From Clostridia bacterium (GTDB lineage: Bacteria; Bacillota; Clostridia; Oscillospirales; CAG-272): a stretch of DNA of 55,288 bases. Both the position numbers and the translations under genes were made by a program. Below the pieces are notes generated by a model. The model was given only the letters and a program-made list of their open reading frames with translations. It was not told where the DNA came from and searched no databases. Below are positions 1-55,288 of the stretch, piece after piece. Position 1 is the stretch's first letter; each line of letters opens with the position of its first letter. The stretch lies in contig JAFRQK010000073.1 in assembly GCA_017428635.1 (NCBI GenBank), positions 1 to 55,288 on the forward strand, written 5' to 3'.

Positions 1-62
1 CCGGAAACGCAGAATTTTACCGCGGTCACCGTGAACAAACCGCGTTTTACTTGTTTGCACTC

Positions 63-601
63 TTTTTTTCTCTAGAGAAAAAAAGCCTGCGCTGAAAAAA
101 AGAGTCGCTCGGGGGCGGGAGGAGGTTTCGCGTAGGGCTGCGGGGCAGCCCAGCTCAAACCCTCCCTCCCCCGAAACCTCCCCCTCCCTCCCGACGCGGG
201 AGAGATCCTTTTTTTGAAGACACTTCCGCGCAGTTTCATTTGCCAAAATCGTTCGCAGGCGAAAAGTTTAAGCGACCGACAAAACTTTCGGTATCTGCAA
301 AGTGCGCTTAAAACATCAGCACGAATCGCCAACATCACCTCGTCTCGCTGTATGTCTTTATTTGACTACAAATAACACTGAACGTAAAAAACGAAGAAAC
401 AAATATATCCCACTTCGCGACGCTGATTACCAAGAAAATGTAACTTTGTCGCGAGGTGGGAGGGGAAGGTCCTTGGGGAGGGAGGTTATGAGCCGGGTTT
501 CTTTTCTATAAAACGCATCTGCCCTTTATCCCCGGCGAATGGTCCCTCCCTCACCCGGACGACTCTTTTTTCGGTGAAGCATTTTTTCTCTAGAGAAAAA
601 A
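63..601. repeat. Inverted pair of a diverged palindromic repeat
   Basis: A perfect palindrome made of a T-run, CTCTAGAG and an A-run lies at 63-84 (22 bp) and again at 582-601 (20 bp). Reading inward from each palindrome, the flanks match in inverted orientation: GC-tg-c--GAAAAAA-GAGTCG, then a G-rich GGGAGG stretch, then two CCTCCC-type blocks. The copies therefore span roughly 63-210 on the plus strand and 455-601 on the minus strand. They look like two decayed copies of one intergenic element inserted head to head. No transposase is nearby. Confidence 0.55.
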
Positions 602-733
602 GGGTTCAATAGCGCGCAGAACCCGAGACGACACTCTTCGCAAATCGAGCGGAGTTTATGCGCTTCAAAATGAGCCCCTCGATGGGATAATTTCTTATTT
701 TTGACATTTTTCAAAAATATTTTCAAAAAACTC

Positions 734-762
734 TTGACAGGGAAGAAAAGGGGGTATATAAT
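734..762 (+). promoter_or_regulatory. lexA promoter
   Basis: TTGACA at 734-739 and TATAAT at 757-762 are both perfect consensus with a 17-bp spacer. The LexA operator lies just downstream at the expected start of transcription. Confidence 0.9.
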
Positions 763-775
763 AGGTTTCACAAAA

Positions 776-791
776 CGGAACAATTGTTCCG
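776..791. promoter_or_regulatory. LexA operator (SOS box)
   Basis: CGGAACAATTGTTCCG is a perfect 16-bp palindrome containing the Gram-positive LexA core GAAC-N4-GTTC. It begins 13 bp after the -10 box and ends 20 bp before the lexA start codon, so LexA bound here should block its own promoter. Confidence 0.88.
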
Positions 792-811
792 AAAAGATCC
801 GGGAGGCGGGA

Positions 812-1405
812 ATGAGGAAGAAAAACCCCGAAAACGGTGGGATCATCGCGCGCTTTATCGACTCGTACGCCGACCGGTACGGGTACTCCCCGACGATGAC
901 CGAGATCGCCGAGGGGACTGGTATCCCGAAGACGACGGTCCACCGCTACCTCTCCGACATGCGTGCGGAGGGCAGGGTGAACCTGTCCGGTCACAGAACG
1001 CTCGCGTTCTCGGACACGGGCGCGTCGTCCGTCAGGGTCCCGGTGCTCGGCGCCGTCTCGTGCGGTCTGCCGAAGTTCGCCGAGGAGAATATCGAGGAGT
1101 ACGTTCGTCTCCCCTCTTCTCTGTTCGGCGACGGAGAATTTTACTTCCTGCGCGCCAAGGGCGACAGCATGATCGGCGCGGGGATCGACGACGGCGACCT
1201 CGTTCTCGTCCGCCGTCAGGACACGGCGAGGCCGGGTCAGATAGCGGTCGCGCTCGTCGACGACGAGGCGACGCTGAAAAGGTTTTATCCCGAACCCGAA
1301 AAAAGACGCGTAAGGCTTCACCCGGAGAATCCGGAACTTGAAGACATCTACGTCGACGGATGCGCGGTACAGGGAATTGCGGTAAAAGTGATAAAGGATC
1401 TGTAA
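812..1405 (+). CDS. lexA: LexA SOS repressor
   Basis: Repressor of the SOS DNA-damage regulon that cleaves itself when RecA filaments form. The 197-aa product has an N-terminal winged helix (about residues 10-60; SPTMTEIAEGTGIPKTTVHRYL) and a C-terminal S24 peptidase domain. The cleavage site reads AVSCG, so the scissile bond is Cys84-Gly85 rather than Ala-Gly. The catalytic pair is Ser119 (GDSM) and Lys156, with the same numbering and spacing as in E. coli LexA. The frame is open further upstream, but the ATG at 812 is preceded by a purine-rich GGGAGG site and follows the operator, so I start there. It is probably co-transcribed with the DUF551 gene 21 bp downstream. Confidence 0.95.
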   Translation: MRKKNPENGGIIARFIDSYADRYGYSPTMTEIAEGTGIPKTTVHRYLSDMRAEGRVNLSGHRTLAFSDTGASSVRVPVLGAVSCGLPKFAEENIEEYVRLPSSLFGDGEFYFLRAKGDSMIGAGIDDGDLVLVRRQDTARPGQIAVALVDDEATLKRFYPEPEKRRVRLHPENPELEDIYVDGCAVQGIAVKVIKDL

Positions 1406-1426
1406 ACGAGTAAGGAGGATATTAAA

Positions 1427-1723
1427 GTGAGCACGGAATTTGCACGCGGATTTGCCGAGGGACGGCTGTCGACTCAGCCGAAATGGATAAGCGTCAAGGA
1501 AAGGATGCCGGAAAAGGACGGCGTGTACTACACGATCACGGAACTTCAGCGCGACGTTCCGTTCGCCGGCAAGGGGACGATAAGCATCGACGTCACCGTC
1601 GACCTGATCGACGGGGCGTGGTGGCAGAGCGACGACACGTGGAAGGTCATCTACTGGGCGGAGCCGATCCGCCTCGACGTTCCCGCCGAGTTCGCCGACA
1701 GACCGCGACTTTGCGCGATATAA
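1427..1723 (+). CDS. DUF551-like protein
   Basis: A 98-aa soluble protein of unknown function. WISVKERMPEKDG followed by strands and a C-terminal VIYWAEPIRLD resembles the DUF551 family (usually WISVxDRLPE ... VTHWxPLP), which is common in phages and mobile DNA. It starts with GTG, placed 8 bases after a strong AAGGAGG. It lies directly behind lexA and ahead of a terminator, so it is likely under SOS control. What it does in that regulon cannot be told from sequence. Confidence 0.75.
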   Translation: MSTEFARGFAEGRLSTQPKWISVKERMPEKDGVYYTITELQRDVPFAGKGTISIDVTVDLIDGAWWQSDDTWKVIYWAEPIRLDVPAEFADRPRLCAI

Positions 1724-1725
1724 AG

Positions 1726-1756
1726 GAAAAAGCCTGCCGGCGAGGCAGGCTTTTTC
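1726..1756. terminator. Bidirectional terminator between DUF551 and the C_GCAxxG_C_C gene
   Basis: The arms AAAAAGCCTGCC and GGCAGGCTTTTT surround a short loop. The flanking A- and T-runs let it end the rightward lexA transcript and the leftward transcript of the convergent gene. Confidence 0.85.
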
Positions 1757-2199
1757 TATTCTATCATTTCGCTTACTATATCCGCCGCGTCGCGGATCAG
1801 GTTCGGACAAGGTCTTTTTTTGTAAAACTCCTCCGTGCGGGGTTCGGGGTCTCCGCCGACCGTCGCGCCGACGCCGGCGAGCAGTTCGCGGCAGACGATC
1901 GAGCCGTTTTTCTCCGAGAACCGCCGCGCGAATTCCCTCACTCTTTCGTAGTGTTTTTTCTTCGCCTCGGGGTCGCCGGGGGTAGAGTACCCCTCGATCG
2001 CGCCGAGGACGAGCAGCGCGCCGCTGACCGCTCCGCACACTTCGCGGAGCCGTCCCATCCCGCCGCCGAACGGCGACGCGAGCTTCGCCGCTTCGTCAAG
2101 CTCATATCCGGTCACGTCGCAGAACGCGCAGAAGACCGCCTGCGTGCAGTTGTACCCTTCGCGGAACAGTTTTTCGGCTTTTTCTCCTCTTTCGCTCAT
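1756..2199 (-). CDS. C_GCAxxG_C_C family redox protein
   Basis: A 147-aa protein of the C_GCAxxG_C_C family, small cysteine proteins thought to be redox active and often found beside oxidoreductases. The family signature is visible: GYNCTQAVFCAFCDVTG near the N-terminus, then GGGMGRLREVCGAVSGALLVLG, and spaced later cysteines (IVCRELL, RPCPNLI). Two ATG codons lie in tandem (2202 and 2199). The second has the better spacing from GGAGG, so I use it. The gene sits downstream of the IscU-like/GGGtGRT pair on the same strand, separated by a terminator. The true substrate is unknown. Confidence 0.85.
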   Translation of the reverse strand: MSERGEKAEKLFREGYNCTQAVFCAFCDVTGYELDEAAKLASPFGGGMGRLREVCGAVSGALLVLGAIEGYSTPGDPEAKKKHYERVREFARRFSEKNGSIVCRELLAGVGATVGGDPEPRTEEFYKKRPCPNLIRDAADIVSEMIE

Positions 2200-2211
2200 C
2201 ATTTCCTCCGT

Positions 2212-2247
2212 AAAAAAACCGGCGGCATTCGCACCGCCGGTTTTCGG
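2212..2247 (-). terminator. Terminator of the IscU-like/GGGtGRT operon
   Basis: On the minus strand the stem AACCGGCGG / CCGCCGGTT is followed by a T-run immediately after the GGGtGRT stop codon. Confidence 0.85.
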
Positions 2248-2254
2248 TCACATC

Positions 2255-3274
2255 TCAGAACTTACCCGCTTTCGCCGCTTCTTCGATCGAAACCGCAGTC
2301 GAAACGGTCATACCGACCATCGGGTTGTTGCCCGCGCCGATCAGACCCATCATCTCGACGTGAGCGGGAACGGACGAAGAGCCCGCGAACTGCGCGTCGG
2401 AATGCATTCTGCCCATCGTGTCGGTCATACCGTAGGAAGCGGGGCCGGCCGCCATGTTGTCCGGGTGCAGCGTTCTGCCGGTACCGCCGCCCGATGCGAC
2501 GGAGAAGTATTTCTTGCCCGCCTCGACGCGCTCTTTCTTGTACGTGCCGGCGACGGGATGCTGGAATCTCGTCGGGTTCGTGGAGTTGCCGGTGATCGAC
2601 ACGTCCACGTTCTCGTGCCACATGATCGCGACGCCTTCCTGAACGTCGTTCGCGCCGTAGCAGTTGACCTTGGCGCGGGAGGAGTTCGGATCCTTCGAGT
2701 AGCACTTGCGGAAGACTTCTTTGAGTTCGCCGGTGAAGTAGTCGTACTCGGTCTCGACGAACGTGAAGCCGTTGATGCGGGAGATGATCTGAGCTGCGTC
2801 CTTGCCGAGACCGTTCAGGATGACGCGCAGGGGTTTGGTCCTGACCTTGTTCGCCTTCTCGGCGATACCTATCGCGCCCTCCGCGGCGGCAAACGACTCG
2901 TGGCCCGCGAGGAACGCGAAGCACTCGGTGTCCTCTTCAAGGAGCATCTTGCCGAGGTTGCCGTGACCGAGACCGACCTTGCGTCTGTCGGCGACGGAAC
3001 CGGGAATGCAGAACGCCTGCAGGCCCTCGCCGATAGCGGCGGCGGCGTCCGCGGCTCGTCTGCAGTTTTTCTTTATGGCGATCGCCGCGCCCACGGTGTA
3101 GGAGTATTTCGCGTTTTCAAAGCAGATGGGCTGGATCTTCTCGATCATGTGATAAACGTCGAGACCGGCGTCCTTCGTGATCTGTTCGGCTTCCTCGATC
3201 GAGGAGATGCCGTATTCTGCGAGCTTTTCGTTTATCTGCTTTATTCTTCTGTCGTATGATTCAAACGTAATCAC
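2255..3274 (-). CDS. GGGtGRT protein (Fe-S assembly partner)
   Basis: A conserved 339-aa clostridial protein. The defining GGGTGRT motif is present in SVASGGGTGRTLHPDN, with downstream motifs GPASYGMTDTMGRMHSDAQFAGSSS and LIGAGNNPMVGMTVSTA. No membrane segment or signal peptide is visible, so it should be cytosolic. In the Firmicutes this family is found next to an IscU-like scaffold, exactly as here (19-bp gap, same strand), which suggests a joint role in iron-sulfur cluster handling. The biochemical function of the family is not established. The start ATG follows a GGAGG-like site in the intergenic gap. Confidence 0.85.
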   Translation of the reverse strand: MITFESYDRRIKQINEKLAEYGISSIEEAEQITKDAGLDVYHMIEKIQPICFENAKYSYTVGAAIAIKKNCRRAADAAAAIGEGLQAFCIPGSVADRRKVGLGHGNLGKMLLEEDTECFAFLAGHESFAAAEGAIGIAEKANKVRTKPLRVILNGLGKDAAQIISRINGFTFVETEYDYFTGELKEVFRKCYSKDPNSSRAKVNCYGANDVQEGVAIMWHENVDVSITGNSTNPTRFQHPVAGTYKKERVEAGKKYFSVASGGGTGRTLHPDNMAAGPASYGMTDTMGRMHSDAQFAGSSSVPAHVEMMGLIGAGNNPMVGMTVSTAVSIEEAAKAGKF

Positions 3275-3293
3275 AGCATTTTCCTCCCTTTCC

Positions 3294-3986
3294 TCAGGCC
3301 TTCCTCGGGTCGATGATCTTCGCCGCGTCGTTGACGCGTCCGTACTGGCCGGACGCCTTCTTGAGCGCTTCAGCCGGGTCGTCGCCCGCTTTGATGAAGT
3401 CCATCATCTTGCCGAAATTGACGTACTTGTAACCGATGATCTCGTCGTCCTCGTCGAGCGCGAGCTCGGTGATGTAGCCCTCGGTCAGTTCGAGGTATCT
3501 CGGTCCCTTTTCAAGCGTGCCGTAGGTCGTGCCGACCATTGATCTCGTGCCTTTGCCGAGGTCTTCGAGGCCCGCTCCGATCTGGAGTCCGTCCTCGGAG
3601 AACGCGCTCTGCGATCTTCCGTAGACGATCTGTAAGAACAGTTCTCTCATCGCGGTGTTGATGGCGTCGCAGACGAGGTCGGTGTTGAGCGCCTCGAGGA
3701 TCGTCAGACCCGGGAGGATCTCAGCCGCCATAGCCGCCGAGTGAGTCATACCCGAGCAGCCGAGCGTTTCGACGAGCGCTTCCTGGATCACGCCGTCCTT
3801 GACGTTGAGTGAGAGTTTGCACGCGCCCTGCTGAGGTGCGCACCAGCCCACGCCGTGCGTGTAGCCGGAAACGTCCTTGACTTCGCGGGACTTGACCCAC
3901 TTAGCCTCTTCCGGTATCGGAGCGGCGCCGTGGTGCACGCCCTGCTTGACCGGGCACATTTCTTTGATTTCCTTGGAATAGGTCAT
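3294..3986 (-). CDS. IscU/NifU-like iron-sulfur cluster scaffold
   Basis: A 230-aa protein related to the IscU/NifU N-terminal scaffold fold. Recognisable pieces are WCAPQQGACKLSLNVKDGVI (first ligand region), ETLGCSGMTHSAAMAAEILPGLTILEA (second ligand, equivalent to GCGAAIASSS in IscU) and TYGTLEKGPRYLELTEGYI. The third canonical ligand (KLHC/RVKC in IscU) is not obvious; the equivalent stretch reads SQSAFSEDGL, so ligation may differ from classical IscU. It is the first gene of a two-gene operon with the GGGtGRT protein and is longer than housekeeping IscU (about 130 aa). Confidence 0.8.
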   Translation of the reverse strand: MTYSKEIKEMCPVKQGVHHGAAPIPEEAKWVKSREVKDVSGYTHGVGWCAPQQGACKLSLNVKDGVIQEALVETLGCSGMTHSAAMAAEILPGLTILEALNTDLVCDAINTAMRELFLQIVYGRSQSAFSEDGLQIGAGLEDLGKGTRSMVGTTYGTLEKGPRYLELTEGYITELALDEDDEIIGYKYVNFGKMMDFIKAGDDPAEALKKASGQYGRVNDAAKIIDPRKA

Positions 3987-4061
3987 AGCGAATTGCCTCC
4001 TGAATTAAAACTCGAAGTCGCCGCGGAAAGCTGCCACGCGGCGTAGTTTTTCCAAACAAAC

Positions 4062-4090
4062 AGTATAACAGAAAACGGGTCCGATTTCAA
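4062..4090 (-). promoter_or_regulatory. Promoter of the IscU-like/GGGtGRT operon
   Basis: On the minus strand TTGAAA (4090-4085) and TATACT (4067-4062) are 17 bp apart, about 75 bp upstream of the start codon. Confidence 0.75.
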
Positions 4091-4108
4091 GTGACGGCGG
4101 ACAAAAAA

Positions 4109-4501
4109 TCAAAATTCGACCGTCTTCGGCGGCTCCGTGAACGATGAGAAAACGGCTGTCGCCGACCTGAACGCGAGGACTGCGGTATTGCCGTCGTCTT
4201 CGTTGTACATCGTGCGCAGTTCGGGATAGGCGTCGAGCATCTCGGCGCGCGCCTCTCTTCTGTCGTCCTCGTAAAGCTCGCCCGACAGTCTCAGCCACTT
4301 GCCGCCGTCGAACGCGCAGATCTCGACCTTCGGGTTCGCCGCGATCTCACGGAAGACTTTTTTCGATTTTCCGGTCTGGAGGCAGAGTTTGCCGCCGATG
4401 ATATGAGCCGTACCGAACGGACGGACGCGCGGCTGATCTCCGTCCGCCGTCGCAAGATAATACGCCCCGCACTTTTTCAGGAATTCACATACTTCTTTCA
4501 T
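4109..4501 (-). CDS. Pyridoxamine 5'-phosphate oxidase-like flavoprotein
   Basis: A 130-aa split-barrel protein of the PNPOx-like superfamily, likely binding FMN or a related flavin. Family features are YYLATADGDQPRVRPFGTAHIIGGKLCLQTGKSKKVFREIAANPKVEICAFD. These short clostridial members are usually general flavin-dependent reductases and lack the residues of true PdxH. Translation starts at the ATG at 4501, which has a clear AAAGGAGG site; the longer upstream frame has none. It has its own promoter and no operon partner. Confidence 0.85.
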   Translation of the reverse strand: MKEVCEFLKKCGAYYLATADGDQPRVRPFGTAHIIGGKLCLQTGKSKKVFREIAANPKVEICAFDGGKWLRLSGELYEDDRREARAEMLDAYPELRTMYNEDDGNTAVLAFRSATAVFSSFTEPPKTVEF

Positions 4502-4523
4502 TTTTCCGACCTCCTTTTTCTTA

Positions 4524-4552
4524 ATTTTACCACATACGTTCTTCGCGCGCAA
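4524..4552 (-). promoter_or_regulatory. Promoter of the PNPOx-like gene
   Basis: On the minus strand TTGCGC (4552-4547) and TAAAAT (4529-4524) are separated by 17 bp and lie just ahead of the AAAGGAGG site. Confidence 0.55.
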
Positions 4553-4575
4553 GGACGCGTTTCATTTATTCATTA

Positions 4576-4604
4576 TTGACACACGAATGCTCTTTTGTTA
4601 TAAT
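4576..4604 (+). promoter_or_regulatory. Promoter of the HD hydrolase-pepF operon
   Basis: TTGACA at 4576-4581 and TATAAT at 4599-4604 are both consensus with a 17-bp spacer. Confidence 0.9.
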
Positions 4605-4667
4605 CATATTGTTAAATATGTTTAATCGCGCGCGTGCGCGAGGACGTGTCAAAATAAGGAGATACGA

Positions 4668-5228
4668 ATGGACAACAAAGAAAGATTCATGTCGCTTTGC
4701 GAAATAATAAACCGCGACGGGCTCGACAGGCTTCTCGGCTGGCTCGAGGGGTCCGATTTCTTCACGTGTCCCGCCAGTACGAAATATCACGGCGCGTACC
4801 GGGGAGGACTGCTCGAACACTCGCTCAACGTTTACGACGAGATGAAAAGACTGCTCGCCGCGTACCCCGAGATCGAGGCGAACGAGGAGAGCACGGTCGT
4901 CGTCTCACTCTTCCACGATCTCTGCAAAGTCAACTACTACGGCGTCGAAAAGAGAAATCGCAAGAACGAAGAAGGACAGTGGGAGAGTTACGACGCATAT
5001 ACCGTCAGGGAAAAATTTCCGTTCGGCGGTCACGGATCCAAGTCGGTCTTCCTCGTTCAGCAGTTCATGACGCTTACCGCGGAGGAAGCGGTCGCGATCA
5101 ACTGTCACATGGGTCCGTGGGATAAAGGCGACCCCGACGTCGGCCGTTCTTACGAACAGTTTCCGCTCGCGTGGCTTCTCCACGTTGCCGACGAGAGCGC
5201 GACTTACATAAAGGAGAAAAGAAAATAA
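4668..5228 (+). CDS. HD-domain phosphohydrolase
   Basis: A 186-aa metal-dependent HD-superfamily hydrolase. The metal ligands are visible in order: LLEHSLNV (His), LFHDLCKV (the HD doublet), GHGSKS (His), INCHMGPW (His) and HVADESA (Asp). The arrangement resembles the HD domain of YhaM-type 3'-5' exoribonucleases, but the OB-fold domain is absent, so a nucleotide or nucleic-acid phosphatase role is only a guess. The ATG follows ATAAGGAG. The stop lies 2 bp before the pepF start, so the two are translationally coupled. Confidence 0.85.
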   Translation: MDNKERFMSLCEIINRDGLDRLLGWLEGSDFFTCPASTKYHGAYRGGLLEHSLNVYDEMKRLLAAYPEIEANEESTVVVSLFHDLCKVNYYGVEKRNRKNEEGQWESYDAYTVREKFPFGGHGSKSVFLVQQFMTLTAEEAVAINCHMGPWDKGDPDVGRSYEQFPLAWLLHVADESATYIKEKRK

Positions 5229-5230
5229 CG

Positions 5231-7036
5231 ATGGCAGAAAAGACAAGAAAAAGAGAAGAGATCCCGGAAGAGTTCAAATGGGATCTGTCGGCGATCTTCC
5301 CGTCCGACGAAGCGTGGGAAAAGGAATGCGAGGCGGTTCGCCGCGATCTTGAAAAGTACTCCGCCTTCAAGGGAAAACTCGGCGAAGACCCCGCGTCGCT
5401 GCTCGGCTTTTTCAAACTTTCCGACGATCTGAGCGTCCGCGTATCGAAGATATACGGATACGCTTCCTGTTCGTCCGACGGCGACACGGCGAACGGTTTT
5501 TATCAGAATATGTCCTCGAAGGGAATGAGCGTCTACGTTGCGATGAACGCCGCGCGTTCGTTCGCGGCGCCGGAGATCACTGCGATCCCGCAGGACACGC
5601 TCGACCGCTTCTTCAGGGAAGAACCCGAACTCGAAACGTACAGAAGGCTCATTGAGTACGAACGCAAAATGAGCGAGCACACGCTCTCCGCGGAGTGCGA
5701 GGGTATCCTCGCCGCCGCGGGCGAGATGGCGCGCGGACCCGAGAATATCGCGTCGGTCTTCCGCAACGCCGATATCCGTTTCCCCGCCGTCAAAGACGGA
5801 AACGGCGAGGAACACGAACTGACCGGCGAGACGCTCGTCCCGCTTCTGCAGAACGAGGACCGCGTCCTCCGGAAGAACGCTTTTTGTGAGTTCTACAAAA
5901 TCTACCGCGGGTTCAGGAACACCGTCGCGTCGACGCTCGACGCGAACTTCAAGTCTCTCGTCTTCTTCTCGAGAGCGAGAAAGTTCGGAACGACGCTCGA
6001 CGCCGCGCTCTCGCGCACCGAGGTCCCGGCTGAGGTCTACCGCAATCTGATCGCCGCTGTTCGCGCAAATCTCAACAAGATGTACCGCTACGTCGCGCTC
6101 CGCAAAAAAATGCTCGGAGTCGACGAACTCCATATGTACGACGTATACGTTCCCGTCGTTGCGGGTTCGTCGAAGGTGATCACGTTCGACGAGGCGAAAT
6201 CGACCGTCCTCGACGCGCTCGCCGTTCTCGGCGAGGACTATACCGATATGCTGAAAGAGGGGTTCGCGAACCGCTGGATCGACGTTTACGAGAACGTCGG
6301 AAAACGCGGCGGCGCGTATTCGTCCGGTTCTCCGTACCCCCATCCGTACGTACTTCTCAACCATACGGACGACCTCGAGAGCATGTTTACCCTCGCTCAC
6401 GAGATGGGCCACGCGCTGCACAGTTATCTCTCGCTGAAGAATCAGCCGACCTGCACGAACGATTACGTCATCTTCGTAGCGGAGGTCGCTTCCACGTGCA
6501 ACGAGATCCTCCTGATGAGGTACCTGCTCGGAAAGACGGAGGACAAGAAAGAGCGGATGGCGCTCGTCAACCACTTCCTCGACTCCTTCAAGGGAACGGT
6601 CTTCCGTCAGACGATGTTCGCGGAGTTCGAACTCTTCATGGGAGAGAAAGCGGAGGCGGGCGAAGCGCTGACCGCCGATCTGCTGGACGAAAAATATCTC
6701 GAACTCAACAAACTGTACTTCGGACCCGATATGATATCTGATCCCGAGATCGCGCTCGAGTGGGCGCGCATCCCGCACTTCTTCTACAATTACTACGTAT
6801 TCCAGTACGCCACGGGCTTCTCCGCGGCGGCGGCGATAGCGGAGCGTATCCTGAAAGAGGGCAAGCCCGCAGTCGACGATTATAAGAAATTCCTCTCCGG
6901 CGGTTTTTCCGCCGACCCCGTCTCCCTTCTGAAGATCGCAGGCGTCGATATGTCGACGCCCGAGCCGGTGAATTCCGCGCTCAGCCTTTTCGGAGATCTT
7001 GTGACGGAAATGGAGCGGCTCGCATCCGAACAGTGA
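5231..7036 (+). CDS. pepF: Oligoendopeptidase F (M3B)
   Basis: A cytosolic zinc metallopeptidase that hydrolyses oligopeptides of roughly 7-17 residues. The 601-aa length is typical for PepF. It begins EEIPEEFKWDLSAIFPSDEAWE, the standard family opening, and carries the zinc site HEMGH at residues 390-394 (FTLAHEMGHALHSYLS) with the downstream glutamate ligand in VAEVASTCNE. The ATG at 5231 follows AAGGAGA; an upstream in-frame ATG lies inside the HD gene and is not needed. It is the second gene of an operon with the HD hydrolase. Two more M3 enzymes of a different subfamily lie at 15.6-19.1 kb. Confidence 0.95.
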   Translation: MAEKTRKREEIPEEFKWDLSAIFPSDEAWEKECEAVRRDLEKYSAFKGKLGEDPASLLGFFKLSDDLSVRVSKIYGYASCSSDGDTANGFYQNMSSKGMSVYVAMNAARSFAAPEITAIPQDTLDRFFREEPELETYRRLIEYERKMSEHTLSAECEGILAAAGEMARGPENIASVFRNADIRFPAVKDGNGEEHELTGETLVPLLQNEDRVLRKNAFCEFYKIYRGFRNTVASTLDANFKSLVFFSRARKFGTTLDAALSRTEVPAEVYRNLIAAVRANLNKMYRYVALRKKMLGVDELHMYDVYVPVVAGSSKVITFDEAKSTVLDALAVLGEDYTDMLKEGFANRWIDVYENVGKRGGAYSSGSPYPHPYVLLNHTDDLESMFTLAHEMGHALHSYLSLKNQPTCTNDYVIFVAEVASTCNEILLMRYLLGKTEDKKERMALVNHFLDSFKGTVFRQTMFAEFELFMGEKAEAGEALTADLLDEKYLELNKLYFGPDMISDPEIALEWARIPHFFYNYYVFQYATGFSAAAAIAERILKEGKPAVDDYKKFLSGGFSADPVSLLKIAGVDMSTPEPVNSALSLFGDLVTEMERLASEQ

Positions 7037-7080
7037 AACCGATCCCTGCGGATTTGTAAATAAGAACGGAGGACACGCAA

Positions 7081-10000
7081 ATGTTCAAGAAACTGATTAG
7101 CGTCGTCATAGCGGTGATGATGGTCGTCTCACTCGTTCCCGCGGTATTCGCGGCGAAACCGACCGATTTTCCCGATATGCCGAAAAAGGGATTCTGGTCG
7201 TACGACGCGCTCTGCGCGGCGATCGAGAACGGCCTGCTGAACGGTTCGGGCGGAAAGCTTCTTCCCGGATCCAAACTCACGCGCGCCGAGATGGCGGCGA
7301 TAGTGAACCGCGCGTTCGGCGCGATAGCGACAGACGACGTCAGCGGATTCAAAGACGTAAAAGAGAGCGACTGGTTCTACAACGACATCGCCAAAGCGCT
7401 GAGAATGGGGACGTTCGTCGGCAGCGGAGGCGGAAAGATGAACCCGAGAGACCCGATCCTCCGCGAGCAGGCGTTTACGGTAGTGGCGCGCGCTCTCAAA
7501 CTTGAGGACGGCGATCCTTCCGTTCTGGGCAAATTCTCCGACGCCGGAAAGATCTCCGGCTGGGCGAAGGGACCGGTCGCCGCTATGGTTGCGGCGGGTT
7601 ACGTCAACGGAAGCGGCGGAAAGCTCAATCCGCGGGCAACGATCACCCGTCAGGAGTTCGCCCAGGTCTTTTACAACGTGATCAAAAAATACGTAAAGAC
7701 GGCGGGCGAGTTCTCCGAAGACGTCACGGGCAACCTGATCGTCAACGTTCCCGGCGTGACGCTGAAAAACATGAAAGTAACGGGCGACCTCATCGTCGGC
7801 GAGGGCGTCGATAACGGAGAAGTCACGCTGTCCGGCGTGGAAGTGACGGGCAGACTGCTCGTCAGAGGCGGAGGCGAGAACTCCGTCATTATCACAAACA
7901 ACTCAACGGTCGGCTCTGTCCTGATCGGCAAGACGGGCGACGGAGGAGTCCGCGTTCGCACCGAAGAGGGATGCCGTGTCGAAGCGGTCGTCGTTGACGA
8001 CGGCCGCGACGAGATCATCCTCGAGGGCGGGATGAACCAGATCGTGATCAACACCGACACTCCCGTCATCATCAGGAACGGCGACGTCGTCGGTCTTACC
8101 GTAGCGGCGGAGAACGCGAACGTCACGGTCGGCTCCGGGGTCAGCGTCATGAGCGCGACGATCTCCGGCGGGGCGGACGGTGCCGTGCTTTCCGTCGATG
8201 AGACCGCAGGGATCGATTATCTGAAGAGCGAGGCGGAAGGCGCAGATATCAAGGGCGACGGCAAGATCGAACTTGCGACCGTCTCGGGCAACGGCACGAA
8301 ATATGACGTCGTCGGGACGACGCTCACCCTAGCGGACGGCACGACCGGCGTCGTCGAATGCGGCAAACCCGTCGCGGGCGGTGAAACGGTCATTACCGGT
8401 ATGGAAGATCACGTGCACGATTGGGGCGATGGCGCCGTGACGAAAGAGGCGACCTGCACCGAGGACGGCGTGAGGACCTTCACCTGCAAGTGCGGCGAAA
8501 CCAAGACTGAGGCGATCCCTGCGAAGGGACACTCACCGGCGGCGGCAGTCAGAGAAAACGAGGCGGCTCCAACCTGTACGGAGACCGGTAAATACGATGA
8601 GGTCGTATACTGCTCGGTCTGCTCTGCGGAGCTAAGCCGTAAGACCAATACGACCGACGCGCTCGGCCACGACTGGGACGACGGTGTCACCGTGATAGAG
8701 GCGACATACGAGGCCGAAGGACTGATCCGCTACACTTGCTCCCGCTGTAAAGAGACGAGGGACGAAGTCGTCCCCGTGATCGGTCACGAGCACGTTTGGG
8801 ACGAAGGCGTCGAAACGAAGGAGGCGACCTTCTTCGAGCCCGGCGAGATCACGTATACGTGTCAGGGCTGCGGCGCGACGAGGAAGGAAGAGATTCCCGT
8901 TCTTCCGCCGTACGCGGTCTTCGCGGAAACGGAGCCGCTCCTCTTCGATACGCTCGAGGAGGCGATCGCAGAGGCGTCGAAACATCCTTATCACAACGAT
9001 CCCGGCGAGGACGAGTGGACGGAGTATTCTATCTTGCTCCTCGGCCCGGACAAGCGCGAAAACCTTGTTCTTGAGAGCGGTTACAATCTTATCGTCTACG
9101 GCCGTCTCGAGGTCGAAGGGGAGATCACTCTCGGCGCGTCCGATTACGCGCACTGTCCCGGAGCGGGCGCCGCGCGTCTGATCGTCTCCATGGAGGAAGG
9201 CGTGTTCTTCTCCGTCGGAGGCAGGATTGTGTTCGACGGCGACGCGCCGGAGAACGGTTCGTTCAGAATGCTGTCCGACAACACCGAGGGTTCGGGACGT
9301 CTCACGATCACCGGATACCGCGAGATCGAAAAACGTGAAGATCCCGACGACGCGACGGTGTATGAGAAACCGTTCCTCTGCCTTGAAGGCAACCCGGCCG
9401 ATTACGACTCCGTTGAGATCATCGGCGACGCAGACTTCACTTCGTGGACCGACGGTTTCGTGATCGAGGACAATTTTGACGAAGTGCGTCTGGCGGGCGC
9501 TCTCGCCGTCGATAATATCGAGACGTGGGATACTCCGCTCGACTTCTGCGGAGAGAACGCGTCGTTCACGGTCGGCGGGGTGAAATATATCGGCACGTCG
9601 TCTGACGCCTCGTTCCAGATGATCGACGACGGCGGAGCGGAGATCTGGGCGTCCGTCGAGGGAGACGGCAGCGTCCACTTTACCGGCAGGGAAGCCCGCT
9701 TCAACGGCGACTTTGATTTCGACGGCAGACTTGACTTTGCGCCTCCGCGCGACAGCGAAGACGAGTTCCTCGTCACGGTAGGCGAGGAAGCCGACGTCAC
9801 GCTCGGCGGAGAGGTGATCCTGAACGAGGGCGTAAGGTTCGTCAACGACGGAAACTTTACCGCTTTGCGGTGCTATCTCGGCGTCGACGGCGTCTTTGAA
9901 AACAACGGTACGTTCGAAACGACTCCCGTCCTGTCCGACGACGGACATTACGTCATCTCGGAGATCGAATTCCGGGGCGGCTCCTCGTTCGTCAACCGCG

Positions 10001-12756
10001 GCCGGTTCATCATAGGCGGATTTGATACCGAAGACGGATACCGATTCAGCGAATTCAGCGTGGTGGATGGCGAGGCGCTCAACGAAGAGGGCGGACGGAT
10101 CGAAAACTCCGGTTCGTTCTGCGTCGAGGGCGGATCGTTCGTCAACGACGGGCTTATCATAACCGATAACGAATTCCAGCTCCGTTCCGGCATGGCGCGC
10201 ATCACCGTGATAGCAGGTGAGGACGGCGGAGGGACAGAAGAAAATCCCGGATACCTTGAATCGGTCAATAACGGCACGGTCATAAACCGCGGATTCTTCA
10301 ACGTCTCAGGTTCCTCGCTTGTCAACGGGGGCAGATTCGAAAACGACGGCGGCCGCTTCTACGTCCATTCGCAGGGTGCGTTCACCCAGGTCGAGACGAT
10401 CGAGAGAGTTCCCGGACAACCCGAAAACGGCGAAGACTGGGATAACTTCTGGGGCTGGGACCATGAGAGGGACGGCTGGTTCAGGAGCGTCGACTGGCGT
10501 TACGAGGCGGACGAGATCGACCGCTCCGTATTTACCAACAGCGGTACGTTCATGAATTTCTCGGATACCGAGTTCTCCGGCGCTTCCGTCAGCAATACGG
10601 GCAGCATCGGAAGCTCCGACCGGATCGTTTTCCGCGAGATGTCGATGGAGAATTACGATAACGACTACGAGCACATAAGGTTCCCCGAGTCCATCGAGTT
10701 CCCGATCTCCGAAGTATTCAACTCCGGCAGATTCGTCAACGGCACGACGACCGGCGTCGGCGAGGGCTGGGACGGTTCCGACGGATACGTCGAGCTCAAC
10801 AGATCGACCTTTGAAAACTCCGGCGAGATCGTGAACAACGGCAGATTCGAACTGAGAGGCGCCGATTACTCTCAGGCGGCGGGGTCGAAACTCGTGACTT
10901 ACAACTCCTCCGGGCTTGAGATCACGGGCGGCTCAATCATCGTTCCCGCGGATTCCGAGTTCCTCAACGAAGGGTATCTGCGTATCACCGACGAGTTCGG
11001 CGAGAACGCGGAGTTCGGCAAGTGCGATCTGTCGGGTTTCGAGAATTTCTTCACCGACTGGGTCGACGAGTCGAACGAGTCCAGATGGCTCGACTATTCC
11101 GTCAACGTTTACGATATGACGGGATACGAAGCAGCCGTGGCCGAGCAGTCAGAGAGAGACGGAAGATACAAATACAACCGCCTCGACTTCCGCGGCGATA
11201 TCACGTTTACTGAGGACGAGGTCCTCGACGACTTTGACAACTACTGGATCGAATCGGCCGCGGCGTTCGGCTGGTTCGAACGAACGGACGACGGCGACGT
11301 CCTCGTGGACGAGCCGACGGAAAACTCCGAATGGAGAAGCTACAATAAGGGCGTGACGGTAACGGTCGCGGAAGGCGCGACGGTCACCGTGGGCAACGAT
11401 ACGACTCTCATCGTCAACGGCGACGATTGGGACGAGTGGCGGATCACGTTCCCCGGTACGCTCAAGGTCGACGGCACGTTCGTCGTCGCGAAAGCGATCG
11501 AAGAAATAATTAACGAAGAAGGCGAGCGTATCTCCGACTGGTTCGGAGAGGGCAGAGTCGAGGTCTGGATGGACGGCTCCGTAGACGCGAGCGCAGGCGA
11601 GATCGTAAATAACGGATACTTCGAAGTCCGTTATCACGAGAGATGCCGCCGCGACGGCGACGTATATATCAACGAAGGCGGTTTCTTCCGCCCCGAAGAG
11701 ACCGTTCTGTCCGGCTTGCCCGACAACTATATCCCGTGCGCCGAGGTGCGCACGAGCGAGGGCTTCGCTCAGGCGCTAACGTGGGAAGACCCCGTATTCC
11801 TGAGGATCTGCCCGAGATACGATTCGTGCGTTACCGTCAGAGACGACCTGACGCTTCGCGAGGGCGCCCAGCTCTCGATCGAGGGCAACAGCGGCATGAA
11901 CGTGGAATACGGTGCGACCTTTACCGTATCTCCCGGCGCGTACGTCGACAATCACGGCGACGTCACCGTATGGGGCGACCTCATCGTCGAAGGATCTTTC
12001 TGGTCAGAGAGGAATATCGAGGTCGGAGCCGTTACCGGCTCTGAAGAGGCGCATATCGTCGTCAGAGGAAACGGCAGCCTCGAGACGTGGGCCCGCACTT
12101 CCGTCGTAGTTTACGGGACCGGAGAGGTGATCCTCGAAGACGCGGGTCATATCATGTGCGAAGGAGCTCCCGTAAGGGTCGCCGTCAAGAACGGCTGGAG
12201 ACCCGAAGGACGTATCGGCGGGATCATTCTTCCCGACGGCGTCGTGATCAACGTCGGAGGCGAATACGTCGGATTCGACGAACGGAATACCGTTTTCGAA
12301 GGCGACTCCACGGTCAACTTCTCGGGCGATCCGAACGGCGGCGCGAGCGTCATCGCGGGCGAAGGGGCGACCGTCACCGTAAACGGTATGGTCCTCGAAC
12401 AACTCGAAGACGGAATGCGCGGCAACAACTTCAACGTCTTAGCGGACGACGAGTGGTTCTTCATCACGCCTCACGTATTCGGTCTCGGCGATAACCCGTC
12501 CGTCTTCGTCGGCATGTGCGACGACCGGATCGGGTATAAGCTGTTCTGTGACGGAAAAGAACTCGAGTTCGATCTCGAGCTGATCCCCGAGGAAAACAAG
12601 ACACACCTCTCGTGTAAAGACGGATGCGAGTGGTTCGAGGCGTACGAAGGACACGATCCCGGCCTCACCCTCGAGATCACGCTTCCCGGCGGGGTCACCG
12701 TTATCATAAACGGCGTTCCGCTGAAACCCGAGTGGGATGAAGTCCGACCCGACTGA
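7081..12756 (+). CDS. Giant SLH-domain surface protein with Cys-repeat and beta-strand repeat regions
   Basis: A 1891-aa secreted protein. Residues 1-24 form a signal peptide (KKLISVVIAVMMVVSLVPAVFA). Three S-layer homology domains follow (about 28-75, 85-140, 148-200), which should bind secondary wall polymer. Residues 210-435 are short beta-strand repeats of the polymer-forming kind. Residues about 440-625 hold three repeats of the HDWGDGAVTKEATC...TCKCGETKTEAIPAKGH type; the first has full CxC/CxxC cysteines and the third loses the first. The remaining 1250 residues are acidic, with repeated VNNGxF / ENNGTF / FVNDG turns that suggest a long parallel beta-solenoid. No catalytic motif is seen. 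It is probably an S-layer-attached adhesin or structural fibre. Confidence 0.9.
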   Translation: MFKKLISVVIAVMMVVSLVPAVFAAKPTDFPDMPKKGFWSYDALCAAIENGLLNGSGGKLLPGSKLTRAEMAAIVNRAFGAIATDDVSGFKDVKESDWFYNDIAKALRMGTFVGSGGGKMNPRDPILREQAFTVVARALKLEDGDPSVLGKFSDAGKISGWAKGPVAAMVAAGYVNGSGGKLNPRATITRQEFAQVFYNVIKKYVKTAGEFSEDVTGNLIVNVPGVTLKNMKVTGDLIVGEGVDNGEVTLSGVEVTGRLLVRGGGENSVIITNNSTVGSVLIGKTGDGGVRVRTEEGCRVEAVVVDDGRDEIILEGGMNQIVINTDTPVIIRNGDVVGLTVAAENANVTVGSGVSVMSATISGGADGAVLSVDETAGIDYLKSEAEGADIKGDGKIELATVSGNGTKYDVVGTTLTLADGTTGVVECGKPVAGGETVITGMEDHVHDWGDGAVTKEATCTEDGVRTFTCKCGETKTEAIPAKGHSPAAAVRENEAAPTCTETGKYDEVVYCSVCSAELSRKTNTTDALGHDWDDGVTVIEATYEAEGLIRYTCSRCKETRDEVVPVIGHEHVWDEGVETKEATFFEPGEITYTCQGCGATRKEEIPVLPPYAVFAETEPLLFDTLEEAIAEASKHPYHNDPGEDEWTEYSILLLGPDKRENLVLESGYNLIVYGRLEVEGEITLGASDYAHCPGAGAARLIVSMEEGVFFSVGGRIVFDGDAPENGSFRMLSDNTEGSGRLTITGYREIEKREDPDDATVYEKPFLCLEGNPADYDSVEIIGDADFTSWTDGFVIEDNFDEVRLAGALAVDNIETWDTPLDFCGENASFTVGGVKYIGTSSDASFQMIDDGGAEIWASVEGDGSVHFTGREARFNGDFDFDGRLDFAPPRDSEDEFLVTVGEEADVTLGGEVILNEGVRFVNDGNFTALRCYLGVDGVFENNGTFETTPVLSDDGHYVISEIEFRGGSSFVNRGRFIIGGFDTEDGYRFSEFSVVDGEALNEEGGRIENSGSFCVEGGSFVNDGLIITDNEFQLRSGMARITVIAGEDGGGTEENPGYLESVNNGTVINRGFFNVSGSSLVNGGRFENDGGRFYVHSQGAFTQVETIERVPGQPENGEDWDNFWGWDHERDGWFRSVDWRYEADEIDRSVFTNSGTFMNFSDTEFSGASVSNTGSIGSSDRIVFREMSMENYDNDYEHIRFPESIEFPISEVFNSGRFVNGTTTGVGEGWDGSDGYVELNRSTFENSGEIVNNGRFELRGADYSQAAGSKLVTYNSSGLEITGGSIIVPADSEFLNEGYLRITDEFGENAEFGKCDLSGFENFFTDWVDESNESRWLDYSVNVYDMTGYEAAVAEQSERDGRYKYNRLDFRGDITFTEDEVLDDFDNYWIESAAAFGWFERTDDGDVLVDEPTENSEWRSYNKGVTVTVAEGATVTVGNDTTLIVNGDDWDEWRITFPGTLKVDGTFVVAKAIEEIINEEGERISDWFGEGRVEVWMDGSVDASAGEIVNNGYFEVRYHERCRRDGDVYINEGGFFRPEETVLSGLPDNYIPCAEVRTSEGFAQALTWEDPVFLRICPRYDSCVTVRDDLTLREGAQLSIEGNSGMNVEYGATFTVSPGAYVDNHGDVTVWGDLIVEGSFWSERNIEVGAVTGSEEAHIVVRGNGSLETWARTSVVVYGTGEVILEDAGHIMCEGAPVRVAVKNGWRPEGRIGGIILPDGVVINVGGEYVGFDERNTVFEGDSTVNFSGDPNGGASVIAGEGATVTVNGMVLEQLEDGMRGNNFNVLADDEWFFITPHVFGLGDNPSVFVGMCDDRIGYKLFCDGKELEFDLELIPEENKTHLSCKDGCEWFEAYEGHDPGLTLEITLPGGVTVIINGVPLKPEWDEVRPD

Positions 12757-12769
12757 TACATATAATCAC

Positions 12770-12798
12770 GAAAAGCGCCCCGTCCGGGGCGCTTTTTC
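12770..12798 (+). terminator. Terminator of the giant SLH gene
   Basis: AAAAGCGCCCCG-tc-CGGGGCGCTTTTT forms a compact GC-rich stem followed by a T-run, 14 bp after the stop codon. Confidence 0.93.
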
Positions 12799-12929
12799 AT
12801 TTCTTCAATCAAATATGCGCTGACAGAACCAAAACGTGCATACAGACGCTCGGCGTTCTTTTTAAAAAGGCCGATAGAGTATGCGCGTTCGTCAGAGACG
12901 GTTTCTCCTGTTTTGTATAAACTTTATCC

Positions 12930-12958
12930 TTTACATATCGGGTTAAATGTAGTATAAT
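12930..12958 (+). promoter_or_regulatory. Promoter of the SLH-GH43 gene
   Basis: TTTACA at 12930-12935 and TATAAT at 12953-12958 have a 17-bp spacer. Upstream, 12842-12890 holds an imperfect inverted repeat (GCATAC ... CGGC / GCCG ... GTATGC) of unknown role. Confidence 0.8.
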
Positions 12959-12999
12959 ATACGGAGCGAAAACACGGATCGCTTCAAGGAGAATGCATA

Positions 13000-14934
13000 A
13001 TGAGAAAAACGGTTTTCTCTTTTGTGACTGCTGCTTTTGCCGCGCTGATCGCGCTGACGGCCATTATCGCAGTTTCCGCAAACACGGATCGGATACCGTT
13101 CACAGACGTTTCGGAATCCGCGTGGTACTACTCCGACGTGGCCGGAGCTTATAACATGGGGCTCGTTAACGGAAGATCGGCGACGGTCTTCGCTCCGAAG
13201 GCAAACGTAACGAGAGCGGAGATCGCAACGCTCCTCTCGCGCGTAGACGGCGCAGAGGTCGATCCGAACGCGACCGTATCTTATCCCGACGTCAAGGCGG
13301 GCGGATGGTACGTTCCGTATCTCGCGTGGGCGGCGTCGAAGGGGATCATCAAAGGATATCCCGACGGGACGGCAAGACCGAACGCTCCCGTAACACGCGC
13401 CGAGATAGCGGTGATGCTGGCGAGATACGCGTCGCTGAGAGAACTTACGCTTCCTGCGTCTCCCAGGACCGACGCGTTCAGCGACGCGGGTTCGTTCAAA
13501 AGCTGGTACTCGGCTGAGGCGGAAACGCTTCGCCTGGCGGGGATCTTCGGAGGCGACTCTGCGAGAAGGTTCAATCCGGGTTCCAACGCCACCCGGGCGG
13601 AGGTCGCGGCGCTTGCGGTCAGATTTACCGCGTCGGCAAAGATAGCCGAGAATACCGTCCTCATCGCGTCGAGTTATAAGAATCTGAGACCGGCTGTCAT
13701 CTCCGTCAAAGGCGACACCCGCGACAGAGAATACGTAGCGGAACGGATCAGGGAGGCAACGGGTAAAAACGTCTTATCGTTCGACGATACGTCCGGGAAA
13801 CAGAAGATAGAGATCGTTCTTCATCTCACGAGCCGGCCCGAATCCGAGGGGATAATCGAATCCCTCGGCGAGACCGATTACCGCATTCGCGTCACTGAAA
13901 AAGACGGATACGTGACCGTTGCGATCGGTTACAACAGATTCTTCGTCCTCCAAGAGGTCGTTTCCGTGATCCTTAACGACTATTACTCCGGAGGAGAACT
14001 CAGAATGCCCAAAGACCTTGATACTACGGGCAGGGTAGATTTCCCGTACGAGGGAAGGTATGAAGAAGTCGTGACCGAGAGCGATATTTCACAGCTCCGC
14101 GACCCGTACGTTCTTCTGGAAGAAGGCGTTTACTACGTTTACGGAACCGGCTGGAGAATGTACAAAAACACGTCCGGCGATCTCGCGGGTCCGTGGGAAG
14201 GTCCGTATAACGTTGTGACCTCGCCCGACGATTTCTCAAAAGACAGATGGGCGCCCGAGGTATATAAGTACGGCGGCAAATACTATATGTTTACCACGTA
14301 CACGTCGAAAGAGACCGGCAAGCACGGCTGCGCGATATTCCGCGCCGACTCCCCCGAGGGCCCGTTCACGATCTGGTCGGACGGTATCGTGACGCCCGCC
14401 GACTGGGATTCGATCGACGGAACGCTGTATATAGATCCTAACGGCGACCCGTGGATGGTCTTCGTCCACGAACACGTATCGACCGACGACCGCGTCGGAA
14501 GGATGGACGCGGCGAGACTCGACTCAGAACTGAAGGGATTCATCTCAGAGCCGGTCGAGTTGTTCACGGCGCACGATCCCGCGTGGTCGAACGGCGCGAT
14601 CACGGACGGACCGTTCATATATACGTGCGAGGACGGCTCGCTTCTGATGATCTGGTCGAACTACGACGTTTTCGGATACTGCGTCGCGATGGCGAAGAGC
14701 GAAAGCGGCGAAGTGACCGGACCGTGGGTACAGATCGAAGACAGGCTTTATTCTTACGGAATGTTCGGCACCTGGGAGGGAGGTCACGGAATGATCTTCC
14801 GTGCTCTCGACGGTAATATGTATCTCTCTTATCACGCGCCTAACGAAAAGATGGGCGACAGGGGTTCCGTTCCGTGCTTCATGCGGATCAGAGAAGAAAA
14901 CGGTCTTCTCGTTCCCGATTTCAATAACGATTAA
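13000..14934 (+). CDS. SLH-anchored glycoside hydrolase family 43 enzyme
   Basis: A 644-aa surface glycosidase. A signal peptide (about 1-27) is followed by three SLH domains (about 32-78, 92-137, 155-208), a linker domain (about 215-345) resembling N-terminal non-catalytic modules of glycan enzymes, and a five-bladed GH43 domain (about 360-640). GH43 landmarks are LRDPYVLLEEGVYYVYGTG (general base Asp, about 368), DSIDGTLYIDPNGDPWMVF (pKa Asp) and AITDGPFIYTCEDGSLLMIWS. At the position where the general acid Glu is usual, the protein shows Asp in TDGP. GH43 acts on arabinan, xylan or galactan side chains; the substrate here is unknown. Confidence 0.88.
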   Translation: MRKTVFSFVTAAFAALIALTAIIAVSANTDRIPFTDVSESAWYYSDVAGAYNMGLVNGRSATVFAPKANVTRAEIATLLSRVDGAEVDPNATVSYPDVKAGGWYVPYLAWAASKGIIKGYPDGTARPNAPVTRAEIAVMLARYASLRELTLPASPRTDAFSDAGSFKSWYSAEAETLRLAGIFGGDSARRFNPGSNATRAEVAALAVRFTASAKIAENTVLIASSYKNLRPAVISVKGDTRDREYVAERIREATGKNVLSFDDTSGKQKIEIVLHLTSRPESEGIIESLGETDYRIRVTEKDGYVTVAIGYNRFFVLQEVVSVILNDYYSGGELRMPKDLDTTGRVDFPYEGRYEEVVTESDISQLRDPYVLLEEGVYYVYGTGWRMYKNTSGDLAGPWEGPYNVVTSPDDFSKDRWAPEVYKYGGKYYMFTTYTSKETGKHGCAIFRADSPEGPFTIWSDGIVTPADWDSIDGTLYIDPNGDPWMVFVHEHVSTDDRVGRMDAARLDSELKGFISEPVELFTAHDPAWSNGAITDGPFIYTCEDGSLLMIWSNYDVFGYCVAMAKSESGEVTGPWVQIEDRLYSYGMFGTWEGGHGMIFRALDGNMYLSYHAPNEKMGDRGSVPCFMRIREENGLLVPDFNND

Positions 14935-14979
14935 ATACGAACCTGAACGGTTCGATAAATAGAAAAGAGGAAAAACAAA

Positions 14980-15564
14980 ATGAAAAAACTTACGGCAATT
15001 ATTATCGCTGCGATCATGATCTTCGCTCTGGTCGCGTGCACCGGTAATCAGGGCAACGCAGAGACCGGAAAAGCCACGGGCGGAGAGACCGAAAGCGCAA
15101 CGGTACCCGCGACCGAGAGCGCAGAACCCGTCGAGAGCGACGAGGCGACCGAGACCGCTTCCGATACCGGTATCGACGGAGTTCCGAACCCGATCGAAGA
15201 GGTCGGATCCGCTGAGGATTTCGAAGCGATAGGCATTACCAACCTTCATACGCCCGACAGTGCTGAAAACGTAAAATACAGCATTATCGACGACAAGATC
15301 GCTCAAATAGACTTTGCGTACTACGGCGTCGAGTATTGCTTGCGCGCGGCGAAAACTGAAGACGATATCTCCGGCCTATACGGAGACACTGTATCCGAAA
15401 AGGAACTTTCCGGAGGCGGAACTCTGACCGAGATCGCCGACGGTGAAAAAACTTACTTCAAGGTTGAATGGAAAAGGAACGGCGTTTCCTTCTCTCTCGC
15501 TAACGTGGAAGGCTCGAGCGAGGATCAGCTCCGCGACTTGTTCGAGGAAATCAGATATAAATAA
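14980..15564 (+). CDS. Small acidic lipoprotein of unknown function
   Basis: A 194-aa predicted lipoprotein. The signal peptide ends in a lipobox (ALVAC, Cys20). A Thr/Glu/Ala/Ser-rich linker (residues 21-65) leads to a small folded domain (about 70-194) with alternating strands: YSIIDDKIAQIDFAYYGVEYCLRAAKT, YFKVEWKRNGVSFSLAN. The domain resembles anonymous clostridial lipoprotein domains and carries no catalytic motif. It lies 45 bp behind the GH43 gene, with its own good ribosome site (AAAGAGGAAA) and a terminator behind it, so it may be made with the glycosidase. Confidence 0.8.
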   Translation: MKKLTAIIIAAIMIFALVACTGNQGNAETGKATGGETESATVPATESAEPVESDEATETASDTGIDGVPNPIEEVGSAEDFEAIGITNLHTPDSAENVKYSIIDDKIAQIDFAYYGVEYCLRAAKTEDDISGLYGDTVSEKELSGGGTLTEIADGEKTYFKVEWKRNGVSFSLANVEGSSEDQLRDLFEEIRYK

Positions 15565-15573
15565 TATCTACTT

Positions 15574-15609
15574 CGCCCCGCGGTACAGATGGCCGCGGGG
15601 CGACTTTTA
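15574..15609 (+). terminator. Terminator after the lipoprotein gene
   Basis: CGCCCCGCGG and CCGCGGGGCG form a perfect 10-bp stem followed by ACTTTTAT. Confidence 0.9.
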
Positions 15610-15643
15610 TACCGCTCTCAAATAAAGCAACGGAGGCTGACAA

Positions 15644-17338
15644 ATGGAAAAATTTGTTGATATCAAATACGAAAGACCCGATCTTGCCGGGTTCAAGAAA
15701 GAATACCTCGCCCTTATCAAAAAACTCAAGGGCGCCGGCTCATACGAAGAGGCGGACGCGGCGGTCGTTGAAATGGAACGCCTTATGAATCACGTGTTCA
15801 CGGCGTACGTGGTCGCGATGATCCGCCACAATATGAATATGAAGGACGAGTTCTACGACGGAGAGAACAAGTTTTTTGAGCGCGAGATCCCGAAAAATAT
15901 GATGCTTCTCAAAAAAGGGACCGAAGCGATGCTCAAGAGCCCGTACCGGAAGGAACTCGAGGGAAAATACGGTTCGTATATGTTTGAGAACGCCGAGATC
16001 CAGGCGAAACTGATCAAGCCGTCGATCATCATCCCGTCGATCGCGGAAAACAAACTCACGAGCGAGTATTCAAAGGTTGCCGCTGGATGCTCCGTCGAGT
16101 TCATGGGCGAAAAGTGCAACTTCTACGGTCTTCTGAAGCACATGCAGTCGACGGACAGGGAAGAGCGCAAAGCGGCGTTCGAGGCGTGGGCGAAACTTTA
16201 CGAGGAAGCTTCTCCTAAACTCGACGAAATATACGGCAAACTCATAAAGACCCGCTGTAAGATAGCGAAAAAACTCGGATTCAAAAACTATATCGATTAC
16301 GCGTACCGGGCGAGACAGAGATACGATTACGGGCCGGACGACGTCGCCCGCTTCCGCGAGGCGGTGAGAACGACGGTCACTCCGGTTTGCGACCGTCTTT
16401 ACCGCGAGCAGGCGGAACGCCTCGGGATAGATAAACTCCGTATGTATGACGAGAACCTCGTTTTCCCCGACGGCAACGCCGTCCCGCAGGGAACGCCCGA
16501 GGAACTGACCGAGAAAGCGCGGCTGATGTACGAGGATCTCTCCCCCGAGACCGGAGAATTCTTCGATTTCATGACCGAGTACGGTCTTTACGACCTCGTC
16601 ACGAGGGAAAACAAGCACCTCGGCGGGTACTGCACGGAACTTTCCGAGTTCAAAGCGCCGTTCATTTTCTCCAATTTCAACGGAACGTCCGCAGACATCG
16701 ACGTGCTGACGCACGAAGCGGGCCACGCGTTCGAGTCGTATTACGCCTCCCGCCGTCTGCCGCACACTGACCTCACGTTCTCGACGAGCGAGATCAACGA
16801 GATCCATTCGATGACGATGGAACTGTTCACGTATCCTTATATGGAGAACTTCTTCGGCGACCGCGCCGACAAGTACCGTTTCGCTCATCTGTCCGAGGCG
16901 CTCAAAACGATCCCTTATCTCGTCTCGGTCGACGAGTTCCAGCACCGTGTTTACGAGAATCCCGATTCGACTCCGTCCGACTGGAGAAGATTCTGGCGGG
17001 AGATAGAAAAGAAGTATATGCCGTGGCGCGACTACGACGGTAACGAATTCCTCGAGGGCGGCGGTTTCTGGATGCAGAAGCAGCACATATTCCTCTATCC
17101 GTTCTACTACGTCGATTACGCTATGGCGCAGATGGGGGCGTTCTCCCTCTACCGCAAGGCGACGGAGGGCGGCGACGCCTGGGGCGACTACCTGAAACTC
17201 TGCTCGATGGGCGGAATGTACGGATATTTCGAGACGCTCGACAGAGCGGGTATCCCGAATCCTCTGAAACCCGAAACGGTCAGGGAAGCCGTCGGGTTCG
17301 TCGAAAAGCGGATAGGAGAACTCGCGGAGAAGATCTGA
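15644..17338 (+). CDS. M3 family oligoendopeptidase (non-PepF group), copy 1
   Basis: A 564-aa cytosolic zinc peptidase of the M3 family, in the group related to but distinct from PepF (M3_not_pepF). The zinc motif HEAGH is at residues 357-361 (LTHEAGHAFESYYASR), with the third-ligand helix in EINEIHSMTMELFTYPYME. It lacks signal and membrane segments. The start ATG follows AACGGAGG. The next gene is a same-length paralogue 42 bp downstream, an evident tandem duplication. It probably trims short peptides taken up by the cell. Confidence 0.93.
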   Translation: MEKFVDIKYERPDLAGFKKEYLALIKKLKGAGSYEEADAAVVEMERLMNHVFTAYVVAMIRHNMNMKDEFYDGENKFFEREIPKNMMLLKKGTEAMLKSPYRKELEGKYGSYMFENAEIQAKLIKPSIIIPSIAENKLTSEYSKVAAGCSVEFMGEKCNFYGLLKHMQSTDREERKAAFEAWAKLYEEASPKLDEIYGKLIKTRCKIAKKLGFKNYIDYAYRARQRYDYGPDDVARFREAVRTTVTPVCDRLYREQAERLGIDKLRMYDENLVFPDGNAVPQGTPEELTEKARLMYEDLSPETGEFFDFMTEYGLYDLVTRENKHLGGYCTELSEFKAPFIFSNFNGTSADIDVLTHEAGHAFESYYASRRLPHTDLTFSTSEINEIHSMTMELFTYPYMENFFGDRADKYRFAHLSEALKTIPYLVSVDEFQHRVYENPDSTPSDWRRFWREIEKKYMPWRDYDGNEFLEGGGFWMQKQHIFLYPFYYVDYAMAQMGAFSLYRKATEGGDAWGDYLKLCSMGGMYGYFETLDRAGIPNPLKPETVREAVGFVEKRIGELAEKI

Positions 17339-17380
17339 CTTAGGGTAACAGGGGATACTCTGAAAAAGGAGCGAGAACGC

Positions 17381-19075
17381 ATGGAAAAATTCGCAGATAT
17401 CAAATACGAAAGGCCGGACGTTCCGAAACTCAGAAAAGAATACCGCGCCTGTATCGAAAAACTCAAAAACGCGGGTTCGTTTGAGGAGGCCGACGCCGCC
17501 GTCGGTGGGATGGAGCGCGTCGTTGACCGTATCTCCACGCTGCTCGCCATAGCGTCGATACGGCACGGTATGAATACGAAGGACACGTTCTACGCCGCGG
17601 AAAAAAGGTTTTTCGACCGCTTCGTTCCGAGACAGGCGATGCTCCTCAAAAAAGGGACGGAGGCGTTGCTGAATTGCCGTTTCCGCAAGGAACTCGAGGA
17701 AAAATACGGAACTCTGATGTTCAAAAACGCCGAGTCTCAGTTAAAGTTCCTCAAGCCGTCGGCAGTTCTCCCTATGATCGCCGAAAACAGACTGGTGAAC
17801 GAGTATTTCAAGGTCACCGCGCAGTGTTCCGTCGAGTTCAGGGGCGAGGCATGTACCGCGCGCGAGTTGAACAGACATATGCAGTCGACCGACAGGGAAG
17901 AACGGCGGGAAGCGTACGGGGCGTACGCGAAACTGAGCGAAGAGGTCTCCCCGAAACTTGAAGAGATTTACGGAAAACTTCTCAAAGTCCGTACGGGGCT
18001 CGCGAAAAAGCTCGGTTTTAAGAGCTATATCGACTTCGCGTACCGGAATCTGCAAAGATACGACTACGGTCCCGACGACGTCGCCCGATTCCGCGAGACG
18101 GTGAGAGACACCGTCGTACCGGTCTGCGATCGCCTTTACCGCGAGCAGGCTGAGAGGCTCGGGATAGACAAGATCCGTTTTTACGACGAGTATATCGCGT
18201 TTCCGGACGGCAACGCCGTCCCGGAGGGCACGCCGGAGGACCTGTGCGAAAAGGCGCGCCTTATGTATGAGGACCTGTCCCCCGAGACCGGAGAATTCTT
18301 CAATTTCATGACGAAGTACGGCCTTTTCGATCTGTCCGCGAGGAAGAACAAGATCGCCGGCGCATTTACCGATATGATGCCCGAGTATAAGGCGCCTTTC
18401 ATCTTCTCGAGTTTCAACAAAACGGCGGGCGACGTCCTCGTGCTGACGCACGAGGCGGGCCATGCGTTCGAGTTGTATCATGCTTCCCGCTGCCTTCCGC
18501 ACTCGGATCTCACTCGCTCGACGAACGAGATCGGAGAGATCCACTCGATGGCGATGGAACTGTTCACGTACCCGTATATGGAGTACTTTTTCGGGGACAG
18601 CGCCGACAGATTCCGTTTTTCTCACCTGTGCGAAGCGCTGGCGTCGCTTGCGGATACCGTTGCGGTCGACGAGTTCCAGCACCGGGTCTATGAAAATCCC
18701 GATTCGACTCCGTCCGACTGGAGAAAATTCTGGCGGCAGATCGAAAAGAAGTATATGCCGTGGCGTGACTACGGCGGAAACGGATTTTTTGAGAGCGGCG
18801 GCTTCTGGACGCGCACCCTGCACGTGTTCGCATGTCCGTTTTACTATATCGAATACGCCCTGGCGCAGATCGACGCGTTTTACCTGTACCGCAAGGCGGA
18901 GGAGGGCGGCGACGCCTGGGGCGACTATCTGAAGCTCTGTTCGATGGGCGGTAAGTACGGGTACTTCGAAACGCTCGAAAAATCGGGGCTGCCGAATCCC
19001 CTCAAGCCGGAGACGGTAAAAGACGCCGTGGCGTTCGTTGAGAAGCAAATTGCGGAACTTGAAAAGAAGATATAA
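17381..19075 (+). CDS. M3 family oligoendopeptidase (non-PepF group), copy 2
   Basis: A second 564-aa M3 enzyme, collinear with copy 1 from start (MEKFADIKYERPD) to end and of identical length. HEAGH is at residues 357-361 and the third-ligand region is EIGEIHSMAMELFTYPYME, so it should be active. Divergence is concentrated in the N-terminal third and in the loop before HEAGH (KNKIAGAFTDMMPEYKAPFIF versus the KHLGGYCTELSEFKAPFIF of copy 1), where substrate contacts are likely. A terminator closes the pair 2 bp after the stop. Confidence 0.93.
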   Translation: MEKFADIKYERPDVPKLRKEYRACIEKLKNAGSFEEADAAVGGMERVVDRISTLLAIASIRHGMNTKDTFYAAEKRFFDRFVPRQAMLLKKGTEALLNCRFRKELEEKYGTLMFKNAESQLKFLKPSAVLPMIAENRLVNEYFKVTAQCSVEFRGEACTARELNRHMQSTDREERREAYGAYAKLSEEVSPKLEEIYGKLLKVRTGLAKKLGFKSYIDFAYRNLQRYDYGPDDVARFRETVRDTVVPVCDRLYREQAERLGIDKIRFYDEYIAFPDGNAVPEGTPEDLCEKARLMYEDLSPETGEFFNFMTKYGLFDLSARKNKIAGAFTDMMPEYKAPFIFSSFNKTAGDVLVLTHEAGHAFELYHASRCLPHSDLTRSTNEIGEIHSMAMELFTYPYMEYFFGDSADRFRFSHLCEALASLADTVAVDEFQHRVYENPDSTPSDWRKFWRQIEKKYMPWRDYGGNGFFESGGFWTRTLHVFACPFYYIEYALAQIDAFYLYRKAEEGGDAWGDYLKLCSMGGKYGYFETLEKSGLPNPLKPETVKDAVAFVEKQIAELEKKI

Positions 19076-19076
19076 A

Positions 19077-19117
19077 AATGCGGCTGTCGCAAGATGAAGC
19101 GACAGCCGCATTTTCCT
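19077..19117. terminator. Bidirectional terminator between the M3 pair and the nucleosidase-like gene
   Basis: ATGCGGCTGTCGC and GCGACAGCCGCAT form a perfect 13-bp stem, with A-rich sequence on the left and TTTTCCTTTT on the right. It serves both convergent transcripts. Confidence 0.92.
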
Positions 19118-19118
19118 T

Positions 19119-19898
19119 TTAATCCATAGGCAGGATCTTTTCGTAAAGGAACTTTGCGAACTCGCAGCTCGAATACGCCGCGAACCGTTGATAATCGTCT
19201 GATTTTTCGGCGTCTGCGAAATCGCATACGCTTTTGACGATGATCGGGGTCGGACGAGGATCGTTGGCGTGATTCGCAGCATAGACCACGGCGTACGACT
19301 CCATGTCGAGGCCGGCGGTGTGACGGTACTGCGTATAAATCTGTTTTTCGAGCAGTTCCCGGTTGGCAACGACGGTACTTCCGCACGCCATCGGTCCGAT
19401 ATATACGTGGCACGGGTTTTCTTCAGATTTGACCGCTTTTCTCAAATACGGTAGGATATCCTCGGGGATATTTTCCGAGGTGGAGCGGGGGAGAAACCCC
19501 ATATTTCCGTACGTTATTTCGGCGAGCTCGGGACTGACGAATTTTCCCGCCGAGTAATTCCATATAACGTCGGGGACGATAACGTCGCCGTACCGCTGAT
19601 CCTCCAGTTCCTCTTTGACTACGCCCGCCGCTATGCCGACCATAATGAGATACCGCGGACGGAACAGGAATATCAACTTCATGGCGGTCGCCGCCGCCGC
19701 GGTCATTCCCATCTCGCTGGTTTTCGCGTGAACGATCGAACGTTTTGTCCCGTCGCGTTCAAATTCAGCCACGTCGTAGATCTGATCGTCGCCAGTAAAA
19801 GTCTTCGCTCTCCAGTCGTGAAAATGAGTCACGGCTTTGAATTCTGTCGTCGTTACGGACATCAGAGCAACGTCCGTCAGGTAAGAGTTCTTTTTCAT
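19119..19898 (-). CDS. Nucleoside phosphorylase/nucleosidase superfamily protein
   Basis: A 259-aa protein of the PNP/UDP phosphorylase superfamily, closest in motifs to MTA/SAH nucleosidases. RPRYLIMVGIAAGVVKEELEDQRYGDVIVPD is the glycine-rich core, AGLDMESYAVVYAA corresponds to the DMEGAA substrate motif, and VKSVCDFADAEK to the catalytic Asp region (SDxAD in MTAN). ATG 19898 is preceded by GGAAAG. An alternative TTG at 19919 overlaps the stop of the upstream SLH gene and would add 7 residues. It may recycle adenosine derivatives. Similar domains also serve as effectors in some defence proteins, but nothing beside it suggests that here. Confidence 0.82.
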   Translation of the reverse strand: MKKNSYLTDVALMSVTTTEFKAVTHFHDWRAKTFTGDDQIYDVAEFERDGTKRSIVHAKTSEMGMTAAAATAMKLIFLFRPRYLIMVGIAAGVVKEELEDQRYGDVIVPDVIWNYSAGKFVSPELAEITYGNMGFLPRSTSENIPEDILPYLRKAVKSEENPCHVYIGPMACGSTVVANRELLEKQIYTQYRHTAGLDMESYAVVYAANHANDPRPTPIIVKSVCDFADAEKSDDYQRFAAYSSCEFAKFLYEKILPMD

Positions 19899-19915
19899 AT
19901 TCACTTTCTTTCCGA

Positions 19916-22624
19916 TCAATATCGACCGATTTCTTCAAACGGTATCTTCATAAAATCCCCGATATCGTCCCTCGTCCGGTAGTCGCCTACCGTGGGGTTT
20001 ACGAAAAGCGGATTTTCCTCGAGCGAGAACACGAGGTTGTTCTCACACCTCAGAGCGAACCGTTCTACCGGTTCCTCGACGAAGTTGTTGCTGTTACCGA
20101 TCGCGTAGTTGTTGTAGAGCTTGCAGAAGCCGGGAGACGCGGGGCAGTTCGGGTTTTCGACGTCGTCGTAGTCGTCGATGATCTCGTACAGTTCCGGCCA
20201 GCGCGAACGCCAGAGTTCGTAGTGATCCGAGGCGTAGCCGTCCTTCATCGGTCTTTGCGCGAGCGTTCCGTAAAGGATCCTGAAGTTGCCCGAATTCCAC
20301 GCGGTCGGATACTCGTCGTCATAGTAACGGAAATTGTAGTATTTCGCGGTGGAGAACAGACCGAGATGTTCTTCGTCTCCCGTGATTATATACGCGTTGT
20401 CGTGGATATCCATATATTGACCGCCCGAGTGCACGACCGCGTAATCGGTGAAATTGTAGAAGATGTTGCCGTAAATGGTCTGCGCGGCGAGACCGTCGTC
20501 GAGGTAGATCGCGAAACGCCCTCCCGCTCCGGGAATATCGGAGATCAGATTGTATCTGATGACGTTGTCACGGTTGACGAATGACCGCCCGCAGTAGATG
20601 CAGCCGATATCCACGACGTCCTGATCGACGTCGTGAATGTAGTTGTACTCGAACACGCAGTCGATCGCGCGCTCCGATCCGCCCTCGGCGCAGTATCCGA
20701 AAGTGATGGCGGAGCACGGAGTGTTGTATATCTCGCAGTGCGAAACGGCAGCTCCGACGGCGCATTTGACGCGGATGCCGGGGTTTTGCAGATTCTTCCA
20801 CTTCTGCCCCATATCGTGGATCAGACAGTTGTCGATGTACGGACCGGTTGGGACCAGATCCTCGACCGGTTTGTCGCAGTCGAACCACATCCCGCATCCC
20901 GCTGTGTAGGCGAATTCGCAGTCCTGCATGCGGAAATCGACCCCGTAGCACCGTATGCCCGCTCTGCCGCCTATCCCGCGGATCGTACAGCGGTCGAACG
21001 CGACGTCGTTCGCCGAGATATTGAATCCGTCGCCGGTGCACCCCTCGAACGTGAGCCCGACGAATTTTATATGGTCGGCGCCGTTTATCACTCCGAACGA
21101 CTCCGTGGCCGACACGAGGTATTCTTCGTCCGACGGATCGTAGACGTAGAGCGTTTTGTTCACGGGGTCGACCCAGCTCTCGTTGTCAAAGTCGACTTCT
21201 TCGGACACGTTGAGGAAGTAAACGCCGGGCACGTATTCGTCAAGACCGTACTGCGGACCGACGATTTTGTAAGTGAGCACGCCCGTCTCGCCGTCGAACC
21301 CGGTCGCAGGGAAGACGGTCTTCCAGTATTCGTGACCGAAGCATCCGACCAGCTGTATGCCCTCGACGGTGTGATAATTCAAAAAACGGGACTTGAGGAA
21401 TCCGACCTCGAGCTTTCCGAGCGAGGGGCTCTTAAGCGCTCCTTCCAAGTATCTCTCATCTCCGTCGGGAGTCCGGTTCGGGTATCTGCCCGCGTCGAGC
21501 CGTCCGTACGATCCGTTGAACGTTTCGCTCGAATAGCTCAGTCCGTCGCTCAGCGGTTTGCCTGAGAGGTCGGCTTTTTTAACTTTATCGAAGTTCTTCT
21601 CGCGGATATACGCAAGGTCGCTCTCTTCGAGCGGCACGAACTCGTCGGGGCGTACCGTAACGCCGCCGACGAAGCGAACGTCGCCGTCTCCGTACGCGCA
21701 GAATACGACGGGACATTCTTCCGTTCCCGCGTCTTCGGCGGTCAGCTCGAACACGGACTGCGGGTAGTCGCCGGCAAAGAACGCAACGGTAACGGAACCT
21801 TTTTCCGCCTTTTTCGGAACGGATCTCGCCGCATCGGCGGCGCGCGCGAAAGTGGCGAACGGATCGGACTTCGTTCCGGAGCCGCCGTCGTCGCCTTCGG
21901 GCGACACGTAGAAATCCGCGTCATCGACGAGAGGGTATTCCTTCTCGGTAAACGACGTCATAAGGACCGGATGGTTATATTCGAGGATATAAGTGAATTT
22001 TTCCTTCGCGCGATCAAACCTCTCGAGGATCGCGGCGAACTGTTCGCGCGTGGCGTGACCGCGCGGGATCAGAAGAGTTTTACCGCCTTCGCGGCTCCCG
22101 GTGATAAGCCCTTCGCCGACCGCCCATAGGAGCGCGTCTTTCGCCCATCCGCTGACCGACGCTGCGTCGGGATAGTTTTCGATCGACCCCGTGGGTTCGA
22201 CTTTATATTTCAGAAACGCGGCGTAGCGCGAGATCATTGCCGCGAGCTGTTCCCGCGTGATCGGACCGGCGGGATCGAAAGTCGATGCGGTGATCCCGTT
22301 GACGATCCCGTTTTCTTTTGCCCAAATCACAGGCGAGGAGTACCACCGGCCTTCGGGGACGTCTTTGAAACCGTTTTTGTATTCGACGTCCGGCGACCCG
22401 CTCATCCGCCACAGGACGGTGACGACCATCGCGCGCGTCAGCGCGCCCGCGGGATCGAATTTTCCCGCTCCGACGCCCTGCATATATCCCTTTTCAACGG
22501 CGTAAGCGATGCTCGCCGCGCTCCATCTGTCCGCTCCGACGTCCGAAAACGCGCTCACCGCCGCCGCGGGGATCGCCGCGGACGCGAAAACCAAAGCGAG
22601 GATCAAAGAGAGTATCCTTTTCAT
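19916..22624 (-). CDS. SLH-domain surface protein with right-handed beta-helix
   Basis: A 902-aa secreted surface protein. The signal peptide covers residues 1-24 (RILSLILALVFASAAIPAAAVSA), and three SLH domains follow (about 25-70, 85-130, 148-200). ADFYVSPEGDDGGSGTKSDPFATFARAADAAR (about 245-280) is the usual opening of surface beta-helix proteins. A parallel beta-helix of short repeats follows (about 510-770: IKFVGLTFEGCTGDGFNIS, VAFDRCTIRGI, NVIRYNLISDI, IYGNIFYNF). Such helices commonly bind or cleave polysaccharide, but no catalytic set can be assigned. The ATG at 22624 has AAGGAG 8 bases upstream; the longer frame has no ribosome site. Confidence 0.9.
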   Translation of the reverse strand: MKRILSLILALVFASAAIPAAAVSAFSDVGADRWSAASIAYAVEKGYMQGVGAGKFDPAGALTRAMVVTVLWRMSGSPDVEYKNGFKDVPEGRWYSSPVIWAKENGIVNGITASTFDPAGPITREQLAAMISRYAAFLKYKVEPTGSIENYPDAASVSGWAKDALLWAVGEGLITGSREGGKTLLIPRGHATREQFAAILERFDRAKEKFTYILEYNHPVLMTSFTEKEYPLVDDADFYVSPEGDDGGSGTKSDPFATFARAADAARSVPKKAEKGSVTVAFFAGDYPQSVFELTAEDAGTEECPVVFCAYGDGDVRFVGGVTVRPDEFVPLEESDLAYIREKNFDKVKKADLSGKPLSDGLSYSSETFNGSYGRLDAGRYPNRTPDGDERYLEGALKSPSLGKLEVGFLKSRFLNYHTVEGIQLVGCFGHEYWKTVFPATGFDGETGVLTYKIVGPQYGLDEYVPGVYFLNVSEEVDFDNESWVDPVNKTLYVYDPSDEEYLVSATESFGVINGADHIKFVGLTFEGCTGDGFNISANDVAFDRCTIRGIGGRAGIRCYGVDFRMQDCEFAYTAGCGMWFDCDKPVEDLVPTGPYIDNCLIHDMGQKWKNLQNPGIRVKCAVGAAVSHCEIYNTPCSAITFGYCAEGGSERAIDCVFEYNYIHDVDQDVVDIGCIYCGRSFVNRDNVIRYNLISDIPGAGGRFAIYLDDGLAAQTIYGNIFYNFTDYAVVHSGGQYMDIHDNAYIITGDEEHLGLFSTAKYYNFRYYDDEYPTAWNSGNFRILYGTLAQRPMKDGYASDHYELWRSRWPELYEIIDDYDDVENPNCPASPGFCKLYNNYAIGNSNNFVEEPVERFALRCENNLVFSLEENPLFVNPTVGDYRTRDDIGDFMKIPFEEIGRY

Positions 22625-22658
22625 ATTTCGAGACTCCTTCACCCTATTTCTATTTTGA

Positions 22659-22687
22659 ATTATATCAAAAAAACGGACCGTATGCAA
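22659..22687 (-). promoter_or_regulatory. Promoter of the SLH/beta-helix gene
   Basis: On the minus strand TTGCAT (22687-22682) and TATAAT (22664-22659) are 17 bp apart. Confidence 0.8.
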
Positions 22688-22692
22688 CACGG

Positions 22693-22726
22693 CAAAAAAC
22701 GGGCCCGCTTCATCCGAAGCGGGCTC
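22693..22726 (-). terminator. Terminator of the feo operon
   Basis: On the minus strand the stem GCCCGCTT / AAGCGGGC is followed by CGTTTTTTG, just past the small Cys-rich gene. Confidence 0.88.
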
Positions 22727-22730
22727 GCGC

Positions 22731-22877
22731 TTATTTCTTTTCGCACCCTTCTTTTTTCGGGCAGCAATCGCATCCGGCGGAACAACCGCCGCGCTTTTTG
22801 CGTTTCACGATCGCGAAAATCGCGGCGGCGGCGATCACGGCGATAACGCCTATTATCAGATAATCCCATCCGTTCAT
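22731..22877 (-). CDS. FeoB-associated Cys-rich membrane protein
   Basis: A 48-aa single-pass membrane peptide: MNGWDYLIIGVIAVIAAAA begins one hydrophobic segment (about residues 5-24), followed by a basic stop-transfer stretch KRKKRGG and a cysteine-rich cytosolic tail with five cysteines (CSAGCDCC and GCEKK). This is the typical FeoB-associated Cys-rich protein of Firmicutes, thought to assist ferrous iron uptake. The start codon is 3 bp after the stop of the FeoA-FeoB gene, so it is the last gene of the operon. Confidence 0.9.
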   Translation of the reverse strand: MNGWDYLIIGVIAVIAAAAIFAIVKRKKRGGCSAGCDCCPKKEGCEKK

Positions 22878-22880
22878 AGT

Positions 22881-25220
22881 CTACACCAAAGACGCGATCA
22901 GGTGGACGACGGACGCGGCGACCCAGGCGATCGCGCATTGCCACACCGCGACGCCGAGCGCCCATTTGCGCCCGAGTTCCCGCCGCACCGAAGCGATCGA
23001 GGCGACGCAGGGAGTGTACAGAAGCGAGAAGACGAGGAGCGACGCGGCGGACGCAGCCGTCATGAACCCGGTCACGTTGCCCTCGAAGAGGACTTTGAGC
23101 GTCGAGACGACGCTTTCCTTAGCCATGAACCCGCTGATAAGCGAAGTGCAGATCCGCCAGTCGCCGAGACCGAGCGGCCTCATTATCGGGGCGATCCATC
23201 CAGCGATCAGGGCGAGTATGCTTTCCGACTGGTTTTCGGTGAACCTGAAATGCGGATCGATGCTTCCGAGAAACCAGATGACGATCGTCGCGATGAGGAT
23301 GACGGAGAACGCGCGGGACAGAAAGTCCTTCGCTTTCTCCCACAGAAGGCGAAACACGTTTTTGGGACCCGGCAGACGGTAGTTCGGCAGCTCCATGACG
23401 AACGGGACCGCCTCGCCGCGGAACAGGGTTCCCTTGAAAAGAAGGGCTATAAGTATTCCGACGACGATCCCGAGAAAGTATAGCCCGGTCATGATCAGCG
23501 CCTTGCGGCCGGGGAAGAAAGCGTCGACGAAAAACGCGTAGATCGGCAGTTTAGCCGTGCAGCTCATGAACGGCGTCAAGAGGATAGTCATTTTTCTGTC
23601 GCGTTCGCTGGGCAGGGTCCGCGTCGACATAACGGCGGGAACGGTGCACCCGAATCCGATCAGCAGCGGGACGATGCTTCGCCCGGACAGACCGATCTTC
23701 CGGAGCAGTTTATCCATAAAGAACGCGACGCGCGCGATATATCCGCTGTCCTCGAGCAGGGAAAGGAAGAAGAACAGAGTGACGATGATCGGCAGGAAAC
23801 TCAGAACCGAGCCGACCCCGGTAAAAATGCCGTCGATGACGAGCCCGTGGACGACCTCGTTCACCCCCGCGGACGTCATCGCGCGGTCGACGACCCCGGT
23901 CAGTTCCGTGATGCCGAGATCGAGCAGTTTCTGCAGCGACCCGCCGATGACCTCGAACGTGAGGAAGAAGACGGCCGCCATGATCAGGACGAAGATAGGT
24001 ATCGCCGTCCATTTTCCGGTGAGGATACGGTCGATCTTGTCGCTCCTCACGCTTTCACGGCTCACCTTCGGCTTCGTGACGCACGCGTCCGTGACCTTCA
24101 TAATGAACGAGAAGCGCATATCGGCGATCGCGGCGGCTCTGTCGAGCCCGCACTCCGTCTCCATCTGAAGGACGATGTGCTCGATCGTTTCAAGTTCGTT
24201 TTTGTCAAGTTTCAGCTGCTCGGTTATGAGCGAATCTCCCTCGACGACCTTGCTCGCGGCGAACCGTATCGGCAGACCCGCCGCGACCGCGTGGTCCTCT
24301 ATCAGGTGGCATATACTGTGCAGGGCCCTGTGTATCGCGCCTCCGCGGTCGTTCTCGTCGCAAAAATCCTGTCTTTGCGGTCTCTCCTGATAGTGCGCGA
24401 CGTGGACCGCGTGCTCGATCAGCTCGTGGATGCCCTGATTTTTCGCAGCGGAGATCGGAACGACCGGCACGCCGAGCGCCGCCTCCATTTCGTTGACGTC
24501 GACGGTCCCGCCGTTCGCGGTGACCTCGTCCATCATATTCAGAGCGACGACCGTCGGAATGTTCATCTCGAGCACCTGCATCGTAAGATACAGATTTCTC
24601 TCGATATTCGTCGCGTCGACTATGTTGATTATCGCCCTCGGCTTGTCGTTAAGGACGAAATTACGCGACACGATCTCCTCGCTGCTGTACGGGCTCATCG
24701 AGTAGATCCCGGGCAGGTCGGTGACGAGAGTGTCGGGGTATCCTTTTATAACGCCGTCCTTGCGGTCGACGGTGACGCCGGGAAAGTTCCCGACGTGCTG
24801 ATTCGCTCCGGTGATCTGATTGAAGAGCGTCGTCTTGCCGCAGTTCTGGTTTCCTATGAGAGCGAACGTCAGTTTCTCCCCGTCAGGCAGCGGATCGCCG
24901 CTCCCCTTCGGGTGGTATTTGCCTCCCTCGCCGAAACCCGGGTGGTGCGCCGTTTTCTCGCGGCTTTTCCGCTCGCGCTCGGAGGCGGCCTCTTCCGTTT
25001 TTTCGACCTCGATCTTTTCGGCGTCAGCGAGACGGAGCGTCAGCTTGTACCCGTGTATGAGGAGTTCGACGGGGTCTCCCATCGGGGCGTATTTGACGAC
25101 GGAGACAGGCGTTCCGGGAATGACTCCCATATCCAGAAAATGCTGACGGAGAGCGCCTCCGCCGTTCAGTTTCCGAACGACGGCGGACTCTCCGGGCTTG
25201 ATATCTTTCAGCGTCGTCAT
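22881..25220 (-). CDS. feoB: Fused FeoA-FeoB ferrous iron transporter
   Basis: A GTP-gated Fe(II) importer of the inner membrane, 779 aa. Residues 1-72 are a FeoA SH3-like domain (LKDIKPGESAVVRKLNGGG ... HGYKLTLRLADAEKIEV). A charged linker (73-115) joins it to the FeoB G domain: G1 GNQNCGKTT at 123-131, FPGVTVDRKDG (G2), DLPGIYSM (G3), NMMD (G4), SAA (G5). About ten membrane segments follow, with the Gate motifs LLIGFGCTVPAVMSTR and LLYTPCVASIASVRRE. FeoA and FeoB are separate in many bacteria; here they are one polypeptide. The start codon overlaps the GtrA stop by 4 bp. Confidence 0.96.
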   Translation of the reverse strand: MTTLKDIKPGESAVVRKLNGGGALRQHFLDMGVIPGTPVSVVKYAPMGDPVELLIHGYKLTLRLADAEKIEVEKTEEAASERERKSREKTAHHPGFGEGGKYHPKGSGDPLPDGEKLTFALIGNQNCGKTTLFNQITGANQHVGNFPGVTVDRKDGVIKGYPDTLVTDLPGIYSMSPYSSEEIVSRNFVLNDKPRAIINIVDATNIERNLYLTMQVLEMNIPTVVALNMMDEVTANGGTVDVNEMEAALGVPVVPISAAKNQGIHELIEHAVHVAHYQERPQRQDFCDENDRGGAIHRALHSICHLIEDHAVAAGLPIRFAASKVVEGDSLITEQLKLDKNELETIEHIVLQMETECGLDRAAAIADMRFSFIMKVTDACVTKPKVSRESVRSDKIDRILTGKWTAIPIFVLIMAAVFFLTFEVIGGSLQKLLDLGITELTGVVDRAMTSAGVNEVVHGLVIDGIFTGVGSVLSFLPIIVTLFFFLSLLEDSGYIARVAFFMDKLLRKIGLSGRSIVPLLIGFGCTVPAVMSTRTLPSERDRKMTILLTPFMSCTAKLPIYAFFVDAFFPGRKALIMTGLYFLGIVVGILIALLFKGTLFRGEAVPFVMELPNYRLPGPKNVFRLLWEKAKDFLSRAFSVILIATIVIWFLGSIDPHFRFTENQSESILALIAGWIAPIMRPLGLGDWRICTSLISGFMAKESVVSTLKVLFEGNVTGFMTAASAASLLVFSLLYTPCVASIASVRRELGRKWALGVAVWQCAIAWVAASVVHLIASLV

Positions 25221-25771
25221 TTTTCTTCTCCTTCGGATCCGGTCGCGTCGTTTTCTTCGGGGGCATGCTTCTTCTTTCTGAAGACCCAGAGTTTATTCAT
25301 GAAGAAATTGAGCGGGACGGTCACGACGAGCGGCAGAAGACTTGCGAGCCAGTACGGCACGCCCATACCGCTGAGCCAGCTCGTAATGAGATACGTGAGC
25401 AGAAGGGAAGAAAGAGCGTAACTTGCGGTCATCTTGAGGAACGCCTTCGCGTGTTCGCCGAAGGTCTTCTTTCCTTCGCTCTTGAAAACGAATCTGTTGT
25501 TCCAGAAATAAGAGTTGATTATACTGAGGATAAAACCGAAAGACACCCCGAGGATGATCCTCGGCTGTTCCGGCAATGATTTGAACAAAACGTAATATCC
25601 GAGCTGATTTCCGCCCCACTGGATGGCGGTGTTGCTCACGCCCACGAGACCGAATTTCACGAACTGGACGAACGGCGCGAGTTTACCGCTCTCGGCGTAA
25701 TTCAGAAGGTCTCGTAGTTTTTCTTTTAAGTTCTTATCCGATCTCAGGATCGCTTTGATTTCTTCTTTCAA
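25217..25771 (-). CDS. GtrA family membrane protein
   Basis: A 184-aa polytopic membrane protein of the GtrA/DPMS-like family, linked to moving lipid-linked sugars or to wall-polymer glycosylation. Four hydrophobic segments are visible, with the family motif FVKFGLVGVSNTAIQ at about residues 36-50 and SYFWNNRFVFKSE / NFFMNKLWVFRKKK at the ends of helix pairs. It starts with TTG behind a strong GGAGGT. It is first in the feo operon, overlapping feoB by 4 bp. Its link to iron uptake is unclear, and the coupling may be accidental. Confidence 0.88.
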   Translation of the reverse strand: MKEEIKAILRSDKNLKEKLRDLLNYAESGKLAPFVQFVKFGLVGVSNTAIQWGGNQLGYYVLFKSLPEQPRIILGVSFGFILSIINSYFWNNRFVFKSEGKKTFGEHAKAFLKMTASYALSSLLLTYLITSWLSGMGVPYWLASLLPLVVTVPLNFFMNKLWVFRKKKHAPEENDATGSEGEEK

Positions 25772-25819
25772 GATCCAACCTCCGCAGAAGGTCCTTTACG
25801 GCGCTTTTTTGCCACAAAA

Positions 25820-25886
25820 ATTGTACCATTCCGTGCGGTCGTTGTCAACCCGGGGACTTGTCATTTCGGGCGGGATGGAGTATAAT
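25820..25886. promoter_or_regulatory. Divergent promoters for the gtrA-feo operon and the LTA-synthase-like gene
   Basis: Minus strand: TTGACA (25848-25843) and TACAAT (25825-25820), 17-bp spacer, for gtrA-feoAB. Plus strand: TTGTCA (25858-25863) and TATAAT (25881-25886), 17-bp spacer, for the sulfatase gene. The -35 boxes lie back to back, only 9 bp apart, so the two promoters may compete. No Fur-like palindrome is obvious. Confidence 0.82.
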
Positions 25887-25919
25887 ATTGGCGAAAAACA
25901 AACGGGGAGGTTTAGAAAA

Positions 25920-27776
25920 ATGAGCGAAGAAAAGGCGGAAAAGAGGGGACTTTTCTCCTTTTTCCTGTTCCGGAAAACGCCCGATAAGAAACCCGTCCTC
26001 TTCTGGATATGGAACTTTTTATGCATCACTGCGGCAGCCGTTCTGACCGGCGCCGTCTCCCTGATGCTTGCGTACGGCAACTATCCGTTCGGTATCTTCA
26101 AGGGCTACTTCAAAGTCCCGCTGATCGCCGTGCTGAATATTCTTCCGGTCCTCGTTCTCACGTATCTTCTGTACTTCATTACGGGCAGATCGTGGATCGC
26201 GCACCTCATCGTCTCCGGTATCGTCACGGCGGCGTCCGTCGGAGACTACTATAAACTCCGCTTCCGCGACGATCCGTTCATCGCCGCAGACATCCCCGCG
26301 ATAACGACGGGTCTCAAGGTCTCGGGAAACTACGAGATAACGGTCGGAGTCAGAGTTGTCGCCGCGTTCGCGTTCGTTTTGCTCTCAACGCTTTTCCTCG
26401 CGTTTTTCGTGCGCGGACGCATCCGTTTCAGGTTCAGGACGATAGGCATCGTCGCCGCCCTGCTCGCCGCGTGGCCGGTCGCTCTCTGGTGTCTTGACGG
26501 CGGAACGTTCGACTCCCTCGAGAATTTCAACTATTCCGGCGCCAACCGCTGGTCCGACACGCAGAAACAGATAACGCGCGGCTTCGTCTATCCGTTCATA
26601 CACAGTATCCCGGACGCGATACCGCAGAAGCCCGCCGGATATTCGGACGCCCGCGCGCGGGAGATCCTCTCGCCGTATGAGAACGAGGATATCCCCGAAG
26701 ACAAAAAAGTGAATATCATCGGTATTCAGCTCGAGGCGTTCAACGATTTCGAACGGCTCGGCGTGGAGGGCATCGACGAAAAAGTATACGAGAAATGGCA
26801 TGAACTCGAAAAGGAAAGCCTGACCGGTACGCTTGTCACGAACATTTTCGCGGGAGGAACGATCGACACGGAGCGCTGCTTCCTGACCGGTTTGTCTGAA
26901 CTCGACAACTTCAGGGCGCCCGTCGGGAGTTACGTCCGCTATTTCACGTCTCAGGGCTACTTCACGGAGGGCGCGCACGCGTCGTACGACTGGTTTTATA
27001 ACAGGAAAGTTATAAATTCCTATATTGGATTCGACGAGTATTGGTTCAAAGAAAACAGATACGACGAGTTTATCACGGGAATCGTCGGAATGGACGACGT
27101 CATGATCCCCGATATCTTAGAGCTGTTCCGGAGCCGCGACAAGTCGGTCCCGTATTTCAACTTCTCCGTCACGTATCAGGGTCACGGTCCGTATGCGGAC
27201 GATAACCTCTTCGCCTGGGGCGACGGTTTCTGGGAAGGAGACGGCTGCTCCGATGCGTCTTATATGATCCTCAACAACTATTTCGGATCGATCGCCGACA
27301 CGTCCGAGCGTATATCGTGGTTCGTCGACGAACTGCGCGATGATCCCGATCCCGTCGTCGTCGTTATGTACGGCGATCACAACCCGTGGCTCGGCAACGG
27401 AAACAGCGTTTATATCGAACTCGGCGTTGATCTCGACGTATCGGAAGAACAGGGCTTTTACAATTATTTCTCGACCGAATATCTGATCTGGGCGAACGAC
27501 GCGGCGAAGGACGCGCTCGGTATAGACCCGAAGGGCAAGGGTCCCACGGTCAGCGCGTGCTTCCTCATGAACGTGCTCTTCGACGAGTGCGGTCTCGGGC
27601 GCGGGCCCGCCTATATGCAGTTTACGACGGATTTCATGAAGGAATGTCCGGTCGTCAACACGACGGGCTTCTACCTCGAAGACGGCAAGATCACGACGGA
27701 GCCCTCGGAAAAGCTTTCCGGCTCTCTCGGCGATCTGCGCATAGCGGAGTATTACCGGAAACATCATACGGACTGA
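25920..27776 (+). CDS. LTA synthase family sulfatase
   Basis: A 618-aa membrane enzyme of the LtaS/alkaline phosphatase superfamily, which moves phosphoglycerol or similar groups onto wall polymers outside the membrane. Five hydrophobic segments fill about residues 25-195; the rest is an extracellular sulfatase domain. Metal and catalytic positions are visible: Glu272 in GIQLEAF, the nucleophile Thr314 in GGTIDTE (GKTSDSE type in LtaS), and Asp486-His487 in MYGDHNPW. The ATG follows GGGGAGG. Promoter and terminator are its own. The exact donor and polymer cannot be read from sequence. Confidence 0.9.
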   Translation: MSEEKAEKRGLFSFFLFRKTPDKKPVLFWIWNFLCITAAAVLTGAVSLMLAYGNYPFGIFKGYFKVPLIAVLNILPVLVLTYLLYFITGRSWIAHLIVSGIVTAASVGDYYKLRFRDDPFIAADIPAITTGLKVSGNYEITVGVRVVAAFAFVLLSTLFLAFFVRGRIRFRFRTIGIVAALLAAWPVALWCLDGGTFDSLENFNYSGANRWSDTQKQITRGFVYPFIHSIPDAIPQKPAGYSDARAREILSPYENEDIPEDKKVNIIGIQLEAFNDFERLGVEGIDEKVYEKWHELEKESLTGTLVTNIFAGGTIDTERCFLTGLSELDNFRAPVGSYVRYFTSQGYFTEGAHASYDWFYNRKVINSYIGFDEYWFKENRYDEFITGIVGMDDVMIPDILELFRSRDKSVPYFNFSVTYQGHGPYADDNLFAWGDGFWEGDGCSDASYMILNNYFGSIADTSERISWFVDELRDDPDPVVVVMYGDHNPWLGNGNSVYIELGVDLDVSEEQGFYNYFSTEYLIWANDAAKDALGIDPKGKGPTVSACFLMNVLFDECGLGRGPAYMQFTTDFMKECPVVNTTGFYLEDGKITTEPSEKLSGSLGDLRIAEYYRKHHTD

Positions 27777-27780
27777 GCGC

Positions 27781-27815
27781 AAAAAAACGGCGACCCGAAA
27801 GGGCCGCCGTTTTAA
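27781..27815. terminator. Bidirectional terminator after the LTA-synthase-like gene
   Basis: AACGGCGaCCC-gaaa-GGGcCGCCGTT is flanked by seven As on the left and TTTTAA on the right. It lies between convergent genes and fits both. Confidence 0.85.
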
Positions 27816-27826
27816 CGTCGGTATTC

Positions 27827-29590
27827 TTATTCTTCGGTCGAGTCTTCAACGGTCTCGGTCGCTTCTTCCGCGGCTTCCTCTACCGTCTCGGTCGCTTCTT
27901 CCGCGGCTTCCTCTACCGTCTCGGTCGCTTCTTCCGCGATTTCTTCGACGGTCTCGGTCGCTTCCTCTGCGGCTTCTTCGACGGCTTCGGTCGCTTCTTC
28001 CGCAGCGTCTTCAACCGCTTCGGCAGCTTTCTCGGCTGCGTCTGCAGCTTTTTCAACTCCGAGAAGCTCGCCTACGTCGATCAGACCGGACGAAGCGGCT
28101 TCGTCCCCGCCGTCCTCGGCCGCGCCGTTGACAGCAGCGTCCGCCGCGCCGATATCTTCTTTCTTCTTCGTCGCGCCCTTGATTATCAGGATAAGAGCGA
28201 TGACGAGGACCGCTCCGCCCGCGACGCACGCGGCGATAATGATCGACTTCGTGCCTATCCCGCCGCCGCCCGCGGTGCCGTATGCGGTGTGCTCGGATAC
28301 GTGATCCATCACGACGTCCTGAAGAACGTACATCTTGAGCAGTCCGATGCCGTAGGAATCGACCGCTTCGCTGTAATCCTCGGATTCAAAGTTCTCCGTC
28401 GCGAACGCTTTCATATCGTCCTCGGTGATCGTAATATCGTCGCGCGACTCGTCGATCGCCTGAACGATGAGCATCCTCTTCGCGACCTTGACGTTCTCCT
28501 CGGCATAGTCGCCGACCATCTCCTCAAGCGAGATGCCGTATGCGGAGAGGAACGTTCCGAGATCGACTCCGTACTGAGACGCGTAACTTGCGTACGGGAT
28601 TATCGCGAGATCGACGGCAAAGTTGTAAGCCGCCTCCGGAATCTCACGGACCTCGTTGTTTGCGAGGAGCTGTTCGATGATGAGTTCCTGCTTGAGGCTT
28701 TCGTTTTCTTTGAAGTAATCTATCACGTCCTGCGCGGTTTTGATATCTTCCGCCTGCGGAGTGATGTTCTCCGCGACGAATTCGTCGGTAAGTTCGGGTA
28801 TCACGTCATCGCCCTCGACGTAGTTTATCGTGACGGTGAACGTGGCGGGTTTGCCCGCAAGGTCCTCGTTGGAATAATCATCCGGGAACGTGACGTCGAT
28901 GTCGAACGTCTCGCCTACTTCGTGGCCGACGAGCTGCTCGAGGAAGCCCTCGATATACGAAGTAACGCCGATCGTAACGGTCGTGCCGTTTCCGTTCGTC
29001 GAGCCGCTTTCAAACGCCTCTCCGTCAACGTATCCCGTGTAATCGATGTTGAGCGTGTCGCCGTCCTTGACGGTCCCCTCGGTCAGATGCTCGGGAGCGG
29101 CGTAGCTTTCGAGCAAGCCTTTGATCTGCTCGTCGACTTTCGCGTCGATAGCGGATTCCGGAACGGAAAGATTTTCATAGTTTTTGAGTTCAACGTAATC
29201 GAGAGCGCGGATATCCCTGAAATGGCCGTTCTCGTCGAATACGGAATCAAAATCGTAGTTAACGTAGTAATCGTCCGACTTTACGACGTAATCCGGAGCG
29301 CCTTCGGCGGAGATGACCGTGCCTTCGTACATGTTCGCCGTGGGAGACTCTTCTTCTTCTTCTTCTTCTTCACCGGTCGTTACGACTTCGCCGGTCGTGA
29401 GGACTTCGCCCTCCGCCTCGGCTTCGTCCTCCGTTTTCTCTTCGGCTCCTTCGTCTTCCGCGGCGTCGCCGACGCCTTCGGACGCCGTGATCTGTTCGGT
29501 ATCCGCGGAGGATTCCGCCTCGGCGAGAACGGGGATGACGAGCGCCGCCAGAAGAAGCGCCGTTAAAATGATCGCAATAATTTTTTTCAT
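27827..29590 (-). CDS. Membrane-anchored trigger-factor/FKBP-like chaperone with repeat tail
   Basis: A 587-aa exported protein. After a signal peptide (1-23) comes an acidic Glu/Thr-rich stretch with a run of eight Glu. An FKBP-type prolyl isomerase domain follows (about 165-260: VKDGDTLNIDYTGYVDGEAFESG ... FLEQLVGHEVGETFDIDVTFP), then a trigger-factor C-terminal-like helical region (about 265-430: ELTDEFVAEN ... NNEVREIPEAAYNFAVD). One membrane helix (about 445-465, IIIAACVAGGAVLVIALILII) precedes a long cytosolic acidic tail ending in near-perfect 11-residue repeats of VEEAAEEATET. It looks like a trigger factor turned into an extracytoplasmic folding factor. ATG 29590 has GAGGTG upstream. 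Confidence 0.87.
   Translation of the reverse strand: MKKIIAIILTALLLAALVIPVLAEAESSADTEQITASEGVGDAAEDEGAEEKTEDEAEAEGEVLTTGEVVTTGEEEEEEEESPTANMYEGTVISAEGAPDYVVKSDDYYVNYDFDSVFDENGHFRDIRALDYVELKNYENLSVPESAIDAKVDEQIKGLLESYAAPEHLTEGTVKDGDTLNIDYTGYVDGEAFESGSTNGNGTTVTIGVTSYIEGFLEQLVGHEVGETFDIDVTFPDDYSNEDLAGKPATFTVTINYVEGDDVIPELTDEFVAENITPQAEDIKTAQDVIDYFKENESLKQELIIEQLLANNEVREIPEAAYNFAVDLAIIPYASYASQYGVDLGTFLSAYGISLEEMVGDYAEENVKVAKRMLIVQAIDESRDDITITEDDMKAFATENFESEDYSEAVDSYGIGLLKMYVLQDVVMDHVSEHTAYGTAGGGGIGTKSIIIAACVAGGAVLVIALILIIKGATKKKEDIGAADAAVNGAAEDGGDEAASSGLIDVGELLGVEKAADAAEKAAEAVEDAAEEATEAVEEAAEEATETVEEIAEEATETVEEAAEEATETVEEAAEEATETVEDSTEE
27849..28015 (-). repeat. 33-bp tandem repeats (11-residue units)
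   Basis: Five consecutive 33-bp units encode VEE(A/I)AEEATET-like 11-mers at the C-terminus of the trigger-factor-like protein. The two repeats nearest the stop codon are almost identical at DNA level and the others diverge, which points to recent expansion by slippage. Confidence 0.85.
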
Positions 29591-29621
29591 TTGTTTCACC
29601 TCATTGAATAATACTCTTGCT

Positions 29622-29650
29622 ATTATATCAAAAAACGCCTTTTTATTCAA
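29622..29650 (-). promoter_or_regulatory. Promoter of the trigger-factor-like gene
   Basis: On the minus strand TTGAAT (29650-29645) and TATAAT (29627-29622) have a 17-bp spacer. Confidence 0.8.
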
Positions 29651-29720
29651 GTCCGACGCGGGAAAAAGTGAGGCCGCCGCATCGCGGGTGTAAACAATAT
29701 TTGAATTCCGCTCATTATTA

Positions 29721-29749
29721 TTGACAATTTCCGCGCCCCGATTTATTAT
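29721..29749 (+). promoter_or_regulatory. Promoter of the pyridoxal kinase operon
   Basis: TTGACA at 29721-29726 and TATTAT at 29744-29749 are 17 bp apart. A TATAAT also lies at 29749-29754 but would give a 22-bp spacer. Confidence 0.75.
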
Positions 29750-29801
29750 ATAATACTGAATAAAGCGAAGTATACTTATCGCGAAAACCGGAGGCAAAAC
29801 C

Positions 29802-30635
29802 ATGGCAAAAGACAAAAGGATCCTGACTATCCAAGACGTCTCGTGCGTCGGTCAGTGCTCTCTGACCGTCGCGCTCCCGATACTTTCCGCTGCGGGGATC
29901 GAGACCGCGATCCTCCCGTCCGCCGTCCTTTCCACCCATACCGCGGGCTTCAAGGGCTACACGTTCCGAGATCTGACCGAGGATATCCCCGCGATCGCCG
30001 CGCACTGGAAGAGCGAAGGGATCAGATTCGACGCCGTCTACACCGGCTACCTCGGCAGCGCGAAGCAGATCGCTTACGTCAAACAGATCTTCCGCGACCT
30101 TCTCGCCGAGGGCGGCGTGAAGATCGTCGACCCCGCTATGGCGGACGGCGGCAAACTCTATCCCGGATTCGACCTCGCTTTCGTCGAGGAGATGAAGTCT
30201 CTCTGCGCGGAGGCGGACATCATCCTCCCGAACATCACCGAGGCGTGCTTCATCACGGGCGTCGAATACCGCGAAACGTACGACAGAGCGTATATCGACG
30301 ACCTTCTCGCCGCTCTGCGCGCGGTCGGCGCGAAGACGGTGATCCTCACCGGGGTCGGCTTCGCCGAGGACAAAACCGGCGTCATGGTCCTCGAGGGAGA
30401 CGAACCCGAGTACTACGAGCACAGGCGCAACCCGAAGGGCAGCCACGGAACGGGCGACGTTTACGCGTCCGCGTTCGTCGGCGCGCTCACCCGCGGCAAA
30501 GGCGCCTTCGAAGCCGCATCGATCGCCGCGGACTACACTCTGAAGTGCATTGAGAACACGGTCGGCGATCCCGACCACTGGTACGGAGTCAAATTCGAGT
30601 CCGTACTCCCGTATTTCATCGACCGTCTCGCATGA
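29802..30635 (+). CDS. pdxY: Pyridoxal/pyridoxamine kinase
   Basis: A 277-aa cytosolic ribokinase-fold enzyme that phosphorylates vitamin B6 vitamers with ATP. It opens with RILTIQDVSCVGQCSLTVALPIL, the PdxK/PdxY N-terminus with the conserved SxxGxCSLT. It has VDPAMADGGKLYPGF, the TEA in LPNITEACFITG, and the catalytic anion-hole motif GSHGTGDVYASAF near the C-terminus. The gene symbol is by family resemblance; PdxK is the alternative name. The start ATG follows CCGGAGG. Its closeness to the flavodoxin gene (48 bp) and the GH3 gene suggests a loose operon. Confidence 0.9.
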   Translation: MAKDKRILTIQDVSCVGQCSLTVALPILSAAGIETAILPSAVLSTHTAGFKGYTFRDLTEDIPAIAAHWKSEGIRFDAVYTGYLGSAKQIAYVKQIFRDLLAEGGVKIVDPAMADGGKLYPGFDLAFVEEMKSLCAEADIILPNITEACFITGVEYRETYDRAYIDDLLAALRAVGAKTVILTGVGFAEDKTGVMVLEGDEPEYYEHRRNPKGSHGTGDVYASAFVGALTRGKGAFEAASIAADYTLKCIENTVGDPDHWYGVKFESVLPYFIDRLA

Positions 30636-30683
30636 CCGCGGGGGCTTCCCCGCTGAAATAAAAACGGAAAAGGAGACAGCCCA

Positions 30684-31127
30684 ATGAGTACCGTTTTCAT
30701 TTACTACTCCCTCACCGGCAACGAAGATCTCGTCGCGTCGAAACTATCTGAAAAGGGAATCGACGTCCGCCCCGTGAAACTCGTAAAGCCGATGCCCAAG
30801 GGCTTCTTCTTCGCGATGATGAAGGGCGGCTTCCTCGCGGGTATCCAAAACCGGGCGAAACTCGACGGATTCAACGCCGACGTCTCGGGCTACGACAAAG
30901 TCGTGATCGGTTCGCCCATCTGGAACGGGCGTATCGCCCCCGCGATCAATACCGTGCTCGACACGGTCGACCTCGCGGGCAAAGAGGTCGCTTTCATCCT
31001 CACGTCCGGCGGCGGTTCAGCGCCGAAAGCGGAAGCGCGCCTGAAAAACTCGTTCCCCGGCGCACGGATCGTCATGCTGAGGGAGCCGAAGAAAAACGAA
31101 GACGAACTCTCAAAACTCGACTTTTGA
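30684..31127 (+). CDS. Flavodoxin family protein
   Basis: A 147-aa FMN-binding flavodoxin-like protein. FIYYSLTGNEDLVA is the phosphate-binding loop, KVVIGSPIWNGRIAPAINTVL the typical W-containing FMN loop, and FILTSGGGSAPKAEARLKN the third loop. It is likely an electron carrier or small reductase in the cytosol. It has AAAGGAGA ahead of the ATG. It is followed after 12 bp by the GH3 gene, so the two are co-transcribed. Confidence 0.9.
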   Translation: MSTVFIYYSLTGNEDLVASKLSEKGIDVRPVKLVKPMPKGFFFAMMKGGFLAGIQNRAKLDGFNADVSGYDKVVIGSPIWNGRIAPAINTVLDTVDLAGKEVAFILTSGGGSAPKAEARLKNSFPGARIVMLREPKKNEDELSKLDF

Positions 31128-31139
31128 CGGGAGATATCC

Positions 31140-33410
31140 ATGGATAAAAAAGACGTCGCTCTCCTCACGGGAGAGGGCTATTGGTTCGTCGGACCCGTAA
31201 TGGTGTCCGACGGACCCCACGGTTTGAGAAAACAGGAAAAAGACGCGGACTTTCTGGGCGGGCTGCCCTCAAAGCCCGCCGTTTGTTATCCCACCGCGTC
31301 CGCGCTCGCCTGCTCGTTCGACAAGGAACTGCTCTATCTGATCGGCGAGGCGCTCGGCGACGAATGTATCTCGGAGGGCATCTCCGTTCTTCTGGGCCCC
31401 GGCGTCAACCACAAGAGAAGCCCGCGGTGCGGGCGCAATTTCGAATATTTTTCGGAGGATCCCGTCCTCACGGGCGAGCTCGCGGCGGCGATGGTCCGGG
31501 GGATCCAGTCCCGCGGCGTCGGCGCGTGCGTAAAGCACTTCGCCGCCAACTCGCGCGAGTGGGGAAGGATGGTCACCGATTCCGTCGTCGACGAGAGGGC
31601 GCTTTTCGAGATCTATCTGCGCCAGTTCGAGATCGTCGTCAAAAAGGCGCGCCCCGCCGCGATGATGACCGCGTACAACAAACTCGGCGGCGTTTACTGC
31701 TCGGAAAACGAATGGCTCATGAACGGAGTCGCCCGCGAAAAGTGGGGCTTCGACGGCGTGTTCCTCTCCGACTGGGGAGCGGTCAGCGACCCCGTCAGGT
31801 CGGCGGTCGCCGGGCTCGACGTCGAGATGCCCGGACCCGACAGGGCGAGCACCGAACGCCTGCGCCGCGCGCTCGAGGCGGGCGGCGAGCACGGCGAGAG
31901 GATAAAAAAGCGTGTCGAAAACGTCAAGCGGTTCATCGAGAGGGCGCAGAAGCCGGAATTCGGCAAGCCGTTCGATCTCGACGCACATCTTGAACTCGCG
32001 CGCAGGGCTTCGGCGGAGTCCGCCGTCTTACTCAAAAACTCAGGCTCTCTCCCGCTCGGCAAGAGTGATAAGATCCTACTTGTCGGCGAACTCGCCGGCA
32101 AACCGAGGTATCAGGGCTCCGGCAGCAGCCGGATCGATCCCGTGGCGCTCGACTCGATATACGACGAACTGAAGAGATCGTACCCCGACCTGCTTTACGC
32201 GCCGGGCTATTCCCTCGACGGCAAGAAGGATGAAAAGATCCTCCGCGACGAGGCGGTCGCTCTATCGAAAAACGCCGACCGCGTCGTCGTCGTCGCGGGT
32301 CTCCCCGACGAATACGAGTCGGAGGGCTACGACAGGGTCGACCTCTCGATGCCCGCGTCCCACGACGCGCTGATCGAGGCGCTCGCCGACGCGGGAGCCG
32401 ACGTCACCGTCGTTTTGCAGTGCGGCGCGCCGGTCCTCACTCCGTGGGCCGACCGCGTGAGCGCGCTGCTTCTGATGTATCTCTCCGGTTGCCGCGGCGG
32501 CGCGGCGTGCGCCGATCTGCTCACCGGCAGAGCCGTCCCGTCGGGCCGTCTCGCCGAGACGTGGCCGATGAGGTCGGAAGACGATCCGTCGTACAGCAAT
32601 TTCACCGTTTCGATGAAACGCGTCGAGCATCCAGAGGGTATCTTCACCGGCTACCGCTATTACGACGCGGCGGGCAGGGAAGTACGCTTCCCGTTCGGCT
32701 ACGGTCTGTCGTATACCCGATTTTCGCTCTCCGAACTCGAACTTGAAAAGAGCGATCCCGCCGTTGCGAGGTGCCGCGTGACGAACGCGGGAAAAGTCGC
32801 CGGATCGGAGACGGTAGGCGTCTGGGTAGGCCTCGAAAACTCGAGGATCATGCGCCCCGTCCGCGAACTGAGAGATTTCAAAAAGGTCTCCCTCGCTCCC
32901 GGCGAGAGCGCCGAGCTTGAATTTTCTCTCCCCCGCGAGGCGTTCGCGTATTACGACGTCAGAACGCACGGCTGGCAGGTCGAAAAGGGAGAATACGCCG
33001 TCTTTCTCGGTATGCCCGGCACGGGCCTTGAGATCTGCGGCGCGCTCGAACTCGACGGGATCGAGCCCGAGCCCGAGGAATACGACGTCGAAGAACGCGT
33101 GAGAAGGCGCGAGATCGAGGCCGGCGGGAAAGTCGTCATCACTCCGGACAGCCCCGTCGAGGATATAAGGACGAGATTTCTCGGCAGACTGTTCCTCCGC
33201 ATCGCGGACGGAAAGATGAAAAAGATGAGCCCGATCGACGCGGACCGGACGAGAACGCTCGTGTACGGCTCGCCGCTCCGCGCGCTGACGATGGCGCACC
33301 CGCGCCTCAACCGCGACACCGTCGACGGGATCGTCATGGTCCTGAACGGCAAACGGCTCCGAGGTCTGCACCGCATCCTCAGGAGTTTGCGAAAACCGAA
33401 GAAAAACTGA
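31140..33410 (+). CDS. Glycoside hydrolase family 3 beta-glucosidase
   Basis: A 756-aa intracellular exo-glycosidase, usually releasing glucose or xylose from the non-reducing end of oligosaccharides. It has the N-terminal GH3 barrel (DGPHGLRKQ, GPGVNHKRSPRCGRNFEYFSEDP, VKHFAANSREWGRM), the nucleophile Asp211 in FLSDWGAV, the C-terminal GH3 sandwich (about 290-500, GSGSSRIDP) and a fibronectin-III-like domain (about 565-640). An unusual basic tail of about 100 residues follows. No signal peptide is seen. The N-terminus is a little shorter than in most relatives, but the ATG has a GGGAGAT site. Confidence 0.92.
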   Translation: MDKKDVALLTGEGYWFVGPVMVSDGPHGLRKQEKDADFLGGLPSKPAVCYPTASALACSFDKELLYLIGEALGDECISEGISVLLGPGVNHKRSPRCGRNFEYFSEDPVLTGELAAAMVRGIQSRGVGACVKHFAANSREWGRMVTDSVVDERALFEIYLRQFEIVVKKARPAAMMTAYNKLGGVYCSENEWLMNGVAREKWGFDGVFLSDWGAVSDPVRSAVAGLDVEMPGPDRASTERLRRALEAGGEHGERIKKRVENVKRFIERAQKPEFGKPFDLDAHLELARRASAESAVLLKNSGSLPLGKSDKILLVGELAGKPRYQGSGSSRIDPVALDSIYDELKRSYPDLLYAPGYSLDGKKDEKILRDEAVALSKNADRVVVVAGLPDEYESEGYDRVDLSMPASHDALIEALADAGADVTVVLQCGAPVLTPWADRVSALLLMYLSGCRGGAACADLLTGRAVPSGRLAETWPMRSEDDPSYSNFTVSMKRVEHPEGIFTGYRYYDAAGREVRFPFGYGLSYTRFSLSELELEKSDPAVARCRVTNAGKVAGSETVGVWVGLENSRIMRPVRELRDFKKVSLAPGESAELEFSLPREAFAYYDVRTHGWQVEKGEYAVFLGMPGTGLEICGALELDGIEPEPEEYDVEERVRRREIEAGGKVVITPDSPVEDIRTRFLGRLFLRIADGKMKKMSPIDADRTRTLVYGSPLRALTMAHPRLNRDTVDGIVMVLNGKRLRGLHRILRSLRKPKKN

Positions 33411-33417
33411 ATATCAA

Positions 33418-33463
33418 TCCCCCCCCGAGTCAATAATGTGCAAAAAGACTTAGGGGGGTTTTT
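33418..33463 (+). promoter_or_regulatory. Terminator-like hairpin over the start of the FAD oxidoreductase gene
   Basis: CCCCCCCGAGTC (from 33419) and GACTTAGGGGGG form an imperfect stem around a loop containing CAATAATGTGC. A T5 run follows and runs directly into the ATG at 33464. The GGGGGG strand of the stem is also the only candidate ribosome site. It may terminate the GH3 transcript, or fold over the initiation region of the next gene, or both. Confidence 0.5.
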
Positions 33464-34909
33464 ATGTCCAAAATCGTTATCATCGGCTCAGGCGTCGCAG
33501 GTCTGTCCGCGGGGATCACCGCGCGCCTCAACGGCGACGACGCCGTCGTTCTCGAAAAGCACACGACGCCCGGCGGCAATCTCACAGGATGGGACCGCGG
33601 CGGGTACCACGTCGACAACTGCATCCACTGGCTCACCGGTACCAATCCTCTCACGAAGACTTACGAAATGTGGGAGACGCTCGGCGCGATCGACCGGCGC
33701 GGGATCCGGTACCCCGAGACGCTCTACACGTACGAAAAGGACGGCAGAAGCGTCTCGCTTTATTCCGATTCCGAGCGGCTCCGCCGCCGTATGATCTCGC
33801 TCTCTCCCGCCGACGAGAAGGAGACGAACCGATTTATCCGCGCCGTTCGCGCCGCCTCGTCGCTCTGCGGGGTCGACCCGAAGGACGACGGCAAAAGGTG
33901 CGCTCTTCACCGCGGGATCATGCGCTGCCCCGCGCTCGCGCCGTACTATTTCATGACCGCGGGCGAAGCGGCGGAGCGTTTCCGCGATCCGCTCCTTCGC
34001 GGCTTCATCGGCGAATTTCTGACGGAGCGATTCGGCGCGCTCGGGGTGATCTTCGTCTTCGCCACGTTCACGTCAAAAAACGGCGGTCTGCCGCGCGGCT
34101 CCTCCCGCGACATGGCGGGGCGTATGGCGGCGAGGTTCACTTCGCTCGGCGGTCGGCTCTTCACGGGCGCGGAAGTCGCCGGGATAAAAACGCGCGGCCG
34201 CCGCGCCGTCTCCGTCGTGATGAAGGACGGGCGCGAGCTCCGCGCCGACTACGTCGTTCCCGCGTGCGATCCCGCCGCGGTATTCGGGAAAATGATAAAC
34301 GAAAAATATATGCCCGCGACCCTCAAAAGGAGGTTTGAGTCGCCCTCGTATTTCAGGTTTTCATCCTGTCACGCCGCGTTCTCGTTCGAGGGGCGCGTCC
34401 CGTTCAGGGGCGACCTGATCCTCGATCTGCCGGAGGGGAACCGAGGCGGGATGAAGGCGAAAACGGTCGTTCTGCGCGAGTACTCCCGCGAGAAAAGCTT
34501 CGCCCCTGCGGGGCGGGGGATCATCCAGACGATGTTCTTCTGCGACGAGGACGAGAGCGAGCGCCTCGTCTCGCTCGGGCGCGATCCCGTGAAATACGCG
34601 GAGGAAAAGAGGCGGATCGGCGAACGGATGGAAAACGTCGTCGTATCGCGCTTCCCTGAGTTGTCTCCGTCGCTCGAGCGGCTCGACGTCTGGACGCCCG
34701 CCACGTACAACGGCTTTACCTCGTCCGAGGCGGGAACGTATATGGCGTTCGCGTTCTCGTCGAAAACGGTACCGTCGTTCATGAACGGCAGGGTAAAAGG
34801 ACTCGACAACGTCGTTCTCGCTACGCAGTGGCAGCGCGCCCCCGGCGGCCTCCCCAACGCCGCCCTTGCCGGCGTCAAAGCCGCAAACCTTATCTCTTCT
34901 CTCAAATAA
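33464..34909 (+). CDS. CrtI/phytoene-desaturase-like FAD oxidoreductase
   Basis: A 481-aa FAD-dependent amine oxidase/phytoene desaturase family protein. The dinucleotide-binding motif is at the N-terminus (IVIIGSGVAGLSAG, followed by VLEKHTTPGGNLTGW). The C-terminal FAD motif is VLATQWQRAPGGLPNAALAGVKAANLI. The middle holds NCIHWLTGTNP, common to a Firmicute subgroup whose substrate is unknown. Carotenoid genes are absent nearby, so carotenoid desaturation should not be assumed. A G-run lies immediately upstream of the ATG. Confidence 0.85.
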   Translation: MSKIVIIGSGVAGLSAGITARLNGDDAVVLEKHTTPGGNLTGWDRGGYHVDNCIHWLTGTNPLTKTYEMWETLGAIDRRGIRYPETLYTYEKDGRSVSLYSDSERLRRRMISLSPADEKETNRFIRAVRAASSLCGVDPKDDGKRCALHRGIMRCPALAPYYFMTAGEAAERFRDPLLRGFIGEFLTERFGALGVIFVFATFTSKNGGLPRGSSRDMAGRMAARFTSLGGRLFTGAEVAGIKTRGRRAVSVVMKDGRELRADYVVPACDPAAVFGKMINEKYMPATLKRRFESPSYFRFSSCHAAFSFEGRVPFRGDLILDLPEGNRGGMKAKTVVLREYSREKSFAPAGRGIIQTMFFCDEDESERLVSLGRDPVKYAEEKRRIGERMENVVVSRFPELSPSLERLDVWTPATYNGFTSSEAGTYMAFAFSSKTVPSFMNGRVKGLDNVVLATQWQRAPGGLPNAALAGVKAANLISSLK

Positions 34910-34937
34910 AAAAGGGACGGCCCCCCGTCCCGCTTTT
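34908..34937 (+). terminator. Terminator after the FAD oxidoreductase gene
   Basis: A-run, then GGGACGG-cccc-CCGTCCC, then GCTTTT, starting at the stop codon. Confidence 0.88.
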
Positions 34938-34960
34938 GTATGCGGCTCCGCCGCGCAATA

Positions 34961-35048
34961 ATGTGCGGAGGGCTACGAGCCCTCCCTACAGATAGGGATT
35001 AAGGATTACAAATACATCTGTAGGGACGCCTCACAGGCGTCCGCACAT
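34961..35048. repeat. Head-to-head pair of REP-like hairpin repeats
   Basis: Two 33-bp arms (34961-34993 and 35016-35048) are inverted copies. The outer 9 bp (ATGTGCGGA) and inner 11 bp (TCCCTACAGAT) match perfectly. The central 13 bp differ but are self-complementary in each arm: GGGCT-acg-AGCCC on the left and CGCCT-gtg-AGGCG on the right. Selection or copying therefore keeps the hairpin rather than the sequence. A piece of the flank (CAATAATGTGC) recurs at 33433-33443. No coding region lies between 34938 and 35086. Confidence 0.8.
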
Positions 35049-35086
35049 CAGAAATCCGGCGCTTGCAGGCGCATTCAATTAAATTT

Positions 35087-36238
35087 TTATAATGCCGCCT
35101 TGCTTATAAAATACCCCGGCACCGCCACGAACAGGAAGAATATTATCGATATCGCCGTGAACGTGCCGATGAACTTCTTCCCCCGCCCCGGATACTCTCT
35201 CACGTACAGCCGGTAGTTTATCACCGACGCCAGCGACCCGATCAGCGTCACCAGCCCCGCGGAATCGAGCCCGTACAGCAGCGCGCCCCTGTTTTCCGCA
35301 AACGGGAACAGAACGATCGCCGCGGGCACGTTCGATATCACCTGACTGACCGCGATGCTCACGACGTACTCGTTCCCCGCGACGACGCGGGACAGAAATC
35401 CCGCGATCGCCTCGTTCGCCGCGATCGACGACGAAAAGACGAAAAAGCAAAAGAACGTCACGAGCAGAACGTAATCGCACCTCAGCAGGACCCGCCGGTC
35501 GAAGATCAGTATAACGGCCGCGACCGCCGCCGTGATATACGGCCACCACGCAGTCCGGCTCACGATCATGAAGATCACGACCGCGAAAAGGCATAGATAC
35601 GTTATCCTGTGCGGCGTCCGCTCCTTCGGGAGCCGCTCGGGGAACGTCTCCGCGGGGATCTCCGAGCGCGAGCGCAGATCGCGCCGGAAGACGAACAGAA
35701 CGAAAAGGACGAGAAGCGCGCCGGAGATCGCGCACAGCGGGAGCATATAGAGAATGAACCGCCCCGCGCTCACGCCCGACTTACCGAAAATATACAGGTT
35801 CTGCGGACTTCCGAACGGCGTGAGCATCGATCCCCTCACCGCCGCGATATTCTCAAGCGCGAGAAGCGGAAGAATGAATTTCTCCCGGCCTGCCGCCCTG
35901 AAAAGGATGATCGTTATCGGCACGAAGATGATCAGCGATACGTCGTTCGTCACGAACATCGACGTGAAAAAGACGGAGAAGACGAGAAAAAGGCCGAGCG
36001 CGGCGGGCGACCTCATCCGCGCCGTCATGCGGAGAAGCGGGACGAAAACGTCCTCTTTCTTGAAGCCCTCGAGCACGGTCAGCATCAGAAAAAGCGTCGC
36101 CAGAGTCCGCCAGTCGATATCGGCGAGCAGCCGCGCCGACGGCGGCGTTATGAAGAGCGAGATCACTGCCGCCAGGACGGCGACGGGAAGCATCGGCTCT
36201 TTTTTTATGAATCCCCAAATACGGCGCAAGACAGTCAA
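35087..36238 (-). CDS. SLC13/ArsB-NhaD-like ion permease
   Basis: A 383-aa integral membrane transporter of the ion-transporter (arsenite/citrate/sulfate) superfamily. About ten hydrophobic segments are visible. The two reentrant-loop signatures are FVTNDVSLIIFVPITIIL (about residues 95-112) and SQVISNVPAAIVLFPF (about 300-316). The substrate cannot be assigned. The frame starts with TTG (36238) 16 bp after the RT stop on the same strand, with only a weak AAGAAAGG upstream; an internal ATG at 36193 is the alternative. The short gap suggests transcription from the RT gene. Nothing else in the window explains its role. Confidence 0.85.
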   Translation of the reverse strand: MTVLRRIWGFIKKEPMLPVAVLAAVISLFITPPSARLLADIDWRTLATLFLMLTVLEGFKKEDVFVPLLRMTARMRSPAALGLFLVFSVFFTSMFVTNDVSLIIFVPITIILFRAAGREKFILPLLALENIAAVRGSMLTPFGSPQNLYIFGKSGVSAGRFILYMLPLCAISGALLVLFVLFVFRRDLRSRSEIPAETFPERLPKERTPHRITYLCLFAVVIFMIVSRTAWWPYITAAVAAVILIFDRRVLLRCDYVLLVTFFCFFVFSSSIAANEAIAGFLSRVVAGNEYVVSIAVSQVISNVPAAIVLFPFAENRGALLYGLDSAGLVTLIGSLASVINYRLYVREYPGRGKKFIGTFTAISIIFFLFVAVPGYFISKAAL

Positions 36239-36254
36239 ATCAAAAATGCCTTTC

Positions 36255-37460
36255 TTAATCGTGTTTCTTAAACTTATAATATTCGTTGACGAGCGATCTG
36301 TACCCGAGCGATTTCAGTTTTTCGTACGTGACCGAGTAGTTTCCCTTGTAGTGCCGCCCGCTCTTTATATACCTCAGGCATTCCGCGAAATACCGGTCCA
36401 GCTCGCGCAGGCCCCTGTCCGTCGTGAGGACGGGAAAGAACCAGCGGCTCCAGTTGAAATCGCGCTCCTCCCCGTCGTCGTAGAACTTCCGGTTGAAGAT
36501 GCGGATGACGACTTTCGCCGCGCGGTCGAAATCGACGTCCTTCCTCGTCCGCCAGCGGTACAGCGCGCGGCATTTGCGCCTCATCTTGTCCTTCATCTTC
36601 TTCACCGCGGCGTCGGAGAGGTCGAACCGTCCGTCCGCGTACTTGAAGCCGAGAAACTCCCACGGCTCTCCGGGCCCCGTGACCGTCACCTTGTCCGGGT
36701 TGAGCGACAGCCCCTTTTCGGCCAGATGATCGGTCAGGATATGCCGATACTCTTCAAGCGACTCCGCGCTCGGGGCGAAGATCAGAATATCGTCGGAATA
36801 GCGGAAGTAAGGAACTCCCTTCCCGTCGAAAAGACGGTCGAGCGACGTTAAATAGACGTTTGCCGAAAAAGCCGACAGCGGCACTCCCGCCATCGCTCCG
36901 CGGTTCCCGCGGACGAGCCGGTCGCCGTCCCACGCGAGGTCCGCGGTAAAGAAATCGGTCAGGAACGCGAGCAGGTCGGGATCGTCGCCGATCACGTCGC
37001 GGAAGATCTGAACGAGCCGGTCCGCCGGGATCGAGTTGAAATAGTCATGGACGTCCGCTTTGAGAACGTACGACCGCCCCGGATCCGCGCCCCGGACGAT
37101 GCCGTCAAGCGCGTCCTTCGCGGAGAGATTTCTCCTGAACGAGTAGCACGACGGGGAAAGATACCCGTCGTACCGGTAAAGAAGATATGAGAGCAGCTTC
37201 AGGACCGGGACCTCGTCCGCGGGGAAAGTGTAAACGATCCGCTTTTTCGAGCTTCCGATCTTGTTTATGACGCGGCGCGAGGGCAGGGAAAAGCCGTGAT
37301 CCGGCTTTGAGATCCGATCCGTGACGGAAAGATACCTCTCCCCTGCGATATATGCGTCAAGCCGCGCAAGATCGCGGTCCGAGATATGGCCGTGTTCCGT
37401 TTTATACTCCCTGAATCGCCGCCAAACGGCGGGGTCGGAGAGTTTATCAAGAATTCCCAT
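36255..37460 (-). CDS. Reverse transcriptase of unassigned class
   Basis: A 401-aa RNA-dependent DNA polymerase without fused maturase, endonuclease or protease domains. RT motifs are in order: SSKKRIVYTFP (72-80), LSPSCYSFRRN (101-111), motif A YVLKADVHDYFNSI with Asp136, GAMAGVPLSAFSANVYL (188-204), catalytic YSDD at 221-224, LSLNPDKV, and PWEFLGFKY. The C-terminal 120 residues form a basic thumb-like region ending GYRSLVNEYYKFKK. It lacks the QGGxxSP of group II introns. It follows about 150 nt of structured non-coding DNA, like RTs that carry their own template RNA. No ribosome site precedes ATG 37460. In-frame upstream starts (ATG 37505, TTG 37523) lie inside the structure. Confidence 0.9.
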   Translation of the reverse strand: MGILDKLSDPAVWRRFREYKTEHGHISDRDLARLDAYIAGERYLSVTDRISKPDHGFSLPSRRVINKIGSSKKRIVYTFPADEVPVLKLLSYLLYRYDGYLSPSCYSFRRNLSAKDALDGIVRGADPGRSYVLKADVHDYFNSIPADRLVQIFRDVIGDDPDLLAFLTDFFTADLAWDGDRLVRGNRGAMAGVPLSAFSANVYLTSLDRLFDGKGVPYFRYSDDILIFAPSAESLEEYRHILTDHLAEKGLSLNPDKVTVTGPGEPWEFLGFKYADGRFDLSDAAVKKMKDKMRRKCRALYRWRTRKDVDFDRAAKVVIRIFNRKFYDDGEERDFNWSRWFFPVLTTDRGLRELDRYFAECLRYIKSGRHYKGNYSVTYEKLKSLGYRSLVNEYYKFKKHD

Positions 37461-37462
37461 AA

Positions 37463-37614
37463 TAAAAAAACAAAAGAAGAAAGGGAAAACGTTTTGAAAT
37501 GGCATAGGTATGCCATGATACAAGACTGAACGCCGTCAGGCCGCCTGCAAGGCACAAGGTAGGCGGCGCTTCGTCCTTCGCAGGCGCGAAAGATCGCGTT
37601 TCCCTTTCTTCTTT
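37463..37614 (-). ncRNA. Putative RT-associated structured RNA
   Basis: Read on the minus strand, AAAGAAGAAAGGGAAACG (37614-37597) pairs with CGTTTTCCCTTTCTTCTTT (37491-37473) over 18 bp with a single bulged T, closing about 105 nt. Inside are a perfect hairpin ATGGCAT-acct-ATGCCAT (37512-37495 region), a 7-bp stem GCCGCCT/AGGCGGC, and an overlapping alternative stem CGCCTGCgAAGG/CCTTGCAGGCG. A T7 run follows the closing stem, three bases before the RT ATG. The long closing stem recalls the a1/a2 repeats of retron msr-msd RNAs. Whether it is reverse transcribed, and whether it has its own promoter, is not known. Confidence 0.62.
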
Positions 37615-37642
37615 GTCGGCTGAAAACTGATCGCTTCAGGTA

Positions 37643-38194
37643 TTACCCGAGGTATTTGTGCAGACGCTGCGTTATGTACGGCACGCTGTTCGGCTCGGCG
37701 ACCCAGAAGTTTATGAGCGGAATGCCAGCCGCCGCTGCCTGCTGTTTCGACCAACGGTACGTGCGTCTGCCGAATTCCGACTTGCCGCCGACGACGATGA
37801 AGAGGCGCGGCGCGCCGCCCGAATAGACGCCGTAGGTGTAGTTCAGGAACTTGCCCGTCCCGCCGATCTCCGTCGGCGATACGTTCTCGCGAACGGAGAA
37901 GGCGGCGAAATCGGACGCGAGCACCTCGCGCAGCTTCGCCGCGACGGGTCGCCCGTCGTCGAAATACATCGGATCGACCGTCTCCTCGGCGTACGCCGGC
38001 GCCGCCGACGGCGCGGAATACGGCTGACCCTGATTCGCAGGCGCGTTGTTCTGCGTCCCCGCGGGACGGTTCGTGCCGAACAGACCGTTTATCGCGTCGT
38101 TCACCGCGTTCCCGACCGCCTGATTCGTCGCGTTTCGCGCGTCCCTCTCGGCTTCGTTCGTTACGCTCTTTATCAATTTGTCAAGAAATCCCAT
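37643..38194 (-). CDS. Unknown 183-aa protein upstream of the RT
   Basis: I do not recognise a named family. The N-terminus MGFLDKLIKSVTNEAERDARNATNQAVGNAVNDAINGLF is a long amphipathic helix. A Pro/Ala/Asn/Gln-rich linker follows (about 40-80), then a compact domain: VAAKLREVLASDFAAFSVRENVSP ... FLNYTYGVYSGGAPRLFIVVGGK ... RTYRWSKQQAAAAGIPLINFWVAEPNSVPYITQRLHKYL. The strand-helix order vaguely recalls restriction-nuclease-like folds, but no (D/E)xK set is convincing. The ATG follows GGAGG. It lies 28 bp ahead of the putative RNA and on the RT strand, so it may be part of the same locus. Its first residues resemble those of the RT (MGILDKL). Confidence 0.75.
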   Translation of the reverse strand: MGFLDKLIKSVTNEAERDARNATNQAVGNAVNDAINGLFGTNRPAGTQNNAPANQGQPYSAPSAAPAYAEETVDPMYFDDGRPVAAKLREVLASDFAAFSVRENVSPTEIGGTGKFLNYTYGVYSGGAPRLFIVVGGKSEFGRRTYRWSKQQAAAAGIPLINFWVAEPNSVPYITQRLHKYLG

Positions 38195-38248
38195 AATTAT
38201 CCTCCGTTCCCGGGCTCCCGCCCGTATCTCGCGGACTTTACAAAATAA

Positions 38249-38277
38249 GGATATCACAATATGAAGGGGAAATCAAG
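38249..38277 (-). promoter_or_regulatory. Candidate promoter of the 183-aa gene/RT locus
   Basis: On the minus strand TTGATT (38277-38272) and TATCCT (38254-38249) are separated by 17 bp, 55 bp before the ATG. Confidence 0.5.
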
Positions 38278-38335
38278 GTTTATCGGTTTAATGCGGTTTT
38301 CGATTCGTTCTATAGGTTTCCGAATTCCTGTACTC

Positions 38336-38363
38336 TTGATTTTTCACACTTTTATGATATCAT
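38336..38363 (+). promoter_or_regulatory. Candidate promoter of the DUF2971 gene
   Basis: TTGATT (38336-38341) and TATCAT (38358-38363) have a 16-bp spacer. The sequence turns AT-rich here, marking the left edge of the accessory island. Confidence 0.5.
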
Positions 38364-38397
38364 TAATTGAGTAAAAAAATATGCGGGGTGTCCTTTT

Positions 38398-39525
38398 ATG
38401 TTGAATAATGATTTTGTTACTGATTTTTTAAAGTCACCTGCGGAGTCTTTTTCGAATTATTGTGTGATTAACGGAAGTATATTAAAACTCAGTGAAGTGG
38501 AAGCAATGGGGTTTCAAGAGTTTAGTTTTCGAGCTAAACTTAATATTCCTCTAAAACTATACCATTATTATCCCAATACGATTAAAACAATTTCGGGCGA
38601 AGAGTTTAATTATTCTCAAATCGCACTCAAAAATAATACGGTTTATATGCAGTCTCCAATTGAATTTGACGACGTTTACGATTCGGAGATTTCTATTGAT
38701 TTTTCCGAATATGAAAGATACAGGCTTTTGGAGTATTGCCGCCGTTGCAACGTTGAGATTAAGGAAGATGAAAAGACCCAAGAGATTGGCGATGCTATTG
38801 TAAAGGCGCTTTGGAATTATTATTTGAAAAACGGATCTTTAGATGGTGTATTTGTAGAGCCACCGACTTCGATGATTCAGGAACTGGCCAACAATGAATT
38901 CTGTCTTCAAGTATTAGTTGAATATAACAATACTCACGATTTTGGCGCTGCGGTTACTAAAACGATTCAAAAAGAGTATAATGAGTATTCGAAAAGGTTA
39001 AAGAATACTTTTCGGGCATTTTGCTTCGCAACATCGCCATACTCGCAACTAATGTGGGGCGGGGTATATGCGGATAATCACAGAGGATTTTGCGTTGAAT
39101 ATACCGTATTGCCTAACGATAATAAGTATAAAGACATTTTTTACAACTTATTCCCCGTGATATACTGCAGATCAAGACCGAATATAACTGGTCGCATTTC
39201 CGCATCACGAGATCAAATGTATGATGAGGAAAAGCTTTGGGATTTGTTCTTTCACGGTGCTCTTAGGAAAAGTATAGATTGGGCTTTTCAAAACGAATGG
39301 CGACTTTTGCTTCCCTTTGGAATAAAAGATACTGACTTTAACGTGAAGTTTTTCCCGATAACAAAAGTTTATTTGGGTAATAGAATGCCTAAAGAAAAAA
39401 GAAAAGAGATAATCGCCATTTGTAAGGAAAGAGGAATACCATATATCGGTGTAAAAAGAAACCCGGGAAGGTTTGAAATGCAGGATTGCGAAATACTGTG
39501 CGAAGACTGTCCATATTATCGGTAG
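38398..39525 (+). CDS. DUF2971 family protein
   Basis: A 375-aa protein of the DUF2971 family. Recognisable parts are LYHYYPN ... NNTVYMQSPIEFDDVYDSEI, the conserved central FRAFCFATSPYSQLMWGGVYADNHRGFCVEY, and the C-terminal WAFQNEWRLLLPF ... ITKVYLGNRMPKEKR. A Cys pair and final CEDCPYY end the protein. The function is unknown. The family is frequent in mobile and defence islands. The gene is AT-rich with codon use unlike the core genes on its left. A GGGTGTCC-like site precedes the ATG, and a terminator follows. Confidence 0.85.
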   Translation: MLNNDFVTDFLKSPAESFSNYCVINGSILKLSEVEAMGFQEFSFRAKLNIPLKLYHYYPNTIKTISGEEFNYSQIALKNNTVYMQSPIEFDDVYDSEISIDFSEYERYRLLEYCRRCNVEIKEDEKTQEIGDAIVKALWNYYLKNGSLDGVFVEPPTSMIQELANNEFCLQVLVEYNNTHDFGAAVTKTIQKEYNEYSKRLKNTFRAFCFATSPYSQLMWGGVYADNHRGFCVEYTVLPNDNKYKDIFYNLFPVIYCRSRPNITGRISASRDQMYDEEKLWDLFFHGALRKSIDWAFQNEWRLLLPFGIKDTDFNVKFFPITKVYLGNRMPKEKRKEIIAICKERGIPYIGVKRNPGRFEMQDCEILCEDCPYYR

Positions 39526-39563
39526 ATTTGAACCTGATGTTTTATTCTAAAAAACGATCAGAA

Positions 39564-39596
39564 AGCGGATTCTTGTAACAAAGGATCTGCTTTTTA
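39564..39596 (+). terminator. Terminator of the DUF2971 gene
   Basis: AGCGGATTCTT and AAGGATCTGCT pair over 11 bp including two G-T wobbles, followed by TTTTTATTT. Confidence 0.8.
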
Positions 39597-39653
39597 TTTA
39601 TAGCATTGAAACAAGGGCAGAGTAAAGAGCACAACTATGTTGCTTATATCCCG

Positions 39654-39698
39654 TTGACTCATAATCCACGAACAATTACAATGAAAATGGATAATTGT
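39654..39698 (+). promoter_or_regulatory. Promoter and possible operator of the XRE-DUF2075 operon
   Basis: TTGACT (39654-39659) and TACAAT (39677-39682) have a 17-bp spacer. An inverted repeat ACAATTA/TAATTGT (39672-39678 and 39692-39698) straddles the -10 and start region and could be the site of the XRE protein. Confidence 0.65.
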
Positions 39699-39718
39699 AG
39701 AAACGTGTCGGAGGTCAT

Positions 39719-39928
39719 ATGATCACAGAAGAATTGGGAAAGCGTATTCAAGAACTCAGGAAAGAGAAAACCGGGCTTTCTCAGGAAAAATTTGCGTTAC
39801 AAATCGATATGGATCGCAGTTATTTCGCTTCCGTAGAATCCGGGAAGCGAAACATATCCATAGTAAATATCAAAAGAATCTCCGACGGTCTCGGCGTTTC
39901 CCTCAGCGAGTTGTTTGAGGGGATTTAA
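39719..39928 (+). CDS. XRE-family transcriptional regulator
   Basis: A 69-aa Cro/CI-type DNA-binding protein that is only a helix-turn-helix domain: ELGKRIQELRKEKTGLSQEKFALQIDMDRSYFASVESGKRNISIVNIKRISDGLGVSLSELFE. The recognition helix is near DRSYFASVESGK. The ATG is preceded by GTCGGAGG. It lies 23 bp ahead of the nuclease-helicase gene and probably controls that operon. Similar stand-alone XRE proteins guard restriction and defence genes. Confidence 0.92.
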   Translation: MITEELGKRIQELRKEKTGLSQEKFALQIDMDRSYFASVESGKRNISIVNIKRISDGLGVSLSELFEGI

Positions 39929-39951
39929 TTTAAAAAATATGAGGTGTTCGA

Positions 39952-41907
39952 ATGCCTAAAGCATATTATGACAATTCAATATCGGGTTTTCTCAATACAT
40001 CAGACGAAACGATACTCGGACGACTTTTGATAAGTGATGAGTTCAGAACAACGACAGAGCAAAAGAACGCATGGAGAGATGAGATTTGTATTCTGAAAAA
40101 ACAGTTATCAAGCGTTCCAGACGGTTCGATAGTTTTTGAATATACAATTCCGCGAATCGGTGATCGTATCGATGTCGTATGCCTTATTCGCGGTATTGTA
40201 TTTGTTCTCGAGTTCAAGGTCAATCAAGAAGAGTATTTACCATATGACGAGGAACAAGTTGTTGATTATTGTCTTGACCTCAAGTATTTTCACGAGGAAA
40301 GTGAACACCGTCATATTGTGCCAATCCTTGTAGCTACAAAAGCGCCACATTTTGGAACAACGGTAACAATTTTTGATGATAAAGTTGTTGATACAATTCT
40401 CTGCAATGAAACAAATATTGCTGAAAAGATAAATGCAGTTCTGAGAGTTATTCCGTCTGACGACGAGATAACCGCAAATGCTTGGATTAATTCAAAATAC
40501 AGACCTACGCCTACGATAATTGAAGCCGCGCAAGCTCTTTATCAAAAACACGATGTGAAAGAGATTTCTCGCAACGATGCAGGCGCCGAGAATCTTGAAA
40601 AAACAAACGCTGCAATAAACTACGTCATTGAAGATTGCAAGACTAATCATAAAAAAGCCATCTGCTTTATTACGGGTGTACCCGGAGCGGGAAAAACACT
40701 TGCCGGATTGAATATTGCAAATACAAGGCATCAGTTTGAAGAAAACGACCACGCTGTTTTTCTTTCCGGTAATGGTCCTCTCGTCCAAGTGCTACAAGAA
40801 GCGTTGGCGCGAGACGACTCAAAGCGAAATTCTATAAGCAAGAGCAAGGCAAAGACGAAAACAAAAGCATTTATACAGATCGTCCATCGCTTTCGAGACG
40901 CTGCCGTATTGAGTGATGACGCTCCTATTGAAAAGGTTGCTATTTTCGATGAGGCTCAACGCGCCTGGGACATGGAACAGCTGACGAAATTCATGGCGCA
41001 AAAGAAGGGGGTTCCCGATTTCAACAAGTCTGAGCCAGAGTCCCTTATTGAATTTATGAACCGCCACGACGACTGGGCGACTATCGTTTGTTTGGTCGGC
41101 GGCGGTCAGGAAATAAACACGGGAGAGGGCGGTATCGTCGACTGGTTTGACGCTCTAAGAGATAATTTCTCCGAGTGGGAGATCTACCTTTCCGACAAAA
41201 TGACCGATTCGGAATATGTCGGAGATTCGTCAATAGATGATCTGCTCGGCCGTGATTATCACGTGATTCCGGAATTACATTTGAGCGTTTCAATGCGCTC
41301 CTTCAGAAGTGAAAAACAATCAGCGTTTGTAAAGGCACTTCTCGATTGTAATGTTGGAGAAGCCGCGTTTCTTTACAATGAATTAAAGGATAAATATCCT
41401 ATAGTTCTGACAAGAGATTTGACTGTTGCAAAGCAATGGGTACGTTCCAAATCGCGAGGAAGCGAAAGGTATGGAATGATGGCGACTTCTGCAGCAGAAC
41501 GCCTGCGGGCGCGCGGAATCTGGGCATCGAATGAGATTAAGCCGGAGAAGTGGTTCCTCGAAGGTAAAGACAATGTCGATTCATCATATCATCTCGAAAT
41601 AACGGCAACAGAGTTTGACATTCAAGGTCTTGAAATCGATTACGGTATAGTCGCATGGGACGGAGACGTCAGGTACTTTGACGGAGAATTTACCTACCGC
41701 CGGTTTACCCGTAATATGTGGTGTAACGTCAATAAGGAAGAACGCCGCAGATATATGAAAAACGCTTACCGTGTCCTTCTAACTCGTTCTCGTCAAGGTA
41801 TGGTGATCTACGTCCCCGAGGGAAATGCGGAGGACGTAACAACAGCGCCGGAATTGTATGATAGTACATACGAATATTTGAAATCGGTGGGGATCGAGGA
41901 GATTTGA
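39952..41907 (+). CDS. DUF2075 helicase with N-terminal nuclease-like domain
   Basis: A 651-aa protein of the DUF2075 group of superfamily 1 ATPases. Residues about 1-150 look like a restriction-nuclease-type domain (GDRIDVVCLIRGIVFVLEFK: D ... ExK). The helicase core follows: Walker A GVPGAGKT (about 241-248), Walker B VAIFDEAQRAWD, LVGGGQEINTGEGG, SVSMRSFRS, and motif VI-like NAYRVLLTRSRQGMVIYVP near the end. It should unwind or translocate on nucleic acid, with cleavage from the N-terminal domain. It lies behind the XRE regulator in one operon. Its relatives occur in defence islands. Confidence 0.88.
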   Translation: MPKAYYDNSISGFLNTSDETILGRLLISDEFRTTTEQKNAWRDEICILKKQLSSVPDGSIVFEYTIPRIGDRIDVVCLIRGIVFVLEFKVNQEEYLPYDEEQVVDYCLDLKYFHEESEHRHIVPILVATKAPHFGTTVTIFDDKVVDTILCNETNIAEKINAVLRVIPSDDEITANAWINSKYRPTPTIIEAAQALYQKHDVKEISRNDAGAENLEKTNAAINYVIEDCKTNHKKAICFITGVPGAGKTLAGLNIANTRHQFEENDHAVFLSGNGPLVQVLQEALARDDSKRNSISKSKAKTKTKAFIQIVHRFRDAAVLSDDAPIEKVAIFDEAQRAWDMEQLTKFMAQKKGVPDFNKSEPESLIEFMNRHDDWATIVCLVGGGQEINTGEGGIVDWFDALRDNFSEWEIYLSDKMTDSEYVGDSSIDDLLGRDYHVIPELHLSVSMRSFRSEKQSAFVKALLDCNVGEAAFLYNELKDKYPIVLTRDLTVAKQWVRSKSRGSERYGMMATSAAERLRARGIWASNEIKPEKWFLEGKDNVDSSYHLEITATEFDIQGLEIDYGIVAWDGDVRYFDGEFTYRRFTRNMWCNVNKEERRRYMKNAYRVLLTRSRQGMVIYVPEGNAEDVTTAPELYDSTYEYLKSVGIEEI

Positions 41908-42078
41908 CGGAATTCCCGAAAGAATCCGCGTTTCCAATCGAGATGAGTATGAAGGTAGCATATAAACAAATGAGCAATTCATTTTGTTTACTTGTAATGA
42001 CGAAAATGTCAGAATAATCATTTATAAACATTCACAAAGGGTGAATGTCATGTTGGTTTAAAAAAGAAAGGAGAAAAA
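41908..42078. other. Non-coding gap with two inverted repeats
   Basis: TAAACAAATGA/TCATTTTGTTTA (41963-41973 and 41979-41990, one-base indel) could end the DUF2075 transcript. ACATTCAC/GTGAATGT (42028-42035 and 42041-42048), just upstream of the next gene, looks like an operator. No strong -35/-10 pair is evident. Confidence 0.45.
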
Positions 42079-42969
42079 ATGTCACATTATTGCATTAGAC
42101 AAACAAGAATCACCAAGTTGGAACTTCCCAAAGGATACGTTAAATCAGTTATACAAATTGGTGTCCCCAATACAGACGAGAGAGCTGTAAAAGTAGGACT
42201 AAAATCCATCGGCGATATGGTATTGCCTTCTGCAGATTATGGCCCAATCTGCAAAAAGAATGCGTACGGGTACAGCTATTCAGATAAAACTAAACAAAAA
42301 GAAGAGCGATATGTTTCTACAGTTTGGATCAAGCCTTATGGCAATGAACATGCCTCACCTGTTGCAAGTGATATCTATAGAAAATGTTATCCAAAGATCA
42401 ATGTTCCTCCTACCGATATTGAACTTGTACTGTATGAGAATGATAATAACGAAACGTATATAATTGCTGATTTAACCACAGAAATACGGGATAATTATCT
42501 AAAAGATGCAATCAATCTTTTTCTCGAAATATTTCATGAGTGTTATGTTTTTTCGGATGAAATAAGAATTGATGCAAAAACAAAACGACGCAAATGTAAT
42601 TGGGAGATCTTGCCTCCTGGCGAAAAACCGAGCACACACCTTTACGAACAACTTAGAGATGGTGGAAAAACCGATTCATTTGACCTTGTTCGTTTACAAA
42701 CACTTGATAAATATTTGGTTGAACAAATAGTCGAAGGAATAAACGGTTTTGCAGGATATTATGCATATGTTTTCAAAAAGCATTGCGTCCTTGAATCTGC
42801 TAAATATGGAAACGCTACATACATTATTCCCAAGAAAAACTGGGAAACTTACAGTCAGATGACAAAGAAAGAGTTATTCGACGATAAAATAGTTATAGAT
42901 AAACTAATTCATAATGAAAACTGGCAGTTGAATATCGCGCAGGTAATCAATAAACTTGAAAACCAATAA
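42079..42969 (+). CDS. Unknown protein, first gene of the HAD/GNAT/ASCH cassette
   Basis: A 296-aa protein I cannot place in a family. It begins SHYCIRQTRITKLELPKGYVKSVIQIGVPNTDERAVKVGLKSIGDMVLPS and has a middle segment rich in aromatic and acidic residues (LVLYENDNNETYIIADLTTEIRDNYLKDAINLFLEIFHECYVFSDEI). No signal peptide or membrane segment is visible. Composition is strongly AT-rich. The ribosome site AAAGGAG is strong. It ends 21 bp before the HAD gene on the same strand, so it belongs to a four-gene operon running to 45337. Confidence 0.75.
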   Translation: MSHYCIRQTRITKLELPKGYVKSVIQIGVPNTDERAVKVGLKSIGDMVLPSADYGPICKKNAYGYSYSDKTKQKEERYVSTVWIKPYGNEHASPVASDIYRKCYPKINVPPTDIELVLYENDNNETYIIADLTTEIRDNYLKDAINLFLEIFHECYVFSDEIRIDAKTKRRKCNWEILPPGEKPSTHLYEQLRDGGKTDSFDLVRLQTLDKYLVEQIVEGINGFAGYYAYVFKKHCVLESAKYGNATYIIPKKNWETYSQMTKKELFDDKIVIDKLIHNENWQLNIAQVINKLENQ

Positions 42970-42990
42970 TCAAAACGAGGAGATCCGTCA

Positions 42991-43902
42991 ATGTCAAACA
43001 TAATTGCTGTCGTTTGGGATTTTGATAAAACACTTATTGGGGACTACATGCAAGAACCAATTTTCAAAAAATATAATGTTGATGGTAAAGCTTTCTGGGA
43101 GGAAGTCAATTCTTTGCCCGAAAAGTATAAAAAGGAGCAAGGGGTACGTGTAAACGTGGACACCATATATTTGAATCATTTTATAAACTATGCAAGACAA
43201 GGACGTTTCCCTGGGCTAAATAACAGTGTTCTTAGAGCTCTTGGATCAGAATTGGTGTTTTATAATGGTCTCCCCCAACTTATGGCAACTACCAAAGATA
43301 TGATTGAGAGTGACTCAAAGTATTCTGAATATGACATTAAAATCGAACACTATATCGTTAGTACTGGTTTTACAGAAATGATAAGAGGTTCAGCAGTTGC
43401 ACCTTATGTATCCGATATTTGGGGATGCGAACTGATAGAAGTCCCTGATGAAAACGGGAACATGATAATTGGCGAGATTGGATATACAATTGATAATACC
43501 ACAAAAACGCGTGCTTTGTTTGAAATTAATAAAGGTGTTGGAAAACTGGAGAATGTTAATGTAAACACAAAAATGCCAGAAGAAATTCGTAGAGTCCATT
43601 TTAAAAATATGATTTATATCGCAGATGGCCCGAGTGATGTTCCTGCGTTTTCGACCTTAAATAAAAGTGGTGGTGCAACATTTGCAATTTATCCGCACAA
43701 TGATGAAGAAGCATTTAAACAAGTTGAGCAACTTAGAAAAGACGGAAGAATAAACATGTATGCAGAAGCAGATTATTCTGAGGGCACAACTGCTTATATG
43801 TGGATTACGGGTAAGATTAAGGAATTTGCTGATAGAATCAGAAATGAAGAACGCGAGAAACTGCGTTCTTCCATTTCTGAAACCCCCAAGCATCTTGTTT
43901 AA
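42991..43902 (+). CDS. HAD superfamily phosphatase
   Basis: A 303-aa HAD phosphohydrolase. Motif I is VVWDFDKTLIGDYM with nucleophile Asp10, motif II is VSTGFTEMI, and motif IV is MIYIADGPSDVPAF. A helical cap fills about residues 20-110. Phosphate removal from a small molecule or nucleotide end is likely, but the substrate is unknown. It has a CGAGGAG site, lies second in the four-gene cassette, and is 9 bp ahead of the GNAT gene. This HAD type is found as an accessory gene in bacterial islands rather than in core metabolism. Confidence 0.87.
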   Translation: MSNIIAVVWDFDKTLIGDYMQEPIFKKYNVDGKAFWEEVNSLPEKYKKEQGVRVNVDTIYLNHFINYARQGRFPGLNNSVLRALGSELVFYNGLPQLMATTKDMIESDSKYSEYDIKIEHYIVSTGFTEMIRGSAVAPYVSDIWGCELIEVPDENGNMIIGEIGYTIDNTTKTRALFEINKGVGKLENVNVNTKMPEEIRRVHFKNMIYIADGPSDVPAFSTLNKSGGATFAIYPHNDEEAFKQVEQLRKDGRINMYAEADYSEGTTAYMWITGKIKEFADRIRNEEREKLRSSISETPKHLV

Positions 43903-43911
43903 GGAGAAAAA

Positions 43912-44979
43912 ATGTTAGATAAACTTGTGTGGAAATCGTTTGCAGATATTGATATCAGTGATAGATTTTTTGATTCATTAAAGGCAGACTATGTGGGATT
44001 TAACAAATGGTTTTCAGAAAAGCAGAGAAAAAAAGAACGAGCATTGATTCTTGAAAATTCAACTGGAATTCATGCGTTTCTTTATTTGAAAGAAGAATTT
44101 GAATCTATTAAAACAATTACATATGTAATTCCCGCCAAAGAAAGAATTAAAATTGGAACATTTAAACTTGACGATACAATTAGTAATCAAAGACTTGGCG
44201 AAGGCTTAGTTGGGGTATCCCTTTGGAAATGGCAGGAATCCAAAGCGGAAGAAATCTATGTTACAGTATTTGAAAAGCAAGAAAAGTTGATAGGATTACT
44301 AACGAAATTTGGATTTAGATTACTGGGGAGAAAGGAAAATGGTGAATTAGTACTTGGGAGAAGCCGTTTGGATATCGATTATTCAAACGCATATACTTCT
44401 TTCCCATTTATCTCACCAAAAACAAAAAAAGCAGGGCTTATTCCGATCAACGATTATTTCCACGATCGGTTATTTCCATATTCAGAAACCGTCTATACTT
44501 CTTATGAGGTAGAAGAGGTAACAGCCGGAAATGGAATAACAAAAGTTTATATCGGCAGTCCTTTTACAGTCACTCATTATTCAGAGGGTGACATCGTGGT
44601 TATTTATAGAAAATATACCGGAGAAGGTTCCAAGGGAAATAAATCCGCAGTCACTTCTTTTTGCATTATTACAAAAATAACCGTTGTTAAGCGTGACAAT
44701 CGAATTATGATCCCCTATGAACAATTTCTCAAAGAAGCAGGCAACAAAACCGTATTCACTCCGGAAGAACTTAAAAGCGTTTATGAAAACGCGAATGTTG
44801 TAATGATAGAAATGACATATAACGGTTTTTTCAACAAAGGCCATAACGTCACCTATTGGAATTTAAAAAACAGAGGACTCTTTGAAGAGTATCCGTACAA
44901 TATTACATATTCATTGGATCAAATGAAACATATATTGAAGATGGGCGGGAAAGATGTCAACAATATTATTGTCTGTTAA
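43912..44979 (+). CDS. GNAT acetyltransferase fused to a PUA/EVE-like domain
   Basis: A 355-aa two-domain protein. Residues about 1-150 look like a GNAT N-acetyltransferase (AFLYLKEEF, QRLGEGLVGVSLWKWQESKAEEIYVTVFEKQEKLIGLLTKFGFRLLGRKENGELVLGR). Residues about 200-350 resemble a PUA/EVE-type nucleic-acid-binding fold (VYIGSPFTVTHYSEGDIVVIYRKYTG ... SAVTSFCIITKIT). The pair suggests acetylation of something bound to modified RNA or DNA; tRNA-targeting GNAT toxins are a known precedent, though the PUA-like partner is different. It overlaps the ASCH gene by 26 bp. Confidence 0.72.
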   Translation: MLDKLVWKSFADIDISDRFFDSLKADYVGFNKWFSEKQRKKERALILENSTGIHAFLYLKEEFESIKTITYVIPAKERIKIGTFKLDDTISNQRLGEGLVGVSLWKWQESKAEEIYVTVFEKQEKLIGLLTKFGFRLLGRKENGELVLGRSRLDIDYSNAYTSFPFISPKTKKAGLIPINDYFHDRLFPYSETVYTSYEVEEVTAGNGITKVYIGSPFTVTHYSEGDIVVIYRKYTGEGSKGNKSAVTSFCIITKITVVKRDNRIMIPYEQFLKEAGNKTVFTPEELKSVYENANVVMIEMTYNGFFNKGHNVTYWNLKNRGLFEEYPYNITYSLDQMKHILKMGGKDVNNIIVC

Positions 44980-45337
44980 ACCACGTTTTGCTCACAAATT
45001 AATCGACGGGGCTAAAAAATATGAGTATAGGAAACGTTTGCCACTTTGCAAGGTAAGTAAAATCGTGGTCTATTCCTCTTTTCCTGAGAAGAAAATCATT
45101 GGAGAACTTGAAGTCGTTGATACTATTTCTATGAAAAAAAGTCCCTTATGGGAAAAGACAAAAAAAGAATCTGGAATCACACGTGATGAGTATAGGCAAT
45201 ATTTTCAAGGATGTAACTTGGCCTACGCTTACGTTGTAGGAAAAGCTAAAAGATATGAAAAACCTTTGGAATTGTCGGATTACGATATAACTCGTGCTCC
45301 ACAGTCATTTGTGTATATGACAGTAATTCCAGAATAA
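44954..45337 (+). CDS. ASCH domain protein
   Basis: A 127-aa ASCH (PUA-superfamily) protein. The family pattern is clear: ILLSVKPRFAHKLIDGAKKYEYRKRLP (the conserved lysine-containing loop), KIVVYSSFPEKKIIGELEVVDT, and LAYAYVVGKAKRYEKPLELSDYDI ... PQSFVYM. ASCH proteins bind RNA and some hydrolyse modified cytidines. It starts inside the end of the GNAT gene (26-bp overlap in another frame), so translation is coupled. It is the last gene of the cassette and converges on the SLOG gene 17 bp away. Confidence 0.88.
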   Translation: MSTILLSVKPRFAHKLIDGAKKYEYRKRLPLCKVSKIVVYSSFPEKKIIGELEVVDTISMKKSPLWEKTKKESGITRDEYRQYFQGCNLAYAYVVGKAKRYEKPLELSDYDITRAPQSFVYMTVIPE

Positions 45338-45354
45338 CGAAATAGGATCATACC

Positions 45355-45792
45355 TTATTTTATATAAAGATTAATTATCGTTTTCCCTTTCCGACCGGCC
45401 AGTTTCTTGAACTGTGCGGCGCGGGAGCCGGAATCATGGACTACATAGGTAACCACGAAATCCGATTGCTCAATCATCCATTTGTTCCGGTAGTTGATGG
45501 CGAAGCGTTTGATGACAGTCTCGATACCCTCCGGAAGGATGGTATCGGAGTAGTCCGTCAGCCGGTATTCGTCCTGCTTCTCCGGCATATACGCGAGAAC
45601 GACGTGATACCGAATCGGATACTTGGCTGAAAGCTCGCGCAGGACCCTGCGGACCATCGCGTCGAAGTCCCCGTGATTGCCGACGTAAAAAAGATCCACT
45701 TCGTGATGTTCTATCAAATCGATCAGAGTCGACCGTAAGGTCGGCTCTATCTTTTGCGGTACGTAACGGTGTCCGAAAAACGTGCAGGTCAT
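45355..45792 (-). CDS. YpsA-type SLOG family protein
   Basis: A 145-aa Rossmann-like SLOG protein (YpsA/DUF1273 group), a family thought to bind nucleotides or nucleotide-like ligands. TCTFFGHRYVP at the N-terminus, FYVGNHGDFDAMVRRVLREL, and AINYRNKWMIEQSDFVVTYV are the characteristic blocks. The ATG at 45792 follows AAGGAGA; the upstream frame runs through the operator region and is not translated. It is transcribed divergently from an XRE gene, and both share four copies of a GCGATATATC-type operator, so the XRE protein should regulate it. Confidence 0.87.
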   Translation of the reverse strand: MTCTFFGHRYVPQKIEPTLRSTLIDLIEHHEVDLFYVGNHGDFDAMVRRVLRELSAKYPIRYHVVLAYMPEKQDEYRLTDYSDTILPEGIETVIKRFAINYRNKWMIEQSDFVVTYVVHDSGSRAAQFKKLAGRKGKTIINLYIK

Positions 45793-45808
45793 AAAAAGGT
45801 CTCCTTTG

Positions 45809-45903
45809 TGGGATATATCGCAATTATAACACGCTTTTATCAGCTTTGCGATATGTCCCACACGATTTATCGCAGATTTGGGTAAAATCTTAGCGATATA
45901 TCG
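45809..45903. promoter_or_regulatory. Shared operator region of the divergent SLOG and XRE genes
   Basis: Two inverted pairs of one motif are present. Arms 45809-45823 and 45846-45860 (TGGGAyATATCGCAA, 14/15 identical) flank the minus-strand -10 box TATAAT (45828-45823). Arms 45863-45873 and 45893-45903 (CGATwTATCGC, 10/11 identical) flank the probable XRE promoter (TAAAAT near 45883). The common core is GCGATATATC. Binding by the XRE protein would cover both promoters. Confidence 0.8.
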
Positions 45904-45920
45904 TGAATGGGAGATATTAT

Positions 45921-46163
45921 ATGAACACCAAAGAGGCTGTCGCCGAGAGAATAATCCAAATCTGCAAGGAACGTAATATGGCGATAAATGCGCTTGCCAA
46001 TATTTCCGGCGTTTCGCCGTCCACGATTTACAGCATGCTGAACGAAAAGAGCCAGAACCCGGGTGTCGTTTCGCTCAAGAAACTCTGCGACGGTTGGGAG
46101 ATCAGCCTCCGTGAATTTTTCGATTCTCCGTTGTTTGACGATCTGGAACAGGAAATAAAGTAA
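45921..46163 (+). CDS. XRE-family regulator
   Basis: An 80-aa helix-turn-helix protein: TKEAVAERIIQICKERNMAINALANISGVSPSTIYSMLNEKSQNPGVVSLKKLCDGWEISLREFFDSPLF. The recognition helix is PSTIYSMLNEK. I start at the ATG at 45921, which follows GGGAGAT; the six residues upstream lack support. It probably represses itself and the divergent SLOG gene through the repeated GCGATATATC sites. Confidence 0.92.
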   Translation: MNTKEAVAERIIQICKERNMAINALANISGVSPSTIYSMLNEKSQNPGVVSLKKLCDGWEISLREFFDSPLFDDLEQEIK

Positions 46164-46182
46164 AAGAAAGCTGATAATAAAA

Positions 46183-46229
46183 AACTGCCGCCGTACCGGA
46201 GCAATGCTCTAATACGGCGGCGTGTTTAT
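46183..46229. terminator. Terminator between XRE and the small Fic-linked gene
   Basis: GCCGCCGTA (46187-46195) and TACGGCGGC (46213-46221) form a perfect 9-bp stem. The minus-strand side ends in AGTTTTTTATT, and the plus side in GTGTTTATT. Confidence 0.85.
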
Positions 46230-46247
46230 TAAGCGTTTTCTTAACAA

Positions 46248-46526
46248 TCAATTCAACAACTTTGCTTTTAGAATATTAACTTGCATTATCAATTCAGACA
46301 CTATTCCCTCGTTCGGAACTTGATCAAATGGCAGCGAACCCGCTGCCAATCTAACAGTTGTTGCAGCAGCAACTTGTTCATCCGTCAAGCGTAACTTTTG
46401 GATTTTTTCAATTGCCGATTGGCGATCGAGTATACCGGTCGAATAATATTTATTTATAATCTCTTCTCGTTCACGAATATCTTTTGCGATCGAAACTTTA
46501 TCGTTTTTTCCTTTTTCGTTGTTCAT
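46248..46526 (-). CDS. Small unknown protein downstream of Fic
   Basis: A 92-aa hydrophilic, helical protein without a recognised family: KDIREREEIINKYYSTGILDRQSAIEKIQKLRLTDEQVAAATTVRLAAGSLPFDQVPNEGIVSELIMQVNILKAKLL. The ATG has AAGGGG upstream. It is 41 bp behind the Fic gene on the same strand and ahead of a terminator, so it is made from the Fic promoter. It could be a partner or modulator of Fic, but sequence alone does not show this. Confidence 0.65.
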   Translation of the reverse strand: MNNEKGKNDKVSIAKDIREREEIINKYYSTGILDRQSAIEKIQKLRLTDEQVAAATTVRLAAGSLPFDQVPNEGIVSELIMQVNILKAKLLN

Positions 46527-46567
46527 GTTAATTCCCCTTATTTACGATAGTCAGCGCTTTATACGCT

Positions 46568-47608
46568 TTAATCTTTCCTCACATAGCACGTCGTTCTTCC
46601 GCCGCCGAGTTTTTCGATCTCGCCGAGGGCGCAGAGTTCACGCAAACGGCGTTCCACCGACGACGCGCTCATTGAGGTACAGAGGTCGGCAATATCGGAT
46701 TTGGTGAACTTCCCGATCTGCGTTCTGACCGCGTTTCTCACGGTTTCGAGCGGAGAGTCCGCAACGAGTTCCATCCGCTCCTCAAAATCGCGGTAGGCGG
46801 CGATGATCGTTCCCAGCAGATACTTTATAAACGGCGTCGGATCGTCCTCGCCCTCGTGCCATCCGTTCTGCGATTCCTCAAGCGCGTCGTAATAACTCTC
46901 TTTCGTTTTTTCGATCTTGCTCTCGAGCGAAATATACCGTCCGATCTCATATCCGCTCCGATACAGCAGGAGGGTAGTCAACAGCCGCGACATTCTGCCG
47001 TTGCCGTCGATAAACGGGTGAATACAGAGAAAGTCGTGTATAAAAACCGGGATGATCAACAGCGGGTCGACCTTTCCTTCACCGACGGCGAAATTGAACG
47101 CGTCGCAGATATCCCGCATCGCGCCGGGCGTTTCATACGGCGCGGTCGGCGTAAACAGAGCGTACGCCTTTCCGTCCGCGCCTGTCGCGCTGATATAGTT
47201 CTGCACGTTCTTGAACGATCCGCCGAACGCGCTGTCGGTATGGCTGAACATTATCTTGTGAAGCTGAAGAATATAGTTCGGGGTCAGCGGAATATATTCG
47301 AAATTCTCGTGGACGGTATTCAGCGCGTCACGATATCCGGCGATCTCTTTTTCGTCGCGGCTGCGCGGCGCTGTCTTCTCTCCCATCAGTTGGCGCAGGC
47401 GCGTGTCCGTTGTGCGGATCCCCTCGATCGCGTTTGAAGATACCGTGCTTTGGATCTTCGCGATCTCGACGAGCTTTTTGACGTCTTCCGTCCTTTGGCG
47501 CAGATAAACCGCCTGTTTGCCCTTTTCCTCATGGATCAGGGACAGGTAATTGATGATCTCGTTATCCCACGTTTTATTCTTTAATGATGAATAATCAAAT
47601 CTCCGCAT
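46568..47608 (-). CDS. Fic family AMPylator with C-terminal winged helix
   Basis: A 346-aa Fic enzyme, expected to transfer AMP from ATP to hydroxyl side chains of target proteins. The inhibitory helix SNAIEG (Ser58-xxx-Glu62-Gly63) is at the N-terminus, making it a self-restrained class II Fic. The catalytic motif HPFIDGNGRMSR starts at His197. Flap residues precede it (FKNVQNYIS). The last 70 residues form a winged helix (IGKFTKSDIADLCTSMSASSVERRLRELCALGEIEKLGGG). I start at ATG 47608, spaced from AGAGGTG; ATG 47614 abuts the site. The promoter carries a palindrome likely bound by this protein. Confidence 0.92.
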   Translation of the reverse strand: MRRFDYSSLKNKTWDNEIINYLSLIHEEKGKQAVYLRQRTEDVKKLVEIAKIQSTVSSNAIEGIRTTDTRLRQLMGEKTAPRSRDEKEIAGYRDALNTVHENFEYIPLTPNYILQLHKIMFSHTDSAFGGSFKNVQNYISATGADGKAYALFTPTAPYETPGAMRDICDAFNFAVGEGKVDPLLIIPVFIHDFLCIHPFIDGNGRMSRLLTTLLLYRSGYEIGRYISLESKIEKTKESYYDALEESQNGWHEGEDDPTPFIKYLLGTIIAAYRDFEERMELVADSPLETVRNAVRTQIGKFTKSDIADLCTSMSASSVERRLRELCALGEIEKLGGGRTTCYVRKD

Positions 47609-47625
47609 TTTCATCACCTCTTCGT

Positions 47626-47665
47626 TATTCTCGTCAATTATACCACATTTGACGAGAATAGTCAA
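47626..47665 (-). promoter_or_regulatory. Fic promoter with overlapping palindromic operator
   Basis: On the minus strand TTGACT (47665-47660) and TATAAT (47642-47637) are 17 bp apart. A perfect 11-bp inverted repeat TATTCTCGTCA/TGACGAGAATA (47626-47636 and 47650-47660) brackets the -10 box. Binding there would shut the promoter. Confidence 0.88.
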
Positions 47666-47700
47666 GCGACCGGCTGATATCTTCATCCGGTCGCTTTTAT
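47666..47700 (+). terminator. Terminator-like hairpin facing spoVT
   Basis: GCGACCGG and CCGGTCGC form a perfect 8-bp stem followed by TTTTATTT. No plus-strand gene precedes it, so it may insulate spoVT from transcripts coming off the Fic operator region. Confidence 0.7.
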
Positions 47701-47770
47701 TTCTCTTTCGGTATAATTCTCTCATAAAAAACAGATAATAGAAACGTATCAACAGAAAAGGAGATCATAA

Positions 47771-48313
47771 ATGAAAGCAACGGGAATCGTTCGCAGAATA
47801 GACGACCTCGGGCGCGTGGTGATCCCGAAAGAGATCCGCCGCACGATGAGGATAAGAGAGGGAGACCCCCTCGAGATATACACGGACAGGGAAGGGGAAG
47901 TCATCTTCAAGAAGTACTCCCCGATGGGCGAGATGTCGGAGTTCGCCGCGCAGTACGCCGAGACGCTCCACAAGACGTGCGGGCTGGCGGTGGCGATCTG
48001 CGACCGCGACGCGGTGATCGCGGTGTCGGGCGTGCCGCGCCGTGAATACGCGGACAAGCCGTTGACGCCGGAACTCGAGGAGCTGATGGAGCGCCGCTCC
48101 CTCTTCACCGACCGGTCGGAGACCCCGGTGAAGATAACGGACGGCGGCTCGCACACGGTGAGCTGCATGATGCCGATCATCACCGAGGGAGACGTGACGG
48201 GCTGCGTCGCGTCGCTCGCGTCGCCTGATTCCGATCGCCCCGCGGTGACGGAGCTCGAGATGAAACTGATCCAGACGGCCGCGGGCTTCCTCGGCAGACA
48301 GCTGGAGTCATGA
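47771..48313 (+). CDS. spoVT: Stage V sporulation protein T
   Basis: A 180-aa AbrB-family transcription factor that tunes late forespore gene expression. Residues 1-50 are the swapped-hairpin DNA-binding domain (ATGIVRRIDDLGRVVIPKEIRRTMRIREGDPLEIYTDREGEVIFKKYSP), and the rest is a GAF-like domain (FAAQYAETLHKTCGLAVAICDRDAVIAVSG ... MPIITEGDVTGCVASL). Length and order match SpoVT. This is the clearest sign that the host forms endospores. AAAGGAGA precedes the ATG, and a strong terminator follows. I could not settle a sigma-G promoter upstream. Confidence 0.95.
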   Translation: MKATGIVRRIDDLGRVVIPKEIRRTMRIREGDPLEIYTDREGEVIFKKYSPMGEMSEFAAQYAETLHKTCGLAVAICDRDAVIAVSGVPRREYADKPLTPELEELMERRSLFTDRSETPVKITDGGSHTVSCMMPIITEGDVTGCVASLASPDSDRPAVTELEMKLIQTAAGFLGRQLES

Positions 48314-48320
48314 AAATAAT

Positions 48321-48348
48321 CCCGGAGGGTCTCCCCTCCGGGATTTTT
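48321..48348 (+). terminator. spoVT terminator
   Basis: CCCGGAGG-gtctc-CCCTCCGGG with ATTTTTCC behind it. Confidence 0.9.
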
Positions 48349-48434
48349 CCGTAGTCGGCGTTCTCCGCTTCGGATAATTGAATCTTATAAGCGATTGTGG
48401 TACAATTAGTCATCCCGAAAACGGAGGGGCGGCT

Positions 48435-49760
48435 ATGCTCAAATCGCTGAAAAGATCCATTCTCAATATCAATTACAAACTGTTTTTCGCCCTTCTCGTC
48501 CTCGGGCTCTGTCCGACGGTCTACACGACCGTTCGGGTGTTTTTCCTCGGTCAGCTGCCGGGCGACTGGTCGTTTTCGATCGCGGGTCAGCTCTCGTGGG
48601 TGAATCTGCTCTACGAGGTGCTGAACGAGGCGATCATTCTTCCGCTTTTCTTCTTCATCGGCAAGGTCAAATCGGACAGAAAGGCGTTTTCCAACCGCGT
48701 GCGGACGGGGATGGTCGTTACGCTTTGCGTTTACGCCGTTCTCTCGACGGCCGTATTCTTTTTCGCTGAGCCGCTTTTGAAACTGATGGCGGCGGACGAA
48801 AGCATCCTCGCGGCGTCTGCGTCGTACGTGCGGATCGAGAGCGTGGCGAACGTTTTCTCGATCCTTGCGCAGTTTGCGCTCGTCGCGCTTGTTTCTGTCA
48901 ACAAAAGCAGGTATCTGTACGTTCTAATGGGCGCGCGTCTCGCGCTTTCGCTCGTTTTCGATACGTTTTTCGTCTCCTCTTTGCCTGTCTCGCTGAACCT
49001 CGGCGTGAACGGGATCGGATATTCGAACGTGATCGTAAACGCCGTTCTTCTCGCCGTATCGCTTCTGCTTCTGAGGCGGGAGGGCGTCAGGATCTTCAGC
49101 CGGGAAAAGCTTGATTTCAAATGGATGGGCGGTTTTCTCAAAATCGGCGGGATATCGGGGCTTGAATCTCTCGTTCGCAATCTCGCGTATACGGTCATGA
49201 TAGCGCGGATGGTCAACGTCGTCGGCGAGCAGGGGACCTACTGGGTCGCCAACAACTTTATTTGGGGATGGCTGCTCCTCCCGATCCTGCAGCTCGGAGA
49301 ACTCATCAAGGAGGAGGTCGCCGAGGACGAGAACAACGTGCGCAAAAAGACGCTCGGATACTTCGGGATCACGCTTGTTACGTGCCTGCTCTGGTGCGCG
49401 ACGATCCCGCTCTGGAAGCCGTTCATGATGCGCGTTTTACAGTTTTCCGACGTCGACAAACTCTTCGGCCTTGTGATGATCCTTCTCGGCTTTTACGTTC
49501 TGTTCGCTTTTCAGAACGTTTTCGACGCGACGTTTTACGGACTCGGAAAGACGAACTATATGCTCTTTGAATCCGTCGTCACGAACGCGGTCTATTACGG
49601 CGCCGCTTTCGTCCTTTATCTGTGCGGCGTGTGGACGCCTTCGCTGACCGGTATCGCGCTTCTGTTCGGTATCGGCAACGCGTTCGACGCCCTCGTTTCG
49701 CTCGCCGCGTACGTATATCTTTTGAAAAAGAGAAAGATCAATTTGCTGAGAACGGAATGA
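48435..49760 (+). CDS. MATE family efflux transporter
   Basis: A 441-aa integral membrane protein of the MATE multidrug/oligosaccharide exporter superfamily, with about twelve hydrophobic segments. Typical stretches are SIAGQLSWVNLLYEVLNEAIILPLFFFIGK, GVNGIGYSNVIVNAVLLAVSLLLLRREG, FLKIGGISGLESLVRNLAYTVMIARMVNVVGEQGTYWVANNFIWGWLLLPILQLGELIKEEV. It probably uses a cation gradient; the substrate is unknown. The ATG at 48435 has GGAGGGG upstream, while the longer frame covers the spoVT intergenic region. A terminator and the tRNA-Leu fragment follow. Confidence 0.9.
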   Translation: MLKSLKRSILNINYKLFFALLVLGLCPTVYTTVRVFFLGQLPGDWSFSIAGQLSWVNLLYEVLNEAIILPLFFFIGKVKSDRKAFSNRVRTGMVVTLCVYAVLSTAVFFFAEPLLKLMAADESILAASASYVRIESVANVFSILAQFALVALVSVNKSRYLYVLMGARLALSLVFDTFFVSSLPVSLNLGVNGIGYSNVIVNAVLLAVSLLLLRREGVRIFSREKLDFKWMGGFLKIGGISGLESLVRNLAYTVMIARMVNVVGEQGTYWVANNFIWGWLLLPILQLGELIKEEVAEDENNVRKKTLGYFGITLVTCLLWCATIPLWKPFMMRVLQFSDVDKLFGLVMILLGFYVLFAFQNVFDATFYGLGKTNYMLFESVVTNAVYYGAAFVLYLCGVWTPSLTGIALLFGIGNAFDALVSLAAYVYLLKKRKINLLRTE

Positions 49761-49777
49761 CGTTTTTGAATAGACAA

Positions 49778-49807
49778 AAGGGATCGCAAAAGCGATCCCT
49801 TTATTTA
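49778..49807 (+). terminator. Terminator of the MATE gene
   Basis: AAGGGATCGC-aaa-aGCGATCCCTT followed by TATTTA, directly abutting the tRNA-Leu fragment. Confidence 0.88.
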
Positions 49808-49859
49808 TGCCGGTGGCGGTACTTGAACCCGCACGTCCTTTCGGACAACAGATTTTGAG
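49808..49859 (-). pseudogene. 3' fragment of a tRNA-Leu (CAA) gene, probable attachment site
   Basis: On the minus strand the sequence from the anticodon loop (CTCAAAA, anticodon CAA) through the 3' anticodon stem, a class II long variable arm (TGTCC-gaaa-GGACG), the T-arm (GCGGG-TTCAAGT-ACCGC) to the acceptor end CACCGGCA is present. The 5' half of the tRNA is missing; upstream sequence is unrelated. One T-stem pair is broken (G-A), as expected once the copy is not functional. A 3' tRNA copy of this kind is the usual far-end scar of a tyrosine-recombinase element. Confidence 0.82.
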
Positions 49860-50138
49860 TTTTCCGATCGCATCGGACCATAACGGACGCAAGGTCGTTT
49901 TGGAGGACGGTACTTCCCGCCGGAAAAGCCAGTCCCGACAAGGAAAAAACGTCGAAAATCGTCGAAAGCCCTTGTGGTAAAATCATTTGCGCCTGTTTTG
50001 ATTTTTCTGAAATCGACCTCCGAATGAGGCTGAAATCGGAGGTCGATTGGAGGTCGAAGCAGGCAAAGTCAGACGTAACAAACATCAACCAAATCCGTAT
50101 AATCTGCCATCGACACAATAACGAATTTGGAGGATATT
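49860..50138. other. Non-coding element end with 13-bp palindrome
   Basis: No gene is seen. A perfect 13-bp inverted repeat AATCGACCTCCGA/TCGGAGGTCGATT lies at 50011-50023 and 50036-50048, followed by another GGAGGTCGA at 50049-50057. Repeats like these near an attachment site are often recombinase or excisionase arm sites. The integrase gene is not in this stretch. Confidence 0.6.
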
Positions 50139-50363
50139 ATGACAAGAAGCGATTACGAAAAGAAGTTCAGATCGTTCCCCGACGTGGTAACGCTCAATGA
50201 GTTCCGCGCCATGCTCGGAGGTATATCTGAATGCACTGCGAGAAAACTGATCAATCAGAATCACGTCAAGCACTTTTATATCCGTTGCACCTTTTACATA
50301 CCCAAGCAGTACGTGATTGATTATCTGCTCAGCGACCATTTTATGAAATACAGATTAAGCTGA
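50139..50363 (+). CDS. Excisionase-like helix-turn-helix protein
   Basis: A 74-aa MerR/Xis-like protein: VVTLNEFRAMLGGISECTARKLINQNHVKHFYIRCTFYIPKQYVIDYLLS matches the short winged helix of excisionases, with a recognition helix in ECTARKLINQN and a wing strand in FYIRCTFYIPK. The ATG follows TTGGAGG. It is 280 bp from the tRNA-Leu fragment, the usual place for an element's excisionase. Confidence 0.8.
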   Translation: MTRSDYEKKFRSFPDVVTLNEFRAMLGGISECTARKLINQNHVKHFYIRCTFYIPKQYVIDYLLSDHFMKYRLS

Positions 50364-50400
50364 AACACAAAATATAATAGAATGAAACCTTCCTTAAGTC

Positions 50401-50480
50401 ATCCGCGCCCTACGCGGATCTGACAGAGGACAAAGGCTGAAAATCGCATAATTTACAAAGGTCCTCCTCTGCGGTACAAT
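50401..50480 (+). promoter_or_regulatory. Hairpin and promoter upstream of tnpV
   Basis: ATCCGCG-cccta-CGCGGAT is a perfect 7-bp hairpin at 50401-50419. TTTACA (50452-50457) and TACAAT (50475-50480) follow with a 17-bp spacer. Confidence 0.7.
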
Positions 50481-50505
50481 GTGTCCGTAAAGGAGGATTT
50501 TTGAT

Positions 50506-50802
50506 ATGAAGGATAATCTGAAAGACGTAGGGATCTGGGGACAGAGGCACTATCTGTACCTGAAAGAATGCAAACCGAGCGTGATCGGCGTGATGCGGCT
50601 GAACGGCAGCCTGAACGCCTACCTTCAGCAGGTCAACGAGCAAGCGGACGAGATGTGCTATCGGCTGGTCAAGCAAATGGCGAAGGACGAGGGCGTCACT
50701 GAGGAACTCAAACGCCGTGACCAACTCGCCTGGGTCGGCGCGATGAACTCCATCCGTGAACGCGCGGAGGAAACTGTGCTGAACGATCTGATCTACGCAT
50801 AA
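50506..50802 (+). CDS. TnpV transposon-encoded protein
   Basis: A 98-aa protein of the TnpV family carried by clostridial integrative and mobilisable transposons. IWGQRHYLYLKECKPSVIGVMRLNGSLNAYLQQVNEQADEMCYRLVKQMAKDEGVTEELKRRDQLAWVGAMNSIRERAEETVLNDLIY is close to full family length. Its exact role is unknown, but it is a strong marker of mobile DNA. AAAGGAGG precedes the ATG and a terminator follows. Confidence 0.88.
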   Translation: MKDNLKDVGIWGQRHYLYLKECKPSVIGVMRLNGSLNAYLQQVNEQADEMCYRLVKQMAKDEGVTEELKRRDQLAWVGAMNSIRERAEETVLNDLIYA

Positions 50803-50804
50803 CG

Positions 50805-50839
50805 CCAAAAAAGCGGGGCCAACATCGGCTCCGCTTTAC
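50805..50839 (+). terminator. tnpV terminator
   Basis: AAAAAAGCGGgGCC-aacatc-GGCtCCGCTTTA. Confidence 0.85.
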
Positions 50840-50852
50840 TTATTAGCTATGA

Positions 50853-50895
50853 CAGAACAAAATGAAGCCGCAAGCATTTTTCGTGCCTGCGGCTT
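50853..50895 (-). terminator. Candidate terminator of the restriction-modification operon
   Basis: On the minus strand AAGCCGCA / TGCGGCTT pairs over 8 bp, with further GCA/TGC pairing, followed by CATTTTGTT. Confidence 0.7.
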
Positions 50896-50964
50896 AAGTA
50901 TTTTATGAGATTTTGGCAAATAATCCAATAACCTTAACATAAACCGTAACCATATCGCTACTGT

Positions 50965-51531
50965 TCATATTGACTTTAACAAATCAATTCTATTCTGGGC
51001 TTTTGATTCAATTGACCTCATATAATTGCCCATGTACTCCCAATCAGGTAAATATCCTTCGTCAGAATACTTTTTTTCGTTGTCTACGAATAAAGATCCG
51101 TCAGCATTATGTATAACAGGCAATTTTATTGCTAAAAATTTCAGATTGTCGCTTGTCAAAGCATCGCTATAGTCATACTTTTGCGCAGAAATCTTAATGA
51201 CAGTACAAATAAAAAGTGCGTTATATTTAGAAAGGTTATTATTGTAAAGTAGAGAAATCGCAGATCCAGCGCCACCTCTTCCTAAAAAGTCGTCCTCCTG
51301 ATAGAATGATGCTCCGTCTAAAGGGCTAACAGTTATACAATTACCTTTTTCAAGCTGTTCATTATCTTTCTTTTCCAAATATGAAATAATACCGTTATTA
51401 GTAGCTCCGGATGAAACATAAGGAATATCTCCATCATTATAAGTTTTTATGGTTCTTGGCGCTGGAGAACTAATGGAAAACAATTTTGAAACAACAAACT
51501 CTTGCCATTCATGGACGTCGATTTTATTCAT
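50965..51531 (-). CDS. Specificity (S) subunit, single target-recognition domain
   Basis: A 188-aa DNA-specificity protein of the type I S / BcgI-B type. WQEFVVSKLFSISSPAPRTIKTYNDGDIPYVSSGATNNGIISYLEKKDNEQLEKGNCITVSPLDGASFYQEDDFLGRGGAGSAISLLYN is a standard target-recognition domain opening, and the C-terminus (DWEYMGNYMRSIESKAQNRIDLLKS) is the conserved spacer helix. Only one such domain is present, so it probably works as a dimer or beside the recognition surface of the fused enzyme. The ATG at 51531 lies inside the 3' end of the methylase gene (8-bp overlap). Confidence 0.88.
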   Translation of the reverse strand: MNKIDVHEWQEFVVSKLFSISSPAPRTIKTYNDGDIPYVSSGATNNGIISYLEKKDNEQLEKGNCITVSPLDGASFYQEDDFLGRGGAGSAISLLYNNNLSKYNALFICTVIKISAQKYDYSDALTSDNLKFLAIKLPVIHNADGSLFVDNEKKYSDEGYLPDWEYMGNYMRSIESKAQNRIDLLKSI

Positions 51532-53368
51532 GTTCTTTTCCCCTTTCAATACAAATATCGATTGTATTATGAGAATCTTCTGAAGAAATATTGCTTAAAT
51601 ATATTACTTTATTTACAATGCTCTCTTTTAAAGATTTAACATCAATTTCTTCCTTAAACATCAAATAATCAATCATTGTTTTTACAAAATCTTCTTCAGA
51701 AACTTCAAATGGTATTTCATCTTTTTGATAACTCAAATGATTATTTGGGTTTATCCATTTAATGCTTTCATCGCCGCTTTGCTTTTTTATGATATCAACC
51801 CACTTATCCTCAATGCTTTTCCACCTATGTCTAATATCCTGACGACCTTGATTTTTCACTCTTTCAAGTCCATCTTCCTTAATATAACAAGTAAAAATTT
51901 CTTCATTATTTTGAGGAATTGCACTTTCAAATATGAAAATTGATGTTGTAATTCCCTCGTCAAAGGTTTTTTCAGGAAGTTTTATAATCTTAAGCAAACG
52001 ATGCTTAGAAAGAATGCTTTTCACTGTGCTTTTTGATACCTTCTCCAACTTTTTGTCTGGTAATAAAAACGCACAGACAGAATGAGGTTTGACATTGTCT
52101 AAAACATTTTTAACAATGATTTCCGGATGGCATTTTCTCTCGTATGGGGGATTCATTAAAACTTTCGAAATGCCTTTACTTTTGATCCATTGACAGGCTT
52201 CTTGAGATGTTGAATCCATTTGTTCCAAATTTGTTTTTCCGTCTTTATGGATCAACATGTTTGCACACGCTAACGAAAACACGCGTTTGTCAATTTCTAT
52301 GCCATACAATTGCGAGGACATTATCTCTGTCGCTTTCCTTGACGAGTAACCTCCAACTTCTCGTATCATATTCGACATAGCCTTTGTTAAGAAAGCACCA
52401 CTTCCACAAGCAGCATCTAAAATCCTATCATTATTTACATCTACATTTATTAATCGATACATCAAAGATGTTATGTGATCGGGTGTAAACACTTGTCCAT
52501 TTTCTGATTTTCCCTTATAACGATTGAATTCGTTAAAAAAGATTCCCATAACATCTTCGCCGTTCCAATTCTTCGAGTTAATCAGATTGGAAATAACTTC
52601 AACACTATCGATAAAGTCATCTATTGCTGCTTGATTGTTAGTGATATTCATTTGAATTTTCGAATATGAATCAAGAAGAATATCAAGTTTTTCATTTTGC
52701 TTTTTTGCTTCTTCTAGCGATTTAGAAAGCGTATCTAATATTGTAAAATGAAACAGCGAATACGACATCCCTTTTACTAATGGTGCGCCGTATCTTTTGG
52801 CAACTAAAGCGCAAGCGGTAAACACCATCCTGTCATAGTAATCATTTACGCCAAATTTAAAGTGAAGTAAGTTGTTTATCTTCATTGTAGTCAGGTAAAT
52901 TTGCTTAGTATCAATCTCAAAATCATCAAAGAGTTCCAAATAATAATTCTTTGATTGAAGGTCGTTTGCAATATTGCATTTTTCGTTTTCATTTAAGAAA
53001 ACTCTCGTTCTGTCACCATTGTACAGTATGCCTACGACTTTAGAATATTTACTGTTAGCTATTCTGACATTCTGTAACAATTCTTCTGTAATATCCTTTG
53101 AATCAATGTCCTTGTCAGAAGATTTTGTTTCCAAGATAATAGCAACTTTTGTGAAAGTACTTGGCAGATACCACCCATCCGGCTTATGATTATTTCCTTT
53201 ACCGACAAAACCAAGACTTTTAAAAGTAGTTATCTGACCAGTTCCTTGTTGTACACCTTCAACCGGTTTATCAAATTCGAGAATTTGTTTTGCGCCAAAA
53301 TGAAATCCTTTATTATCTGTATAGCCATCTCTAACTTCATCTTCAGTTAATACTCTAACTGTTGCCAT
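51524..53368 (-). CDS. Fused restriction nuclease and N6-adenine methylase (BcgI-like)
   Basis: A 614-aa bifunctional enzyme. The N-terminal nuclease domain shows KPDGWYLPSTFTKVAIILETKS: Pro63-Asp64 ... Glu80-Thr-Lys82, a PD-(D/E)xK site. A helical bundle (about 170-280) leads to the methylase: NGQVFTPDHITSLM, motif I DAACGSGAFL, motif IV NPPYERK (N6-adenine type). A C-terminal region contacts the specificity protein. With the S gene this makes a two-gene type IIB/IIG-like system that would both cut and protect. GGAGGTAA precedes the ATG. Confidence 0.9.
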   Translation of the reverse strand: MATVRVLTEDEVRDGYTDNKGFHFGAKQILEFDKPVEGVQQGTGQITTFKSLGFVGKGNNHKPDGWYLPSTFTKVAIILETKSSDKDIDSKDITEELLQNVRIANSKYSKVVGILYNGDRTRVFLNENEKCNIANDLQSKNYYLELFDDFEIDTKQIYLTTMKINNLLHFKFGVNDYYDRMVFTACALVAKRYGAPLVKGMSYSLFHFTILDTLSKSLEEAKKQNEKLDILLDSYSKIQMNITNNQAAIDDFIDSVEVISNLINSKNWNGEDVMGIFFNEFNRYKGKSENGQVFTPDHITSLMYRLINVDVNNDRILDAACGSGAFLTKAMSNMIREVGGYSSRKATEIMSSQLYGIEIDKRVFSLACANMLIHKDGKTNLEQMDSTSQEACQWIKSKGISKVLMNPPYERKCHPEIIVKNVLDNVKPHSVCAFLLPDKKLEKVSKSTVKSILSKHRLLKIIKLPEKTFDEGITTSIFIFESAIPQNNEEIFTCYIKEDGLERVKNQGRQDIRHRWKSIEDKWVDIIKKQSGDESIKWINPNNHLSYQKDEIPFEVSEEDFVKTMIDYLMFKEEIDVKSLKESIVNKVIYLSNISSEDSHNTIDICIERGKEHE

Positions 53369-53460
53369 ATTTACCTCCAGAAATGATGATTGTTTAGTTT
53401 ATCAATGTTTTCAATTAGAACTCTCATAGAACATAATAAAACTTGCAATTTTTACTGTTA

Positions 53461-54522
53461 CTATTGCTTTGGATTATTGTCATTATTCTTTTCTATCAAG
53501 TTTTGCGTTTCTCTCGTTTCATTAAGTTGTGATAGACTCTCTTGAAGTTTGAACAATTCGGGAGGAATGTCAACCTTGAAAGAACTGAATTGTTTGGATA
53601 TTTCCTGCATTCTTTTTATCGCCGGTGTTATTTCTAATTTCACAGAGGACAATGCTTGAAGTTGTTTCTGTAGTTCAGAAATTGCAGGGCTCGTTGTGTA
53701 AAGTTCAGATATGCGTTTAGCTTCTTCAATCGCGGGACGTAAAGTTTTAGAAAGTTCTGCAATCGTTTCTTGCATAGCCAATGCTCTTTGCAAAGTCTCA
53801 TTGAACGAAGGGTTGATCTGATCAACGATTTCCTTAATCTCAATACCGTGGAGAGCTTCATCCAACTCGGAATTTATGTTGTTAAATAGTTTTTGTATTT
53901 CTTTATATTTCGCCCAATTAATATAGTGAGAATGCATCACATCGTTACGGTACAATCTGACTTCACAAAACCGTGTTCTCAAAGTGGGGACAATATCTTT
54001 TGCTAAAAGGACGTCCCAAAGTGGTTTTTCATTCACTGACTCTATAAGCGCTAAAATATCTGCTTTGGAAAAAGTTTCTTTATTACGTGCTTTAATCTTA
54101 TCTTTTATGTTGTTCATAAAAGAATCGTCTATAAAAAGCATAGTAAAGATTTGCCCGAAATCTTTTGATTCCAAGTCCATAATATTACCGGCTAATTTGT
54201 TGTCAGAAGCAACAGAGGCGGATAAGTATAATAATTTTCTTAGTTTTAGTTCGAAGGTGGCAATTATCGGGTACAGTCTTCGATTAAAATATGTAGAACA
54301 CCCATTTTCCAAAACTGTAACACTATAGTTTTGGCGAATATGTTCGTCAATATCGGAGAGCTTTTTTGCAGAATCCTCGTTTTCACCTTCTATGTTGAAT
54401 TGAACACAAAAAAATCCGCTATCTCCAATGATGAGAAAACATTTATTCACTATTTGCGGCTGCTTATATTTTTGCAGTGAAGCCTTATCTTTAGCATCTA
54501 AAAGCAAATAATCTAACTTCAT
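53461..54522 (-). CDS. HEPN-type protein with coiled-coil tail
   Basis: A 353-aa protein. Residues about 80-215 are helical with the HEPN ribonuclease signature RNDVMH (192-197, R-x4-H) inside RFCEVRLYRNDVMHSHYINWAKYKEI. Residues about 225-345 form long amphipathic repeats (ALAMQETIAELSKTLRPAIEEAKRISELY ... AISELQKQLQALSS ... PPELFKLQESLSQL), likely a coiled coil. HEPN proteins commonly cut RNA in toxin-antitoxin or abortive-infection systems. The ATG at 54522 shares a base with the preceding stop (TAATG) and has TGGAGA upstream, which I prefer to a TTG at 54537. Confidence 0.75.
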   Translation of the reverse strand: MKLDYLLLDAKDKASLQKYKQPQIVNKCFLIIGDSGFFCVQFNIEGENEDSAKKLSDIDEHIRQNYSVTVLENGCSTYFNRRLYPIIATFELKLRKLLYLSASVASDNKLAGNIMDLESKDFGQIFTMLFIDDSFMNNIKDKIKARNKETFSKADILALIESVNEKPLWDVLLAKDIVPTLRTRFCEVRLYRNDVMHSHYINWAKYKEIQKLFNNINSELDEALHGIEIKEIVDQINPSFNETLQRALAMQETIAELSKTLRPAIEEAKRISELYTTSPAISELQKQLQALSSVKLEITPAIKRMQEISKQFSSFKVDIPPELFKLQESLSQLNETRETQNLIEKNNDNNPKQ

Positions 54523-54758
54523 TATATATTTCTCCAATACGTCTCGATTTCTTGAGAAAGCGCTTCTTTGGCGATTTCCAAATCGTGTTTCATTCTCTGC
54601 TTATCCATATCAGAGTAGTTGCTGTTTTCGATGAGCTGCTCACAGAACTTGTGAAGGAGATCGTTCCCGTGTTTGACTTCATCGTATTTGACATTTGCGC
54701 TTAATCCAAATTGGATGGTTGCAATATAACTTCTCTTTAAGTTTTCGTATTCCGTCAT
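54522..54758 (-). CDS. Small acidic partner of the HEPN protein
   Basis: A 78-aa helical protein with no recognised family: MTEYENLKRSYIATIQFG opens it and LEIAKEALSQEIETYW lies near the end. Its stop codon overlaps the HEPN start codon (TAATG), so the two are made in fixed ratio. The order small gene then RNase matches toxin-antitoxin operons, so it is a candidate antitoxin. It lacks the MNT nucleotidyltransferase motif of the well-known HEPN-MNT pairs. Confidence 0.65.
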   Translation of the reverse strand: MTEYENLKRSYIATIQFGLSANVKYDEVKHGNDLLHKFCEQLIENSNYSDMDKQRMKHDLEIAKEALSQEIETYWRNI

Positions 54759-54784
54759 AATTCTTTTTTCCTTTCAATCACTCA

Positions 54785-54860
54785 ATTCGAACCCACAGGG
54801 TATCACGCCGGCTATAATTTCGAGCGTCGGGCATCATGACCAACCTGCGGGGGTTCGAAT
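54785..54860. repeat. Inverted repeat with tRNA T-arm-like arms
   Basis: ATTCGAACCC (54785-54794) and GGGTTCGAAT (54851-54860) are perfect inverted copies 56 bp apart, each followed by CAGG/CCTG in register. GGTTCGAAT is the tRNA T-loop consensus, but neither copy continues into a full tRNA. The stretch between the two genes here (54759-54870) holds nothing else I recognise. Confidence 0.5.
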
Positions 54861-54870
54861 CGAAGCGGTT

Positions 54871-55288
54871 TTATATCTTGTCGTTCAGGTCCGAAAAATC
54901 GGTGTTGAACAGGATCTCTTTCGGCAGTTCCTGCTTCTGCAGGAACATCAGCATATAGATCGGGAAGTAGGTGATCTTGCCGTCTGTTTCGATGTTGCCG
55001 TTGCAGAAAACGTAGCCCTCTTCGATGCCGTAGTCCGTCAGATTCAGCACGTTATCCATCGCGTTGTGGCGGTAATAGTCCTTGCCGGATTTGATCTCGA
55101 TCGGCAGGATTTTTCCATCCTCTTCGATCACGAAGTCAAGCTCACCGAATTTTTTGCTGTTGTAGTAATAGAGCGTATATCCGTGCGCTGTCAGTTCCTC
55201 GGCGGCGACGTTTTCGTAAATGGAGCCGAAGTTGATCGTCGTTTCGTGCTGCAGGATCTTGAGCTGGATCTCGTTCCCGTACTGCGCG
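54871..55288 (-). CDS. DUF4143-type ATPase, C-terminal part (cut by the window end)
   Basis: The last 139 residues of an ATP-binding protein of the AAA/DUF4143 family. The frame stays open to the window end, reading NFGSIYENVAAEELTAHGYTLYYYNSKKFGELDFVIEEDGKILPIEIKSGKDYYRHNA, which is the DUF4143 nuclease-like core (ELDF ... PIEIKSG, an ExK-type site). The ATPase half lies outside the window. These proteins are common, often in several copies per genome; their function is not established. Confidence 0.88.
   Translation of the reverse strand, partial: AQYGNEIQLKILQHETTINFGSIYENVAAEELTAHGYTLYYYNSKKFGELDFVIEEDGKILPIEIKSGKDYYRHNAMDNVLNLTDYGIEEGYVFCNGNIETDGKITYFPIYMLMFLQKQELPKEILFNTDFSDLNDKI

What the first reader, a model, noticed from the sequence alone, without database searches (positions are those of the whole stretch)
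36255..38194. Reverse transcriptase locus with its own structured RNA and an unknown 183-aa partner
Seen: on one strand, a 183-aa gene, then about 150 nt of non-coding DNA closed by an 18-bp inverted repeat (37614-37597 with 37491-37473) holding several hairpins and ending in T7, then an intact RT (Asp136, YSDD 221-224). Known: retrons and several defence RTs (for example DRT2 and DRT9) sit directly behind their template RNA, and retron RNAs are closed by a1/a2 repeats. Inference: this is an RT-ncRNA system with a possible protein partner. The RT does not show group II intron, DGR or classical retron signatures that I can name, so it may be an undescribed class.
Basis: partly seen in the sequence, partly recalled or inferred. 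Interest (0 to 1): 0.85.

Follow-up and report, generated by a model that had tools for sequence, protein, structure and literature searches.

The report
Reverse transcriptase with RNA and partner
A gut bacterium carries a three-part unit, a reverse transcriptase of the uncharacterised UG26 group, a knotted RNA of about 150 bases and a small protein of unknown family, and the three parts are mostly inherited together across many bacteria, so it is probably an untested relative of known anti-virus systems.

Summary
The RT is a UG26 reverse transcriptase (PADLOC E 3.8e-159). The RNA is already catalogued as Rfam RT-5 (79.8 bits), so neither is an undescribed class; the 183-aa partner matches no family at E<=1 in four libraries. 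New here: (1) RNA and RT are tied: the same 6 of 196 genomes of the class carry each, and 83 of 86 sources carry the full ~150-nt RNA. (2) The RNA exceeds the Rfam model: a covarying closing stem, an extra hairpin and a pseudoknot. (3) The partner is found in 70 of 86 loci, in none of the 190 sampled genomes of the class without UG26, and its distances track the RT's (r=0.79). (4) The RNA seems its own transcript: 9 of 13 loci without a found partner have a -10-like box before it; in one genome it lies 7.3 kb from the RT, intact. (5) A loop between a stem and the pseudoknot is unconserved but lacks DRT10's A-B-A' repeat. Likely a DRT-like RT-RNA-effector system; product and defence role are unproven.

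The parts
37643..38194 (-). Partner protein, 183 aa; variable N-terminal part, then a conserved C-terminal domain of about 105 aa
   Evidence: Homologues in 70 of 86 loci; no Pfam, PADLOC, NCBIfam, PHROGs or PDB sequence match for this protein at E<=1; only copy in its genome at E<=0.01
37474..37623 (-). Whole ncRNA as matched by covariance model R1 (150 nt; the first 9 nt lie before the closing stem)
   Evidence: 128.4 bits, (the window RNA is among the model's seeds); Rfam RT-5 covers only 37486-37589
37599..37614 (-). P1 closing stem, 5' arm
   Evidence: covariation of P1
37473..37488 (-). P1 closing stem, 3' arm
37586..37597 (-). P2 hairpin (GCGAUCUUUCGC)
   Evidence: 4 pairs, all with both-side changes, 88.1% of cells paired
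37579..37585 (-). Pseudoknot, 5' strand (GCCUGCG)
   Evidence: not in the model; 97.9% of cells pair (91.9% in shuffles), 39 both-side changes against 6.3
37543..37550 (-). Hairpin loop holding the pseudoknot 3' strand (UUGCAGGC)
37573..37576 (-). P3, 5' strand (pairs with 37526-37523)
   Evidence: 96.3% of cells paired
37562..37569 (-). P4, 5' strand (pairs with 37537-37530)
   Evidence: 93.9% of cells paired, 7 of 8 pairs with both-side changes
37554..37561 (-). Unconserved internal loop (UACCUUGU here), between P4 and P5: candidate template
   Evidence: near-zero information in most columns; length 8-13 in 65 of 83 RNAs
37540..37553 (-). P5 hairpin (37553-37551 with 37542-37540) that presents the pseudoknot loop
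   Evidence: 98.4% of cells paired
37499..37516 (-). P6 hairpin (AUGGCAUACCUAUGCCAU)
   Evidence: 74.9% of cells paired
36255..37460 (-). UG26 reverse transcriptase, 401 aa; Asp136, YSDD 221-224; Tyr379 invariant in the C-terminal part
   Evidence: PADLOC RT_UG26 E 3.8e-159; RVT_1; invariant residues

Best explanation
This is a three-part UG26 system of the kind exemplified by DRT10. A discrete pseudoknotted RNA of about 150 nt (structure shown by covariation; separate transcription inferred) binds the UG26 RT (inferred). The RT reverse transcribes part of that RNA, most likely the unconserved loop that lies 3' of a stem and 5' of the pseudoknot, and may start from a tyrosine of its own C-terminal part such as Tyr379 (both inferred). 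The partner protein, with a domain distantly like a nuclease fold whose acidic pair is not kept, most likely senses or binds the RNP or its cDNA and acts as the effector or its guard (inferred). The likeliest role is anti-phage defence, by kinship with other UG systems and by the defence-like genes beside this copy; it is not shown.
For: RT group. RNA. RNA and RT in the same 6 of 196 genomes. Helix and pseudoknot covariation. Partner in 70 of 86 loci and in 3 of 196 genomes of the class, all three with UG26. Co-inheritance over 65 loci: partner-RT r=0.79, RNA-RT 0.69, partner-RNA 0.65, highest of 1000 shuffles 0.13. A -10-like box just before the RNA in 9 of 13 loci without a found partner (8 of 11 without the two contig-end loci), against 10 of 70 with partner and 7.7% of random sites. 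RNA 7.3 kb from the RT with seven called genes between, six of them on the other strand; it still scores 86.6 bits. The layout stem, weakly conserved template, pseudoknot is described for DRT2, and the order stem, template, pseudoknot for telomerase RNA (PMC12039810, passages). Partner against a DUF2726 profile: hhalign 66% probability, P 5.6e-5, in register; control against the RT alignment 0.9%. Window neighbours: PDC-S31, PDC-S41, PDC-S34, PDC-M11A, SoFic, restriction-modification.
Against: No cDNA, RNA or phage data. The loop lacks the A-B-A' repeat that DRT10 needs, so it may not be the template or the mechanism differs. Of 99 neighbouring proteins scanned from 34 loci, at most 7 match PADLOC at 1e-15; the Pfam families there are varied and mostly metabolic or transport (25 of 74 families shown). 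11 loci with upstream sequence have RNA and RT but no partner found, so the partner is not obligatory. The nuclease-fold likeness is one weak profile match and no structure model could be made. The promoter count was not matched for A+T content.
Confidence: 0.55

Rival explanations
1. Telomerase-like repeat addition as in DRT10: the loop is an A-B-A' template that yields tandem-repeat cDNA (here CCUUG-UG-CCUUG would give CACAAGG repeats).
For: The window RNA itself has CCUUG at 37559-37555 and again at 37552-37548. [quoted passage not shown] Weak hints in the tests: one of six versions of the downstream-strand test has p 0.034 against letter shuffles but 0.22 against swapped loops; of 81 word tests three pass z 1.8, best 2.1.
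Against: Over 70 non-redundant RNAs the longest repeat in the loop is 2.29 against 2.20 in shuffles (95% point 2.33); the first two loop letters recur in 22 against 31.7 expected. Power with |A|=2 in half of the RNAs was 0.94 (free position) and 1.0 (fixed); in 30% it was 0.59 and 0.86. The second CCUUG lies in P5 and the pseudoknot loop; the near-identical relative L010 has ACUUG as the first copy.
Confidence: 0.12
2. The RNA is only a leader or scaffold that controls or binds the RT; the RT copies something else (phage RNA or random sequence).
For: The loop is unconstrained in sequence and evolves at about the rate of four-fold sites, as expected of a loop without a sequence-dependent job. 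The RNA 3' stem ends at most 30 nt before the RT start in 45 of 77 loci.
Against: In L157 the RNA is 7.3 kb from the RT, and in L068 two genes that look like trkA and trkH (read from the sequence, no family search of these two) lie between: it is not merely a leader there. Class 2 UG systems studied so far rely on cis-encoded template RNAs (PMC13174585, passages); that UG26 belongs to Class 2 is recalled, not tested.
Confidence: 0.25
3. A self-diversifying system, DGR-like, in which the RT rewrites the loop.
For: The loop differs between close relatives (window against L036).
Against: Loop divergence is about that of four-fold sites, and some loops are identical at four-fold divergence 0.27-0.49 (L045/L051, L059/L070/L064).
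Confidence: 0.03
4. A housekeeping or mobile-element RT with no defence role.
For: Neighbours in 34 loci are mostly different genes without PADLOC match. No close UG26 in the phage, plasmid or viral collections searched: the 15 hits listed for each of plasmids and phages have 24-32% identity and all 4870 and 21 records lie under 60%; viral contigs gave none and 33 loci at 21-31%.
Against: Patchy presence (6 of 196 in the class, 2 of 398 in the phylum), divergent copies within one genus (RT identity 45-46% in three of five other carriers), and six flanking proteins matching PADLOC models in this window fit a defence cargo. UG26 has been listed in cold-seep viruses (PMC10504277, passages).
Confidence: 0.25

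Closest known systems
UG26 reverse transcriptases (PADLOC RT_UG26, DRT group)
   Same: Full-length match, 527.7 bits, residues 1-399
   Different: Only the name was found in the papers held; its RNA and partner were not described there
Rfam RF03026 RT-5 RNA
   Same: 79.8 bits, gathering score 45.7, positions 1-104 of 104
   Different: The printed Rfam consensus marks no closing stem, P2 or pseudoknot; the RNA here is about 150 nt
DRT10 (UG17 + SLATT + ncRNA)
   Same: Three parts: RT, structured RNA (137 nt in Eco3), small protein; poorly conserved loop next to a stem (PMC12632851, parts 1-3 of 8 and passages)
   Different: Other RT group (UG17 model 77.6 bits against 527.7); the window partner has no Pfam match at E<=1, SLATT included; no A-B-A' enrichment
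DRT2 (UG2)
   Same: Pseudoknotted RNA near the RT; template is the least conserved part (PMC12039810, passages)
   Different: No sign of frame constraint (loop lengths 24/22/24 over residues 0/1/2 mod 3 in 70 RNAs); loop of 8-13 nt against a 120-nt template
DRT9 (UG28)
   Same: RT with ncRNA and nearby SLATT protein (PMC12483538, passages)
   Different: DRT9 has a conserved poly-U template (PMC12632851); the loop here is unconserved

Membership tests
UG26 RT | Best and full-length match to the UG26 profile | tested here: met
   E 3.8e-159; next model E 1.5e-32. No tree was built
Rfam RT-5 | Score above the gathering cut-off | tested here: met
   79.8 bits, cut-off 45.7
DRT10 | UG17 RT | tested here: not met
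   UG17 77.6 bits, UG26 527.7
DRT10 | A-B-A' template enriched across homologues | tested here: not met
   for the loop between P4 and P5 and the strand after it only; no DRT10 positive control was run
DRT10 | SLATT partner | tested here: not met
   window partner: no Pfam match at E<=1; none among the 25 of 72 weak families shown for 70 partners
DRT (anti-phage) systems in general | Demonstrated RT-dependent phage protection | not testable with these tools
   needs a plaque assay
Group II intron | Maturase profile above cut-off; intron RNA | tested here: not met
   102.4 of 300 bits; no intron RNA in the window at gathering score
Retron | Retron RT profile above cut-off; msr-msd RNA | tested here: not met
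   NCBIfam St85 42.6 of 235 bits, retron-TIR 15.5 of 600; at gathering score the RNA matches RT-5 only. The closing stem resembles a1/a2 but a branching G was not tested
DGR | Accelerated, RT-driven variation of a template or target | tested here: not met
   for the loop; TR/VR pairs were not searched
PD-(D/E)XK / DUF2726-like (partner) | Profile similarity | tested here: inconclusive
   hhalign 66%, P 5.6e-5; no Pfam DUF2726 among families shown for the partner proteins. That DUF2726 belongs to PD-(D/E)XK is recalled
PD-(D/E)XK / DUF2726-like (partner) | Catalytic acidic pair (D of VDFVL, E of AIELDD) | tested here: not met
   window has T120 and V134 there. Of 70 partner rows 10 are acidic at the first and 9 at the second place, none at both. 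Catalytic roles recalled

The most novel reading that the evidence does not exclude
UG26 is a separate way for an RT to use a dedicated RNA: a template loop placed as in telomerase RNA (3' of a stem, 5' of a pseudoknot) whose sequence is free to drift and which is not reset by A-B-A' homology, so that the product is a short or non-homology-extended cDNA read by a degenerate nuclease-fold partner.
Probability: 0.3. Interest if true: 0.8.

Novelty: new variant of a known kind. Interest (0 to 1): 0.62.

Why it matters
It joins three things that stood apart in the sources searched, a named RT group, a named RNA and an unnamed protein family, into one testable system with defined ends, and gives relatives in named species (Ruminococcus flavefaciens MA2007, L077). 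It also tests a stated idea, that telomerase-like repeat addition might be a theme across UG RTs: in the UG26 RNA the similarly placed loop lacks the needed repeat.

Tried and rejected
A-B-A' templating: it looked convincing in the window RNA and failed over the family. A scan of 183 position pairs for identity and for complementarity gave best z 3.1 and 3.0, no run of neighbouring pairs. Complementarity of the loop to the rest of its RNA: none (4.65 against 4.70). Longest match of the loop to 1.5 kb upstream or 2.5 kb downstream exceeded swapped loops by 0.13 to 0.39 letters, 1.5 to 3.5 standard deviations; I put this down to shared base composition but did not test that. Loop hypermutation: rejected. 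Neo-like open frame: no mod-3 constraint of the loop; P1-to-P1 lengths gave 23/14/33 over residues 0/1/2, not tested further. Motif regexes for the RNA mostly misfired and were replaced by the covariance model.

Limits of counts. A4 holds 84 rows, one a spurious reverse-strand hit (L084 minus), dropped before the loop counts (83) but kept. Non-redundant loop sets: 79 (distinct loops), 70 (outside-loop identity under 85%); 72 loops of 8-16 nt. A6 leaves out L007, L030, L036, L037, L039, L078, L084; in L036 the RT match is 1204 nt long, so frameshifted. The neighbour scan used 99 of 256 candidate proteins, from the first 34 loci, after I dropped by eye ORFs that shadow the partner. The Mantel test used 65 loci. 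The 86 sources hold a few near-identical pairs (window/L010, L035/L039, L045/L051). A4 was fitted to the structure, which favours its helices; the pseudoknot was not in the model. No DRT10 set was fetched as a positive control for the A-B-A' test; power was simulated instead. No tree of RTs was built.

Full report
Observation. On the minus strand lie a 183-aa ORF (38194-37643), 182 nt without an evident gene and a 401-aa reverse transcriptase (37460-36255). The inverted repeat is 37614-37599 with 37488-37473, 16 of 16 complementary. The strand folds 5.48 standard deviations better than shuffles.

What the RT and the RNA are. The RT is UG26. The group II, retron and named DRT models of NCBIfam stay below their cut-offs. 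Rfam finds one RNA in the window at its gathering score: RT-5, inside the gap. Both are thus catalogued. A full-text search for UG26 gave three papers, one of them about RTs, which only lists UG26 among RTs of cold-seep viruses (PMC10504277, passages); further searches on DRT systems, RT-5 and structured RNAs gave no study of UG26 in their listings. The library lacks most subscription papers; that UG26 belongs to Class 2 is recalled.

Relatives. A scan of genome contigs gave 80 UG26-like loci from records titled as Bacillota, Bacteroidota and Actinomycetota groups, many from ruminant guts. In genome samples UG26 is rare: 2 of 398 in the phylum, 6 of 196 in the class, 6 of 12 in the genus. In the genus, two relatives (96% and 76-87%) hold it beside the same transporter gene as the window, whereas in G580 and G588 a copy of 45% identity lies on another contig than that gene. 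The RNA lies beside the RT in four of the five other genus carriers; the fifth locus, L134, ends about 3 nt before the RT (inferred from its length). The RNA search of the class sample rings in the same 6 of 196 genomes as the RT search.

The RNA. A covariance model from 21 seeds finds the full RNA in 83 of 86 sources; L007, L058 and L063 lack it in the sequence held, and L058 has only 464 nt before the RT. Over 82 distinct rows, 90.4% of cells pair, 791 cells change on both sides against 249 in shuffles, and sliding the strands drops pairing to 48-53%. A pairing that was not in the model, GCCUGC near the 5' end with GCAGGC in the P5 loop, pairs in 97.9% of cells (91.9% in shuffles, 27-46% when slid) with 39 both-side changes against 6.3: a pseudoknot. 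The Rfam consensus as printed shows neither it nor the closing stem nor P2.

A discrete RNA. Of 13 loci with the RNA where no partner was found, 9 have a -10-like hexamer (5 of 6 or better) just before the closing stem, against 10 of 70 with a partner and 7.7% of random sites; two of the 13 (L017, L037) end too close to exclude a partner, and without them it is 8 of 11. In G475 the RNA is 7.3 kb from the RT, while in its congener G450 it is adjacent. It scores 86.6 bits there; closing stem, P2 and pseudoknot look intact by eye, and a hairpin followed by a T run lies just behind the RNA. Between them are seven called genes, six on the other strand and one on the same strand directly before the RT. 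In L068 two genes that look like trkA and trkH lie between RNA and RT. So the RNA probably can work in trans.

The partner. Iterated HMM search finds it in 70 of 86 loci, upstream of the RNA on the same strand; L061 has a second copy downstream. Of the 16 others, L017, L037 and L058 end too close to tell (L058 has a truncated weak match, E 0.0017) and in 13 no partner was found in the sequence held. In the class sample it occurs in 3 of 196 genomes, all three UG26 carriers; three other UG26 carriers lack it. In the phylum sample it occurs in 1 of 119, the window's own. RT, RNA and partner distances correlate (0.65 to 0.79; shuffles at most 0.13). Pfam gives only scattered weak matches for 70 partners (best shown E 0.005), NCBIfam likewise (best E 0.0024); the PDB profile search gives a repeat-region hit at E 0.0058 and LINE-1 ORF1p at 0.02, none convincing. 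A profile comparison with DUF2726 aligns the core in register at 66% probability. No partner row keeps both acidic residues of that family: 10 of 70 are acidic at the first place, 9 at the second, none at both. I read it as a probable degenerate nuclease fold, not as established.

The loop. Between P4 and P5 lies a loop of 8-13 nt in 65 of 83 RNAs with little information in any column. In telomerase RNA and DRT2 the template lies 3' of a stem and 5' of a pseudoknot, and in DRT2 it is the least conserved part (PMC12039810, passages). DRT10 templates are also poorly conserved but keep A-B-A' in 85 to 95% (PMC12632851, parts 1-3). Here A-B-A' is not enriched; single sub-tests reach p 0.03, as many tests were made. 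The loop diverges about as fast as four-fold sites. So either it is a template whose letters do not matter and which is not reset by homology, or it is not the template.

Role. The window copy borders a low-GC stretch with proteins matching PADLOC candidates PDC-S31, S41, S34, M11A, a control-type HTH, a Fic protein and restriction-modification genes. But of 99 neighbours from 34 loci at most 7 match PADLOC at 1e-15. No matched control gene set was scanned. Defence is therefore plausible by kinship, not shown by context.

Noticed in passing
window 38398-47752 and 50965-53368: Low-GC stretch (0.35-0.47 over 38-47 kb) with matches to PADLOC models: DUF2971 protein (PDC-S31), control-type HTH plus Schlafen-type helicase (PDC-S41), HAD-like protein (PDC-S34), PDC-M11A, a Fic protein, then specificity and N6 methylase genes.
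   Followed up: partly
L157 (G475:C18), L068: RNA separated from its RT by 7.3 kb with seven called genes between, or by two genes that look like trkA and trkH.
   Followed up: partly
L036 and G583:C142 (L126, L133, L137): A close relative of the window copy with a frameshifted RT but a full-scoring RNA and a partner ORF; could be decay or assembly error.
   Followed up: no
window 38194 and 37460: Partner and RT begin alike (MGFLDKL, MGILDKL). A start of the form M, G/S/D, then two hydrophobic residues is seen in 55 of 70 partners and 29 of 79 RTs as cut for the alignments.
   Followed up: partly
L061:3190-3792 and 5773-6510: Two partner paralogues flank one RNA-RT unit, both with a CxxC...CxxC start (by eye).
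   Followed up: no
L018, L021, L022, L057, L068: TrkH-like potassium transporter genes recur beside UG26 units (3 of 99 scanned neighbours match TrkH; L057 and L068 by eye).
   Followed up: no
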